NCBI GenBank assembly: GCA_902554705.1
Contig: CACDPP010000014.1
Span: forward strand, 1 to 45,177
Length of the DNA: 45,177 bases
Direction of reading: 5' to 3'
From: Paracoccaceae bacterium
GTDB taxonomy: Bacteria > Pseudomonadota > Alphaproteobacteria > Rhodobacterales > Rhodobacteraceae
Position numbers and translations under genes: made by a program. The number at the start of each line of letters is the position of its first letter. The first letter of the stretch is position 1. Under the pieces are notes generated by a model. It made no database searches. It saw nothing but the letters and a program-made list of their open reading frames with translations, and was not told the origin of the DNA. Below, piece by piece: positions 1 to 45,177 of this stretch.

Positions 1-158
1 AGCATGGGGAAAAACACCATCACTGTAACTACGGCAGATTTCGATTCCCAGTCAAAACCAAACCACCTTACCAATATTGGTGCCGTGCCAATAATGGGAA
101 GAGCTGCCATAAAAGTTCCAATCGGCAATAACCCACGTTGTTTTATGGTGGGATTGTT
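1..158 (-). pseudogene. ABC transporter permease remnant (SsuC/TauC-like, COG0600 type), runs off the left edge
   Basis: The minus strand reads open from 158 to the window edge and encodes the core of an SsuC/TauC/RibX-like permease: GTFMAALPIIGTAPILVRWF, followed by GFDWESKSAVVTVMVFFPML. In the family this block lies in the cytoplasmic-loop region that contacts the ATPase, after roughly 100 residues carrying the first membrane helices. Here an in-frame stop (159-161) closes the frame just upstream, and the intact substrate-binding protein gene begins at 240 on the other strand, so the amino-terminal half cannot be present. The first ATG (108-110) lies inside the conserved block. I read it as a truncated permease left by deletion or inversion. 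An assembly error, or a rearranged gene with a new start such as TTG at 126-128, cannot be excluded. The family call is firm; pseudogene status is an inference because the carboxy end lies outside the window. Confidence 0.55.
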
Positions 159-239
159 TTATTGGAAAAGGTAGTAACCTTCTGGCACCCATCGCAAAGA
201 GGAAGATCAGAATAAAATTGTAGTTAAAGGAGAATATAT

Positions 240-1229
240 ATGAAAAATTTATTTAAATTCGCCCTTGGTGGCGTTGTTATGTTGGTTGCATCCATGGCCA
301 CAGCGGCAGATGATGTAACAATTCAGCTAAAGTGGGTAACACAAACGCAGTTTGCTGGATATTATGTGGCACAAGACAAAGGATTTTATAAAGAGGAAGG
401 TTTAAATGTTACCATCAAACCAGGGGGACCAGATATTGGGCCAATGCAAGTCCTTGCTGGAGGTGGCGCGGATGTGGCAGTCGATTGGATGCCATCTGCT
501 TTAGCCGCAAGAGAAAAAGGACTTTCAGCGGTAAATATTGCTCAACCTTTTAAAAGTTCCGGAATGATGCTTACTTGTAGAAAAGATCGCGGAGTAAACT
601 CTGTTTCTGACCTCAAGGGTAAGAACCTAGGTGTCTGGTATTATGGTAATGAGTATCCATTCTTAAGCTGGATGAATAAATTAGGTCTTTCCGTAGACGG
701 TGGCGCTGACGGAGTTACTGTTTTTAAGCAAGGTTGGGATATCCTTCCATTAACTCAAGGTGATGCAACATGTGTTTCGACGATGGCATATAACGAGTAT
801 TGGCAGGTTCTTGCTGAAGGCTTAAAACCATCCGAATTAACAGTGTTCAAATATGAGACTGAAGGCGTTGCGACACTTGAAGATGGTCTTTATGTTTTAG
901 AAGAAAACTTAAAAGACGCAGCTTTCAAAGATAAGATGGTTAGGTTTGTAAGAGCGTCAATGAAAGGGTGGAAATATGCTGAGCAAAACCCAGCTGAGGC
1001 TGCCGAAATCGTTGTTGATAACGACGACTCTGGAGCTCAGACAGTTGAGCACAACACTACCCAGATGGGTGAAATAATTAAGTTAACTGCTGGCAGCAAT
1101 GGAGCCCTAGACCCTGCAGATTATCAACGTACAGTTGACAGTTTAATGACTGGTGGCTCAGATCCAGTTATTACAAAAATGCCAGAGGGTGCTTGGACTC
1201 ATGAAGTTACTGATCTAGCATTAAAATAA
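240..1229 (+). CDS. ABC transporter substrate-binding protein, NMT1/THI5-like (ThiY/RibY-type)
   Basis: This is a periplasmic binding protein of 329 residues that would capture a small heterocyclic or amine solute for an ABC importer. It has a classic signal peptide (MKNLFKF, hydrophobic core, then ATA-ADD as the likely cleavage site near residue 22). The mature start VTIQLKWVTQTQFAGYYVA and the following DKGFYKEEGLNVTI are the signature of the NMT1/THI5 family used for pyrimidine, thiamin-precursor or riboflavin uptake. A GGADVAVDWM-like segment near residue 75 is the usual ligand-pocket loop. The ribosome site AAAGGAG lies just before the ATG. The expected membrane and ATPase partners are not downstream: a terminator follows at once, and the only permease sequence nearby is the truncated piece on the opposite strand. 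Ligand is unknown; a pyrimidine-like compound is the family-based guess. Confidence 0.85.
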   Translation: MKNLFKFALGGVVMLVASMATAADDVTIQLKWVTQTQFAGYYVAQDKGFYKEEGLNVTIKPGGPDIGPMQVLAGGGADVAVDWMPSALAAREKGLSAVNIAQPFKSSGMMLTCRKDRGVNSVSDLKGKNLGVWYYGNEYPFLSWMNKLGLSVDGGADGVTVFKQGWDILPLTQGDATCVSTMAYNEYWQVLAEGLKPSELTVFKYETEGVATLEDGLYVLEENLKDAAFKDKMVRFVRASMKGWKYAEQNPAEAAEIVVDNDDSGAQTVEHNTTQMGEIIKLTAGSNGALDPADYQRTVDSLMTGGSDPVITKMPEGAWTHEVTDLALK

Positions 1230-1253
1230 TTTAAGAAATTATTAGAATTTAGA

Positions 1254-1281
1254 GGGGCAGTTAATCCTGCCCCTTTTTTTT
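1254..1281 (+). terminator. Rho-independent terminator after the binding-protein gene
   Basis: A perfect 7-bp GC-rich stem (GGGGCAG at 1254-1260, CTGCCCC at 1267-1273) with a six-base loop is followed directly by eight T residues. It ends plus-strand transcription 25 bases after the binding-protein stop. The T tract and right arm overlap the last codons (KKKGQD) of the convergent PLP-enzyme gene, so the two 3' ends share this DNA. The reverse strand lacks a T tract after the stem, so it should act in one direction only. Confidence 0.9.
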
Positions 1282-2436
1282 GAAAACTTTTTCGAGAGCT
1301 TGCTCCAAGTCATTTATAAGATCCAGCGGATCTTCAATTCCAACGGAAATTCTTACTAGTTTTTCGTTTACTGGGAAATCTTCCCCAGAAACCGTTTTTC
1401 TATGTTCGATTAAGCTTTCCACCCCACCTAAAGAAGTTGCTGGATAGAAAACTTTACAATTGCGAACAACATCGATCGCATCGGCTTCTGAACCGTTGAT
1501 AATAATTGATAACATTCCGCCATACTGTCCATTTGTTTGGTGTTTTGCAATTTGATGGTTAGGGTGGCTTTCTAACCCAGGATATAAAACTGTTTCGATA
1601 TAGTTATGGCTTTCAAAATGCTTAGCCAACAGCATTGCATTCTTACTATTCTTTTCCACTCTTAGAAACAAAGTGCGTAAGCCTCTTATTAATAAAAATG
1701 CATCTTGCGAATTTAAAACTGTTCCTTGTAGTTTGCGAATACCAGCGAGATTTTCCCAATCTGTGTTTGATTTCTTAAAAGATAAAACCCCTGCAGATAC
1801 ATCGGAGTGGCCATTAAGATATTTCGTAGCGGAGTGAAACGATATGTCTGCGCCAAGATCTAGCGATTTGGTCATTGTGGGAGGAGTTGCGGTTGCGTCT
1901 ACAATCAATTTCGCTTTAGCTTCGTGAGCTAGTTTGGAAGCTTGAACTATATCTGTAACCTCCCAATTCGGATTATTCGGAGTTTCGACCCATACCAATT
2001 GAGTAACTCCAGTTTTGATAGCTTCCTTCATACTTATCAGGTCACCCGCGTTGTAAAAATCAACACGGATCCTGTTTTTTTCACTAAAATTTTGAATTTG
2101 AGCTAAAACGCCATGGTACATCACTTTTGGCACAACGATATGGGCGTTTGGAGGCAACATTTCTAAAACTGCGGTACATGCCGACATTCCAGATGAAAAT
2201 AAAAGTGACATGTCAGCATTTTCGAGTTCAGCAATAATTTCTTCGGCTATTTGAGTGGTTTTATTCCCATCTCGCCTATACCAGTAAGCCTTGTGGGGCT
2301 CATAGTTTTCGTCGCGTGAATAAGTAGCCGTGTGCTCAACTGGTGGTACGACAGATCCCGTGTCTGGGTCGTTATAATGCAGCGCCTGCGCTATTTTCGT
2401 GGAAAGAGATAGTTCTTTTTCATTCTTAAGCGTCAT
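1261..2436 (-). CDS. Cys/Met-metabolism PLP enzyme (cystathionine gamma-synthase / methionine gamma-lyase family)
   Basis: A 391-residue fold-type I PLP enzyme, the usual length for cystathionine gamma-synthase, gamma-lyase and methionine gamma-lyase. The PLP lysine is in SATKYLNGHSD (about residue 200), the cofactor-ring aspartate is in VDATATPP, and the family ending TSLGGVESLIEHR is present. Departures from the canonical form are DAT where DNT is usual and GNKTT where GNPT is usual near residue 60, so the reaction should not be assumed. It is the last gene of a five-gene minus-strand operon, 30 bases after the DmdA-type gene. That position suggests handling of a methylthio or amino acid product, for example gamma-elimination releasing methanethiol, but this is inference. 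The ATG has only a weak upstream AAGAAAG. Cytoplasmic. Confidence 0.85.
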   Translation of the reverse strand: MTLKNEKELSLSTKIAQALHYNDPDTGSVVPPVEHTATYSRDENYEPHKAYWYRRDGNKTTQIAEEIIAELENADMSLLFSSGMSACTAVLEMLPPNAHIVVPKVMYHGVLAQIQNFSEKNRIRVDFYNAGDLISMKEAIKTGVTQLVWVETPNNPNWEVTDIVQASKLAHEAKAKLIVDATATPPTMTKSLDLGADISFHSATKYLNGHSDVSAGVLSFKKSNTDWENLAGIRKLQGTVLNSQDAFLLIRGLRTLFLRVEKNSKNAMLLAKHFESHNYIETVLYPGLESHPNHQIAKHQTNGQYGGMLSIIINGSEADAIDVVRNCKVFYPATSLGGVESLIEHRKTVSGEDFPVNEKLVRISVGIEDPLDLINDLEQALEKVFKKKGQD

Positions 2437-2466
2437 TGTGTAACTTTCTTAGGCATTCGTTCATAT

Positions 2467-3579
2467 TTAATTGAACGGCAGACACGATATCTCACCAGAA
2501 CGGATTTTGTTATCTTGGCAGTGAACTTCTACAGTTTGTTGCGCTGACCAATATTTTTGGTCAATCAACGAAAGTCCTACATTTTTTTTAAGTCGAGGAG
2601 ACCATATAGCAGATGTGATTTGCCCAATGTTTTTATTTTCAACTATTACTGGCCAGGGAAGAGAGCAAGTTGGACATTTATCACCTCCGAAAATAACACC
2701 TCGAATTTCCTTTGTTGCTCCCTTAGAGGCAATTTTTTCCAAAGCAGCACGACCGAGATAATCAACCGAGCCGTCTAATGAACAAAATTTACCTAAGCCA
2801 ATTTCTAATGGGTTGTTTTCTCTCGTAAATTCATTACCATAACTTAATAGTCCTCCCTCAATCCTTTCTATTAAGTTGGGACAACCAGGTGATATATTGA
2901 ATTCAATACCTGCTTCCCAAATCGTATCCCATAGATCTGAGCCTAGTTTACTGTTTTGCAAATATATCTCAAATCCACCCTGTCGGGAGTATCCCGATCT
3001 TGCAATGAGTTGCTGTGTGCCTTTAAATTCAATCCATCCAAACTTGAAGAAACCTATATGTTTAATCTGTTCACCAAATATTTTCGTGATTAACTGCTCA
3101 GCTTTAGGGCCTTGAATTGCTAAAGGTGAAACATCTGGCTCAGACACTGTAACATCCATTTTAGAACCTAATGCAATGCCTTTTGCGTACAGTAAGACGT
3201 CGCTGTCCGCCACAGAAAGCCAGAATTTATCATCTCCAATTTTCAGCATGACTGGATCATTTATCATTCCGGCATTTTCGTCGATTATAGGAAGATAATA
3301 ACAATCCCCAATAGTGGCAGTTGATATCTTTCTGGGGGTCATCATTTGAATTAATTTTTCAGCATCTGGACCTGATATTTCTACTTGCCTTTGGCAGGAA
3401 ACATCCCAAATTTGGACATGCTCTCTCAAATGCCAGTAATCTTCCTCAACAGTTTTCTGAAAACCTTTTGGAAGTAACATATGATTAACTATAGAGTACC
3501 CGCTGACGCCCGCTGCTTCTACATTTTTAGTATAGGCAGTGCGTCTCAATCTACGTGACATATTTAGGCCGTCAGTCAT
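2467..3579 (-). CDS. dmdA: DmdA-type tetrahydrofolate-dependent methyltransferase (DMSP demethylase family)
   Basis: A 370-residue GcvT-fold protein. DmdA transfers a methyl group from dimethylsulfoniopropionate to tetrahydrofolate, giving methylmercaptopropionate. The match to DmdA as I remember it runs the full length: SRRLRRTAYT then NHMLLP (residues 8-37), HVQIWDVSCQRQVEISGPDA (about 48-68), NDPVMLKIGDDKFWLSVADS (about 107-126), EPDVSPLAIQGPKA (about 146-160), the glycine-rich ARSGYSRQGGFEIY (near 193-207), CPNLIERIEGGLLSYGNEFT (about 233-253) and a final CLPFN resembling the DmdA end. A good ribosome site (AAGGAA) overlaps the stop of the preceding gene. Unusually, it is embedded in an operon of unrelated oxidative enzymes rather than beside acuI or a dmdBCD set. 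Other GcvT-like demethylases acting on betaines or methylated amines share the fold, so DMSP is likely but not proven. Confidence 0.72.
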   Translation of the reverse strand: MTDGLNMSRRLRRTAYTKNVEAAGVSGYSIVNHMLLPKGFQKTVEEDYWHLREHVQIWDVSCQRQVEISGPDAEKLIQMMTPRKISTATIGDCYYLPIIDENAGMINDPVMLKIGDDKFWLSVADSDVLLYAKGIALGSKMDVTVSEPDVSPLAIQGPKAEQLITKIFGEQIKHIGFFKFGWIEFKGTQQLIARSGYSRQGGFEIYLQNSKLGSDLWDTIWEAGIEFNISPGCPNLIERIEGGLLSYGNEFTRENNPLEIGLGKFCSLDGSVDYLGRAALEKIASKGATKEIRGVIFGGDKCPTCSLPWPVIVENKNIGQITSAIWSPRLKKNVGLSLIDQKYWSAQQTVEVHCQDNKIRSGEISCLPFN

Positions 3580-3589
3580 AAAAATTTCC

Positions 3590-3943
3590 TTATTCTGGCT
3601 GAGATGACCATATTGAATAGCTATTAGGCGATAAAATTACTGGCATATGGTACCTTGCATTTTTACTTGGCATGGAAAACCTCAAGACCACTTCGCTAAT
3701 TATTTGATTATCTGAGCCTGATAGTCCAAATGAATGCCAATAAGCGCCAGTATCAAATATCAACTCGAACTTATCTGTTGCATCGGTAAGTGATAAATCA
3801 ACGCTCTCTTCTAGCCTTCCATTATTGTCTATACTGGTACTAAAAATTTCTGAATTTTTTGTGATATTGATCAAACGAACAGGGAATCCACCTGCGTGAG
3901 TTCCATTCATTCCATTTAACGTATGCGAAGATATAATAGCCAT
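3590..3943 (-). CDS. Transthyretin-like / 5-hydroxyisourate hydrolase-family protein
   Basis: A 117-residue cytoplasmic protein with the HIU hydrolase (transthyretin-related) layout: an amino-terminal SSHTLN block (HTLN where LTTHVLD is usual), a PVRL strand, NNGRLEES (the arginine block), FELIFDTGAYW, and a late YHMPVILSPNSYSIW. The three residue types used for catalysis in the family (early His, middle Arg, late His) can all be placed. The hallmark carboxy-terminal YRGS tetrapeptide is absent; the protein ends WSSQPE. Its ATG overlaps the stop of the ThDP gene by one base (TAATG), so translation is coupled. No urate oxidase, OHCU decarboxylase or other ureide gene is in the window, so a true purine role is doubtful. 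It may have been recruited for another cyclic amide or serve as an accessory subunit. Confidence 0.7.
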   Translation of the reverse strand: MAIISSHTLNGMNGTHAGGFPVRLINITKNSEIFSTSIDNNGRLEESVDLSLTDATDKFELIFDTGAYWHSFGLSGSDNQIISEVVLRFSMPSKNARYHMPVILSPNSYSIWSSQPE

Positions 3944-5670
3944 TATTCAATAGATGCCTTGTCCCGTTTATCAGAAGTAGCTGCAACAATTGGACTAATT
4001 ACGCCTCTGCACTTTACGTTCAAGCAAGCGGTCTTGCCACTATTTATTGCTCTTGCTAGCGCAGGTTTTAATTCATCTCTAGAGGTAACCAACTCTCCAT
4101 ATCCGCCCAAACCTTCAAACATGGTATGGAATGGAATATCACGAAAATCAGTTGCATAGTGTTTTCCATTAGAAAAAAGTCGCTCCTGCTGCTGACTTAT
4201 GCAGTCTAAACCTCCATTGTTATCTATAACTACAACAATCGGTAAGCCTTCCTGAAAAGCACTTTCGACGGACAAACCTCCTGAAAGAAAGGCACCATCT
4301 CCTGAAATTACAACAACATTTTTATCTGGATGTGCAGCTTTTGCAGAAACACCGAAACTAATTCCAACGCCTAAAAGTGAATAGTTGCCAGGGTGCATAA
4401 TTCCACCTAGTTTCTTGCCCCGCCAACCAGAAATATTTACTGCAATTTCATTCCAAAAGTGAGTATTACCACCGTCAAATACGAGCCAATCGTCATTATT
4501 CATTTCTGAAATGATATCAACGCCAAGTTGCAGTGGGTGCATTTTACGCTTCGATTTTGCATCTTCTGATGCTTCTTCCATTAGATGTTTTTCCCAGTCC
4601 TCAACCCATTTTTTACGCCGGTCTATTTGTATTTCAAACCAATTTTTCCATGAACGGCTAATAGATTTCATTGCATCAAGAAATGCTGCTGGATGCGACA
4701 GAAGAATTTCATCAGCAGAAAAGTTATACTCTAATTCTTCGCTGCTTCCATTTATGCAAATAAGCTTTGTATTTTTTGGAATAAATGGTGGATTCCCAAA
4801 GTTCATCTGGTTATCAAGCCTACCTCCCACCATAATTATAGTATCGGCTTCGTGTATTGCAGCTTTCGACGGGTGATACTGATGAAAATCTGCAAGCCCC
4901 ATGTTTGCGGTGCAGTCCTCGCCTAATAATTTCGTGTGATAAGGCACATTAAAAATTGGGATAAGAAGTTTCTCGCCAACGTCTGCTAAGCTTTTTTCGG
5001 ACCGCGACCACCAAACCCCATGACCTGCAATAATTAAGGGTCGTTCAGAATTTTCTATGATTTTCAATATTTTTGATAATCGTGCTGGCTCAGGCCAAGC
5101 TCTTTGTGGTGCTACTTCATGCCTGATCCAGGGGCGCTCATTTCTACCCGCATCTGCTTCAAATGAGGAAAACATGATATCGACGGGCAAACTTAGATGA
5201 ACAGGCCCTGGGTATCCAGAAGTTGCTGCTTGCCAAGCTCTCTCAACAAATTCACCAATTCGCTCTCCATCGGTAATTTGGACAGAATATTTAACTAGAG
5301 GTTTAGCTATTGCTACGTCATCTATTTCTTTAAAGCCACCTGCACCTTGTCTCTTTAAAGTTGATGAACCTGTAACAAAAATTACCGGACTGCGTTCCCC
5401 CATAGCTTCTAACATAGCTGGTACTGCATTGGTAAAACCCTCAGGTCCAACTAAACAAACAGTTGGCTTTCGGTGTATTCTTGCGTGACCATCAGCTAAG
5501 TGACCCGCAATTTGTTCATGAGGAGTATTCATGACTGGCATTTGGCATTCCATGAAACCTTCTAAAGCAGGGTTGCAAAAACCACCGGCTAAAGTGAAAA
5601 CGTGATCAACGCCCTTTTCTTTGAATGATTGGGCTAATAATGCGCCGCCACGTAGTTTAGCTTTTTGCAT
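3943..5670 (-). CDS. Thiamin-diphosphate-dependent decarboxylase/carboligase (acetolactate synthase-like superfamily)
   Basis: A 575-residue enzyme with the three standard ThDP domains. The amino-terminal PYR domain starts GGALLAQSFKEKGVDHVF and carries the catalytic glutamate in HEQIAGHLADGHARI (about residues 51-65). The central domain lies around residues 200-340. The carboxy PP domain has the cofactor motif GDGAFLSGG running to DNNGG (about 461-493). It decarboxylates or ligates a 2-oxo acid. The preceding operon gene is an FMN alpha-hydroxyacid oxidase, so oxidation of a 2-hydroxy acid followed by decarboxylation of the 2-oxo acid (as in the mandelate pathway's MdlB/MdlC pair) is a natural reading, but the substrate is unknown. 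It is not sulfoacetaldehyde acetyltransferase, which has a different glutamate context. A Shine-Dalgarno AGGAG lies 10-11 bases before the ATG. Confidence 0.82.
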   Translation of the reverse strand: MQKAKLRGGALLAQSFKEKGVDHVFTLAGGFCNPALEGFMECQMPVMNTPHEQIAGHLADGHARIHRKPTVCLVGPEGFTNAVPAMLEAMGERSPVIFVTGSSTLKRQGAGGFKEIDDVAIAKPLVKYSVQITDGERIGEFVERAWQAATSGYPGPVHLSLPVDIMFSSFEADAGRNERPWIRHEVAPQRAWPEPARLSKILKIIENSERPLIIAGHGVWWSRSEKSLADVGEKLLIPIFNVPYHTKLLGEDCTANMGLADFHQYHPSKAAIHEADTIIMVGGRLDNQMNFGNPPFIPKNTKLICINGSSEELEYNFSADEILLSHPAAFLDAMKSISRSWKNWFEIQIDRRKKWVEDWEKHLMEEASEDAKSKRKMHPLQLGVDIISEMNNDDWLVFDGGNTHFWNEIAVNISGWRGKKLGGIMHPGNYSLLGVGISFGVSAKAAHPDKNVVVISGDGAFLSGGLSVESAFQEGLPIVVVIDNNGGLDCISQQQERLFSNGKHYATDFRDIPFHTMFEGLGGYGELVTSRDELKPALARAINSGKTACLNVKCRGVISPIVAATSDKRDKASIE

Positions 5671-5719
5671 TCATAATACTCCTAATATGCTGTAATTTAC
5701 GCACTGTATTTTATTCCAT

Positions 5720-6859
5720 CTACATTTTTGTGGAGATATCGTCGTATAAAACATCTCCAGAAATTTTACTTAAATCTTTTAGGCCTAATTGTGCCATAAC
5801 AACTTTTATTTCTTCTTTAAGCATTGAAATATAGTCGTTGAGACCTTTTTCGCTTGATGCCGCAATGGCCAGCATAATTGGCCTTCCGAGCATAACAAAG
5901 TTTGCCCCAAGCGCTAAAGCCTTCACTATATCTTCACCACTTCTAACGCCGCTATCAAAAATTAGTGGCAAATTGGGCCCGACGCTGTCTCGTATTTCAG
6001 GTAAAGCCAACAAAGCTGGTGGGGAACCGTCTAATTGTCTGCCACCATGGTTAGATACCCATATTGCATTAACTCCTGCATTTTGAATTCGTTTAGCATC
6101 CTCTGGATCCATGACACCTTTTACGATTAGGTTGCCTTTCCATCTTTTTCTTAATTCTCCAAGAAACTCCCAATTAGCCCCAGCACGGCTAGCGTTTCTA
6201 TCAAAACTGTTTTGAGATCCGTGACGAAAGTTTTTTGGCTCAGGAATTCCTTTCATAATAGTACTTAGAGACCAGTTCGGATGTAGTGCGAAATCTATAA
6301 ATTGTTTCAACCCTATTTTGAAAGGGACAACAAAGCCATTGCGCAAATCTCGCACACGACGCGATACAACTGGTACATCAACAGTTAAAATTAAAGTCGT
6401 ATATCCTGCAGCATCTGCTCGATCAACCATAGTCCATGCTTCTTTAGCGGGTCCGTTTACGTAAAGCTGAAACCATGTTTGGTCACCGCCCCATTTTTTA
6501 AGTTCTTCGAGGCTTGAAGAAGCAGCCGTAGACACACAATGTGGTATTTTGAACGTCTTTGCGGCTTCCGCTAAATTCCTATCAGCACCTGGCCAAGCAA
6601 GGTTGCACATACCCATTGGCGCAATGCCAAAGGGTAAATCAAAGCTATAATTTAGAAAATCGGCGTTTACCTTAGGATCTTCAACAGGAGCTAGAACTTT
6701 TGATCTCAAGTAAAAATCATTAAAGATTTGCAAGTTTTTTTCTGCGGCAACCTCTCTTCCCGCAGAGCCTTCAATAAAATCAAAAATCATACGGGGCAAT
6801 CTTCTTTTTGCTTTTGCTTTGGCATCCTCAAAACTTATTATGCTTTTTGGTCCCCACAT
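5720..6859 (-). CDS. FMN-dependent alpha-hydroxyacid oxidase/dehydrogenase (LldD/glycolate oxidase family)
   Basis: A 379-residue TIM-barrel flavoenzyme oxidising an (S)-2-hydroxy acid to the 2-oxo acid. Family motifs are in order: MIFDFIEGSAG near residue 24, PFGIAPMGMCNLAWPGAD (about 76-93), WFQLYV, LTVDVPVVSRRVRDLRNG, the FMN-lysine strand LIVKGVMDPEDA, the catalytic histidine block VSNHGGRQLDGSPPALLALP (about 268-287), then FDSGVRSGEDIVKALALGA and LGRPIM for the phosphate. No signal peptide or membrane insert is evident, so it is probably soluble. It heads the five-gene operon, with a good AAAGGAAA ribosome site and 49 bases to the ThDP gene. Lactate, glycolate and mandelate oxidases share these motifs, so the substrate cannot be chosen. 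The pairing with a ThDP enzyme suggests a 2-oxo acid destined for decarboxylation. Confidence 0.88.
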   Translation of the reverse strand: MWGPKSIISFEDAKAKAKRRLPRMIFDFIEGSAGREVAAEKNLQIFNDFYLRSKVLAPVEDPKVNADFLNYSFDLPFGIAPMGMCNLAWPGADRNLAEAAKTFKIPHCVSTAASSSLEELKKWGGDQTWFQLYVNGPAKEAWTMVDRADAAGYTTLILTVDVPVVSRRVRDLRNGFVVPFKIGLKQFIDFALHPNWSLSTIMKGIPEPKNFRHGSQNSFDRNASRAGANWEFLGELRKRWKGNLIVKGVMDPEDAKRIQNAGVNAIWVSNHGGRQLDGSPPALLALPEIRDSVGPNLPLIFDSGVRSGEDIVKALALGANFVMLGRPIMLAIAASSEKGLNDYISMLKEEIKVVMAQLGLKDLSKISGDVLYDDISTKM

Positions 6860-7088
6860 AATTATTTTCCTTTGGCACCGCAGGTATTCGACTTTGAAAG
6901 CTTAACTGTTCTATTAAAATTGGACAAATACAATATTGCGTTTCTTACGTTACGGTAAAAAAACAACGATAAAGAGTTCCTAATATAATTGCCAACCATC
7001 ATTTAAAAATTTCGTTAATTACTTCCATTCTAAAAGTTTAAATAATACGGTATTTTCAAATATTTTTGTCTTTTTGGAGGGTTTCCTA
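6860..7088. promoter_or_regulatory. Divergent promoter region between the FMN-oxidase operon and the ureohydrolase gene
   Basis: These 229 bases hold no gene. They must contain both outward promoters. The heptamer TACGGTA occurs twice (6951-6957, inside TTACGGTAA; 7046-7052, inside AATACGGTATT), about 95 bases apart, each with palindromic flanks around an odd centre. They could be sites for one regulator serving both sides. The same heptamer in inverted form lies upstream of the ABC ATPase gene (13074-13080). A strong GGAGG at 7076-7080 sets the ATG at 7089 as the ureohydrolase start. Regulator and promoters are unproven. Confidence 0.35.
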
Positions 7089-8057
7089 ATGAAAGAACAC
7101 GGATATAGCACGGGTCGCTTAAACCTTCCATTTGTGGGTATTTCTACTTTTGGGAAGTCTCCATTCGTAGATAATTGGGATGATATTAAGGCTGATGTTG
7201 CTATCCTAGGAGCGCCATTTGATTCAGGAACGCAGTGGCGTTCTGGGGCAAGATTTGGTCCAAAATCAATTCGTGAAGCATCGATGCTTTTTAGTTTTGG
7301 TCACGCAGGTGCCTATGATCACGAGGATGACGTCACCTATCTTGATAGTTCAGTTCGGATGGTTGACATTGGCGATGCTGATATTATCCACACAAAGACT
7401 ATAGAAAGTCACAATAATATTGAGCTCGGAGTAAAAAAAATTTTAGAGGCGGATGCCTTACCAGTAACCTTGGGGGGGGACCACTCAATCAATATTCCGT
7501 GCATTAATGCATTTGAAGATTTTTGTGCCGACAATGGACCCCTTCATATTGTTCAAATTGATGCCCATCTTGATTTTGTTGATGAAAGGCATGGTGTGAC
7601 TGTAGGTCATGGAAATCCAATGCGACGTGCAGCAGAAAAGCATTATGTCAAAGGGCTTTCTCAGTTTGGAATTCGTAATGTATCTTCTACAGCCAAAGAG
7701 GGTTATGAAGATGCTAGGTCATTTGGTTCAGATATTTTATCGGTACGTCAAATAAGGGAACTTGGGATTGACAAGCTAATCAAACGAGTTCCTAAAAGAG
7801 ACAACCTTTATTTAACAATAGACATAGATGCATTTTGTCCTTCAATTGCTGCGGGTACGGGAACACCCAGCCATGGTGGATTTTTGTACTATGAAGTGCT
7901 TGAGATTGTGCAGGGCCTAGCTAAGCAAAATAATATTGTTGGAATTGATTTGGTAGAAGTAGCTCCAGCCTATGATCCAAGTGAGTCCACGCAAATATTA
8001 GCTGCTCAGCTTTTACTTAATTTAATAGGGTTCATCTTTCATAATCGGCAAGCGTAA
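7089..8057 (+). CDS. Ureohydrolase (arginase/agmatinase family)
   Basis: A 322-residue member of the di-manganese ureohydrolase family, which cleaves guanidino compounds (agmatine, guanidinobutyrate, guanidinopropionate) to urea and an amine. Metal-binding motifs are complete: GGDHSINIP (about residue 129), DAHLDF (about 157), and TIDIDAF followed by GTGTPSHGG (about 240-260). The early block GAPFDSGTQWRSGARFGPKSI is typical of agmatinase. I start at ATG 7089 because GGAGG precedes it by eight bases; an upstream in-frame TTG at 7074 overlaps that ribosome site. It is transcribed away from the FMN-oxidase operon and towards a polyamine-type ABC transporter operon with which it converges. That setting fits a guanidino or polyamine-like compound being imported and cleaved, but does not identify it. 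No urease genes are present here. Confidence 0.85.
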   Translation: MKEHGYSTGRLNLPFVGISTFGKSPFVDNWDDIKADVAILGAPFDSGTQWRSGARFGPKSIREASMLFSFGHAGAYDHEDDVTYLDSSVRMVDIGDADIIHTKTIESHNNIELGVKKILEADALPVTLGGDHSINIPCINAFEDFCADNGPLHIVQIDAHLDFVDERHGVTVGHGNPMRRAAEKHYVKGLSQFGIRNVSSTAKEGYEDARSFGSDILSVRQIRELGIDKLIKRVPKRDNLYLTIDIDAFCPSIAAGTGTPSHGGFLYYEVLEIVQGLAKQNNIVGIDLVEVAPAYDPSESTQILAAQLLLNLIGFIFHNRQA

Positions 8058-8117
8058 CTTTAGCTTGTGAAAACTGCTGATATCGCGAAATTAATTTTTG
8101 ACTTACAAGTTTTATGC

Positions 8118-9329
8118 TTAACTTGGCGTTATACCTCTTAATCTCTCAGAGCGCCTTCGGAGCATTTCAAGGGTTATTAATAGTGCTATAGAAATAGCAA
8201 CAAGTATAGTTGCGACTGCTAGGATCGTAGGGCTAATTTGCTCTCTTAATCCAGTAAACATCTGCCATGGCAGTGTCTTCTGGTTTGTCGAGCCAACAAA
8301 CATTACAACAACTACTTCGTCGAATGAGGTGATAAAAGCAAAAAGACCTCCAGAAATAACGCCAGGCAAGATAAGTGGCATTTGAATTTTGAAAAATGTC
8401 TTTACTGGATTTGCTCCCATGTTTGCCGCCGCTCTTGTCAGTGAGCTATCAAATCCCACCAAAGTAGCTGTTACTGTAATTATAACAAACGGAATTCCAA
8501 GAACACTGTGAGCAAGAATAACTTTAACATACCCAACAAAATTCTTATCAAGACCGATCCTGTCTTCCAAAAAATTCCCTACATGAGAATAAAAGAAAAA
8601 CATCCCCGTAGCAGATATAATTAATGGGACGATCATTGGTGATATCAAAATCGCCATTATAGCTCTTTTAAACGGAACGTGACTTTGACTAAGGCCAATC
8701 GCCGCGAGAGTTCCTAAAGAAACTGATACTACTGTCGCAACTGGCGCGATTAATAATGAATTTTTAAAAGATCTTTGCCACTCGTTATTAGTAAAAAAAT
8801 CTCTGTAGTGCTTTAGTGAATATCCTTCTGGCTCAAATTTAAGCATTTCAGGAGTAAAAGTAAAAAAATCCTGTGAATTAAATGATAGAGGCATAACGAC
8901 TAGAATTGGCATAATTAGGAAAATGAAGATAATCCCACAGACAATTCTGAAAATATAGTGCCACAAAACCTGGCTAGAAGATAGATAAGGCTGGAGTTTT
9001 GTTCTATATCTGCCCAGATAAAGCCAGTATAAGTACCACCCAAAAAACCAACCTACTAAGAGGCCTAGTATAATCCCGACAACACCAAGAAAATAAAAAG
9101 CTGCCAATGCAAAAAAAGCACATATGGTGTAACGCATGGTGTTTTCATTTTGACTAGCAGAAATTCCTGTGATGCTTATGAAAACAACTAATATTATACC
9201 AATTAGCAAACCTAGTAAGCCTGATCCGTTTGCAACGCCGATTACTAAACCAATCGAGCCGCCAACTAATCCCATCGATAAGAGGGTAAATACAATTTTA
9301 CTTTGAAAAAAGGGTTTTGGCCGATTCAT
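8118..9329 (-). CDS. ABC transporter permease, PotC-like with amino-terminal membrane extension
   Basis: An inner-membrane permease of a polyamine/opine-type (PotABCD) importer. Typical PotC proteins have about 260-280 residues; this one has 403, because about 135 residues with several extra hydrophobic helices (the GLVGGSIGLVIGV, LLGLLIGIILVVF, AFFALAAFYF and IILGLLVGWFFGWYL stretches) precede the permease domain. The core carries the EAA loop RAAANMGANPVKTFFKIQMP ending PG (near residue 315), which docks on the ATPase. I prefer ATG 9329, four bases after the upstream permease stop with GGTGGG as ribosome site, over an overlapping GTG at 9339-9341. The extension's function is unknown. It is the last gene of the transporter operon. 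Confidence 0.85.
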   Translation of the reverse strand: MNRPKPFFQSKIVFTLLSMGLVGGSIGLVIGVANGSGLLGLLIGIILVVFISITGISASQNENTMRYTICAFFALAAFYFLGVVGIILGLLVGWFFGWYLYWLYLGRYRTKLQPYLSSSQVLWHYIFRIVCGIIFIFLIMPILVVMPLSFNSQDFFTFTPEMLKFEPEGYSLKHYRDFFTNNEWQRSFKNSLLIAPVATVVSVSLGTLAAIGLSQSHVPFKRAIMAILISPMIVPLIISATGMFFFYSHVGNFLEDRIGLDKNFVGYVKVILAHSVLGIPFVIITVTATLVGFDSSLTRAAANMGANPVKTFFKIQMPLILPGVISGGLFAFITSFDEVVVVMFVGSTNQKTLPWQMFTGLREQISPTILAVATILVAISIALLITLEMLRRRSERLRGITPS

Positions 9330-9333
9330 TCTG

Positions 9334-10608
9334 CTACCCACCTAATTTCACATTATCGATGCCGACAATTTTATCGTAGGTCCAATATAAAATTAACACA
9401 GCGACTAAAAGAATAGTGCCTAGCGCAGCGGCTAAGCCCCAGTTCAATGACTTCAGTATATGATATGCAATGCGATTGGAGATAAACACACCTTTAGTTC
9501 CACCGACGATCTCGGGGGTGATGTAATATCCAATTGCTAGTATGAAGACCAAAATTGACCCAGCACCAATTCCTGGTACAGATTGAGGAAAATACACTCG
9601 CCAGAATGCAGTCCAGTTTGTTGCACCCAATGATTTTGCTGCACGCAAATAACTAGGTGGGATTGTTTGCATAACAGAATACATCGGTAAGATCATAAAA
9701 GGTAAAAGTATATGGGTCATGGCAACGATAGTCCCAATTTCATTATTAATCATAATGAGACGGCCCTCATTCGAAATAAGACTAAGTTGCACGAGAACAT
9801 CATTTATAACGCCTTGTTGCTGCAACATGACTTTCCAAGCTGAAGTCCTCACTAACAAGGAGGTCCAAAAAGGTAATAAAACCAAAATCATAAGTAAGTT
9901 CGCCTGACGCATTGGAAGGTTAGCTAAAAGCCAAGCCACTGGATATCCAAGAATAATGCATGAAAAAGTAATTATTAACGACATCACCAACGTTCGTTGG
10001 AATAATTTAATTAAGATTGTTTTGTCTTCTGGTTGCCACTCTGCCCCTTGAACGGTTTTCCGCATATCAACTGCATTGAGAAAATATCCCGACGTGTAAG
10101 TCGGACTATGTGTTTTAATAGTTTGCCATACCTCTACTTCACCCCATCCTTTATGTACTTTTATTAATTTTTCTTTAAATGGACCATCATTTTCAATATC
10201 CCATTTTTTTGCTTTTCTTGCGGTCTTTTTGAAAAGTGACGCGATCCCAGATTTTTCATAATTGAGCCTTAATGCTACTTTGGTATGAACTTTGGCCTTT
10301 GCTGCATTCTGAATATCTTGAGCAAAAGCTCTGTAAACAGGCTCGTCTGGTAATTCACCACTCATTGCATCCCAAGATTGAATCGACTGTACCGTTAGAG
10401 GTAAAGTTTGTCCTACTAGTTCGTTTTCAACCGATCTAGATAGCATAGAAATAATCGGCATTATGAATGCAACTAAAATAAAAATTAAAAGCGGAGCTAT
10501 TAATAATAAAGCTCTCATTTTTTGCTGTCGGAGAGAGCGATTTAGGCTCTTCTTTAATGGAGTACCATCTGCTGACAAAAGTACATTTGTTGAAGAGCTA
10601 CTAACCAT
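9334..10608 (-). CDS. ABC transporter permease, PotB-like with large periplasmic insert
   Basis: A 424-residue permease partner of the preceding PotC-like protein. After a charged amino terminus and a first helix (ALLLIAPLLIFILVAFIMP, about residues 33-51), about 150 mostly hydrophilic residues, rich in Lys and Trp, come before the second helix (LFQRTLVMSLIITFSCIILG). This would form a periplasmic domain much larger than in E. coli PotB. The EAA loop is RAAKSLGATNWTAFWRVYFP (about 330-349). The insert may contact the binding protein. It lies 86 bases downstream of the binding-protein gene, with a stem-loop in the gap, and is followed immediately by the second permease. Polyamine-type family is clear; substrate is not. 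Confidence 0.86.
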   Translation of the reverse strand: MVSSSSTNVLLSADGTPLKKSLNRSLRQQKMRALLLIAPLLIFILVAFIMPIISMLSRSVENELVGQTLPLTVQSIQSWDAMSGELPDEPVYRAFAQDIQNAAKAKVHTKVALRLNYEKSGIASLFKKTARKAKKWDIENDGPFKEKLIKVHKGWGEVEVWQTIKTHSPTYTSGYFLNAVDMRKTVQGAEWQPEDKTILIKLFQRTLVMSLIITFSCIILGYPVAWLLANLPMRQANLLMILVLLPFWTSLLVRTSAWKVMLQQQGVINDVLVQLSLISNEGRLIMINNEIGTIVAMTHILLPFMILPMYSVMQTIPPSYLRAAKSLGATNWTAFWRVYFPQSVPGIGAGSILVFILAIGYYITPEIVGGTKGVFISNRIAYHILKSLNWGLAAALGTILLVAVLILYWTYDKIVGIDNVKLGG

Positions 10609-10655
10609 AAAGGTATCATTTTCTGTCTATTGTTTTAAATAAATAGTATTCTAGA

Positions 10656-10679
10656 TGAAGAGCCCCAGTGGGCTCTTCA
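10656..10679 (-). other. Intergenic stem-loop between binding-protein and permease genes
   Basis: A perfect 10-bp inverted repeat (TGAAGAGCCC at 10656-10665, GGGCTCTTCA at 10670-10679) with a four-base loop, lying 16 bases after the binding-protein stop. No T tract follows on either strand, so it is not a standard terminator. In ABC operons such structures commonly protect the upstream mRNA from 3' decay or cause partial termination, giving more binding protein than permease. That role here is inferred. Confidence 0.7.
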
Positions 10680-10694
10680 ATAATTGTAAGTTTA

Positions 10695-11804
10695 TTATTT
10701 AGCTAACCAAGCCTGAAACTTCGCATCAAGGTCATCTCTATAATCTGCCCAGAAGTCATAGTTCATCAAAAAGGCTCTTGATAGATTTTCTGGTGCTGTT
10801 GGCATGTGAGGCCCCATGTCTATACCTAGGTCTGCGTGCTGTCCTACCAACGGTGCTGAAGAAGCTCTTGCTGGACCGTAGCTAATGTATTTCGCCTGAT
10901 CAGCAAGCCGCTGGGTATCGGTTGCAAACATAATATAGTCTAACGCACGAGCTTGACGCTCAGGGCTAAGACCAGCTGGAATAATCCAACCGTCCAAATC
11001 CATCACCTGACCGTCCCAAATCATTGCAACAGGTTGTTTTTGCTCTTCAATCAGTGAGAACAAACGACCATTGTAAGTGGCTCCCATAATTACTTCGCCA
11101 TCGGCAAGTAGTTGTGGCGTGTCAGAACCAGATGATACCCAGATCACATCGTCTTTAATTGTATCGAGTTTCGCAAGCGCTTGATCTTGTCCTTTTTCTG
11201 TTGCGAGAACATCATAGATATCTGCTTTATCTACGCCGTCGCAAAGAAGAGCCCATTCCATCTGGTTTATAGGAACACTAAAGAGTGATCGCTTACCTGG
11301 ATAAGTTTTTGTATCAAAAACTGCACAAACATTATCTGGAGGAGTGTCACCTACAAGATCTGTACGATATCCAAAAGTGGTAGAGTAAACAATCTGCGGA
11401 ATAAAGCATGGTGAAACAAGCATATCGCCAAAATCTTCAGATGCTGGCGTGCCATCAGGTGCTGCAGCAAGCATTGTATCTGGATCAATTTCCATAGCTA
11501 AGCCTTCGTCACACAACTGCATCGCAGGCGCGGCCTCTACATCTACAACATCCCAGGTGATGTTTTTTGCTTCATTCATGGCTCTCAACTGTGCAACGGC
11601 TGTTGATGAGCTGTCGTCATTAAGTATTGTCACTCCAGTTTTAGCTGAATAAGGCTCGTGATATGCTTTAAGTTGAGACTTAGAATAAGCCCCACCCCAT
11701 GACACAATTGTCATTTCCATAGACATATGACTGTCTGCAGAAGCCGCACCTGAAATCAATGCTGCTGATACAGTTGTCAAAATTGTTTTAGTGAAGTTCT
11801 TCAT
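10695..11804 (-). CDS. ABC transporter periplasmic substrate-binding protein, PotD/spermidine-putrescine family
   Basis: A 369-residue exported binding protein. The signal peptide is MKNFTKTILTTVSAALISGA with probable cleavage after ASA near residue 23. The mature start MEMTIVSWGGAYSKSQLKAY is the family signature for polyamine and related cationic solute binders (SBP_bac family). WDVVDVEAAPAMQLCDEGL and PAGLSPERQARALDYIMFA are further family blocks. Four cysteines (in MQLC, SPCF, DNVC and LLCDG) could form periplasmic disulfides. A strong GGGAGAAG lies before the ATG. Hairpins on both sides (terminator-like upstream, stem-loop downstream) indicate that its expression is set separately from the ATPase and permease genes. 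The next-door ureohydrolase and amino-compound enzymes fit a guanidino, amino-acid-derived or polyamine ligand. Confidence 0.87.
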   Translation of the reverse strand: MKNFTKTILTTVSAALISGAASADSHMSMEMTIVSWGGAYSKSQLKAYHEPYSAKTGVTILNDDSSSTAVAQLRAMNEAKNITWDVVDVEAAPAMQLCDEGLAMEIDPDTMLAAAPDGTPASEDFGDMLVSPCFIPQIVYSTTFGYRTDLVGDTPPDNVCAVFDTKTYPGKRSLFSVPINQMEWALLCDGVDKADIYDVLATEKGQDQALAKLDTIKDDVIWVSSGSDTPQLLADGEVIMGATYNGRLFSLIEEQKQPVAMIWDGQVMDLDGWIIPAGLSPERQARALDYIMFATDTQRLADQAKYISYGPARASSAPLVGQHADLGIDMGPHMPTAPENLSRAFLMNYDFWADYRDDLDAKFQAWLAK

Positions 11805-11831
11805 CTACTTCTCCCATGTTGCCCGTTGTTG

Positions 11832-11873
11832 AAAAAAAGTATTAGCCTCCCGGGCAAATTGACTAATACTTTT
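11832..11873 (-). terminator. Terminator-like hairpin between ABC ATPase and binding-protein genes
   Basis: A perfect 11-bp inverted repeat (AAAAGTATTAG at 11835-11845, CTAATACTTTT at 11863-11873) with a 17-base loop containing CCCGGG. On the minus strand the second arm runs into seven T residues (11838-11832), the layout of a Rho-independent terminator, though the stem is AT-rich. It lies about 40 bases after the ATPase stop and about 28 before the binding-protein ATG, so it would uncouple the two and imply a separate promoter or read-through control for the binding protein. Confidence 0.65.
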
Positions 11874-11914
11874 AAAGCTGTATCCGAATTTGGATCAGCT
11901 AACTCTTGAGCTTT

Positions 11915-13015
11915 CTATGCATCTAAAGCACGACAGCATGACGTTGACCAGCCAATCTCGATTTTTTCTCCTGGATTAAGTCTAACTTGATCAGACGAAT
12001 TTCTTGTTTTGACGATAAAATCTTCATTACCAGCAACCCGCAATCTGGTGCGAAAAACATCACCCATATATATGAACTCTAAAACTTCTGCAGTCAAAGT
12101 GTGGGAGCCTGGTGGGAGCCTCTTCTTGTTCAGCTCGACCCGCTCTGGTCTTATGGATACCTGGGTTCGCTCACCAATAGTCGAAACGTTCACTGGTTTG
12201 CAATCGATTATATCACCGCTGTCTAACTTAACGGTCGCAACATCACTTTTTAAATCAGAGATAGTACCGTTCAACGTATTGTTTTCTCCTATAAATTGAG
12301 CTACAAAGCTGTTTTCGGGTTCCTCATAAAGCTGATCAGGCGTTGCTAACTGTTGTATCCGACCATCGTTAAATACTGCTACTCGGTCCGACATTGTTAA
12401 TGCTTCCGTTTGGTCATGCGTTACGTAAACGACTGTAATACCTAGACGATGGGCCAATCCAGTTATCTCAAACTGCATTTTTTCTCTAAGCTGTTTATCT
12501 AAAGCCCCTAGAGGCTCATCCATTAGAACCAACTCAGGCTCAAATACTAATGCTCTTGCGAGTGCGATACGTTGCTGTTGACCTCCTGAAAGTTGAGCTG
12601 GCCTGCGTCCCTTAAATTCTCCCATCTCAACCATATCGAGGGCTCTATTAACTTTTTCCTCGCGAGTTGCTTTATCTAACTTTCTAACTTCAAGAGGAAA
12701 TGATAAGTTTTCTGCTACACTCATATGAGGAAATAAAGCGTAATTTTGGAATACCATGCCAATACCGCGTTTATGTGGAGGAATGTTATTAATTGATATT
12801 CCATTTAGCATGATCTCGCCATGGGTCGCCGTTTCAAAACCAGCTAGCATCATCAAACAGGTGGTTTTTCCGGATCCTGATGGGCCCAGCATTGTCAAAA
12901 ATTCGCCCTTTGGTACTTCCAAATTAAGATCTTTTACAACGAGTGTCTCGCCATCATAACTTTTTTGTACGCGATCAAATTTCACAAATGCTGAGGAACT
13001 ATTATTATTTACCAA
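11915..13015 (-). CDS. ABC transporter ATP-binding protein, PotA family
   Basis: A 366-residue ATPase that drives the polyamine-type importer. Walker A is GPSGSGKTT (near residue 44), the signature is LSGGQQQRIALARAL (about 142), Walker B is LVLMDEPLGALD (about 161) and the switch histidine is in VYVTHDQTEALTMSDR. The carboxy third is a TOBE-type regulatory domain (SIRPERVEL onward). The best start is TTG at 13015, eight bases after AAAGGGA; no ATG lies nearby. It is encoded ahead of the binding protein, unlike the usual order, and a terminator-like hairpin separates the two. The 129 bases upstream, before the racemase-family gene, hold a palindrome at 13080-13089. Confidence 0.9.
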   Translation of the reverse strand: MVNNNSSSAFVKFDRVQKSYDGETLVVKDLNLEVPKGEFLTMLGPSGSGKTTCLMMLAGFETATHGEIMLNGISINNIPPHKRGIGMVFQNYALFPHMSVAENLSFPLEVRKLDKATREEKVNRALDMVEMGEFKGRRPAQLSGGQQQRIALARALVFEPELVLMDEPLGALDKQLREKMQFEITGLAHRLGITVVYVTHDQTEALTMSDRVAVFNDGRIQQLATPDQLYEEPENSFVAQFIGENNTLNGTISDLKSDVATVKLDSGDIIDCKPVNVSTIGERTQVSIRPERVELNKKRLPPGSHTLTAEVLEFIYMGDVFRTRLRVAGNEDFIVKTRNSSDQVRLNPGEKIEIGWSTSCCRALDA

Positions 13016-13073
13016 GTTTTATTTCCCTTTAGATCCTAGTAACCAATGCACATAACCAGTCATTTAAAACATA

Positions 13074-13089
13074 TACCGTATCATATGAT
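13074..13089. promoter_or_regulatory. Palindromic site upstream of the ABC ATPase gene
   Basis: The 10-bp perfect palindrome ATCATATGAT (13080-13089) abuts TACCGTA (13074-13080), the inverse of the TACGGTA heptamer seen twice before the ureohydrolase gene. It lies about 60-75 bases before the ATPase start in a 129-base gap, so it may be an operator or part of a promoter. No regulator gene is adjacent. Short palindromes in AT-rich DNA arise by chance, so support is modest. Confidence 0.35.
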
Positions 13090-13144
13090 CAAGCCGAATT
13101 AGAGTTTTTTTTGAAACTAAAAAATTACTTTTGAAAGGCATATT

Positions 13145-13855
13145 TTATAAATTCTGTTTTGATAATATTTTCATATGCCATGCTAAGGACTGGTTGCTTG
13201 AAAATACTGGCTTGTTAATCTCATTAGCAATTTTGCCCAAACAGTTAAATGTTCTCAAATTAGTACAACTAATAAATACTGCCTCTACAGACTCGTTTTG
13301 GCCAAGAGTTATTGCAGCTTCGATAGTTGAGCTCTCTGAAATACGTGCAACTTTTTCTTCTTTTCCTTCTCCAAAGGTTCCAAAAACTTCTGTGCTCAGG
13401 CCGTTATTACCAAAAGCCTTTCGAAGGGGTGTGTTAACTTCTTCTATATAAGGCGAAAGTAAAGCCAGTTTACTAACCTTTATATGTTTTGCGTATTCAG
13501 TTGCTGCCAAAAGAGGATTTGTAACTTCTTTAGTATGACAACCAGATTTAATTAATTCTGATATTTTTTCTGATCCAATAATAGCACTTGCTGATGTACA
13601 TCCATACCCAATGACAGAAAATTCTCTTGATTGTGGTAATAGTTTTGCAGAAGCCTTGATATGCCGTTCCATACTAATCAAAGATTCTTTGGAAACTTCT
13701 AAACCACTTGGGATTCTTGTCACAAAAATTTGGTTTTTTGATGTCCCGAAAGCTTCTCTAAACTCACCTTCGATTGTTTCATCTACTTGAAGAACAATTA
13801 AACCCATCGGAGAGTGGTTATTTTCATCAGAGGATAGGTCAAAGTCAAATTTCAT
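13145..13855 (-). CDS. Asp/Glu racemase-superfamily enzyme (EutA / maleate isomerase / arylmalonate decarboxylase group)
   Basis: A 236-residue cytoplasmic enzyme of the two-cysteine racemase fold. The first catalytic cysteine is in IGYGCTSAS (about residue 84) and the second in FISCTNLRT (about 195), with a family ending resembling SSNQSLAWHM. This motif pattern is that of maleate cis-trans isomerases and EutA, an ectoine-utilisation protein. Its ATG overlaps the stop of the M24 gene by four bases (ATGA), so it is translated as part of the three-gene set. It could isomerise, racemise or decarboxylate a small dicarboxylate or amino acid from the same pathway; substrate unknown. The hydrophilic amino terminus before MGLIVLQ is slightly longer than usual. 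Confidence 0.78.
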   Translation of the reverse strand: MKFDFDLSSDENNHSPMGLIVLQVDETIEGEFREAFGTSKNQIFVTRIPSGLEVSKESLISMERHIKASAKLLPQSREFSVIGYGCTSASAIIGSEKISELIKSGCHTKEVTNPLLAATEYAKHIKVSKLALLSPYIEEVNTPLRKAFGNNGLSTEVFGTFGEGKEEKVARISESSTIEAAITLGQNESVEAVFISCTNLRTFNCLGKIANEINKPVFSSNQSLAWHMKILSKQNL

Positions 13856-14985
13856 ATTACAGGTAAGTCCTTTTCAGCTTTGGAGCTAAGATACCGTGCG
13901 CCGGTTTCTGTAATTTCAATATTTTCCTCATGAACGATTATTCTATCATTTAATGTTATCCCTGGCTCAAGGCTTAAGACCATTCCTTGCTCTATTACTG
14001 TATGGTCGTCGGGAATTAATGACGGCCATTCCGTTAGCGACATTCCCACGCCATGGCCTAGACGACCGGCATCTGTGCCTGAAGAATTTTGGGTTAAAAT
14101 CGAATTCATTGCATGAAATAAATCTGATGCTGTCGCGCCAGGCTTCGCGATCTCAAAGGCAGCATCTGAAGCCTCTAAAAGTTGGGAATATGCAGCTGAT
14201 ACTATTTTAGACGGAGGGCCGACAGACCAATTTCTGTCATAGTCACAAAAGTATCCATCCCAAACTAACCCTGTGTCCAGCATTAATATGTCCCGTTTTT
14301 TCAGAGGTGCCACTTTAGCCGGTGATATTACATCATCATATCCCTCAGTATCTGCTCCTCCGGCAAGATAAGGAACCCAGTCGGCGCCAGCTTCTAGGCA
14401 GAGCATTTGAAACTTACGGAAAACCTCATCTAAATTAACATTCTCAAAAGCAATTTCTGGAACGCGTTTGAAAGCGTCTTCAGCTATTCTACAAGCTTTT
14501 TCTATTTTGTCGATTTCTTCATTTGATTTTGTCATTCTGAGTTTTTTTACAATATCAAAATCAGACGTCAGTTTAACATTTTGAGATAATTTTTTAAGAT
14601 CAGTTTGCGGCATTCGAACATATGTCTCTGTTCCGCTTGGAAGGCCAATATTTTTATTTTTTGCGATCTCCTCTAAAGTATCTGACAAAAGAGAAATACC
14701 CTCATCTTTTAAATCGGGAGAGGGCCATGTACGGATATCTTCTACCCACGTCTTACTCATTAAAGCTTTGCCTATTGACGGAATAACAGCAATAGGTTTT
14801 CCTTTCGAAGGAATAATGAGGTACCAAGGTCTTGTTGGGCTTTCCCAAAATCTAGTAAGAAATCCCGTAAAATATCGCACATTTGTTTCAGTTGTAAGAA
14901 GTAAAGCATCAAGCCCATGGTGTTGCATTAGTTGCTGAGCCTTCAATGTTCTTTTTTCGAACTGATCAATGTTGAAGCCTCTCAT
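13852..14985 (-). CDS. M24-family metallohydrolase (Xaa-Pro peptidase / ectoine hydrolase / creatinase fold)
   Basis: A 377-residue protein with the creatinase-type amino domain (ALLLTTETNVRYFTGF near residue 30) and the pita-bread catalytic domain. All five metal ligands can be placed: Asp in MLDTG and Asp in FCDYDRN (about 240-255), His in GHGVGM, Glu in LEPGI and Glu in EENIEI. It is therefore probably an active dinuclear metallohydrolase, not a metal-free creatinase. ATG 14985 is chosen because it forms an ATGA overlap with the preceding stop; upstream in-frame codons lie inside that gene. Relatives include prolidase-like dipeptidases and ectoine hydrolase (DoeA/EutD). Its neighbours, an EutA-like and a PLP enzyme, recall the ectoine-utilisation set, but the deacetylase and EutC homologues are absent. 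Confidence 0.82.
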   Translation of the reverse strand: MRGFNIDQFEKRTLKAQQLMQHHGLDALLLTTETNVRYFTGFLTRFWESPTRPWYLIIPSKGKPIAVIPSIGKALMSKTWVEDIRTWPSPDLKDEGISLLSDTLEEIAKNKNIGLPSGTETYVRMPQTDLKKLSQNVKLTSDFDIVKKLRMTKSNEEIDKIEKACRIAEDAFKRVPEIAFENVNLDEVFRKFQMLCLEAGADWVPYLAGGADTEGYDDVISPAKVAPLKKRDILMLDTGLVWDGYFCDYDRNWSVGPPSKIVSAAYSQLLEASDAAFEIAKPGATASDLFHAMNSILTQNSSGTDAGRLGHGVGMSLTEWPSLIPDDHTVIEQGMVLSLEPGITLNDRIIVHEENIEITETGARYLSSKAEKDLPVI

Positions 14986-16025
14986 TCTGCAACCTCTGAA
15001 AGAAAGCAAAGAGTTTTGGAATCAGCATTCATTTTTAAAAGTTTCGCAACTTGGTTGTTCATAGCCGCTGCAACGCCCGCACCACCTGAAGCAGTAGTTT
15101 CTAGATTATAATAGGACATTTTTTCCAAATTACTGATAACTTCATCATCATCTAGGGTTAAAAAAAAGTCTGCATCTCTAGCTAATCCATTTAGAGCTAT
15201 AAATGATGGTTCTTTGCAATCTAAGCGCCCCATTACACTATCTGGCCCTTCTGTTAAAACGGGCTTACCGAGTTCAATGCTTGCTTGTAGAGCTGGTGCA
15301 GCTGAGGGCTCAACAACTGTTATCACTGGAGTATCAACCCAGATTTTTCGAATATGTGCTGCAACGGCTCCTGCCAATCCGCCAACACCGGCTTGTAGAA
15401 AAACATGAGTAGCTTTGGTCTTACACTGGGATATAGCTTCGTCGGCCATTTGTAAGTAACCCTCCATAAGTTTCAGAGGTTTGTCTGTATAATTTTCCCA
15501 TGAGCTGTCAGATAAAAGAATCCAATTATTTTCTTCTGCGGCTTCTAAAGCTGCCAACATCGATGCGGCATAGTCCGAACCTTTTCGGACTGGAACGGCT
15601 CCTTTCTCGCGCAATCTATCAGAAAAGGTTTCTGGTACAGTTTCTGAAATAAACACAACAGCTTTAGCTCCGAAAATTTTTGCTCCTGCCGCAAGGCTTA
15701 AACCATGATTTCCTGCACTTGCTGTTACGTAAGTTTTACCTGCCAAAGTAGTTGAGCAGGGGTTTTCTGTTAAATTCTGGGCATGACTTGCAATTACATA
15801 AGCAGCACCAAGAGCTTTAAATGAACCAAGTCCCATTCTTTCTCTTTCATCTTTCACCCATAGTTTTCCCTGAGGTAAAAAATTTTCTAGTTCCAATAAC
15901 GGTGTTTTGGAAGCGACAGGACATTTTTTTAATAGGCTAGAAACTTTATCAACATCTGTGGATGGAAATGGAGCACTATCTATTATCTTATTTTTTTTTC
16001 TGTGTGCGTTTTCTATTAACCGCAT
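14982..16025 (-). CDS. PLP-dependent lyase, diaminopropionate ammonia-lyase-like (threonine dehydratase fold)
   Basis: A 347-residue fold-type II PLP enzyme that would deaminate or eliminate ammonia from a 2,3-diamino or 3-hydroxy amino acid. The PLP lysine is in GLGSFKALGAAYVIA (about residue 72), preceded by LWVKDERERM. TYVTASAGNHGLSLAAGA is the phosphate-contact loop, and THVFLQAGVGGLAGAVAAHI the glycine-rich cofactor loop. SSWENYTDKP matches the diaminopropionate lyase DTAWEGYTKIP block. ATG 16025 is preferred to an upstream TTG because GGGGGA lies seven bases before it. It heads a translationally coupled set with the M24 hydrolase and racemase-family gene. EutB-type hydroxyectoine enzymes share the fold, so the amino acid substrate remains open. 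Confidence 0.8.
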   Translation of the reverse strand: MRLIENAHRKKNKIIDSAPFPSTDVDKVSSLLKKCPVASKTPLLELENFLPQGKLWVKDERERMGLGSFKALGAAYVIASHAQNLTENPCSTTLAGKTYVTASAGNHGLSLAAGAKIFGAKAVVFISETVPETFSDRLREKGAVPVRKGSDYAASMLAALEAAEENNWILLSDSSWENYTDKPLKLMEGYLQMADEAISQCKTKATHVFLQAGVGGLAGAVAAHIRKIWVDTPVITVVEPSAAPALQASIELGKPVLTEGPDSVMGRLDCKEPSFIALNGLARDADFFLTLDDDEVISNLEKMSYYNLETTASGGAGVAAAMNNQVAKLLKMNADSKTLCFLSEVAE

Positions 16026-16142
16026 TTCATTCCCCCAATGAAAAGTTTCGTGGATTATGTAATCAACCAATACTATTCTATAGCAAAGACGTGTAACAAA
16101 AAACCTTTTAAGTATCTTTAGAAATTAAGTGGATAACAACAT

Positions 16143-17039
16143 ATGAAAATATTATCAGTTGGTGAATGTATGGCGGAGTTTTCACCGGACGAACAGCTTG
16201 GTAAATTTAATCTGGGCTTTGCCGGCGATACTTTCAACACAGCTTGGTATATTGCTAATAATCACTCTGATATAAATTCTGCCTATTTTTCAAAGTTAGG
16301 GGATGATGATTTATCAGACAAAATGCTAAAATTTATGTCAGATAATCGGGTTGATACCACACATGTTAAAAAAGTTTCTGGCTCGACTATAGGTTTATAT
16401 TTGATTTCGCTGGTTAATGGTGAAAGAACTTTTTCTTACTGGCGAAATAACTCAGCTGCAACACTTCTAGGGCAAAACATAAATGATGTTGAACATGCTG
16501 TGAAAAAACAAGATATGATATATTTTTCTGGCATCACCTTAGCTATTTTAGACCCAAGCTCTCGAAATAATCTATTTTCTTGCTTAAAATCAGCGAGGCG
16601 TGCAGGGAAAAAAATTGCATTTGACCCAAATCTTCGACCAAAGCTTTGGAGTGACAAAAAAGAAATGTGCGATGTAATTATGGCTGGAGCAAACTTGAGT
16701 GATATAATTTTGCCTTCATTTGATGATGAAGCAACTTGGTTTTCAGATGCTAATCCAATGGCAACATTGAAACGCTATCAAAAGGTCGGAGCTGAAATAG
16801 TAGTTGTAAAAAACGCTGGAGAACCAGTTTCATTTATTTCAAATCAAGGCATAGGAACTCATCCGGTGCAGTCTATTGGAACAGTTGTCGATAGCACAGC
16901 AGCTGGGGACAGTTTCAATTCTGAAATATTAGTTGGCGTATTACGTAAAATTCCGCTTAGTGAAGCAATTAGTAATGGGGCAAACTTGGCTAAAAAAGTA
17001 ATAATGGGGCATGGCGCGCTAATTAAAAGTGATATTTAG
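16143..17039 (+). CDS. kdgK: PfkB-family sugar kinase, probable 2-dehydro-3-deoxygluconokinase
   Basis: A 298-residue ribokinase-fold kinase, usual length for KDG kinase, which phosphorylates 2-keto-3-deoxygluconate for the Entner-Doudoroff aldolase. Diagnostic stretches are FAGDTFNTAWYIAN (about residue 28), SYWRNNSAATLL (about 99), YFSGITLAIL, FDPNLRPKLW (about 160), VVVKNAGEPV and the catalytic anion-hole motif VVDSTAAGDSFN (about 256) with the base Asp. It is divergent from the PLP lyase operon, with 117 bases between starts. No KDPG aldolase or uronate genes are adjacent, so it may be a stand-alone sugar-acid kinase. No clear terminator follows. Confidence 0.85.
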   Translation: MKILSVGECMAEFSPDEQLGKFNLGFAGDTFNTAWYIANNHSDINSAYFSKLGDDDLSDKMLKFMSDNRVDTTHVKKVSGSTIGLYLISLVNGERTFSYWRNNSAATLLGQNINDVEHAVKKQDMIYFSGITLAILDPSSRNNLFSCLKSARRAGKKIAFDPNLRPKLWSDKKEMCDVIMAGANLSDIILPSFDDEATWFSDANPMATLKRYQKVGAEIVVVKNAGEPVSFISNQGIGTHPVQSIGTVVDSTAAGDSFNSEILVGVLRKIPLSEAISNGANLAKKVIMGHGALIKSDI

Positions 17040-17153
17040 CTTAAGTTTAATTCTTTGATAAAAGTTTATTAAAACCAAATGGATAATGTACTTGATTATA
17101 ATAACATAATAAGATGGAGTATTAGATATTGTTAAGAATTTCTGGGGCTTAGC

Positions 17154-17639
17154 ATGCTTTTAAAATTGACCATCGTTATTTTTTTGGCAAAAAGCTTGGT
17201 TTTTTGGTCTAACTCTGCTTGGGGACAAGATGCCGATACGGATTATGATCCACTTCTCCTTTTTCCAGATAATAATCTTAATTCTGAATTTAACGAAAAT
17301 TTGCCAGCAATAGAGGTGGTAAAGAATTTGGTTCTAAGCGAAATAGATGATTATCCATATATTATCGCAAGATCTAATTTCGTTAATTTTGGAGAATGTA
17401 CTAAAGAATTGAGAAACATGTGGAGCCAGATTGCTGCTGAAGGTGAAATCTTCGCTTACCCATTTTCAACTTCTGAGTTGAGGTTGTATAAAGCAACTCA
17501 TTTAGAAATCCACTATTGTAATAGTAGCGAAATGATAGTTTTTGTTGATGAGAACAAACTGGTGCCACCACTTTGGCAAATGAGTAAGTTGTTGATTGAA
17601 GGTTGGAAAGATGACATTGAGCTAGGTGAGTTGTATTGA
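17154..17639 (+). CDS. Small exported protein of unknown function
   Basis: A 161-residue protein I do not recognise. An amino-terminal hydrophobic segment (LKLTIVIFLAKSLVFW) followed by SAWGQDA suggests a Sec signal peptide cleaved near residue 24. The mature part is acidic, with two cysteines (in FGECTK and IHYCNSS) that could form one disulfide in the periplasm. No known domain or repeat is visible. A second small exported two-cysteine protein follows 28 bases later, so the two may form a transcription unit. GGGG lies about eight bases before the ATG. Confidence 0.65.
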   Translation: MLLKLTIVIFLAKSLVFWSNSAWGQDADTDYDPLLLFPDNNLNSEFNENLPAIEVVKNLVLSEIDDYPYIIARSNFVNFGECTKELRNMWSQIAAEGEIFAYPFSTSELRLYKATHLEIHYCNSSEMIVFVDENKLVPPLWQMSKLLIEGWKDDIELGELY

Positions 17640-17667
17640 TGTTTTTAAATTTTTGTGTGGGTAAATA

Positions 17668-18033
17668 ATGAAGAAAAGTATTATTTTAATAGTTTGTTTA
17701 AGTTTTTTTTCAGGGAGCCTAGTTTCTTCGCAGGAAACAGAACTTAATAGCGAAGAAACTATAGAAAATTGCAAAACACTTGGTTATTTATCGTTTCTTG
17801 CAGTTGAAAAGTTTAAAACCCTTAGGAGTACAGCGTCAGAGGAAATAGAGTTGGATGACGCAAAAGAGCTTCTTGAGCCTGTAGCTCTTCAGGCCTTCAA
17901 AATGAATAATGGTGGGCGTAACCAGGAACAGTTGTTTGACGAATGGAACATGATGTTAACAGATATATTTCTCAATGAGTATTCTGATCCAAAAGTTTAT
18001 GCTAAAACTTATATGGGAGAATGTTTGGGCTAA
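17668..18033 (+). CDS. Small exported protein of unknown function
   Basis: A 121-residue protein with a clear signal peptide (MKKSIILIVCLSFFSGSLVSS, cleavage before QETE). The acidic, mostly helical-looking mature part begins with ENCKTLGYLS and ends YMGECLG, so two mature cysteines, near the start and the end, could be paired in the periplasm. The signal peptide cysteine is in VCLS rather than at a lipobox-like cleavage point, so a lipoprotein is not favoured. No family is recognised. It converges with metG, only 50 bases away. Confidence 0.65.
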   Translation: MKKSIILIVCLSFFSGSLVSSQETELNSEETIENCKTLGYLSFLAVEKFKTLRSTASEEIELDDAKELLEPVALQAFKMNNGGRNQEQLFDEWNMMLTDIFLNEYSDPKVYAKTYMGECLG

Positions 18034-18083
18034 AAATACTTGGCGGTCATTAAATTTTCAAAATAAAAAGCGGCCGAGGAAAC

Positions 18084-19790
18084 TTAATTCCCAGAGAATT
18101 CTTCCTTCCAAGATTCTCTTTGTTCATCAGTGATTTTTATGAACATTACCTCAGGTACTTCAAAAGCTGCATTTTCTGGGATTGAATCAAGTGCTTCACT
18201 TATATTATTTGGCCAATTCTCATTGGAGAGATTTAAAGCTTTAAATATTTTTTCTGCTGCATCTGGAATAAACGGTGCAGATAAAACACCGTATAGTTTT
18301 ATTAAGTTAAAAGATAATCTTATTTGCATCGCAGACGCGTCTGGATCGCTTTTAAATGTTGACCAAGGCTCAGCAGATTGAAGGTATTCATTACCACAAG
18401 CCCAGATTGCTCTAAGTTCGTTTGCTGATTTTCTAATTTCTTTACTTTCCATATAACCTTCATAGTCCGTGACGCGTTTTTCAATCTCATTTACCAAGTT
18501 TATTTCGCTTTGAGACCAAACTCCGCCAGTAGGTATAACTTCTCCAAATTTACTTCTACAAAATTTAGTGACACGGCTGACAAAGTTACCAAGTACGTCA
18601 GCTAAGTCTTTATTCACTGTTTGCTGAAAATTTTCCCAAGTAAATTCTGAATCGGAACTTTCCGGAGCATGGCTCAAAAGCCACCAACGCCAATAGTCCG
18701 GTGGAAGAATTTCAAGGGCTTGATCCATAAAAATGCCGCGATTGCGAGACGTTGAGAACTGCCCACCGTCATAATTCAAATAATTAAAGCTTTTTATGTA
18801 ATCAACTAATTTCCAAGGTTCACCAGATCCGAGGATGGTAGCTGGGAAAGACAAAGTGTGAAATGGAACATTATCTTTACCCATAAATTGAGTATAAATA
18901 ACGTTATCTGCTCCATTGTCGGTCTTCCACCACCGATGCCAGTCTTTTCCCTTTCCAGCATCAAACCATTCTTCAGCACAGGCAATGTACTCTATCGGAG
19001 CATCAAACCACACATAGAATACTTTCCCGTCCATACCTGGCCAATTCTCCTGACCTTTTTTTACAGGAACACCCCAGTTTAAATCTCGTGTTATTCCCCT
19101 ATCTTGCAGACCGCCTCCATCATTGAGCCATTTTTTTGCGATAGAGGTAGTTAGAATAGGCCAGTCAGATTTGCTATCAATCCAGCTTTCTAGTTCTTCT
19201 TTCATTAACGACTGGCGTAGATGAAGATGCTTTGTTTCACGCTCCTCTAAATCTGTTGATCCAGAAATAGTTGATCGAGGATTTATAAGTTCATTCGGTT
19301 GAAGTTGCTTAGTACAGTTATCACATTGATCGCCGCGGGCTTCTTCAAAACCACAATTTGGACATGTGCCCTCAATATATCTATCCGGTAAAAAGCGTTG
19401 ATCTTGGTTTGAAAAAACTTGTTTTTCTGTAATTTCTTTTACCAATCCGCGTTCCGACAATTTCGCTGCAAAGTGTTGAGTTAATTTATGGTTTTGTTGG
19501 CTTGAAGATCTACCAAAATGATCAAAAGAAAGTCGAAAACCTTTGGCTAACTTAGATTGAATGGTGTGCATTTCATCACAGTATTCAGCAATTGGTTTAC
19601 CGGCTTTTTCGGCGGCAAGCTCCGCCGGCGTTCCATGTTCGTCTGTCGCACATAGAAATAGGACTTCATTACCTTTAGCTCTTTGATATCTAGCAAATAA
19701 GTCCGCCGGTAACTGACTGCCAACCAAATTTCCCAGATGTTTAACGCCATTGATATATGGAATTGCTGATGTAATTAAATGGCGTTTCAT
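18084..19790 (-). CDS. metG: Methionine-tRNA ligase
   Basis: A 568-residue class I aminoacyl-tRNA synthetase charging tRNA-Met. The HIGH-like motif is [11 protein letters not shown] (about residues 11-21). A one-zinc knuckle of the form CPNC-x9-CDNC is at about 143-159, the [10 protein letters not shown] block near 266 is present, and the KMSKS-equivalent is GGQFSTSRN (about 345), the degenerate form I associate with this bacterial subgroup. An all-helical anticodon domain follows and the protein ends without the dimerising tRNA-binding extension of long MetRS forms, usual for alphaproteobacteria. It lies 84 bases downstream of an MFS gene on the same strand. No strong Shine-Dalgarno precedes the ATG. 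Confidence 0.95.
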
Positions 19791-19874
19791 ATAAATAAGT
19801 AAGCTTCTAAGTTTTCTTATCGTTTTTTACATAGACTATTAAATTCTTGGGTGAAAGACTTTAAGGCAAATCTC

Positions 19875-21104
19875 TTAATCATTTTCTTTGTCTCTAAGAC
19901 GCTTTAATAAGCGGCCAATTAAAAATGAAGTTCTTGGCATATAAACGTAAGGGGTTCGTTCCGACACCGTTGGCCGCACCCTCATTCTCGCCACACCAAA
20001 AACAACAAGTAACAAATGAGCAAAAGCAATAAGTATAAACATTGCGTTTGGACCAAAACTTTCCATCAGAAAAGAAGCGAACAAAGGAGCAGCAATCGCT
20101 CCAATTGCATAGTAAAATAATAAAGATGCAGATAGCTCAACTCTTTCATTTAAAGATGCAAAATCGTGAGCGTGTGCTGCTGCAACTGAATAAATGGGAA
20201 AAGTGGTGAAGCCAAATCCAAAAGCTATCAAAAATATGCCTAACGTACTGTTATCAGACATTGATGTTGAAATCATTGAGGAAACGATAGCAGCTACTGA
20301 TAACCAAATTAAAACCCAACGTCGATCATATTTATCTGCTAGCCATCCTACTGGATACTGAGCCAGCGCACCTCCAAAAACAAAAGCTGACAAAAAGTAA
20401 GCAATCTGTTCAACTTGTAGACCAACCTCCGCTCCAAAAATTGGACCGACCATACGGAAGGTGGCTCCTGAAACAGCTGCAACTACCACTCCAGCTACAG
20501 CAAGTGGCGATCTGTAAAGAGCCAACTTAGGGCGCAGTCTTGGAGCTGTAGGGGTTTCGGGCTGTTTTATCTTAGTTAATGTGAGAGGTAATAAAGAGGC
20601 GCAACAAACTAAAGCTAAAATATTATAGGATACATAATCGGCGGGCTCTAAGAAGCCGATTAAAAGTTGTGCGATCAAAGCGGCTAAATTATCTACAATC
20701 CTGTAGGTTCCCATAGCCCGGCCACGTGTTTCATTTGTGACTTTAGCCTGAAGCCAACTTTCTAAAACTGTGTAACAACCTGCTATGCACAAGCCAGAGG
20801 CTATTCTCATAAGAGCCCATGCATAAGGGTTTATTATTAGCATATGAGCGATAAGTCCAATAGCACCGGCTGCTGCAAAAGCAGCAAACGCTCGTGAATG
20901 CCCAACCGCACCCATAATTCTTGGTGCATACCAGCAGCCAATAAAAAACCCAAAAAAGTGAGCTGAACCCAACATTCCAATCTCAGTATTTGAAAAGTTT
21001 AGAGCAAATCCGGATAGAGCATCTAGTGGTCCCACACCGCCTGTAGATATTTGTAACAAAATCACAGATAGAAAAAGAGCTGCAAACGAAATCATTAATC
21101 TCAT
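19875..21104 (-). CDS. Major facilitator superfamily transporter (YcaD-like)
   Basis: A 409-residue inner-membrane protein with about 12 hydrophobic helices. Family features include an early GMLGSAHFFGFFIGCWYAPR (about residues 43-62), RAMGTYRIVDNLAALIAQLL in the middle of the first half, and the inter-helix YPVGWLADKYDRRWVL (about 251) repeating the MFS loop motif in the second half. A basic carboxy tail (RLLKRLRDKEND) lies in the cytoplasm. It resembles the YcaD/DUF-type MFS exporters common in Rhodobacterales; substrate unknown. The gene lies 74 bases downstream of the ImuA-like gene and 84 upstream of metG, and could be partly cotranscribed with either. The ATG lacks a good ribosome site. 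Confidence 0.85.
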   Translation of the reverse strand: MRLMISFAALFLSVILLQISTGGVGPLDALSGFALNFSNTEIGMLGSAHFFGFFIGCWYAPRIMGAVGHSRAFAAFAAAGAIGLIAHMLIINPYAWALMRIASGLCIAGCYTVLESWLQAKVTNETRGRAMGTYRIVDNLAALIAQLLIGFLEPADYVSYNILALVCCASLLPLTLTKIKQPETPTAPRLRPKLALYRSPLAVAGVVVAAVSGATFRMVGPIFGAEVGLQVEQIAYFLSAFVFGGALAQYPVGWLADKYDRRWVLIWLSVAAIVSSMISTSMSDNSTLGIFLIAFGFGFTTFPIYSVAAAHAHDFASLNERVELSASLLFYYAIGAIAAPLFASFLMESFGPNAMFILIAFAHLLLVVFGVARMRVRPTVSERTPYVYMPRTSFLIGRLLKRLRDKEND

Positions 21105-21178
21105 AGGGTTTTGCTAAATTAATTTAATTTTAAATTAGTCACAAATTCGACAGTTCGAGTCGTGTTTTGTCAATTCAA

Positions 21179-21772
21179 TCAAATTTTTTGGAACCCTGTT
21201 TTGTGATGATGAGATACTGACCAAAATTTAGGTGGAGCCATACGAGCTCTCAAACGTTCTAATCGCCATTTGCGGTTTAAGTTAATATCGTCATGTATTG
21301 GAGCCATATGCCAGCGGGTTTCCACGCCCTGGACACCCTCATATTCTTCTGATGTTAAAAGGACTACCATTACATTTTCTTTTGTTTTCCCACCAGCCAA
21401 GTTTATGCGCCGAATTGGTGTTAAACCTGGATTGAATGAGGAAATATTTACTATAATTAAAGGACAAGCTGCATAGCGCATTGCTTCTTCTGTGCACCAC
21501 AAAATGTCTTCTTTACGACGTATGTTGGCAAATAAGAATTTTGCTGGATTCACATATGGGTAAATACCATCAGGATTCAAAGTTTTTTGATTATGCGCTT
21601 CGTCTATCCAAAGTATTACTCCCTTTACTTTTTGCGCCACCCATAAGGCAAAAACTATTTTAGATGGACCTTTGCATTCATGAACACGGTTCCAAGCTAA
21701 AGATGCCTGTGGTAACAGTTTTATACTGCTATCGTGATGGGTTTCATTATATATCAGACGACTCAAGTTCAT
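21179..21772 (-). CDS. ImuA-like (RecA-fold-derived) SOS protein, orphan
   Basis: A 197-residue protein resembling the ImuA/SulA-like proteins of alphaproteobacterial mutasome cassettes. The visible pattern is an early LAWNRVHECKGPSKIVFAL (about residues 27-45), ILWIDEAH, NPDGIYPYVNPAKFLFA, EDILWCTEEAMR (about 90-101), LTPIRRINLAGG, GVETRWHMAPIHD and an Arg-rich end RWRLERLRARMAPPKFWSV-like. I chose ATG 21772 because residues further upstream in the frame are low-complexity and overlap the divergent aldo/keto reductase gene. A GTTC-N7-GTTC LexA box lies 18 bases before this start. In related genomes such genes commonly sit with imuB and dnaE2, which are not here. No Shine-Dalgarno is evident. 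Confidence 0.72.
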   Translation of the reverse strand: MNLSRLIYNETHHDSSIKLLPQASLAWNRVHECKGPSKIVFALWVAQKVKGVILWIDEAHNQKTLNPDGIYPYVNPAKFLFANIRRKEDILWCTEEAMRYAACPLIIVNISSFNPGLTPIRRINLAGGKTKENVMVVLLTSEEYEGVQGVETRWHMAPIHDDINLNRKWRLERLRARMAPPKFWSVSHHHKTGFQKI

Positions 21773-21789
21773 AATTTTTAAATTAATAT

Positions 21790-21804
21790 GTTCTTGTTTT
21801 GTTC
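21790..21804. promoter_or_regulatory. LexA (SOS) box, alphaproteobacterial direct-repeat type
   Basis: GTTC at 21790-21793 and GTTC at 21801-21804 are separated by exactly seven bases, which is the established alphaproteobacterial LexA operator GTTC-N7-GTTC. It lies 18 bases upstream of the ImuA-like ATG and about 80 upstream of the divergent reductase gene, so repression of the former is most likely. An exact match in front of a gene whose family is SOS-regulated is good mutual support. Confidence 0.8.
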
Positions 21805-21885
21805 TCAATAGAATTATTTGTAATTTTAAGCTTTTCAACGCTGTTCTACAGAGTGTACACCTTTTAGGGGTAAAAGGATTTAATA

Positions 21886-22932
21886 ATGAAAAAGAAACCT
21901 TTAGGGCGAACTGGAATTTTAGTTTCAGAATTATGCTTAGGTACAATGACCTTTGGAACTCAAACGAATGAAATTGATGCCCATAAACAATTAGATTTGG
22001 CCCTCGAGTCGGGAATAAATTTTGTAGATACAGCTGAAATGTACCCTGTAAATCCAATTTCTAAGGAAACAATTGGTAAAACTGAAAAGTTTATTGGCAA
22101 ATGGAATAATTTGAACGCCAGTCGACGTTCTGATTACATTCTTGCTACAAAACATTCGGGAGAAGGTTTGAAACATGTCAGAGATGGTGCCCCAATCTCA
22201 GGGGATACTATTGAAAAAACGATTGAAGATAGCCTCAAGAGATTAAAAACAGATTATATAGATCTTTATCAATTTCATTGGCCAAATCGCGGGTCATATA
22301 TGTTTAGAAAAAATTGGGATTATGACCCAAGTTCCCAAAATAAACAAAAAACAATTGATAATATGCTGGAGTGTTTGAAAGCGCTAGAAGTTCAGGTGCA
22401 AAAGGGTAATATTAGGTACTTTGGTTTATCTAATGAAAGCGCTTGGGGAACTGCCCAATGGTTGCGACTATCAGAAGTCAACTCTTTACCACGTGTGCAG
22501 ACGATTCAGAACGAGTACTCTTTGCTTTGTAGACTGTACGATACAGATTTGGCAGAATTGAGTTTAAATGAAGACGTTGGCTTGCTCGCATTTTCGGCAC
22601 TTGCCACTGGTTTGCTTACAGGTAAGTATCAAAATAACAAAGTTCCATTAAACTCACGCAAATCTATTTCCCCTGAGCTTGGCGGTCGGGTAACAGATAG
22701 AGTTTGGTTAGCAGTGGATAAATATATGGAGATAAGTGCTAAATATCAAATTGATCCTATTCACTTATCCATTGCCTGGTGCTCAAGCCGCCCTTTTATG
22801 TGCTCTACAATAATAGGGGCTACTAATGTAAATCAACTATCGCATATACTTGAGTCGCAATATGCTGAAATTTCAGAAGAGTGCTTAATTGATATAGATA
22901 ATGCACACAAAGAAGTGCCAATGCCATTTTAG
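21886..22932 (+). CDS. Aldo/keto reductase, Tas-like
   Basis: A 348-residue NADPH-dependent oxidoreductase of the aldo/keto reductase superfamily, close to E. coli Tas in length and layout. It opens KKPLGRTGILVSELCLGTMT. The catalytic tetrad can be placed: Asp and Tyr in FVDTAEMY (about residues 46-53), Lys in LATKHSG (about 87) and His in LYQFHWPNR (about 126). The Tas-type insertion between FHWPNR and the next strand and the cofactor-site ending IIGATNVNQL are present. Physiological substrate is unknown. It is divergent from the SOS-box-controlled gene, and an EamA transporter gene follows 36 bases later. Confidence 0.88.
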   Translation: MKKKPLGRTGILVSELCLGTMTFGTQTNEIDAHKQLDLALESGINFVDTAEMYPVNPISKETIGKTEKFIGKWNNLNASRRSDYILATKHSGEGLKHVRDGAPISGDTIEKTIEDSLKRLKTDYIDLYQFHWPNRGSYMFRKNWDYDPSSQNKQKTIDNMLECLKALEVQVQKGNIRYFGLSNESAWGTAQWLRLSEVNSLPRVQTIQNEYSLLCRLYDTDLAELSLNEDVGLLAFSALATGLLTGKYQNNKVPLNSRKSISPELGGRVTDRVWLAVDKYMEISAKYQIDPIHLSIAWCSSRPFMCSTIIGATNVNQLSHILESQYAEISEECLIDIDNAHKEVPMPF

Positions 22933-22968
22933 TTGAGTTAGATTACACAATGTTGTTCGAGCGTTTTT

Positions 22969-23892
22969 ATGATAAATGAAATTATGGCGCCAGATTTGTG
23001 GATAATAGCAACACTTTGTGCGGCAACTTTTCAAACGATAAGATTTACGCTCCAAAAAATCTTAGCTGATGGAAATCTCTCTCCATTAGGCGCAACTTAT
23101 TCTCGGTTTATATTTGCGGCGCCTTTGATTTTGTTATTTAGTATGTTTTTTATAGCCGCAACAGATGTCTCTCTTCCAAATCTAGAAAGCCAGTTTTTGT
23201 TATTCGCTATAAGTGGGGGGCTTGCGCAGATACTGGCAACTGTCTGTGTCATACTGGTATTTAAATCTAGAAATTTTGCAGTGGGCATTACACTCAAAAA
23301 GACAGAGGTGATACTTACGGCATTTGTAGGGCTGATATTAATTGGTGAGGGCGTTTCTACAGTTTCGATGTCTTTAATATGTTTAGGTGGCCTAGGAGTT
23401 TTTTTTCTGAGCAAAAAGGTCTCGGCAGTAGGTCGATTTAACTTAAACCTGTTAAATAAATCGGCTGGTTATGGTTTATTATCAGGCCTACTTTTTGCAA
23501 TATCTGCTGTTTGTTACAGAAGTGCTACCTTGAGCGTGGTTTCTGATCTAGTCTATCTTCGCTCTGGCTTTACATTGTTGATTGTTATTTTATCGCAAAG
23601 CTTTTTAATGACTATTTGGTTAGCCCTATTTGAACCAGGACAAATAAAGTTAGTTTGGCTTGAGCGCAAAAAAGGCTTTTGGGTGGGGGCAACAAGCCTT
23701 GGTGGATCATTTTGCTGGTTTACGGCCTTTACGCTTCAAAACGCTGCTTATGTAAAAGCCATAGGCCAAATAGAGTTAATTTTTAGTCTATTAATAACCA
23801 CTCTGTTTTTCAAAGAACGAATTCTTAATAGAGAGATTTTAGGTATGTTATTAATTGGGATCAGTGCACTAGGCTTAATTTTAGTGGTTTAA
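22969..23892 (+). CDS. EamA-family (DMT superfamily) transporter
   Basis: A 307-residue inner-membrane protein with about ten helices arranged as two EamA repeats: the first from IIATLCAATFQTIRFTL to GVFFLSKK (about residues 11-148), the second from GYGLLSGLLFAISAVCYR to the end, each closing with a glycine-rich helix (LMISALGLILVV-like). Such proteins usually export amino acids, metabolites or drugs. Ligand is unknown. The start is uncertain: neither ATG 22969 nor the in-frame ATG 22984 has a clear ribosome site. Its stop codon directly abuts the stop codon of the convergent Nudix gene, with no base between. Confidence 0.85.
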   Translation: MINEIMAPDLWIIATLCAATFQTIRFTLQKILADGNLSPLGATYSRFIFAAPLILLFSMFFIAATDVSLPNLESQFLLFAISGGLAQILATVCVILVFKSRNFAVGITLKKTEVILTAFVGLILIGEGVSTVSMSLICLGGLGVFFLSKKVSAVGRFNLNLLNKSAGYGLLSGLLFAISAVCYRSATLSVVSDLVYLRSGFTLLIVILSQSFLMTIWLALFEPGQIKLVWLERKKGFWVGATSLGGSFCWFTAFTLQNAAYVKAIGQIELIFSLLITTLFFKERILNREILGMLLIGISALGLILVV

Positions 23893-24579
23893 CTAAATTT
23901 TGTCTTCATTGATATAATAAATGAGGCTTTCTTCAGTTGTATTTTGGAAAAAAGGCACTTTTGCAGGAGGGCCGCTATTCATTAAATTTCCAGCGATTTC
24001 AGCCAAAACTACCTTAGTAATAAATGGCAAATCAAAACTTTTAGTGTCTGTCAGTGGTATCCACTGAAGATGAGATAATTCATCTGATGCCATGCTAAAG
24101 TCGTCTAAATCAGTTTGAAGTTCTTCTGCTTGAATCAGAAAGAAACGTGCATCAAAACGACGAGGTCTACCTGGTGGAGTAATTGCACGAAAAACAAAAG
24201 ACATATGGGAAGCATCGGGTACATATCCAGTTTTTGCAAAACCTCTCCAAGAGCTTGGCGGTTCTAGCCACTCCTGCTCTACACCTATAATTTGACCTGT
24301 TTCTTCAAATAATTCTCTTATTGCAGCGGCAACTAAAGCATTCCACGGTCCGTTTTCATTTTCTTTCAATAGTCTATTTTTACATACTTCATTAATAGAT
24401 TTTTTGATATCTATGGATAAGTCCTGATCATCTACTGCTCCACCAGGAAAAACAAACTTTGAAGGCATAAACGCGGCATTAACCCCTCTTTGTCCCATCA
24501 GCACTGATGGGTTATCGTGTTTATTGCGGACGACAATAACCGTAGCAGCATTGCGAATTTTTGTTTTGTCAGATGTCAT
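23893..24579 (-). CDS. Nudix hydrolase
   Basis: A 228-residue pyrophosphohydrolase. The catalytic Nudix helix is IRELFEETGQII (about residues 90-101, with the RE..EE.G core). The preceding FVFPGGAVDDQD glycine block is separated from it by an insertion of about 30 residues, as in NUDT7/NUDT19-type coenzyme A or nucleotide-sugar hydrolases. ATVIVVRN starts the fold and a late GNLMNSGPPAKVPFF stretch is typical of rhodobacterial homologues. Substrate could be a CoA ester, ADP-ribose or an oxidised nucleotide. It follows maeB by 12 bases on the same strand, so the two are probably cotranscribed. Confidence 0.85.
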   Translation of the reverse strand: MTSDKTKIRNAATVIVVRNKHDNPSVLMGQRGVNAAFMPSKFVFPGGAVDDQDLSIDIKKSINEVCKNRLLKENENGPWNALVAAAIRELFEETGQIIGVEQEWLEPPSSWRGFAKTGYVPDASHMSFVFRAITPPGRPRRFDARFFLIQAEELQTDLDDFSMASDELSHLQWIPLTDTKSFDLPFITKVVLAEIAGNLMNSGPPAKVPFFQNTTEESLIYYINEDKI

Positions 24580-24591
24580 AAATTCTCTGTT

Positions 24592-26871
24592 TTACCCATA
24601 TTCAGTAACCGGTGTGCCTGCAATCGCAGCCATATTTAATAGACCACGGGCGGTTATAGAAGGTGTAACTATATGTGCTTTGTTTTTCATACCCATTAGT
24701 ATCGGTCCAACTTCCAGGCCGCCGGCTCGCATTTTAATAATGTTTCTAACCCCAGAGGCTGCGTCTGCATGAGCAAATATTAAAACGTTTGCTTCGCCGG
24801 AAAGACGATTGGATGGCAAAATACGGTCCCTTAAAACTGGATCTAAAGCAGTATCAATATTCATTTCTCCATCAAATTGGAAATCTAAATCCATTTCATT
24901 CAGGAGCTTTAGAGCCTCTCTTGCCCGTTGTCCTGTGCCGCCTTCAATATTTCCGAATTGAGAACGAGCACATAAAGCAATAACGGGTTTAACACCAAAT
25001 CTTTGAACGTGCCGCGCCGCTCCCAAAACAGAGAGAGTGATTTGTTCTGGCGTTGGTTCTGTATTGATGTGAGTATCGGCAATAAAGAGTGGTCCATCTT
25101 CCAGTATCATCATAGAAAGTGCGCCGTGTGGCATGCAGTCTGGCGCTCCTAGTACTTGTTCCACGTATTTTAAATGCCATCTATATTCGCCAAAAGTTCC
25201 GCAAATTAAGTTATCAGCCTCACCGCGGTGTACCATTACTGCCGCAATCGCCGTTGTATTAGTCCGCATTATTGCCTTGGCTAAATCCGGAGTAATACCG
25301 CGCCTACACATTTTTTCATGATAACTTGTCCAATAGTCTCGGTAGCGAGGGTCGTCCTCAGGATTAACTATTTCAAAATCTATGTCGGGCCGGATAACTA
25401 AACCAAGACGTTCACAGCGCTGTTCGAGAACTGACGGACGACCAATTAGGATTGGTTGCTCACTAGTCTCCTCTAAAATAGCTTGAGCAGCCCTTAAAAC
25501 ACGTTCGTCTTCACCCTCTGCAAAAACAATCTTTCTCTTCACTTTTTTTGCGGTTTCAAAAACGGGACGCATGAGGAGCGCAGACTTAAAAACGCCTTCT
25601 TTCAATTTGTCCTTATAGCTCTCTAAATCTGAAATTGGTTTTTTTGCAACGCCACTTTTCATGGCCGCTTGTGCAACAGCGGTTGGTACCACAACTGATA
25701 GTCTTGGATCAAAAGGTTTAGGTATCAAGTATTCTGGACCAAATGTTAAAGATTCGCCTTGATATGCCGCCGCCGCTTCCGCACTTGTAGTCGTTCGGGC
25801 GATTTCAGCTATTGCATCAATACATGCAAGTTGCATTTCATCGTTTATTTCCATTGCTTCTACGTCTAGAGCCCCTCTGAAAATAAATGGAAAACATAAA
25901 ACATTATTCACCTGATTGAAAAAATCACTCCGTCCTGTGGCTATAATTGCATCGGGAGCGGCTTTCTGAGCAATGTCTGGCATTATTTCAGGACTTGGAT
26001 TTGCTAAAGCAAAAATAATTGGCTTTGCATTCATTTTTTTTATCAACGCAGGCTTTAAAACATTAGGTCCTGATAGCCCAAGAAACATATCTGCATTTTC
26101 AATAACTTGTTCCAAAGATCTGAAATTAGTATTTTGAGCAAAAGCGGATTTTTCAGAGTTCATATCTATTTTTCTACCTGCGTAAACTAATCCATGTTTG
26201 TCGCAGAGCCATATATTCTTTTTCTTAACACCCAGCTTAACCAGCATATTGAGGCAAGCTATGCCTGCAGCGCCTCCCCCAGTAGAAACTATTTTAACGT
26301 CTTTAAAATGTTTTTTCGTAATTAGAAGTGCATTTTTAGCAGCTGCACAGACAACGATTGCTGTTCCGTGTTGGTCGTCATGAAAAACAGGAATTTTCAT
26401 CCTACTCCGACAAATTCTTTCAACTTCAAAGCAATCGGGTGCTTTGATATCTTCTAAGTTTACAGCGCCAAAAGTTGGTTCAAGAGCACAAATGATATCC
26501 GCAAGTCTTTTTGGATCATTTTCGTTTACCTCTAAATCAAAACAGTCAATATCAGCAAATTTTTTAAACAAGACTGCCTTTCCCTCCATTACAGGCTTTG
26601 AAGCAAGAGCTCCTATATTCCCCAATCCGAGGACGGCTGAACCATTGGTTACAACTGCTACTAAATTAGCCCGAGAGGTATATTTACCTGCGTCATCCGG
26701 ATTATTGTCGATGGCGATTGAAGCTTCGGCTACGCCTGGAGAGTAGGCCCGAGCTAGGTCGCGCCCATTAGCCATAGGCTTTGTAGCTCTAATTTCGAGT
26801 TTGCCCGGTTTTGGTAGGGCATGATAATCTAAAGCAGCTTTACGCAAGATGTCTTTTGAATTTTTGGCCAT
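24592..26871 (-). CDS. maeB: NADP-dependent malic enzyme with carboxy-terminal phosphotransacetylase-like domain
   Basis: A 759-residue fused protein, normal size for MaeB. Residues 1 to about 430 form the malic enzyme, which decarboxylates malate to pyruvate with NADPH: SPGVAEASIAID near 43, VFHDDQHGTAIVV (about 160) and the dinucleotide loop STGGGAAGIACLNML (about 195). The last 330 residues form a phosphate acetyltransferase-type domain (KIVFAEGEDERVLRAAQ onward), known in this family mainly for acetyl-CoA-responsive regulation rather than catalysis. GGGGA precedes the ATG. A perfect 18-bp palindrome lies 15 bases upstream, so transcription is probably controlled by a dimeric repressor. 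A Nudix gene follows in the same operon. Confidence 0.95.
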   Translation of the reverse strand: MAKNSKDILRKAALDYHALPKPGKLEIRATKPMANGRDLARAYSPGVAEASIAIDNNPDDAGKYTSRANLVAVVTNGSAVLGLGNIGALASKPVMEGKAVLFKKFADIDCFDLEVNENDPKRLADIICALEPTFGAVNLEDIKAPDCFEVERICRSRMKIPVFHDDQHGTAIVVCAAAKNALLITKKHFKDVKIVSTGGGAAGIACLNMLVKLGVKKKNIWLCDKHGLVYAGRKIDMNSEKSAFAQNTNFRSLEQVIENADMFLGLSGPNVLKPALIKKMNAKPIIFALANPSPEIMPDIAQKAAPDAIIATGRSDFFNQVNNVLCFPFIFRGALDVEAMEINDEMQLACIDAIAEIARTTTSAEAAAAYQGESLTFGPEYLIPKPFDPRLSVVVPTAVAQAAMKSGVAKKPISDLESYKDKLKEGVFKSALLMRPVFETAKKVKRKIVFAEGEDERVLRAAQAILEETSEQPILIGRPSVLEQRCERLGLVIRPDIDFEIVNPEDDPRYRDYWTSYHEKMCRRGITPDLAKAIMRTNTTAIAAVMVHRGEADNLICGTFGEYRWHLKYVEQVLGAPDCMPHGALSMMILEDGPLFIADTHINTEPTPEQITLSVLGAARHVQRFGVKPVIALCARSQFGNIEGGTGQRAREALKLLNEMDLDFQFDGEMNIDTALDPVLRDRILPSNRLSGEANVLIFAHADAASGVRNIIKMRAGGLEVGPILMGMKNKAHIVTPSITARGLLNMAAIAGTPVTEYG

Positions 26872-26885
26872 CTATCCCCACAATA

Positions 26886-26903
26886 TAGTTTAACGTTAAA
26901 CTA
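26886..26903. promoter_or_regulatory. Perfect 18-bp palindromic operator in the maeB promoter
   Basis: TAGTTTAAC|GTTAAACTA reads identically on both strands over 18 bases with a central CG, the form typical of LacI/GalR-family operators. It ends 15 bases before the maeB ATG, in the 160-base divergent gap with cdd. At that position it would overlap the 5' leader or core promoter of maeB. No regulator gene is beside it, so the cognate factor must be encoded elsewhere. Confidence 0.7.
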
Positions 26904-27031
26904 AAATTCATTTTAAAGTACTTTCTTTGGATACTAAACTAAAAAAAGCACAAGTTGCCATAAAAATATAATTTATTGCACCAGGTCATATTACTTCATA
27001 ATGTGGTTTCGAATAAACAGATCGAGTTGAA

Positions 27032-27415
27032 ATGCTAAGAGATGCTGCTTTAAAAGTTCAAAAGAATGCCTATGCGCCATATTCTAAATTTCAAGTTGGG
27101 GTAGCAATAAAATCTGAGAGTGGCCAGATTTTCTCTGGAGTAAATGTAGAGAACGTGGCTTACCCGGAGGGTACATGCGCCGAAGCTGGTGCTATTGCTG
27201 CTATGATTGCTGCTGGTGAAAGTAAGATTTTAGAGGTGTATGTTATCGCTAATGGCCCTAAACCAGTGCCACCCTGTGGCGGTTGCCGGCAGAAGATTGC
27301 CGAATTTGCCGATCCTGACGTGATCGTGACTTTGTCAAACTTGGTTGGTGATGAAGAAAAGTACACCGTAAGGGATTTGTTACCTGGAGTTTTTACGCAA
27401 AGTCATATGGATTAA
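27032..27415 (+). CDS. cdd: Cytidine deaminase
   Basis: A 127-residue homotetrameric-type cytidine/deoxycytidine deaminase producing uridine or deoxyuridine. Zinc and catalytic residues are in GTCAEAGAI (Cys, Glu; about residue 49) and PCGGCRQKI (two Cys; about 83). The substrate start NAYAPYSKFQVGVAI is standard. The ATG is the only usable start, because an in-frame stop lies 18 bases before it. It begins a compact salvage operon: deoA starts four bases after its stop. The promoter should lie in the 160-base divergent gap with maeB. Confidence 0.94.
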   Translation: MLRDAALKVQKNAYAPYSKFQVGVAIKSESGQIFSGVNVENVAYPEGTCAEAGAIAAMIAAGESKILEVYVIANGPKPVPPCGGCRQKIAEFADPDVIVTLSNLVGDEEKYTVRDLLPGVFTQSHMD

Positions 27416-27418
27416 GCA

Positions 27419-28720
27419 GTGCAGCCAAGCGAACTAATATCTCTGGTTAAAGTAGGCGATACTCCAAGCACCGCAGAACTGAATAATTTTTGCAAAGGAC
27501 TTGCAGATTTTTCAGTATCCGATGCACAGGGTGCAGCCTTTGCAATGGCAGTCTGTCTTAAAGGTTTAAATGTCAGAGGACGAAAAGATTTAACTCTTGC
27601 TATGCGGGACAGCGGAAAGACGCTCTCATGGGACTTAGATGGCCCCGTTCTGGATAAGCACTCGACAGGGGGGTTAGGTGACTGTGTTTCTTTGATCTTA
27701 GCTCCCCTGTTGGCAGCTGCAGGTGTTTTCGTACCAATGATATCGGGTCGTGGTCTAGGCCATACAGGAGGTACGCTCGATAAAATGGAGGCCATTCCCG
27801 GCGTAAGTGTAAATATTGAAGTTGATAAATTTAAAAATATTGTTTCAAAAATTGGCTGTGCAATTGTTAGTGCAAATAACGATATAGCTCCTGCTGACAG
27901 GCGTCTTTACGGAATTAGAGATGTTACTGCAACTGTCGAAAGTCTGGATTTAATCACAGCATCTATTTTGTCTAAAAAATTGGCAGCTGGTTTGGATGGT
28001 TTGGTTCTGGATGTGAAGTGTGGTTCTGGCGCTTTTATGACAAATCTGAAAGATGCTGAGGCCTTGGCGAATTCTTTGGTCGACACAGGAAACCAGGCTG
28101 GTTGCAAAACTTCTGCAATAATAACGGACATGTCCCAACCTTTAGCTCCTTCAATGGGGAATGCTGTTGAAGTGCGTGAGGCGTTAAAAGTCTTAAGCGG
28201 GCAGGCTAATAAAAGCAAATTGGCTGAAGTTTCAATAAAGCTAGCAAGTTTTTTAACAAAGCAACAAGGAATTGGGGGAAAACAAGTTATAAATAAATTT
28301 GAAGATCTGATTGCTAACGGCAGCGCACTTGAAGTTTTTGGACGAATGGTTTCAGCGTTAGGTGGTCCTATAAAATTTACAGATGATTGGAATAGGTTTT
28401 TACCGGAGGCAACAGTCATCACAGAAATTCCTGCACTAAAACCAGGCTACTTAAATGCATGGCATGGGCATGATTTAGGTAATACAATTGTTACTCTAGG
28501 AGGTGGTAGACGAGTTCAAACTGATATCGTTGATCCTTCCGTAGGATTAGATCAAATTCAACCATTGGGTTCATACTTGAATGAAGGGGACATAATTGCT
28601 CGGGTCCACGCCTCTAGAACTGATATCGCGCGAGAAGTAATTAAAAAGGTTCAAGCTGCAGCTATAATCTCATCAAAGAAAAAAGATCTAAACTCTCTTT
28701 TTTTTAAAGAGATAATTTAA
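27419..28720 (+). CDS. deoA: Thymidine phosphorylase
   Basis: A 433-residue pyrimidine nucleoside phosphorylase that converts thymidine or deoxyuridine and phosphate to base and deoxyribose 1-phosphate. The phosphate-binding signature LDKHSTGGLGD (about residues 78-88) and SGRGLGHTGGTLDKMEAIPG (about 110-129) are intact. The start is GTG at 27419-27421, giving MQPSELI after cdd's stop; no ATG is nearby. Its stop codon directly abuts the deoB ATG, so the two are coupled. Deoxyribose 1-phosphate passes to DeoB; the aldolase DeoC is not in the window. Confidence 0.95.
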   Translation: MQPSELISLVKVGDTPSTAELNNFCKGLADFSVSDAQGAAFAMAVCLKGLNVRGRKDLTLAMRDSGKTLSWDLDGPVLDKHSTGGLGDCVSLILAPLLAAAGVFVPMISGRGLGHTGGTLDKMEAIPGVSVNIEVDKFKNIVSKIGCAIVSANNDIAPADRRLYGIRDVTATVESLDLITASILSKKLAAGLDGLVLDVKCGSGAFMTNLKDAEALANSLVDTGNQAGCKTSAIITDMSQPLAPSMGNAVEVREALKVLSGQANKSKLAEVSIKLASFLTKQQGIGGKQVINKFEDLIANGSALEVFGRMVSALGGPIKFTDDWNRFLPEATVITEIPALKPGYLNAWHGHDLGNTIVTLGGGRRVQTDIVDPSVGLDQIQPLGSYLNEGDIIARVHASRTDIAREVIKKVQAAAIISSKKKDLNSLFFKEII

Positions 28721-29899
28721 ATGCCGAGAGTTTTTCTAGTTGTTATGGACTCAGTCGGAATAGGTGGGGCACCAGACGCGGACAAATATTTTAATGGTGA
28801 CGTGTCAGATTTTGGTTCAAACACTGTTTTGCATATAGCTGAACATATGAAAAAGAAAGGATCTCCACTTAACTTACCTCATTTAAACGCTCTTGGGTTG
28901 GGTTCAGCTATCTACCATTCAGTTGGAATAGAGCACCCCAATCTACCAATTGACAAAGCAGCGAATTGGGCTGTTGGAAAAGAGAGTTCTCTGGGAAAAG
29001 ATACGCCATCAGGCCATTGGGAACTTGCAGGCCTGCCCGTTACTTGGGATTGGCATTATTTTAAAAGTAAAACGAATTCCTTTCCTGAAGAAATTATCAG
29101 CGCGATCTGTCGAATAGCTCAAGTTGATGGAATTCTCGGTAATAAACATGCATCTGGCCTCAAAATAATTGAAGAATTTGGGCAATCTCATGTCGAAACT
29201 TCAATGCCAATTTGCTACACGTCTGCTGATAGTGTTTTCCAAATAGCCGCACATGAAAAGGCCTTTGGGCTAGATAGGCTTTACGCTTTATGTGACAGAT
29301 TAGCACCGATAATTCATAATCTGAATGTCGGGCGGGTAATCGCTCGTCCATTTGTCGGATCAAAAGATGAGGGCTGGAAAAGAACAAAAAATCGCAGAGA
29401 CTATGCTATGTTACCACCTGGCTCTGTTTTAATTGACTGGGTTAAAGCTTCAGGCGGAAAGACTTATGCGATCGGGAAAATAGGAGATATTTTTTCGATG
29501 CGAAACATAGACTTTAATTTCACTGGTACTGATCTGTATCTTATGGATCAACTGCAAAAACAGATCGAGTCCGCAGAAGATGGATCTTTGATTTTTGCAA
29601 ATTTTGTGGAATTTGATAGTTTGTTTGGGCACCGACGGGACCCAACTGGGTATGCCAAAGCACTAGAATGGTTCGATAACGAAATAGCTTCAGTGGTTAG
29701 GAACCTGTTAGAAGATGATTTACTTATTATTACTGCAGATCATGGCAATGATCCAACTTGGTCAGGTACAGATCATACAAGAGAACAAGTCCCAGTTCTT
29801 ATAAAAGGTAAAGCAGATTTAATTCAATCGGGAATTGAGTTTAGGGATGTTGCAGAGTTGGCTTCAAAGCACTTGGGGGTTGCAATTCCAGAGTCTTAG
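28721..29899 (+). CDS. deoB: Phosphopentomutase
   Basis: A 392-residue alkaline-phosphatase-superfamily mutase that interconverts (deoxy)ribose 1- and 5-phosphates. Metal and active-site motifs are FLVVMDSVGIGGAPDA (about residues 5-20), GKDTPSGHWE with the phospho-threonine (about 92) and TADHGNDPTWSGTDHTREQV (about 336-355). The cap-domain segments between are typical. It follows deoA without a gap and precedes upp by 36 bases, so nucleoside breakdown feeds pentose phosphate metabolism while upp recovers uracil. Confidence 0.96.
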   Translation: MPRVFLVVMDSVGIGGAPDADKYFNGDVSDFGSNTVLHIAEHMKKKGSPLNLPHLNALGLGSAIYHSVGIEHPNLPIDKAANWAVGKESSLGKDTPSGHWELAGLPVTWDWHYFKSKTNSFPEEIISAICRIAQVDGILGNKHASGLKIIEEFGQSHVETSMPICYTSADSVFQIAAHEKAFGLDRLYALCDRLAPIIHNLNVGRVIARPFVGSKDEGWKRTKNRRDYAMLPPGSVLIDWVKASGGKTYAIGKIGDIFSMRNIDFNFTGTDLYLMDQLQKQIESAEDGSLIFANFVEFDSLFGHRRDPTGYAKALEWFDNEIASVVRNLLEDDLLIITADHGNDPTWSGTDHTREQVPVLIKGKADLIQSGIEFRDVAELASKHLGVAIPES

Positions 29900-29935
29900 C
29901 ATCACTCTAAATTAATGAATTTGGAAAGGTAGAAT

Positions 29936-30568
29936 ATGGTACAACATCTTACTGTCGTTGATCATCCACTGGTACAACATAAACTTACACTAATGAGAAA
30001 AAAGACGACTTCAACGGTAGAGTTTAGACAGCTTCTAAGGGAAATAAGTCAATTTTTAGCTTATGAAATTACTAGAAATTTACCTATGACTACTAGACGA
30101 ATTGAAACTCCTATTGAAGAAATGGATGCACCAACACTGGATGGAAAGAAGTTAGCATTAATTTCAATTTTACGTGCAGGTAACGGACTTTTGGACGGTG
30201 TTTTGGAGTTGGTTCCATCAGCTAGAGTCGGTTTTGTGGGGTTATACAGAGATGAAGAAACTCTCCAGCCCGTCCAATATTATTACAAGGTTCCTCACGG
30301 ATTAGAAAACCGCATGGTTATTGCAGTTGATCCGATGTTGGCAACGGGAAATTCGTCTGCTGCAGCTGTAGAATTACTTAAGAAGTCGGGGGCAAAAAAT
30401 ATCAGGTTTCTGTGCTTATTAGCGGCGCCAGAAGGTATTAAGCGAATGGAAGAGGCTCATCCTGATGTTCCGATTGTGACTGCTGCTGTAGACAGCCATC
30501 TAAATTCAAATGGTTATATTGTTCCGGGGTTAGGAGATGCGGGAGACAGAATGTATGGCACAAAATAA
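29936..30568 (+). CDS. upp: Uracil phosphoribosyltransferase
   Basis: A 210-residue type I PRTase, standard length, that makes UMP from uracil and PRPP. Seen are [15 protein letters not shown] (about residues 6-20), [14 protein letters not shown] (about 75-88), the PRPP loop [19 protein letters not shown] (about 126-144) and the uracil-binding end [22 protein letters not shown] precedes the ATG. It closes the cdd-deoA-deoB-upp operon and converges with the next gene across 44 bases in which I see no clear terminator. Confidence 0.96.
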
Positions 30569-30612
30569 GTTAGCTTCATCTCTTGAGAAATTATTTGTCT
30601 ATATCAGTAGGT

Positions 30613-31632
30613 TCAATTGTTACAAATATTTTGTAAGGATACCCAGTTTGCATCGGGTAAGCTAGTTTCGAAAGGTGATTTTCTAATTTCGTAAGCTTCA
30701 ATCAATTCAAGTGATCCTTCACCGGTTATATCAACAGCTTTAGCGAACGGTAAGAGGCTCAAATTTGTGTCATTAAATGCTTTTATGATTTCTGATGATT
30801 GTACATTTCCCTGAGGTTTAGTGACCATATAATCTGCATAATCCATAAGGGTTTCATCATTAATAAAGCCGGTTGTTAGAAGCCTGAAAGTACTGATTAA
30901 ACTTATATTTTGTAGTAATTCTTCAATTGGGTTGTAATTTTTAGACCGTAGCTTTTCTACAACCAAATAACCTGCAAGAACGTCTGGATCTTCAAAATCT
31001 TCAACCAGATTTCGGTTTGCTAATAAGATATTACCTGGCAGGTTTATGGTCGTTTTTATTCCATCTGGAACTATAAAAATCGGTGTTTTCTCCACAAACA
31101 AACGTTCGCTAAGATTTTTAAGAGACGTTTTTGAAAAATCTGCCTCACAAGCTGGGCCAGTTACTCGCTTAAGGTGTTCAAAAAGTTTATTGCCTATCTC
31201 AAGATGCTTAACTTCAGGTAAAATTTCCGCTGTGTAATTTCTCACAGCCTGAGGCATCCAAAAAACTAAAGTTAAAAAGACAATCGAAAAAATTCCCAGA
31301 AATATTCCTGTGCGCAATCTGCCAGGATGTGGGCGTCGCCGGGCAATGACAGTGCGTAGTTTTTCTATGGCATCTATCATTTCCTTCTCTGAGAAATTTA
31401 ATTCTAGGCTTTCTTCCTGATCGCCATCAGGATGATATATAGCTGGAAAGTTCCCCGGATTAGATCTCTCGATTGCAGCAAGTGACCAATGGGCTAATGG
31501 TCGGTCTTGCATATCGCTTATCAAAAGAGTTGTTTCTCCAATTGAGATCAAAACATCTTTTCGTTGTGAGTCGCGGTCATTGCGCCAAAGACCTAAGGCT
31601 TCAATTCTTTGATATTTATCCAGTGCAGTCAT
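30613..31632 (-). CDS. Membrane-anchored M48-peptidase-like protein lacking the zinc motif
   Basis: A 339-residue protein without an assigned name. Residues 1-105 are soluble and resemble the short amino domain that precedes M48 (YfgC/Oma1-like) modules in Rhodobacterales proteins. One transmembrane helix follows (TGIFLGIFSIVFLTLVFWMP, about 108-127), then a domain whose NLPGNILLANRNLVEDFEDP segment (about 208-227) matches the strand leading to the HExxH helix of M48 peptidases. At the place of that helix it reads LAGYLVVEKLR, so the zinc ligands are missing and it should be catalytically dead. Possible roles are scaffold or regulator. It stands alone, convergent with upp. Confidence 0.6.
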   Translation of the reverse strand: MTALDKYQRIEALGLWRNDRDSQRKDVLISIGETTLLISDMQDRPLAHWSLAAIERSNPGNFPAIYHPDGDQEESLELNFSEKEMIDAIEKLRTVIARRRPHPGRLRTGIFLGIFSIVFLTLVFWMPQAVRNYTAEILPEVKHLEIGNKLFEHLKRVTGPACEADFSKTSLKNLSERLFVEKTPIFIVPDGIKTTINLPGNILLANRNLVEDFEDPDVLAGYLVVEKLRSKNYNPIEELLQNISLISTFRLLTTGFINDETLMDYADYMVTKPQGNVQSSEIIKAFNDTNLSLLPFAKAVDITGEGSLELIEAYEIRKSPFETSLPDANWVSLQNICNN

Positions 31633-31685
31633 GATAAACTTTAATTTTACTGCGCTTTAAGCGGAAATATTTTATAGGCAAATGG

Positions 31686-33308
31686 TTACCCAAAGGATTT
31701 TCGCAATTCAAATTTCTGGATTTTGCCAGTACTCGTTTTGGGTAGTTCCTGAAAGATTATTTTTTTTGGAGTTTTAAATCCTGCAAGTTTCTCTCTAGAA
31801 AACTTTATTAGTTCCTCTTCTGTAGCACTCGCTCCATCTAGTAGCTCTATGAATGCACAGGGAACTTCGCCCCATTTTTCATCTGGTTTTGCAACAACTG
31901 CGCAAAGTGAGACAGCTGGATGAGACATAAGACATCCCTCAACTTCCACCGAACTTACATTTTCACCGCCTGATATAATTATATCTTTGGCTCTGTCAGC
32001 AATTTGGATGTAACTATCGGGATGATGAACGGCAATATCTCCTGAGTGAAAATAACCGCCTTCAAATGCTTCTTTAGTTGCTTCCTTGTTTTTAAAATAT
32101 CCTTTCATTACTGAATTGCCTCGTATCATTATTTCCCCTTGTGCTTTACCATCTTTAGGGACGTCAGACATTGACTGATCCATAACCGTAATGTGCTCCA
32201 TCATAGGAAAAGCTACACCTTGTCTAGCTTTGATAGCCGCGCGTTGCTCCCCTTCTAGTTCGGACCACTTCTCACTTTCCCAATAGCATTCTGTCACATG
32301 GCCATAAGTTTCTGTTAGGCCGTAAACCTGCGTAACATTAAAACCTAATTTTTCTATTTTAAGTAAAGTGGCAGGTGCAGGTGGTGCGCCAGCTGTGAAA
32401 ACTTCTACTGTATGATCAAAGCTGCGGCGTTCAATCTCCTTTGTATTAACTATCATATTCAGAACGATAGGCGCTCCGCCAAAGTACTGAACTCCCTCAT
32501 CAGCTATGGCATCATAAATTGCTTGAGAAGTAATATCCCTGCAACATACTAGTGACCCTCCTAAAACTGGCATCATCCAAGTATGGTTCCACCCATTACA
32601 ATGAAAAAGTGGTACAATTGCCATAAATACTGGGTTTAAAGTCATCCGCCAGCTAACGATGGTACCCATCGTCATCAAATATGCTCCCCTGTGATGATAA
32701 ACTACGCCTTTAGGCTTTCCCGTAGTGCCAGATGTATAATTTAGAGCTAAACTTTCCCACTCGTCTTGTGGCATGATCCAATCAAAATCTACATTTCCGT
32801 TACTTAGAAAACTTTCATATGTTTCGTACTTTCCTGTTGCAGGAAAGCCTGCAGAGTCATCGGGTACTTCAATTAAAGTTGGGCGTGGGCCAGAAAGTTT
32901 TTCTACAGCTGCTTCGACTACTGATAGGAATTGTGTATCAGCAAAAACCACTTTGGCTTCGCCATGTTCAAAGATATATGAAATGGTACCAATATCTAAA
33001 CGCGTATTAATTGTATTTAAAACAGCTCCACATGCAGGAACGCCAAAATGTGCTTCAGCTTGAGCAGGAATGTTAGGTAAAACAGTTGCGACAACTTCAC
33101 CGGGCTTAATCCCAATTTTTTTCAGTGCGCTAGCAAGTTGGGAACAACGCTGGTAATACTCGGAATAACTTTTTCGGTGAGAACCATAAATTACAGCAGT
33201 TCTATCTGAAAAAACAGTTGAAGCACGTCTTAAGTGAGACAATGGTGTTAGCGGCACATAATTCGCTTCGTTTTTTTCAAGTCCTGACTCATCAGACATC
33301 CAGCCCAT
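31686..33308 (-). CDS. AMP-forming acyl-CoA synthetase (DmdB / medium-chain acyl-CoA ligase-like)
   Basis: A 540-residue ANL-superfamily ligase. The P-loop is NYTSGTTGKPKG (about residue 188), the A5 motif is GLTETYGH, the hinge and A8 region is RAKDIIISGGENVSSVEVEG, and the adenylation lysine is in TSTGKIQKFELR near the end. ATG 33308 is chosen because GGAG lies seven bases upstream and MGWMSDESGLE is the usual start of roseobacterial homologues; sequence further upstream in frame looks non-coding. The group includes DmdB, which activates methylmercaptopropionate, and general medium-chain ligases; the sequence alone does not separate them. It lies 149 bases downstream of the FadB-like gene, so it may have its own promoter (TTGAGG-N16-TATATT is a weak candidate). 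Confidence 0.87.
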   Translation of the reverse strand: MGWMSDESGLEKNEANYVPLTPLSHLRRASTVFSDRTAVIYGSHRKSYSEYYQRCSQLASALKKIGIKPGEVVATVLPNIPAQAEAHFGVPACGAVLNTINTRLDIGTISYIFEHGEAKVVFADTQFLSVVEAAVEKLSGPRPTLIEVPDDSAGFPATGKYETYESFLSNGNVDFDWIMPQDEWESLALNYTSGTTGKPKGVVYHHRGAYLMTMGTIVSWRMTLNPVFMAIVPLFHCNGWNHTWMMPVLGGSLVCCRDITSQAIYDAIADEGVQYFGGAPIVLNMIVNTKEIERRSFDHTVEVFTAGAPPAPATLLKIEKLGFNVTQVYGLTETYGHVTECYWESEKWSELEGEQRAAIKARQGVAFPMMEHITVMDQSMSDVPKDGKAQGEIMIRGNSVMKGYFKNKEATKEAFEGGYFHSGDIAVHHPDSYIQIADRAKDIIISGGENVSSVEVEGCLMSHPAVSLCAVVAKPDEKWGEVPCAFIELLDGASATEEELIKFSREKLAGFKTPKKIIFQELPKTSTGKIQKFELRKSFG

Positions 33309-33457
33309 GAAAATCTCCGTATTTAAATTTTTTACAACTAAATCATAATCTGAATTCAAATATAAAGTGAAGTCCTTCAACCTCAATCAATAAAGATTAC
33401 AACTATTTTTGAATTTGGTTTATTTCTTTATTAGAGGCTTACCAAAAGCTCAAAAAG

Positions 33458-35647
33458 TTAGCTATGTCCAAATCGGGTATAAAATTCCTCTCCCGTTTTG
33501 CTCATTTCCAGGAGAAGAGCAGGGGGCTCAAATCTAGTTCCGTAATCAGAGGAAAGTTCCTTACATCTTTCTGCTGCATACGCAGTTCCTAGAATGTCCA
33601 ACCAGCTCAGAGGACCTCCCGACCAAGGTGCAAAACCCCAACCTAAAATTGCCCCAACATCACCTTCGCGAATGTCCATTAAAACGCCTTCTTCTAGAGC
33701 TCGAACTGCCTCAAGCACCTGAACAAACATCAAGCGATGTTGAACATCTTGAAGGCTTGGTTGTTTTTTTGAATATGGGTATTTGTCTTTTAAACCTTGC
33801 CAGTATCCGGTTCGTTTCCCTTTATCATCATAATCGAAAAAACCTGCCTTTGACTTTCGACCTAACCGCCCATTTTCTTCCATCCAAAATATAACTTCAT
33901 CTACAGTATCGTCTGGATAGTCCTTGCCCATTGCGGCTTTTGTGGCTCTCGCTATTTTGGCGCCGAGATCAATTGAAGTCTCATCGACAAGTTGAATCGG
34001 CCCTACAGGAAAACCAAGCATCTGTGCCGCATTATTGATCATAGCTGGTGGGATACCCTCGGCTACCATTCTAATGCCTTCATTGATATAAGGGATGATA
34101 CATCTGTTTGCATAAAAAAACCTTGCATCGTTTACAACAATGGGTGTTTTCCTAATCTGTCGCACAAAATCTAATGCTTTCGCGACGGCCGTATTATTTG
34201 TTTCTTTCCCACGAATTATTTCCACCAAGCGCATTTTTTCAACGGGGCTGAAAAAGTGTATACCTATAAATTGGTTGGGCTGAGAAGAAGCTTTGGCCAG
34301 ATCTGTTATTGGCAATGTAGAAGTGTTGGATGCGAATATGCAATTTTTTGGAATTATACCCTCTACTTTTTGAGTTATTTCTGCCTTAATTTTTGGATCT
34401 TCAAAAACTGCTTCTACAATTAAATCAACTTTTGAAAGTAACTGTAAATCACTAGTTGGTAAAATATTCGAAAGCACACTTTCTTTTTGCTCCTGGGAAG
34501 TTTTTCCTAATTTTATGCCCTTATCTAAATGCTTCTCAGCAAAGTTTTTCCCTTTATCTGCAGCCTCTTGTGTTTGATCAATCAGTACAACTTCAATACC
34601 TGCTTGAGCAGAAACTAAAGCAATTCCTGCTCCCATCATTCCAGCTCCTAAAACTCCAAGTTTCTTTACAGATTGATCGTCAATATCTTTTGGCCTTACC
34701 GCCCCTTTCTCAAGGGCTGATTTATTGATGAATAGACTTCTTATCATAGCGGAAGACGATGGGTTCATTATTACATTTGTAAACCATCTTGCTTCTACTT
34801 TCAGTGCTAAGTCAAAAGGAACTAGGGCCCCCTCATAAACTGCACTTAATAATGCTTTTGCCGCTGGGAAAGCTCCTTGGGTTTTTCCGTTGATCATTGC
34901 CGATGCCCCAACAAAAGTCATAAAGCCATTCGGAGTGTAAGGTGTTCCACCTGGAATTTTGTATCCTTTTTGATCCCAAGGCTTAACTAAGTCACCTTCC
35001 GTAGCATTAAGGACCCATTCACGAGCAGCCTTCATAGGATCTTCGTCAACCTGATCAATAATTCCTGCTGCCTGAGCTTTATTAGGCGCTACTGTTTTAC
35101 CCTCTAACAAATAAGTAGATGCAGCCATTGCCCCTAATTTTCTTACTAATCGAGTTGTACCACCAGCCCCAGGGAAAAGCCCTACAAGAATTTCAGGTAA
35201 TCCAATTTTCGCTTTTGAATTATTTGCTGCAAATATCCTGTGAGTGGATAAAGGTATTTCTAAACCAATGCCCAATGCAGTACCTGGCAATACCGAAACT
35301 ACAGGTTTACCACCTTTTTTTGTTTTTGGATCCATACCCGCCAGCTCAATTTTCCTTAAAACAGAGTGCATTTTCATCACACCGTTAAAAACGCCTTCAG
35401 CTGGGTTTTCTCCGGCGCTTTGCTTAAGCTGGGCAAGAACATTGAGATCCATTCCTGCAGCAAAATCCTTTTTACCGCTGGTCAGTATACAGGCAGTAAT
35501 ATTTTCATCCTCAATAACTTGGTCAATTAATTTTTCTAAAGTTTCGAGAGCCTCAAAACTTAGCACATTCATTGATTTTTTTTCGCAATTCCATGTTATT
35601 GTTGCTATTTTTTGATTATCAATAGCTATCGAAAAATCAGAATTCAT
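33458..35647 (-). CDS. fadB: Bifunctional enoyl-CoA hydratase / 3-hydroxyacyl-CoA dehydrogenase (FadB/FadJ-like)
   Basis: A 729-residue fusion, usual size for the alpha subunit of the beta-oxidation complex. Residues 1 to about 290 are the crotonase domain, with the oxyanion loop in FAAGMDLN and the two catalytic glutamates in GIGLEIPL and IGLPEILVGLFPGAGG (about 130-160). Residues from about 330 form the NAD-dependent dehydrogenase: KLGVLGAGMMGAGIALVSAQ, then the catalytic His in IGIHFFSPVEKM and VVNDARFFYANRC. The thiolase gene precedes it by 11 bases and AAGGAA serves as ribosome site. Together they complete the hydration, oxidation and thiolysis steps of fatty acid degradation. Confidence 0.93.
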   Translation of the reverse strand: MNSDFSIAIDNQKIATITWNCEKKSMNVLSFEALETLEKLIDQVIEDENITACILTSGKKDFAAGMDLNVLAQLKQSAGENPAEGVFNGVMKMHSVLRKIELAGMDPKTKKGGKPVVSVLPGTALGIGLEIPLSTHRIFAANNSKAKIGLPEILVGLFPGAGGTTRLVRKLGAMAASTYLLEGKTVAPNKAQAAGIIDQVDEDPMKAAREWVLNATEGDLVKPWDQKGYKIPGGTPYTPNGFMTFVGASAMINGKTQGAFPAAKALLSAVYEGALVPFDLALKVEARWFTNVIMNPSSSAMIRSLFINKSALEKGAVRPKDIDDQSVKKLGVLGAGMMGAGIALVSAQAGIEVVLIDQTQEAADKGKNFAEKHLDKGIKLGKTSQEQKESVLSNILPTSDLQLLSKVDLIVEAVFEDPKIKAEITQKVEGIIPKNCIFASNTSTLPITDLAKASSQPNQFIGIHFFSPVEKMRLVEIIRGKETNNTAVAKALDFVRQIRKTPIVVNDARFFYANRCIIPYINEGIRMVAEGIPPAMINNAAQMLGFPVGPIQLVDETSIDLGAKIARATKAAMGKDYPDDTVDEVIFWMEENGRLGRKSKAGFFDYDDKGKRTGYWQGLKDKYPYSKKQPSLQDVQHRLMFVQVLEAVRALEEGVLMDIREGDVGAILGWGFAPWSGGPLSWLDILGTAYAAERCKELSSDYGTRFEPPALLLEMSKTGEEFYTRFGHS

Positions 35648-35658
35648 TTAAAATTTCC

Positions 35659-36870
35659 TTATACCCGCTCAATTACGGTTGCAGCGCCCATCCCAGATGC
35701 AACGCAAAGAGTGGCAAGGCCAAGCTCTTTATCAGTTCTTTCAAGCTCATCTAGCAAGGTACCTAAAATCATAGTCCCCGTCGCGCCCAAAGGGTGTCCC
35801 ATGGCTATTGCACCACCATTGGGGTTCACTTTTGCACTGTCGACATCAAATGCTTGTAAAAATAGAAGGGCAACCGAGGCGAAAGCCTCGTTGACTTCAA
35901 AAAGGTCAATGTCCTTTATATCGAGTTTAGTATCTGTCAAAACTTTTTCTGTCGCATTAATAGGGCCAGTGAGCATAATTGTCGGATCTGTTCCTATTTT
36001 TGCAGTACCTTTAATCCGTGCTCGAGCTTTTAACCCCCATTTTTCTCCAAATTCTTTATTTCCAAGTAAAATAGCTGCCGAGCCGTCAACAATTCCCGAG
36101 CTATTTCCTGCATGGTGGACATGATTTATTTTTTCTAAATGAGGATATTTCATAATTGCCACCTTATCGAAGCCGGGCATTAGTTCTCCTTGCTCCTTAA
36201 ATGCCGGCTTTAGCGCTCCTAATGTTTGCATATCAGTAGCGGGCCTCATGTATTCATCTTTATCTAAAATCAGTAAGCCATTAATATCTCGTACTGGCAC
36301 AATAGAATTTGAAAAATAATTCTCATCCCACGCCAATTTAGCGCGTTTTTGACTTTCTACAGCATACTCATCAACGGAGTCCCGGTTAAACCCGTATTCA
36401 GTGGCAATTATATCGGCGCCAATTCCTTGCGGAACAAAATAATTATCAAATGTAAATGATGGATCAACTCCAACAGCACCTCCGTCGCTCATCATGGGAG
36501 TACGGCTCATGCTTTCTACTCCACCTGCAATATAGCTATCGCCTGAACCTCCGCCTATTTGATTGGCCGCTAAGTTTACTGACTCTAACCCGGATGCGCA
36601 GAACCGATTTATAGAAAGTCCAGGAATAGACTCGTCCAATTGGGATGCTAAAACTGCAGTTCTAGCTAAACAAGCGCCCTGTTCGCCAACCTGGGTGACA
36701 TTTCCCCAAATTACATCTTCCACCGCATGTCCTTCTAGGCCATTGCGGTCCGCGATTGCATCTATAGCCGTAATGGACAGGCTAAGTGCGCTTACTTCAT
36801 GTAAAGCACCGTCTTTGCGCCCTTTGCCTCGCGGTGTTCGAATTGAATCATATATGTAAACGTCTTTCAT
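35659..36870 (-). CDS. fadA: Acetyl-CoA acyltransferase (thiolase), FadA-type
   Basis: A 403-residue degradative thiolase. The nucleophilic cysteine is in INRFCASGLESV (about residue 90), the substrate-loop histidine region is HHAGNSSGIVDGSAAILLG (about 237-255), the second histidine is in GGAIAMGHPLGATG (about 353) and the general-acid cysteine in LCVASGMGAATV near the end. The N-terminal DSIRTPRGKG is standard. It sits between the GST gene (8 bases) and the FadB-like gene, matching a FadA/FadB pair, and is probably in one transcript with the dehydrogenases and MerR gene upstream. Confidence 0.94.
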   Translation of the reverse strand: MKDVYIYDSIRTPRGKGRKDGALHEVSALSLSITAIDAIADRNGLEGHAVEDVIWGNVTQVGEQGACLARTAVLASQLDESIPGLSINRFCASGLESVNLAANQIGGGSGDSYIAGGVESMSRTPMMSDGGAVGVDPSFTFDNYFVPQGIGADIIATEYGFNRDSVDEYAVESQKRAKLAWDENYFSNSIVPVRDINGLLILDKDEYMRPATDMQTLGALKPAFKEQGELMPGFDKVAIMKYPHLEKINHVHHAGNSSGIVDGSAAILLGNKEFGEKWGLKARARIKGTAKIGTDPTIMLTGPINATEKVLTDTKLDIKDIDLFEVNEAFASVALLFLQAFDVDSAKVNPNGGAIAMGHPLGATGTMILGTLLDELERTDKELGLATLCVASGMGAATVIERV

Positions 36871-36878
36871 TTTTTATC

Positions 36879-37511
36879 TCAAGCTCGCTCTGATGGGTTT
36901 CCCGGCATCAAATCGTAGGGATGCTGCCAGCCGGGAATGTTTGATATATTCTTTAGCCATTGATCTATGTTTGGCCACTCAGAGCGCTCAAAACCAAAGA
37001 ATTCTGGATAATAAAGATAAGAACAGCAGGTCATATCTGCATGAGTTATATCGTCACCTACTAGGAAGTTTTTCCCACTGAGAGCCTTTTCGAGAATACC
37101 GTAGGAGCTTTTTAATCGAGCAAGATTAAAATCTATAACGGGTTGAGGCCTCTTATCCTGAGGAAAAAAGTTCATTAAATATCTGGTATTGCCCACAACA
37201 GAAGAAAATTTATGGTTATCCCAAAGAATCCATCGAAGCACTTCAAGTTCTTCAGTTTCGTTACTACCACCATGTTTTCCTGTCTTATTGTAAAGGTAAG
37301 TCTGTATCACCCCTGACTGGGTCAACTTGGTATCGCCGTCTACCAGAACGGGAACTTCGCCCATTTCATTTATCTGACTTCTATATTGTTCACTTCGTGC
37401 TTCGCCGTTGAAAAAATCCACAAAAATAGGATCCCAGTCTATTTTTGCTAACTGCAAGGCAAGCGCAGCTTTATATGAATGGCCACTTTCTCCAAAACAA
37501 TATAGTTTCAT
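36879..37511 (-). CDS. Glutathione S-transferase family protein
   Basis: A 210-residue GST fold protein. The thioredoxin-like domain starts MKLYCFGESGHSYKAALAL, with Ser/Cys near the glutathione thiol position and the cis-proline motif EMGEVPVLVDGD (about residues 50-61), then TQSGVIQTYL. The helical domain contains GDDITHADMTCCSYLYY (about 152-168, the N-capping Asp). AGGAG precedes the ATG. Such GSTs are common passengers in roseobacterial acyl-CoA operons; the reason is not known, perhaps detoxifying reactive enoyl intermediates. It lies 12 bases after the acyl-CoA dehydrogenase gene. Confidence 0.86.
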   Translation of the reverse strand: MKLYCFGESGHSYKAALALQLAKIDWDPIFVDFFNGEARSEQYRSQINEMGEVPVLVDGDTKLTQSGVIQTYLYNKTGKHGGSNETEELEVLRWILWDNHKFSSVVGNTRYLMNFFPQDKRPQPVIDFNLARLKSSYGILEKALSGKNFLVGDDITHADMTCCSYLYYPEFFGFERSEWPNIDQWLKNISNIPGWQHPYDLMPGNPSERA

Positions 37512-37523
37512 AACTTCTCCTAC

Positions 37524-38681
37524 TTAAAATCTTGCTTTACTAAATTTCCTTGAGATTAATTCTTTCATAACCTCATTCGTTCCTCCGTAGATCCGTTGAA
37601 CTCTAGCATCAGTCCACATCTCTGCGATATCATATTCTTGCATATAGCCATAACCACCATGCAATTGTAGACACTCGTCTAAAACTTCACCCTGCGTATC
37701 AGAAAGCCAATACTTAGCCATAGCAGCTTTTTCTACTGTTAATTTTCCCAACAAATGCTCATCGATGCAATTATCCAGAAAAGCCCGTGCTACAGTAGTT
37801 TTGGTTTGGCATTCAGCTAACTTAAATCGTGTATTTTGGAATTGCATAATGGGTCCACCAAAGGCTTCTCTTTCGTTGCAATAGTCTATAGTTCGTTCCA
37901 CAGCGCCTTCCATAGCACCAACTGCACCACACCCGATTATCAATCTTTCCTGAGGAAGTTGAGCCATCATCTGATAAAAGCCTTGCCCCTCATCACTTCC
38001 CAAAATATTTTCAGGGGGTACTTCTACATTCTCAAAAAAAAGTTCAGAAGTGTCATTGGCGTGCATACCAATTTTTTCTAAATTTCGCCCTCTGGAAAAG
38101 CCCTCTGCGTTATCAGTCTCTACTACAACTAATGAAGTGCCTTTAGACTTTTCAGTTGGATTTGTTTTAGCTGCTACAATCACTAAATTAGCGTGCTGGC
38201 CGTTAGTAATAAAAGTTTTCTGGCCATTCAACCTATAGGAATTTCCTTCTTTTAGCGCTCGGGTTTTTAATGACTGCACATCAGATCCACCTGCTGGTTC
38301 TGTCATAGCCAAAGCACCTATTAATTCGCCGTTTACCATTTTAGGTAACCACCGTTTTTTTTGCTCATCTGTTCCGTAAGCCAGAACATAGTGAGCAACG
38401 ATGCCAGAATGAATTCCGTGTCCCCAACTAGCAAGGTTTGCGCGACTGGCAGCCATTAAAATCACGGCCTCATGTCCAAAATCTCCGCCAACTCCTCCAT
38501 ATTCCTCTGGTATTGAAGGGCAAAGTAACCCTAGCTCAGCAGCCTGTCGCCAAGTTGAGCGATCCATTTCACCTTGCTTTCGCCATCGTTCCAAATGGGG
38601 GCTCCATTCTTCGGCGATAAACTTGGCCGTCATCGTTTCCAACATTTGATGTTCTTCGGTCATCCAGTTAGATGAGTTCAT
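37524..38681 (-). CDS. Acyl-CoA dehydrogenase, LCAD-like
   Basis: A 385-residue flavoprotein that introduces the alpha-beta double bond of an acyl-CoA. FAD-binding stretches are [18 protein letters not shown] (about residues 120-137) and [13 protein letters not shown] (about 155). At the position of the medium-chain enzyme's catalytic glutamate it has [16 protein letters not shown], with Gly in place of Glu, as in long-chain and isovaleryl-type dehydrogenases, whose base is instead a glutamate in an earlier helix. The candidate here is in [12 protein letters not shown] (about 247). It sits between the long acyl-CoA dehydrogenase and GST genes in the operon. Chain-length preference is not determinable. 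Confidence 0.9.
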
Positions 38682-38696
38682 CTAATTATCCTCGAT

Positions 38697-40478
38697 TTAA
38701 AATCCATCTGGTTCTAAAGCCATTACACATTCTGATCCAGATCTTATACGAGCTAAATGAAGTGAGGTAGCAGGTAAATGCCTAAGCATGTAGTATCTAC
38801 CGGTTTTTAGCTTTGTCTCATAAAACGCTGCGTCATCAGTATCCAATGATAAACACTTGAGTGCTGATTTAGCCATACGAGCCCACATATAGCCAAGGCA
38901 AACGTGACCAAAAAGATGCATAAAATCATTTGATCCAGCTAATACATTCAAAGGATTTTTTTGGCCATTTTTTAAAAAGTATTCTCCTGCAGATTGTAAA
39001 TCAGACATTGCTTTGGAAAGTGGTCCAAGAAAATCAGATTGAAAATTTTCGCCTTGGCTTCCGTTTTCTTTAAGAAATTTAGCAATGAGTGCAAAAAATT
39101 CTAAAATATATTTGCCATTATCTTGTGGCAGTTTTCTACCAACTAAATCTAAAGCTTGGATGCCGTTAGCACCCTCATAAATCATAGCTATACGTGCATC
39201 GCGCACATATTGTGACATGCCCCATTCCTCGATATAACCATGTCCTCCAAAAATTTGTTGTGCTTGCACAGTCATTTCAAAGCCTTTGTCTGTTAGAAAA
39301 CCTTTAACAACCGGAGTAAGTAAGCTTATCAATCCATTCGCGGATTGATCATCTGAACGCGAAGTTGCGTCAATCAATTGAGCACCCCAAAATGTAAATG
39401 CACGGGCACCCTCAACGAAACTTTTTTGGTCCATGAGGCTTCGCCTAATATCTGGATGCACAATTATTGGATCTGCAGGGCCTTCCTTATTACTTTTCCC
39501 TAAAAAATTTCTACCTTGAAGGCGATCTTTGGAATAGGCTGTAGCGTTTTGAAAAGCCACCTCAGCTTGTGAATAACCCTGCAAGCCAACGCCTAGCCTG
39601 GCTTCATTCATCATGGTGAACATTGCACGCATTCCCTTGTGCTCATCACCAATTAAAAACCCGGTAGCTCCATCGTAATTCATAACGCATGTGGAGTTTC
39701 CATGAATTCCCATCTTATCTTCTAATTTGCCAACAGATAATTTATTGCGCTCCCCCAACGATCCGTCTTCTTCGACTAAAATTTTAGGCACTATGAACAT
39801 TGATATGCCTTTTATACCTTCAGGTGCCCCGGGTATTTTGGCTAAAACCAAATGAATTATATTTTCTGATAAATCATGATCTCCTGCAGATATAAATATT
39901 TTTTGACCTGTGATTTTATAAGTGCCATCGCTTTGGGGTTCAGCTTTAGTTCGTATCAAACCTAAATCTGTTCCACACTGTGGTTCTGTTAGGTTCATTG
40001 TCCCAGTCCACTCACAGGTTACAAGTTTTGGTAAATATTTCGATTTTTGCTGATCCGTACCATGAGTGTGTATTGCAGAATACGCGCCATGTGTTAGGCC
40101 ATGATACATGCCAAAAGCCATGTTAGACGAGGCCATCATTTCTCCAATGGCAGTACCCAAGATATATGGAAGGCCTTGTCCACCGTATTCAGTATCACAG
40201 TCAATAGTTGTCCAGCCATCTTCTCGGATTTTATTAAAAGCTTCCTTAAAGCCTTCCGGAGTTCTGACTATTCCATTTTCAAGATAGCAGCCTTCTTTAT
40301 CTCCAACATGGTTCAAAGGAAAAAGAATATCGGAACAGATCTTCCCTGCTTCGTTTAAAATACTTTTAAGAAATTCATTATCTAAATCTTGATATCCCGG
40401 AATTTCTGAATTTTGTACTTGTAAAACGTCGTTGAAAATAAATTCCATGTCTCGGAGTGGCGCTATGTAAACTGACAT
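38697..40478 (-). CDS. Long acyl-CoA dehydrogenase with carboxy-terminal extension (DmdC-like family)
   Basis: A 593-residue acyl-CoA dehydrogenase, longer than the usual 380-400 because it has the extra amino-terminal segment ([16 protein letters not shown], residues 4-19) and a helical carboxy domain of about 130 residues. FAD motifs are [17 protein letters not shown] (about 160) and [10 protein letters not shown]. The catalytic glutamate is in [20 protein letters not shown] (about 435). This architecture is shared by DmdC, the methylmercaptopropionyl-CoA dehydrogenase, and by general fatty acyl-CoA dehydrogenases in roseobacters; sequence alone does not decide. AGGA precedes the ATG. It follows a MerR gene by nine bases and is the first enzyme of the operon. 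Confidence 0.9.
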
Positions 40479-40487
40479 TTATTTATC

Positions 40488-40886
40488 CTATTGCACTCTT
40501 TTTGTTAGACTCGTAGAGCCGATAAGCTCTTTACCCAATTGTATTTGCTGCCTTAATTCTATGATTGTCTCCTCAATTTTATCACGCTGTTCTTCTAGAT
40601 CCGTAAGTTTATTTTTTGCCAACTCGTAGGTGCGCAAAAGTTGTGTTTGTTGTTTGTCACCCATATCATACAATTCCAATAGTTGACGGATATCTTCTAG
40701 TGAAAATCCAAACCGTTTTCCTCTAAGAATAAGTTTTAACCTTCCCCTACATTTTTTTGTAAACAATCTTTTGTGACCTTGGCGTGTTGGAAAAAGAAGT
40801 TCTTTGGACTCATAGAAGCGCAAAGTTCGTGGCGTCACATTAAATTGATCACACATCTCCCTAATATTCCAAAATTCTTGGTGCAA
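40488..40886 (-). CDS. MerR-family transcriptional regulator
   Basis: A 132-residue regulator. The winged-helix block is FNVTPRTLRFYESKELL (about residues 15-31), then LKLILRGKRFGFSLEDIRQLL (about 50-70), and the carboxy half is a long heptad-like coiled coil (LTDLEEQRDKIEETIIELRQ) that would dimerise. No cysteine-rich metal site follows, so it is not a metal sensor; an acyl-CoA or lipid effector fits the context. It starts at TTG 40886 with GGAG eight bases before, which brings its amino terminus into register with the neighbouring paralogue. The perfect repeat at 40949-40971 lies 63 bases upstream. It is cotranscribed with the acyl-CoA genes. Confidence 0.85.
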   Translation of the reverse strand: MHQEFWNIREMCDQFNVTPRTLRFYESKELLFPTRQGHKRLFTKKCRGRLKLILRGKRFGFSLEDIRQLLELYDMGDKQQTQLLRTYELAKNKLTDLEEQRDKIEETIIELRQQIQLGKELIGSTSLTKRVQ

Positions 40887-40948
40887 AAGCGCGCTCCTAA
40901 CAATAGACTTGGCTGAGTATTACTAAATATTTTTGAGATAGTTAACGT

Positions 40949-40971
40949 TGACGTAAAGGAACTTTACGTCA
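40949..40971. promoter_or_regulatory. Perfect inverted repeat, probable MerR operator
   Basis: TGACGTAAAG (40949-40958), spacer GAA, CTTTACGTCA (40962-40971): ten perfect base pairs per arm over 23 bases. It lies between two MerR genes, just before the first MerR gene of the acyl-CoA operon, and its right arm includes the stop codon of the other. No T tract follows on the minus strand, so it is not a terminator for the upstream gene. The ACGT-containing arms recall operators of MerR regulators of branched-chain and fatty acid breakdown (LiuR type), from memory only. Confidence 0.65.
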
Positions 40972-41346
40972 TTTTTCTTTATGCAGAATGTTAGAAGTTA
41001 TTTTTCTAAGCTTTTCTAATTCCTCAAGAGTTTCGGCTAACTGTATTTGTTGCTCTTTGAGTTCTTTCAATTTACGTTCAGCCATTCCAAGAAAGACTTC
41101 CATCTGTGTTTCAGTTCCATCTTGATCATAAATTAATAACCACTGTCTTAATTCTTCAAGTTGAAAGCCAAATTTCCGCCCACGTAATATTAACGTCATG
41201 CGAGCACATTCTCGGGCTCCATAAAAACGAGAACGCCCTTGCCTCTCAGGGGATAAAAGCTCAATGTATTCATAATATCGAAGGGTTCTTGGCGTAACCT
41301 CAAACTTTGCGCACATTTCTTTAAATGTTAGTCGAATATCACCCAT
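40969..41346 (-). CDS. MerR-family transcriptional regulator, paralogue of the neighbouring regulator
   Basis: A 125-residue MerR protein with FEVTPRTLRYYEYIELL (about residues 15-31) and MTLILRGRKFGFQLEELRQWLLIYD (positions about 49-73), followed by a coiled coil (KLKELKEQQIQLAETLEELEKL). It shares the TPRTLR, LILRG.FGF.LE..RQ and YD positions with the next gene, so the two are clearly related and may form hetero- or homodimers. No metal-binding cysteines follow. It is divergent from the thioesterase-MATE-pyrD gene run (97 bases between starts) and could regulate both sides. Its stop codon lies inside the 23-bp inverted repeat. Confidence 0.85.
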   Translation of the reverse strand: MGDIRLTFKEMCAKFEVTPRTLRYYEYIELLSPERQGRSRFYGARECARMTLILRGRKFGFQLEELRQWLLIYDQDGTETQMEVFLGMAERKLKELKEQQIQLAETLEELEKLRKITSNILHKEK

Positions 41347-41443
41347 ATATATCGTGCCTTTATTTATAAATAATTATATCTTTGGCTAAAGCAACTGGTC
41401 TGTTTGCTTAAATAGCTTATAAGATACCTCAATTATCTAGTTT

Positions 41444-41875
41444 ATGAAAAATAAAATGATAGAAAAGAAAAAAAAAGCAGTTGAGGATTTTTTTGCTGTT
41501 TTGCCGCACTCAATAAGTTTGGGCATGGGAATTGATTTTATAAGGGATGGTGAGGTTGGTATGAGTATGCCGTACGATAGTAAGTTAATCGGCGATCCTC
41601 AAACCAAAGTTATTCACGGAGGTGCGGTCTTTGCTCTTTTGGACACATGTTGTGGGGCAGCAGCAATGTCCCATCCAGAGCAGATAGGTCCAACAGCAAC
41701 AATTGATTTAAGAGTTGACTACATGCGACCAGCAACTCCTAGTCAGCGAATTAAAGCAATAGCCACCTGCTATAACTTGACGAAAAACGTTGCTTTTGTG
41801 AGGGCAGTTGCTTTGGATAATAACGAAGAAAAACCAGTTGCTATGGCGGCTGGCGCATTTGTGACGGGTGTTTAG
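41444..41875 (+). CDS. PaaI-like hotdog thioesterase
   Basis: A 143-residue single-hotdog protein of the PaaI/YdiI acyl-CoA thioesterase group. TKVIHGGAVFALLDTCCGAA (about residues 57-76) contains the HGG turn and the catalytic acidic residue (Asp). TIDLRVDYMRPA (about 87-98) is the strand that contacts CoA. Such enzymes hydrolyse small or aromatic acyl-CoA esters, usually to recover CoA. It starts the divergent plus-strand gene run facing the MerR gene; a second hotdog protein follows three bases later. Confidence 0.87.
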   Translation: MKNKMIEKKKKAVEDFFAVLPHSISLGMGIDFIRDGEVGMSMPYDSKLIGDPQTKVIHGGAVFALLDTCCGAAAMSHPEQIGPTATIDLRVDYMRPATPSQRIKAIATCYNLTKNVAFVRAVALDNNEEKPVAMAAGAFVTGV

Positions 41876-41878
41876 TAA

Positions 41879-42385
41879 ATGGAAAAACTTTCTCCAGAAC
41901 CTGTAGCTTTGATTAAAAAAAGAAGAAATGAAGCTTTATCTCAGTTAATTGATAGCATTCCTTATATATCTTTTTTGGGAGTGGGCTTTGATAGGAGGGG
42001 TGATGAAATCACAGCTACTCTACCTTTCAAAGAGGAATTGATAGGTAATCCCAGTCTTCCTGCGCTGCATGGCGGTTCAATCGCAGCATTTTTAGAAATA
42101 AGTGCAATCATAGGCCTAAGTTGGGCGCAAATCTGGCATCAAATTGAAGATCCTGGGCTTGGCGCTAGTTCTTCAGACGATGCAGGAAAGTTTACTCTTC
42201 CGAAGACCATTGATTTTTCTGTCGATTATTTAAGAAGTGGCCTTCCTAGAGACTCTTATGCACGTGCTAAAGTTAATAGAGCTGGAAGGCGCTATGCGTC
42301 AGTACACGTTGAGGCATGGCAGGATAATCGAGATAGATTGTTTGCTCAAGGGACAGGGCATTTTTTAATGCCCCAACCGAACTAA
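41879..42385 (+). CDS. PaaI-like hotdog thioesterase, second copy
   Basis: A 168-residue hotdog protein related to its upstream neighbour. LPALHGGSIAAFLEISAIIG (about residues 60-79) has the HGG turn with Glu instead of Asp at the acidic position, and TIDFSVDYLRSGLPRD (about 113-128) is the CoA-contact strand. An insertion of about 20 residues (WHQIEDPGLGASSSDDAGK) separates these blocks, not seen in the first copy. The two may form a heteromer. It is probably translated with the first gene, since three bases separate them, and with the MATE gene 11 bases downstream. Confidence 0.85.
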   Translation: MEKLSPEPVALIKKRRNEALSQLIDSIPYISFLGVGFDRRGDEITATLPFKEELIGNPSLPALHGGSIAAFLEISAIIGLSWAQIWHQIEDPGLGASSSDDAGKFTLPKTIDFSVDYLRSGLPRDSYARAKVNRAGRRYASVHVEAWQDNRDRLFAQGTGHFLMPQPN

Positions 42386-42396
42386 AATAAATTTAA

Positions 42397-43701
42397 ATGG
42401 CGCAGGCAATTAATAATCGTAGGGTTTTGGCGATTGCGATACCAATCGTCCTATCAAATATTACGGTCCCAATATTAGGAGCAGTGGATACAGCAGTAAT
42501 TGGCCAACTAGGCAAAGCTGCTCCAGTAGCGGCTGTAGGTGTCGGTGCAATTATTATAACGGCCTTTTACTGGATTTTTGGCTTTTTAAGAATGGGAACA
42601 ACCGGGTTGGTAGCCCAAGCACTGGGTGCTCGAGATGAAAATGAAGTTCGTGCATATCTTTTAAGAGCGCTGTTTTTGGGGTTTTGTGCTGGTCTTGTTA
42701 TATTTTTGTTAAGAAAGCCATTGATCGAGATAGGTTTTTGGGTTTCGCCTGCCTCCAGTGAAGTGGAGAAATTAGCAGAGAAATATTTTTTAATCAGGGT
42801 CTGGAGTGCACCAGCTGCAATCGCTTTATATGGGGTTATAGGTTGGTTAATAGCTTTAGAACGAACCATAAGCGTTCTTATTCTTCAGTTCTTCATGAAT
42901 GGAGTAAATATCATCTTGGATGTTTGGTTTGTATTAGGTTTGAATTGGGGAATTGAGGGTGTTGCAATCGCAACTGCGATCGCTGAAGTATCGGCTCTAG
43001 TTCTGGGTTTATTACTTTGTTTTGAACGCTTCAAGGATCGACAATGGCCAGGATTTCAGGCTATTTTTGATATACAGAGGCTTAAGAATATGCTCTCGGT
43101 CAATTTTGATATATTACTGCGTTCAATAATGTTGCAGGCAATTTTTGTTTCATTTTTGTTATTTGGAGGAAATTTTGGAGATGCAAAATTGGCTGCCAAT
43201 CAAGTTCTTTTGCAGTTCCTTCATATAACAGCATATGGACTTGATGGCTTTGCCTTTGCCGCTGAAACTTTAGTTGGACAAGCTATAGGGGAAAAAAACC
43301 GCTCCAGGCTGCGGGCTAGTGTTATTGCTTCAACAAAACTAGCATCGGTTTTGTGTTTACTTATGGCGATCACTTTTTTGTTATTGGGTCCAGGTTTGAT
43401 AGATCTAATGACTACTGCAGAGGATGTTAGACTAGAGGCCAAAAGTTACTTGATTTTCGTTGTCTTAGTTCCAATTTTGGGAATATCTGCCTGGATGTTA
43501 GATGGCATTTTTATAGGCGCGGCAAGAACCAAAGATATGCGAAATATGATGGCTATTAGTTTAGTTTTCTATATTATTTCATTAGTCACCCTGGTTCCAT
43601 ATTTTGAAAATACTGGACTTTGGTTGGCATTATTAATTTCATTTATTGTCCGTGGAATAACATTGGGAGTAAAGTATCCAAACTTGCAAAAATCGATATA
43701 A
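42397..43701 (+). CDS. MATE-family efflux transporter (DinF-like)
   Basis: A 434-residue inner-membrane antiporter with about 12 helices in two halves. The first helix has IPIVLSNITVPILGAVDTAVIGQLG, the DinF-type opening, and residues GFLRMGTTGLVAQALGARDE (about 62-81) are the first-half loop. The second half repeats GFAFAAETLVGQAIGEKNRSR (about 286-306). MATE proteins export cationic drugs or metabolites in exchange for sodium or protons; the substrate is unknown. The gene follows the two thioesterases at 11 bases, with no good ribosome site visible. The carboxy end is at SI. Confidence 0.88.
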   Translation: MAQAINNRRVLAIAIPIVLSNITVPILGAVDTAVIGQLGKAAPVAAVGVGAIIITAFYWIFGFLRMGTTGLVAQALGARDENEVRAYLLRALFLGFCAGLVIFLLRKPLIEIGFWVSPASSEVEKLAEKYFLIRVWSAPAAIALYGVIGWLIALERTISVLILQFFMNGVNIILDVWFVLGLNWGIEGVAIATAIAEVSALVLGLLLCFERFKDRQWPGFQAIFDIQRLKNMLSVNFDILLRSIMLQAIFVSFLLFGGNFGDAKLAANQVLLQFLHITAYGLDGFAFAAETLVGQAIGEKNRSRLRASVIASTKLASVLCLLMAITFLLLGPGLIDLMTTAEDVRLEAKSYLIFVVLVPILGISAWMLDGIFIGAARTKDMRNMMAISLVFYIISLVTLVPYFENTGLWLALLISFIVRGITLGVKYPNLQKSI

Positions 43702-43776
43702 AATTTATTAGTTGCTTGGAAAATAGCTATTTGCAGATAACTTGACCTTTTTCTCAAATTTAGTCATTTGGCAGTC

Positions 43777-44115
43777 ATGTATATTTTTAAGCTTTTCAGA
43801 ATAGAAGAATGGCTGCAATTTGAAGCGTTGGGTAAAACTGATGGCGCACCTATAGATATAATGGACGGCTTCATTCATTTTTCTAAGGCTAGCCAAGTAA
43901 AAGAAACAGCAGCAAAACATTTCAAGGCTGATAAGGATTTGATACTTCTTTCATGTAATGCAGAACATTTAAAGCCGGATTTAAAGTGGGAAATTTCAAG
44001 GGGAGGTGAACTTTTTCCTCATCTTTATCGCAAATTAGCGTTGACAGATATTGAGGCCCGCTACGATATTCCTAAGATAAATGGCTTGCATAATTTTCCG
44101 GATATTATTTCATGA
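43777..44115 (+). CDS. DUF952-family protein
   Basis: A 112-residue protein of the DUF952 group, small cytoplasmic proteins of unknown function often next to pyrD in alphaproteobacteria. The conserved core is YIFKLFRIEEWLQFE at the start, then DGFIHFSKASQVKETAAKHF (about residues 27-46) and ISRGGELFPHLYRKL (about 73-87). ATG 43777 is chosen over TTG 43768 because it begins at the family's usual M-Y/I-IFK. Its stop overlaps the pyrD start by four bases (ATGA), so its translation is coupled to pyrD. Confidence 0.82.
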   Translation: MYIFKLFRIEEWLQFEALGKTDGAPIDIMDGFIHFSKASQVKETAAKHFKADKDLILLSCNAEHLKPDLKWEISRGGELFPHLYRKLALTDIEARYDIPKINGLHNFPDIIS

Positions 44116-45170
44116 ACATTGTTGAAAGTGCAGGTTTAAAATTATTAAGATTATTAAACCCTGAATTTTCACACAATGTAGCTATCAAAGCTCTTAATTT
44201 AGGCTTAGTTCCAAAACCTAAGACTAGAGTTTTCGAAAATCTAAAGACGTCAGTTGGTGGTTTAGAGCTTGATAGTCCAATAGGTTTGGCGGCTGGGTTT
44301 GATAAAAATGCAGAAGCAGTTGATCCTTTGCTAAAATGTGGGTTTGGTTTTGTTGAGGTAGGCGCAGTTACGCCTGAAAGACAACCCGGCAATCCCAAAC
44401 CTAGGCTATTTCGATTGCCAAAAGATAAAGCGGTTATAAATAGATTTGGGTTCAATAATTTAGGAATGCATATCGTATCTGCGAGACTTGCGAAACGTTC
44501 AGAAAAAGGAATTGTTGGGGTAAACCTCGGGGCAAATAAAGATAGTGACGATAGAATAAAAGACTATGTTAAAGTTTTGAAATGTTGTGGGCCTTTTGTC
44601 GATTTTGCGACGGTTAATGTTAGCAGCCCAAATACGGAAAATTTACGAAATCTACAGGAGAAAAGTTCCTTAAATAATTTACTTTATCAAGTTATGTCCA
44701 GCCGTGAAAATTTAAAAAATAAGGTGCCAATTTTCTTGAAGATTGCTCCAGATTTATCTTTAAATCAAATTGATGATATTTCTGAAATTGCATTGAAAAT
44801 GCAAATTGATGCAGTTGTAGCTACAAATACGACGTTAGATCATCAAGGACTGAAAAGTTATGTAAAAAATAAACAGGGTGGGTTGTCTGGTAGGCCGCTG
44901 TTTTCAAAGTCTACATGGGTGCTTGCCAATTTGTCGAGACGTTTAGAAAAAAGAGTGCCGCTAATAGGGGTTGGCGGCATCGCTTCTGCTCAAGATGCTT
45001 ACATAAAGTTACTTGCTGGAGCCTCAGCCGTCCAACTCTACACTGGCTTAGTTTACAATGGGATGGGTTTAGTGACAAAAATAAATACCGGACTCAGCGA
45101 AATTTTATCACAGCAAAACAAAACTCATATATCTGACATAGTTGGGTCTGAAACAGAGGAATTTTTGTAG
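44112..45170 (+). CDS. pyrD: Dihydroorotate dehydrogenase (quinone), class 2
   Basis: A 352-residue membrane-associated flavoenzyme oxidising dihydroorotate to orotate in pyrimidine synthesis. The short amphipathic amino end (LKLLRLLNPEFSHNVAIKAL) anchors it to the membrane. FMN and substrate motifs are GLAAGFDKNAEAVDPLLKCG (about residues 58-77), FGFVEVGAVTPERQPGNPKP, NRFGFNN, the catalytic Ser in VNVSSPNTENLRNLQ (about 174-188), FLKIAPDLS, and GVGGIASAQDAYIKLLAGAS (about 294-313). It has the class 2 length and lacks the iron-sulfur partner of class 1B. Confidence 0.95.
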   Translation: MNIVESAGLKLLRLLNPEFSHNVAIKALNLGLVPKPKTRVFENLKTSVGGLELDSPIGLAAGFDKNAEAVDPLLKCGFGFVEVGAVTPERQPGNPKPRLFRLPKDKAVINRFGFNNLGMHIVSARLAKRSEKGIVGVNLGANKDSDDRIKDYVKVLKCCGPFVDFATVNVSSPNTENLRNLQEKSSLNNLLYQVMSSRENLKNKVPIFLKIAPDLSLNQIDDISEIALKMQIDAVVATNTTLDHQGLKSYVKNKQGGLSGRPLFSKSTWVLANLSRRLEKRVPLIGVGGIASAQDAYIKLLAGASAVQLYTGLVYNGMGLVTKINTGLSEILSQQNKTHISDIVGSETEEFL

Positions 45171-45177
45171 GAATGAT
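45171..45177 (+). other. Window edge after pyrD
   Basis: Only seven bases remain after the pyrD stop. An ATG at 45173-45175 could start another gene in the same direction, but the GGA just before it is too close for a normal ribosome site and nothing further can be read. Confidence 0.2.

Follow-up and report, generated by a model that had tools for sequence, protein, structure and literature searches.

The locus described here raises two questions: what compound is acted upon by three adjoining enzyme genes of catabolic type (hereafter the trio), and whether the ABC importer encoded beside them takes up that same compound. Both lie in the window, that is, the whole stretch of 45,177 nucleotides that was analysed, in the following arrangement.

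16025-14982, minus strand: PLP enzyme gene, an intact ORF with an ATG start behind a GGGGGA stretch
14982-14985, minus strand: ATGA overlap of the PLP stop and the M24 start, read in the sequence
14985-13852, minus strand: M24 hydrolase gene, an intact ORF with Creatinase_N and Peptidase_M24 domains
13852-13855, minus strand: ATGA overlap of the M24 stop and the EutA-like start, read in the sequence
13855-13145, minus strand: EutA-like gene, an intact ORF of the Amdase/EutA family
13015-11915, minus strand: PotA-type ABC ATPase gene, TTG start as listed, TIGR01187
11804-10695, minus strand: periplasmic binding protein gene, SBP_bac_8, of the GABA/opine-binding group
10608-9334, minus strand: PotB-type permease gene, BPD_transp_1
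9341-8118, minus strand: PotC-type permease gene, BPD_transp_1, with an 8-base overlap with potB
7089-8057, plus strand: agmatinase-type ureohydrolase gene, Arginase family, convergent to the importer

The original prediction had placed three enzyme genes, joined by two ATGA overlaps, upstream of a complete Pot-type importer with a ureohydrolase gene convergent to it, and all of these proved to be intact ORFs. The mechanical ORF of the PLP gene opens earlier, with a TTG at 16070. The gene order is identical in three genomes of the same genus (G001, G005 and G007, at loci L032, L033 and L035, respectively); the G005 contig stops within PotB.

We sampled trio loci as the best 80 of at least 537 relatives of the M24 protein (named loci), chosen on M24 similarity alone. 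The complete order, with the PLP gene directly upstream of the M24 gene and the EutA-like gene directly downstream, was found in 66 of these best 80 named loci, and at least one trio partner adjoins the M24 gene in 80/80. Because the order is also kept in the same-genus genomes G001, G005 and G007, it is not due to chance. The predicted linkage of the three enzymes in related genomes is thus conserved, and the trio forms a conserved set of catabolic-type enzymes with invariant catalytic residues, as described below. The claim that the system had not been described before agrees with our literature searches for a PLP/M24/EutA-like cassette, which found no description of one. To our knowledge, no substrate has been named for the M24 enzyme of the trio, relatives of which were found in 75/149 family genomes (1e-70).

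The PLP enzyme is predicted to be a fold-type II, beta-eliminating ammonia-lyase of a short (347 aa) DpaL-like subfamily. It has the PALP fold, and DpaL is its best NCBIfam and PDB family, but it misses the DpaL cut-offs (PRK08206, 237.9 bits vs 276; TIGR03528, 156 vs 532). Like DpaL, it keeps the PLP lysine, Lys70, which is present in 72/72 sequences of the trio set from the best 80 named loci, and Asp173, present in 71/71 readable of the 72, which aligns to an Asp of 5ygr and which we take to be the second Asp of DpaL (Asp189). Unlike DpaL, it has Ala104 at the Asp position of the TDGNHG motif, as do all 72 of the short PLP enzymes from these loci. That Asp, presumably the D-isomer base of DpaL (Asp120), is kept in 5/6 longer relatives, and diaminopropionate itself may therefore not be the substrate of the short enzyme.

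In the M24 hydrolase, Asp237, Asp248, His311 and Glu340 are present in 80/80 of the best named loci and Glu353 in 79/80, the remaining one having a stop; from an alignment to prolidase, we take these five residues to be the M24 metal ligands. The protein misses the EutD/DoeA cut-off (TIGR02993, 72.2 bits vs 613) and, being of the metal type, differs from EutD, to which it is 25% identical. It shares the M24 fold with creatinase at 25% identity, but has the Asp, Asp and His ligands, which are missing from creatinase and from two EutD proteins in the alignment; this weakens the idea that, like those enzymes, it is an amidine hydrolase, the third of its kind. The EutA-like enzyme is of the EutA/arylmalonate-decarboxylase type and is predicted to be a racemase or isomerase. 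Its Cys86 (75/75) and Cys197 (74/74 readable of 75, both among the best 80 named loci) are presumably the two catalytic cysteines of the maleate-isomerase/Amdase superfamily.

Two loci suggest which step is shared across trio variants. At L050, from the window's genus, and L135, from Aminobacter, a cystathionine beta-lyase gene lies near the M24 and EutA-like genes, and no DpaL-like gene was found at either locus. The L050 lyase scores 542 bits against PRK07050 (cut-off 500) and is 70.6% identical to the L135 copy; the common step is thus probably a beta-elimination. L080, which has a complete trio, likewise has a cystathionine beta-lyase match nearby, but a weaker one (37%). Among divergent plasmid relatives, an M20 deacylase gene was found in 7/9 loci examined out of 29 plasmid matches, two of the seven being the reference sources. 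Since an M20 gene occurs in only one of the best 80 named loci, the idea of an N-acyl compound rests on divergent relatives. In marine roseobacters, where the importer often stands beside it, the trio probably degrades a small compound that is rich in nitrogen and resembles an amino acid.

The best fold match of the importer's binding protein is SAR11 PotD with GABA, followed by opine and GABA binders. It resembles the GABA-binding SBPs (SAR11 PotD, Atu4243 and iGABASnFR Pf622) in fold, in the SWGG and NGR motifs and in keeping the GABA-site residues Trp36, Arg247, Asp271 and Tyr309. It differs from them in being at most 36% identical and in three changed GABA contacts (Thr to Tyr40, Phe to Ile138 and Trp to Tyr244). 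Literature searches on PDB 8JV1 and SAR11 PotD found no description. We infer that the importer most likely takes up small carboxylate zwitterions with a separated amine, amidine or guanidine. Relatives of the binding protein, counting distant paralogues, occur in 209/248 family genomes at 1e-60.

The predicted linkage of importer and trio holds for a subset of loci, namely 25 of the best 80 named ones. No importer ATPase or binding protein was seen at the other 55, of which L107 has permeases at the locus edge. We then counted other catabolic genes at both sets of loci by tblastn, as ORF calling gave shadow ORFs in GC-rich genomes, with an identity threshold of 40% (50% for EutD and 65% for Atf). 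The 25 loci with the importer have creatinase at 12, ArgE-like and DUF1989 genes at 8 each, EutD at 7, ureohydrolase at 6 and Atf at 5, whereas the 55 without it have creatinase and DUF1989 at one each and none of the other four. With full-length loci only, the numbers are the same in 22 loci with the importer, and the 39 without it have creatinase at one and none of the others. The creatinase copy in L056 matches 1chm with 549 bits, and DUF1989 presumably has a guanidine role.

Seen from the importer, of 60 loci that encode it, 21 have EutD or ArgE-like genes nearby and 11 have creatinase (identity threshold 45%), and 30/60 have none of the modules; these loci were hand-picked among the matches of high identity, and include some contig ends and some genomes already among the named loci. 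Across a binding-protein tree with 87 members, some of them identical because of those shared genomes, the trio changes 17 times, creatinase 14 and EutD 20, and no test of module pairs for co-change reached 0.05 (median p 0.25 to 1). A tally of second Pot systems was discarded, since a divergent PotB of the same importer had dropped below threshold. In roseobacters the importer appears to act as a shared hub, with catabolic modules coming and going beside it, and these neighbours hint at what it carries. Given the 30/60 importer loci without modules and the 55 of the best 80 trio loci without the importer, a substrate shared by importer and trio is not required.

The explanation that we favour, with moderate confidence, is an importer for GABA-like amino, amidino or guanidino carboxylates beside a trio that degrades a beta-substituted alanine derivative by hydrolysis, epimerisation and beta-elimination. 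Two conserved modules would stand side by side, one an importer of PotABCD architecture with a GABA/opine-type binding protein and the other the trio. The modules exchanged beside the importer would be an ectoine-type set (EutD, ArgE-like deacetylase and Atf), a group of creatinase, ureohydrolase and DUF1989, and the trio, all three enzymes of which would act on one compound. The M24 enzyme may cleave an amide or cyclic amide bond, releasing an amino acid whose beta-carbon bears a leaving group (most likely nitrogen); the two-cysteine EutA-like enzyme would invert a stereocentre; and the PLP enzyme would eliminate the leaving group and ammonia, yielding a 2-oxo acid such as pyruvate.

More tentatively, the GABA-type importer may serve roseobacters as a common entry route for osmolytes of the amidinium- and guanidinium-carboxylate kind (ectoine, hydroxyectoine, creatine and guanidino acids), with ectoine, creatine and trio modules swapped beside it and the trio as a third, new pathway, its substrate a marine osmolyte of the beta-substituted diamino-acid type. 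In R. pomeroyi, 126 putative organic importers are reported, of which one mutant study raised those with verified substrates from 4 to 18 (PMC10130141). Most importers of nitrogen compounds from plankton lack an annotation; for this one, the neighbours predict what class of ligand to test, and such a test would be quick. A published EutD survey centred on matches with EutD, EutE and EutB, and the importers that it reports for Alphaproteobacteria are Ueh or Ehu (PMC13188858); a layout of EutD, ArgE-like gene, Atf and Pot/GABA-type importer could have been missed. The importer as a shared hub beside trio, ectoine-type and creatine-type genes looks like the new element here.

The trio was predicted to parallel the ectoine-utilisation set without belonging to it, and this is borne out: the curated cut-offs for EutD and EutA (TIGR02990, 131.1 bits vs 318) are missed and that for EutB is likewise not reached. 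Like the ectoine/5-hydroxyectoine cluster (eutABCDE, ueh/ehu, atf), the locus has an M24-fold hydrolase, an EutA-family enzyme, a fold-II PLP enzyme and an importer in a row. Unlike that cluster, its importer is of the Pot/GABA type instead of TRAP Ueh or Ehu, its EutA-like enzyme is only 30% identical to the cluster's EutA, and its DpaL-like PLP enzyme is 25% identical to EutB. An ArgE-type gene stands at the place of the cluster's EutE, which it may replace. The predicted absence of EutC and the deacetylase is correct for the window but not for the cassette, as both lie beside it in other genera (L193-L195).

It is possible, though we think it unlikely, that the trio is an EutBC-independent branch of 5-hydroxyectoine degradation, in which the M24 enzyme would open the ring or deacetylate, the EutA-like enzyme would invert the hydroxyl centre and the PLP enzyme would eliminate water and ammonia. 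EutA plus a PLP dehydratase has already been proposed for hydroxyectoine (PMC5924519). The trio and importer occur with EutB, EutC, EutD, ArgE-like and Atf genes in L193, L194 and L195, where no second EutA was seen and where Atf is 81-83% identical to the Atf reference (86% in the canonical ueh-eut cluster L196); the trio is flanked by Atf and PotA in L221, L193 and L195. Nevertheless, EutB (50-52%, one of three over the cut-off) and the PLP enzyme stand together in L193-L195. EutD was found in 0/16 genomes of the window's genus at 1e-20, three of them at least 90% complete, whereas the same query found it in 4/4 control genomes, and the window's genome (G000, 69% complete) yielded no EutB at 1e-100. 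The M24 gene (1e-70) occurs in 19/32 genomes with EutB and 56/117 others, so the trio shows no anti-correlation of the kind expected of an EutB replacement. At the 55 of the best 80 named trio loci without the importer, we saw neither EutD nor ArgE nor Atf, and EutB/EutC gave only remote matches (31-34%, L099 and L110).

We consider it quite unlikely that the importer simply takes up GABA or 5-aminovalerate and that its catabolic neighbours form a genomic island without functional link. SAR11 PotD with GABA is the nearest solved structure, half of the importer loci examined have no module, and P. aeruginosa SBPs of the same Pfam type bind both ligands (PMC11113362). However, EutD/ArgE-like genes, creatinase and the trio recur beside the importer across the binding-protein tree.

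An ordinary polyamine importer with unrelated adjoining enzymes is very unlikely. PotA does pass the polyamine subfamily cut-off (TIGR01187, 382.6 bits vs 355.6), and in some genomes, such as that of L176, the importer has a potFGHI-like system and an aminotransferase nearby. Yet the binding protein matched none of the NCBIfam models, polyamine ones included, at limits of 1e-3 and 1e-5, although the PotF-type neighbour in L176 does match an NCBIfam model (445.6 bits, under its own cut-off of 636). GABA and opine complexes are its best folds, polyamine binders ranking lower at 14-19% identity, and catabolic modules are linked to the importer. The label "polyamine-type" thus suits the ATPase and the permeases; the ligand is probably of another kind, given that the binding protein falls among GABA and opine binders.

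A single pathway for one guanidino compound including a ureohydrolase step, as originally proposed, is hardly probable at all: ureohydrolase and creatinase do occur at 6/25 and 12/25 of the trio loci with the importer, and an arginase-family gene also lies near the EutA-like and M24 genes in L050, but the counts are 0/55 and 1/55 without the importer (best 80 named loci), the short contig L222 has importer, creatinase and ureohydrolase without the trio, and in G011 the ureohydrolase copy (76%) is on another contig, beside TctA/TctB-looking genes. That genome, from the window's genus, has the trio, and its best match to the importer binding protein, at 31%, is not close. These counts and arrangements weaken the case for the ureohydrolase as a step of the trio pathway; it is a separable module and no fixed partner of the trio. 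By family model it appears to be of agmatinase type (TIGR01230, 182.8 bits vs a cut-off of 174.3; PRK02190, 199.2, below 302), and it carries the motifs GGDHS, DAHLD and DIDAF.

The three enzyme genes and the importer lie in a single row on one strand, in the order PLP enzyme, M24 hydrolase, EutA-like enzyme, PotA, binding protein, PotB and PotC.

16025-13145, minus strand, trio of a DpaL-like PLP enzyme, an M24 hydrolase and an EutA-like enzyme
13015-8118, minus strand, Pot-type ABC importer
7089-8057, plus strand, agmatinase-type ureohydrolase, convergent to the trio-importer row
1261-6859, minus strand, downstream gene row: Cys/Met-type PLP enzyme, DMSP demethylase family protein, transthyretin/HIUase-like protein, TPP enzyme and FMN-dependent dehydrogenase

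Both ATGA overlaps said to join the enzyme genes in the original prediction were confirmed in the window sequence, and the full importer that it placed beside them, with the ureohydrolase convergent, is indeed there, with genes for PotA, the binding protein, PotB and PotC all present. The genome is 69% complete (1.85 Mb, 79 contigs), and its genus mates are listed as Rhodobacteraceae bacterium AG-359-N23 and SW22112_bin_29. The DMSP demethylase family protein of the downstream row scores 560 bits against PRK12486 (cut-off 410), and part of this row comes directly after the trio in another genome, G011.

The trio is a real and widespread gene unit. EutA-like matches were found in 27/61 genomes, including the window's own, and copies at 77-94% in 4/15 other genomes of its genus are all inside the trio. 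An M24 relative at 1e-70 is present in 75/149 genomes of a family sample. Scanning with the M24 alignment as query retrieved at least 537 relatives, the best 80 of which were examined and span many named genera (including Ruegeria, Shimia, Nereida, Sulfitobacter, Tateyamaria, Litoreibacter, Planktomarina, Stappia and Maritalea); within these best 80, the PLP gene is directly upstream and the EutA-like gene directly downstream of M24 in 66 loci. The PLP gene is missing from the upstream slot in 9/80 loci (one, L126, has it downstream) and the EutA-like gene is missing beside M24 in 5/80, while none of these best 80 lacks both partners; of these 14 loci without the full order, 3 are situated at contig ends. 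The evidence is comparative throughout: the 80 M24 loci and the 60 importer loci were both picked by similarity from incomplete genomes, and every count refers to loci, which need not be independent events.

In L126 (7897-8958) the gene immediately before M24 encodes a pterin-binding methyltransferase (Pfam), and L082 (7851-8981) has a similar one there, judged by N-terminal likeness only. At L105 (5893-7823), proteins resembling TctA and TctB by eye are encoded directly upstream of the trio, which suggests another importer type for it; the first of these had no NCBIfam match. Four loci of the window's genus (L038-L040 and L044) hold a conserved block distinct from the window's trio, in which an EutA-like gene (41%), joined in two of the four by an M24 gene (51%), neighbours a 737-aa gene and further gene families.

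None of the three window enzymes reached the curated cut-offs for DpaL, EutD, EutA or EutB. The PLP lysine is conserved in 72/72 sequences, the M24 metal ligands in 80/80 (79/80 for the last), and the EutA-like cysteines in 75/75 and 74/74 readable cases. The window M24 retains Asp237, Asp248, His311, Glu340 and Glu353 and matches an archaeal prolidase best; its Asp, Asp, His ligand set is absent from two EutD proteins and a creatinase aligned with it. Among relatives of DpaL the PLP enzyme is one of the short forms, which carry SAGNHG, in contrast to TDGNHG in 5/6 longer relatives examined. In E. coli DpaL, two Asp residues presumably serve the D and L isomers.

The binding protein matched no NCBIfam family. 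Its AlphaFold model (pLDDT 89.3) retrieved from the PDB, using Foldseek, SAR11 PotD with GABA as top match (36% identity), followed by the opine binders MotA and AgtB and by Atu4243-GABA, whereas SpuD and PotD with polyamines ranked lower (14-19%). The GABA contacts listed for iGABASnFR2 (PMC12999171) map to Trp36, Tyr40, Ile138, Tyr140, Tyr244, Arg247, Asp271 and Tyr309. Trp36, Arg247, Asp271 and Tyr309 are the same as in the sensor and invariant in 28/28 cases and in 24/24 named loci; Tyr140 corresponds to the sensor's engineered Tyr102 (Phe in its parent), and three contacts differ.

The importer looks like a hub for varying catabolic modules. It is present in 25 of the best 80 (of at least 537) M24 loci, and these 25 hold creatinase 12 times, ArgE-like 8, DUF1989 8, EutD 7, ureohydrolase 6 and Atf 5, against one creatinase, one DUF1989 and none of the rest in the 55 without it, one of which (L107) has importer permeases at the locus edge. 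Restricted to full-length loci, the same numbers stand out of 22 with the importer, against a single creatinase among 39 without. The creatinase of L056 scores 549 bits against 1chm, the EutD reference (604.9 bits, cut-off 613) shares 60.6% identity with the EutD encoded in L196, a canonical ueh-eutABCDE-atf cluster, and the Atf reference matches that cluster's Atf at 86%. Within 20 kb, L194 and L195 unite importer, trio, creatinase, EutB, EutC, EutD, ArgE-like, Atf and DUF1989, with the ureohydrolase too in L194. Among the 60 importer loci, EutD or ArgE-like occurs in 21, creatinase in 11, M24 in 10, and ureohydrolase and Atf in 4 each; 30 have none of these. In a quick tree built from 87 binding proteins, 42 of whose 81 inner branches are weak, modules appear to have been gained and lost repeatedly (trio 17, creatinase 14, EutD 20 and ureohydrolase 8 changes), and pair tests on it gave no significant module pair. 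The second importer of L176 includes a PotF-like protein (445.6 bits). The window's importer and trio may share a substrate, a reading favoured by direct linkage, with PotA following the trio on the same strand in 17/80 loci.

The ureohydrolase gene neighbours the importer in the window, as it does in 6/25 importer-bearing trio loci. In trio-bearing G011 it sits on another contig (about 75-76%; L237 3319-7640), adjoined by genes resembling TctA and TctB by eye, and the closest counterpart of the importer's binding protein there is a paralogue at 31%; from this arrangement, the ureohydrolase is separable from both trio and importer. An ORF resembling alcohol dehydrogenase by eye also lies near it.

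As the likeliest working, we predict that the importer would take up small zwitterions bearing a carboxylate and a distant cation, and that the trio would perform hydrolysis, stereo-inversion and beta-elimination, yielding a 2-oxo acid and ammonia. The best hint of beta-elimination is the cystathionine beta-lyase, an enzyme with a different PLP fold, encoded near M24 and EutA-like genes in L050 (G003, window's genus) and Aminobacter L135; a weaker match (37%) lies near the complete trio of L080. The L050 gene set (5556-14306; also in L047, which stops before the last two genes) comprises an arginase-family gene, an OpuAC-type importer, EutA-like, a PhyH dioxygenase, M24 and cystathionine beta-lyase; families were run on L050, where the dioxygenase weakly resembles ectoine hydroxylase (61.7 bits, cut-off 336.5). 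An M20 deacylase lies within the same 19 kb in 7/9 plasmid loci examined (hosts Aliiroseovarius, Phaeobacter, Roseovarius, Vibrio, Photobacterium, Aminobacter and Mesorhizobium), two of the seven being sources of reference sequences, and that of Aliiroseovarius resembles DoeB2 (319 bits, below the cut-off of 550). This fits an N-acyl precursor, a reading weakened by such a gene in only 1/80 named loci.

For hydroxyectoine, PMC5924519 proposes that EutA inverts the hydroxyl and EutB eliminates water. No EutD was found in 16 genomes of the window's genus (three at least 90% complete), with the same query positive in 4/4 control genomes. A 2026 EutD survey centred on matches with EutD, EutE and EutB together, and its main text lacks 'polyamine', 'spermidine', 'acetylornithine' and 'creatin' (PMC13188858); R. 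pomeroyi takes up ectoine via uehABC and polyamines via potFGHI (PMC10130141). The open-licence literature searched yielded no description of the trio-importer cassette. LLM monooxygenase and aldehyde dehydrogenase genes lie near the trio or importer in L057 (685-5560), L111 and L101, accompanied in L057 by flavin reductase and alpha/beta hydrolase genes.
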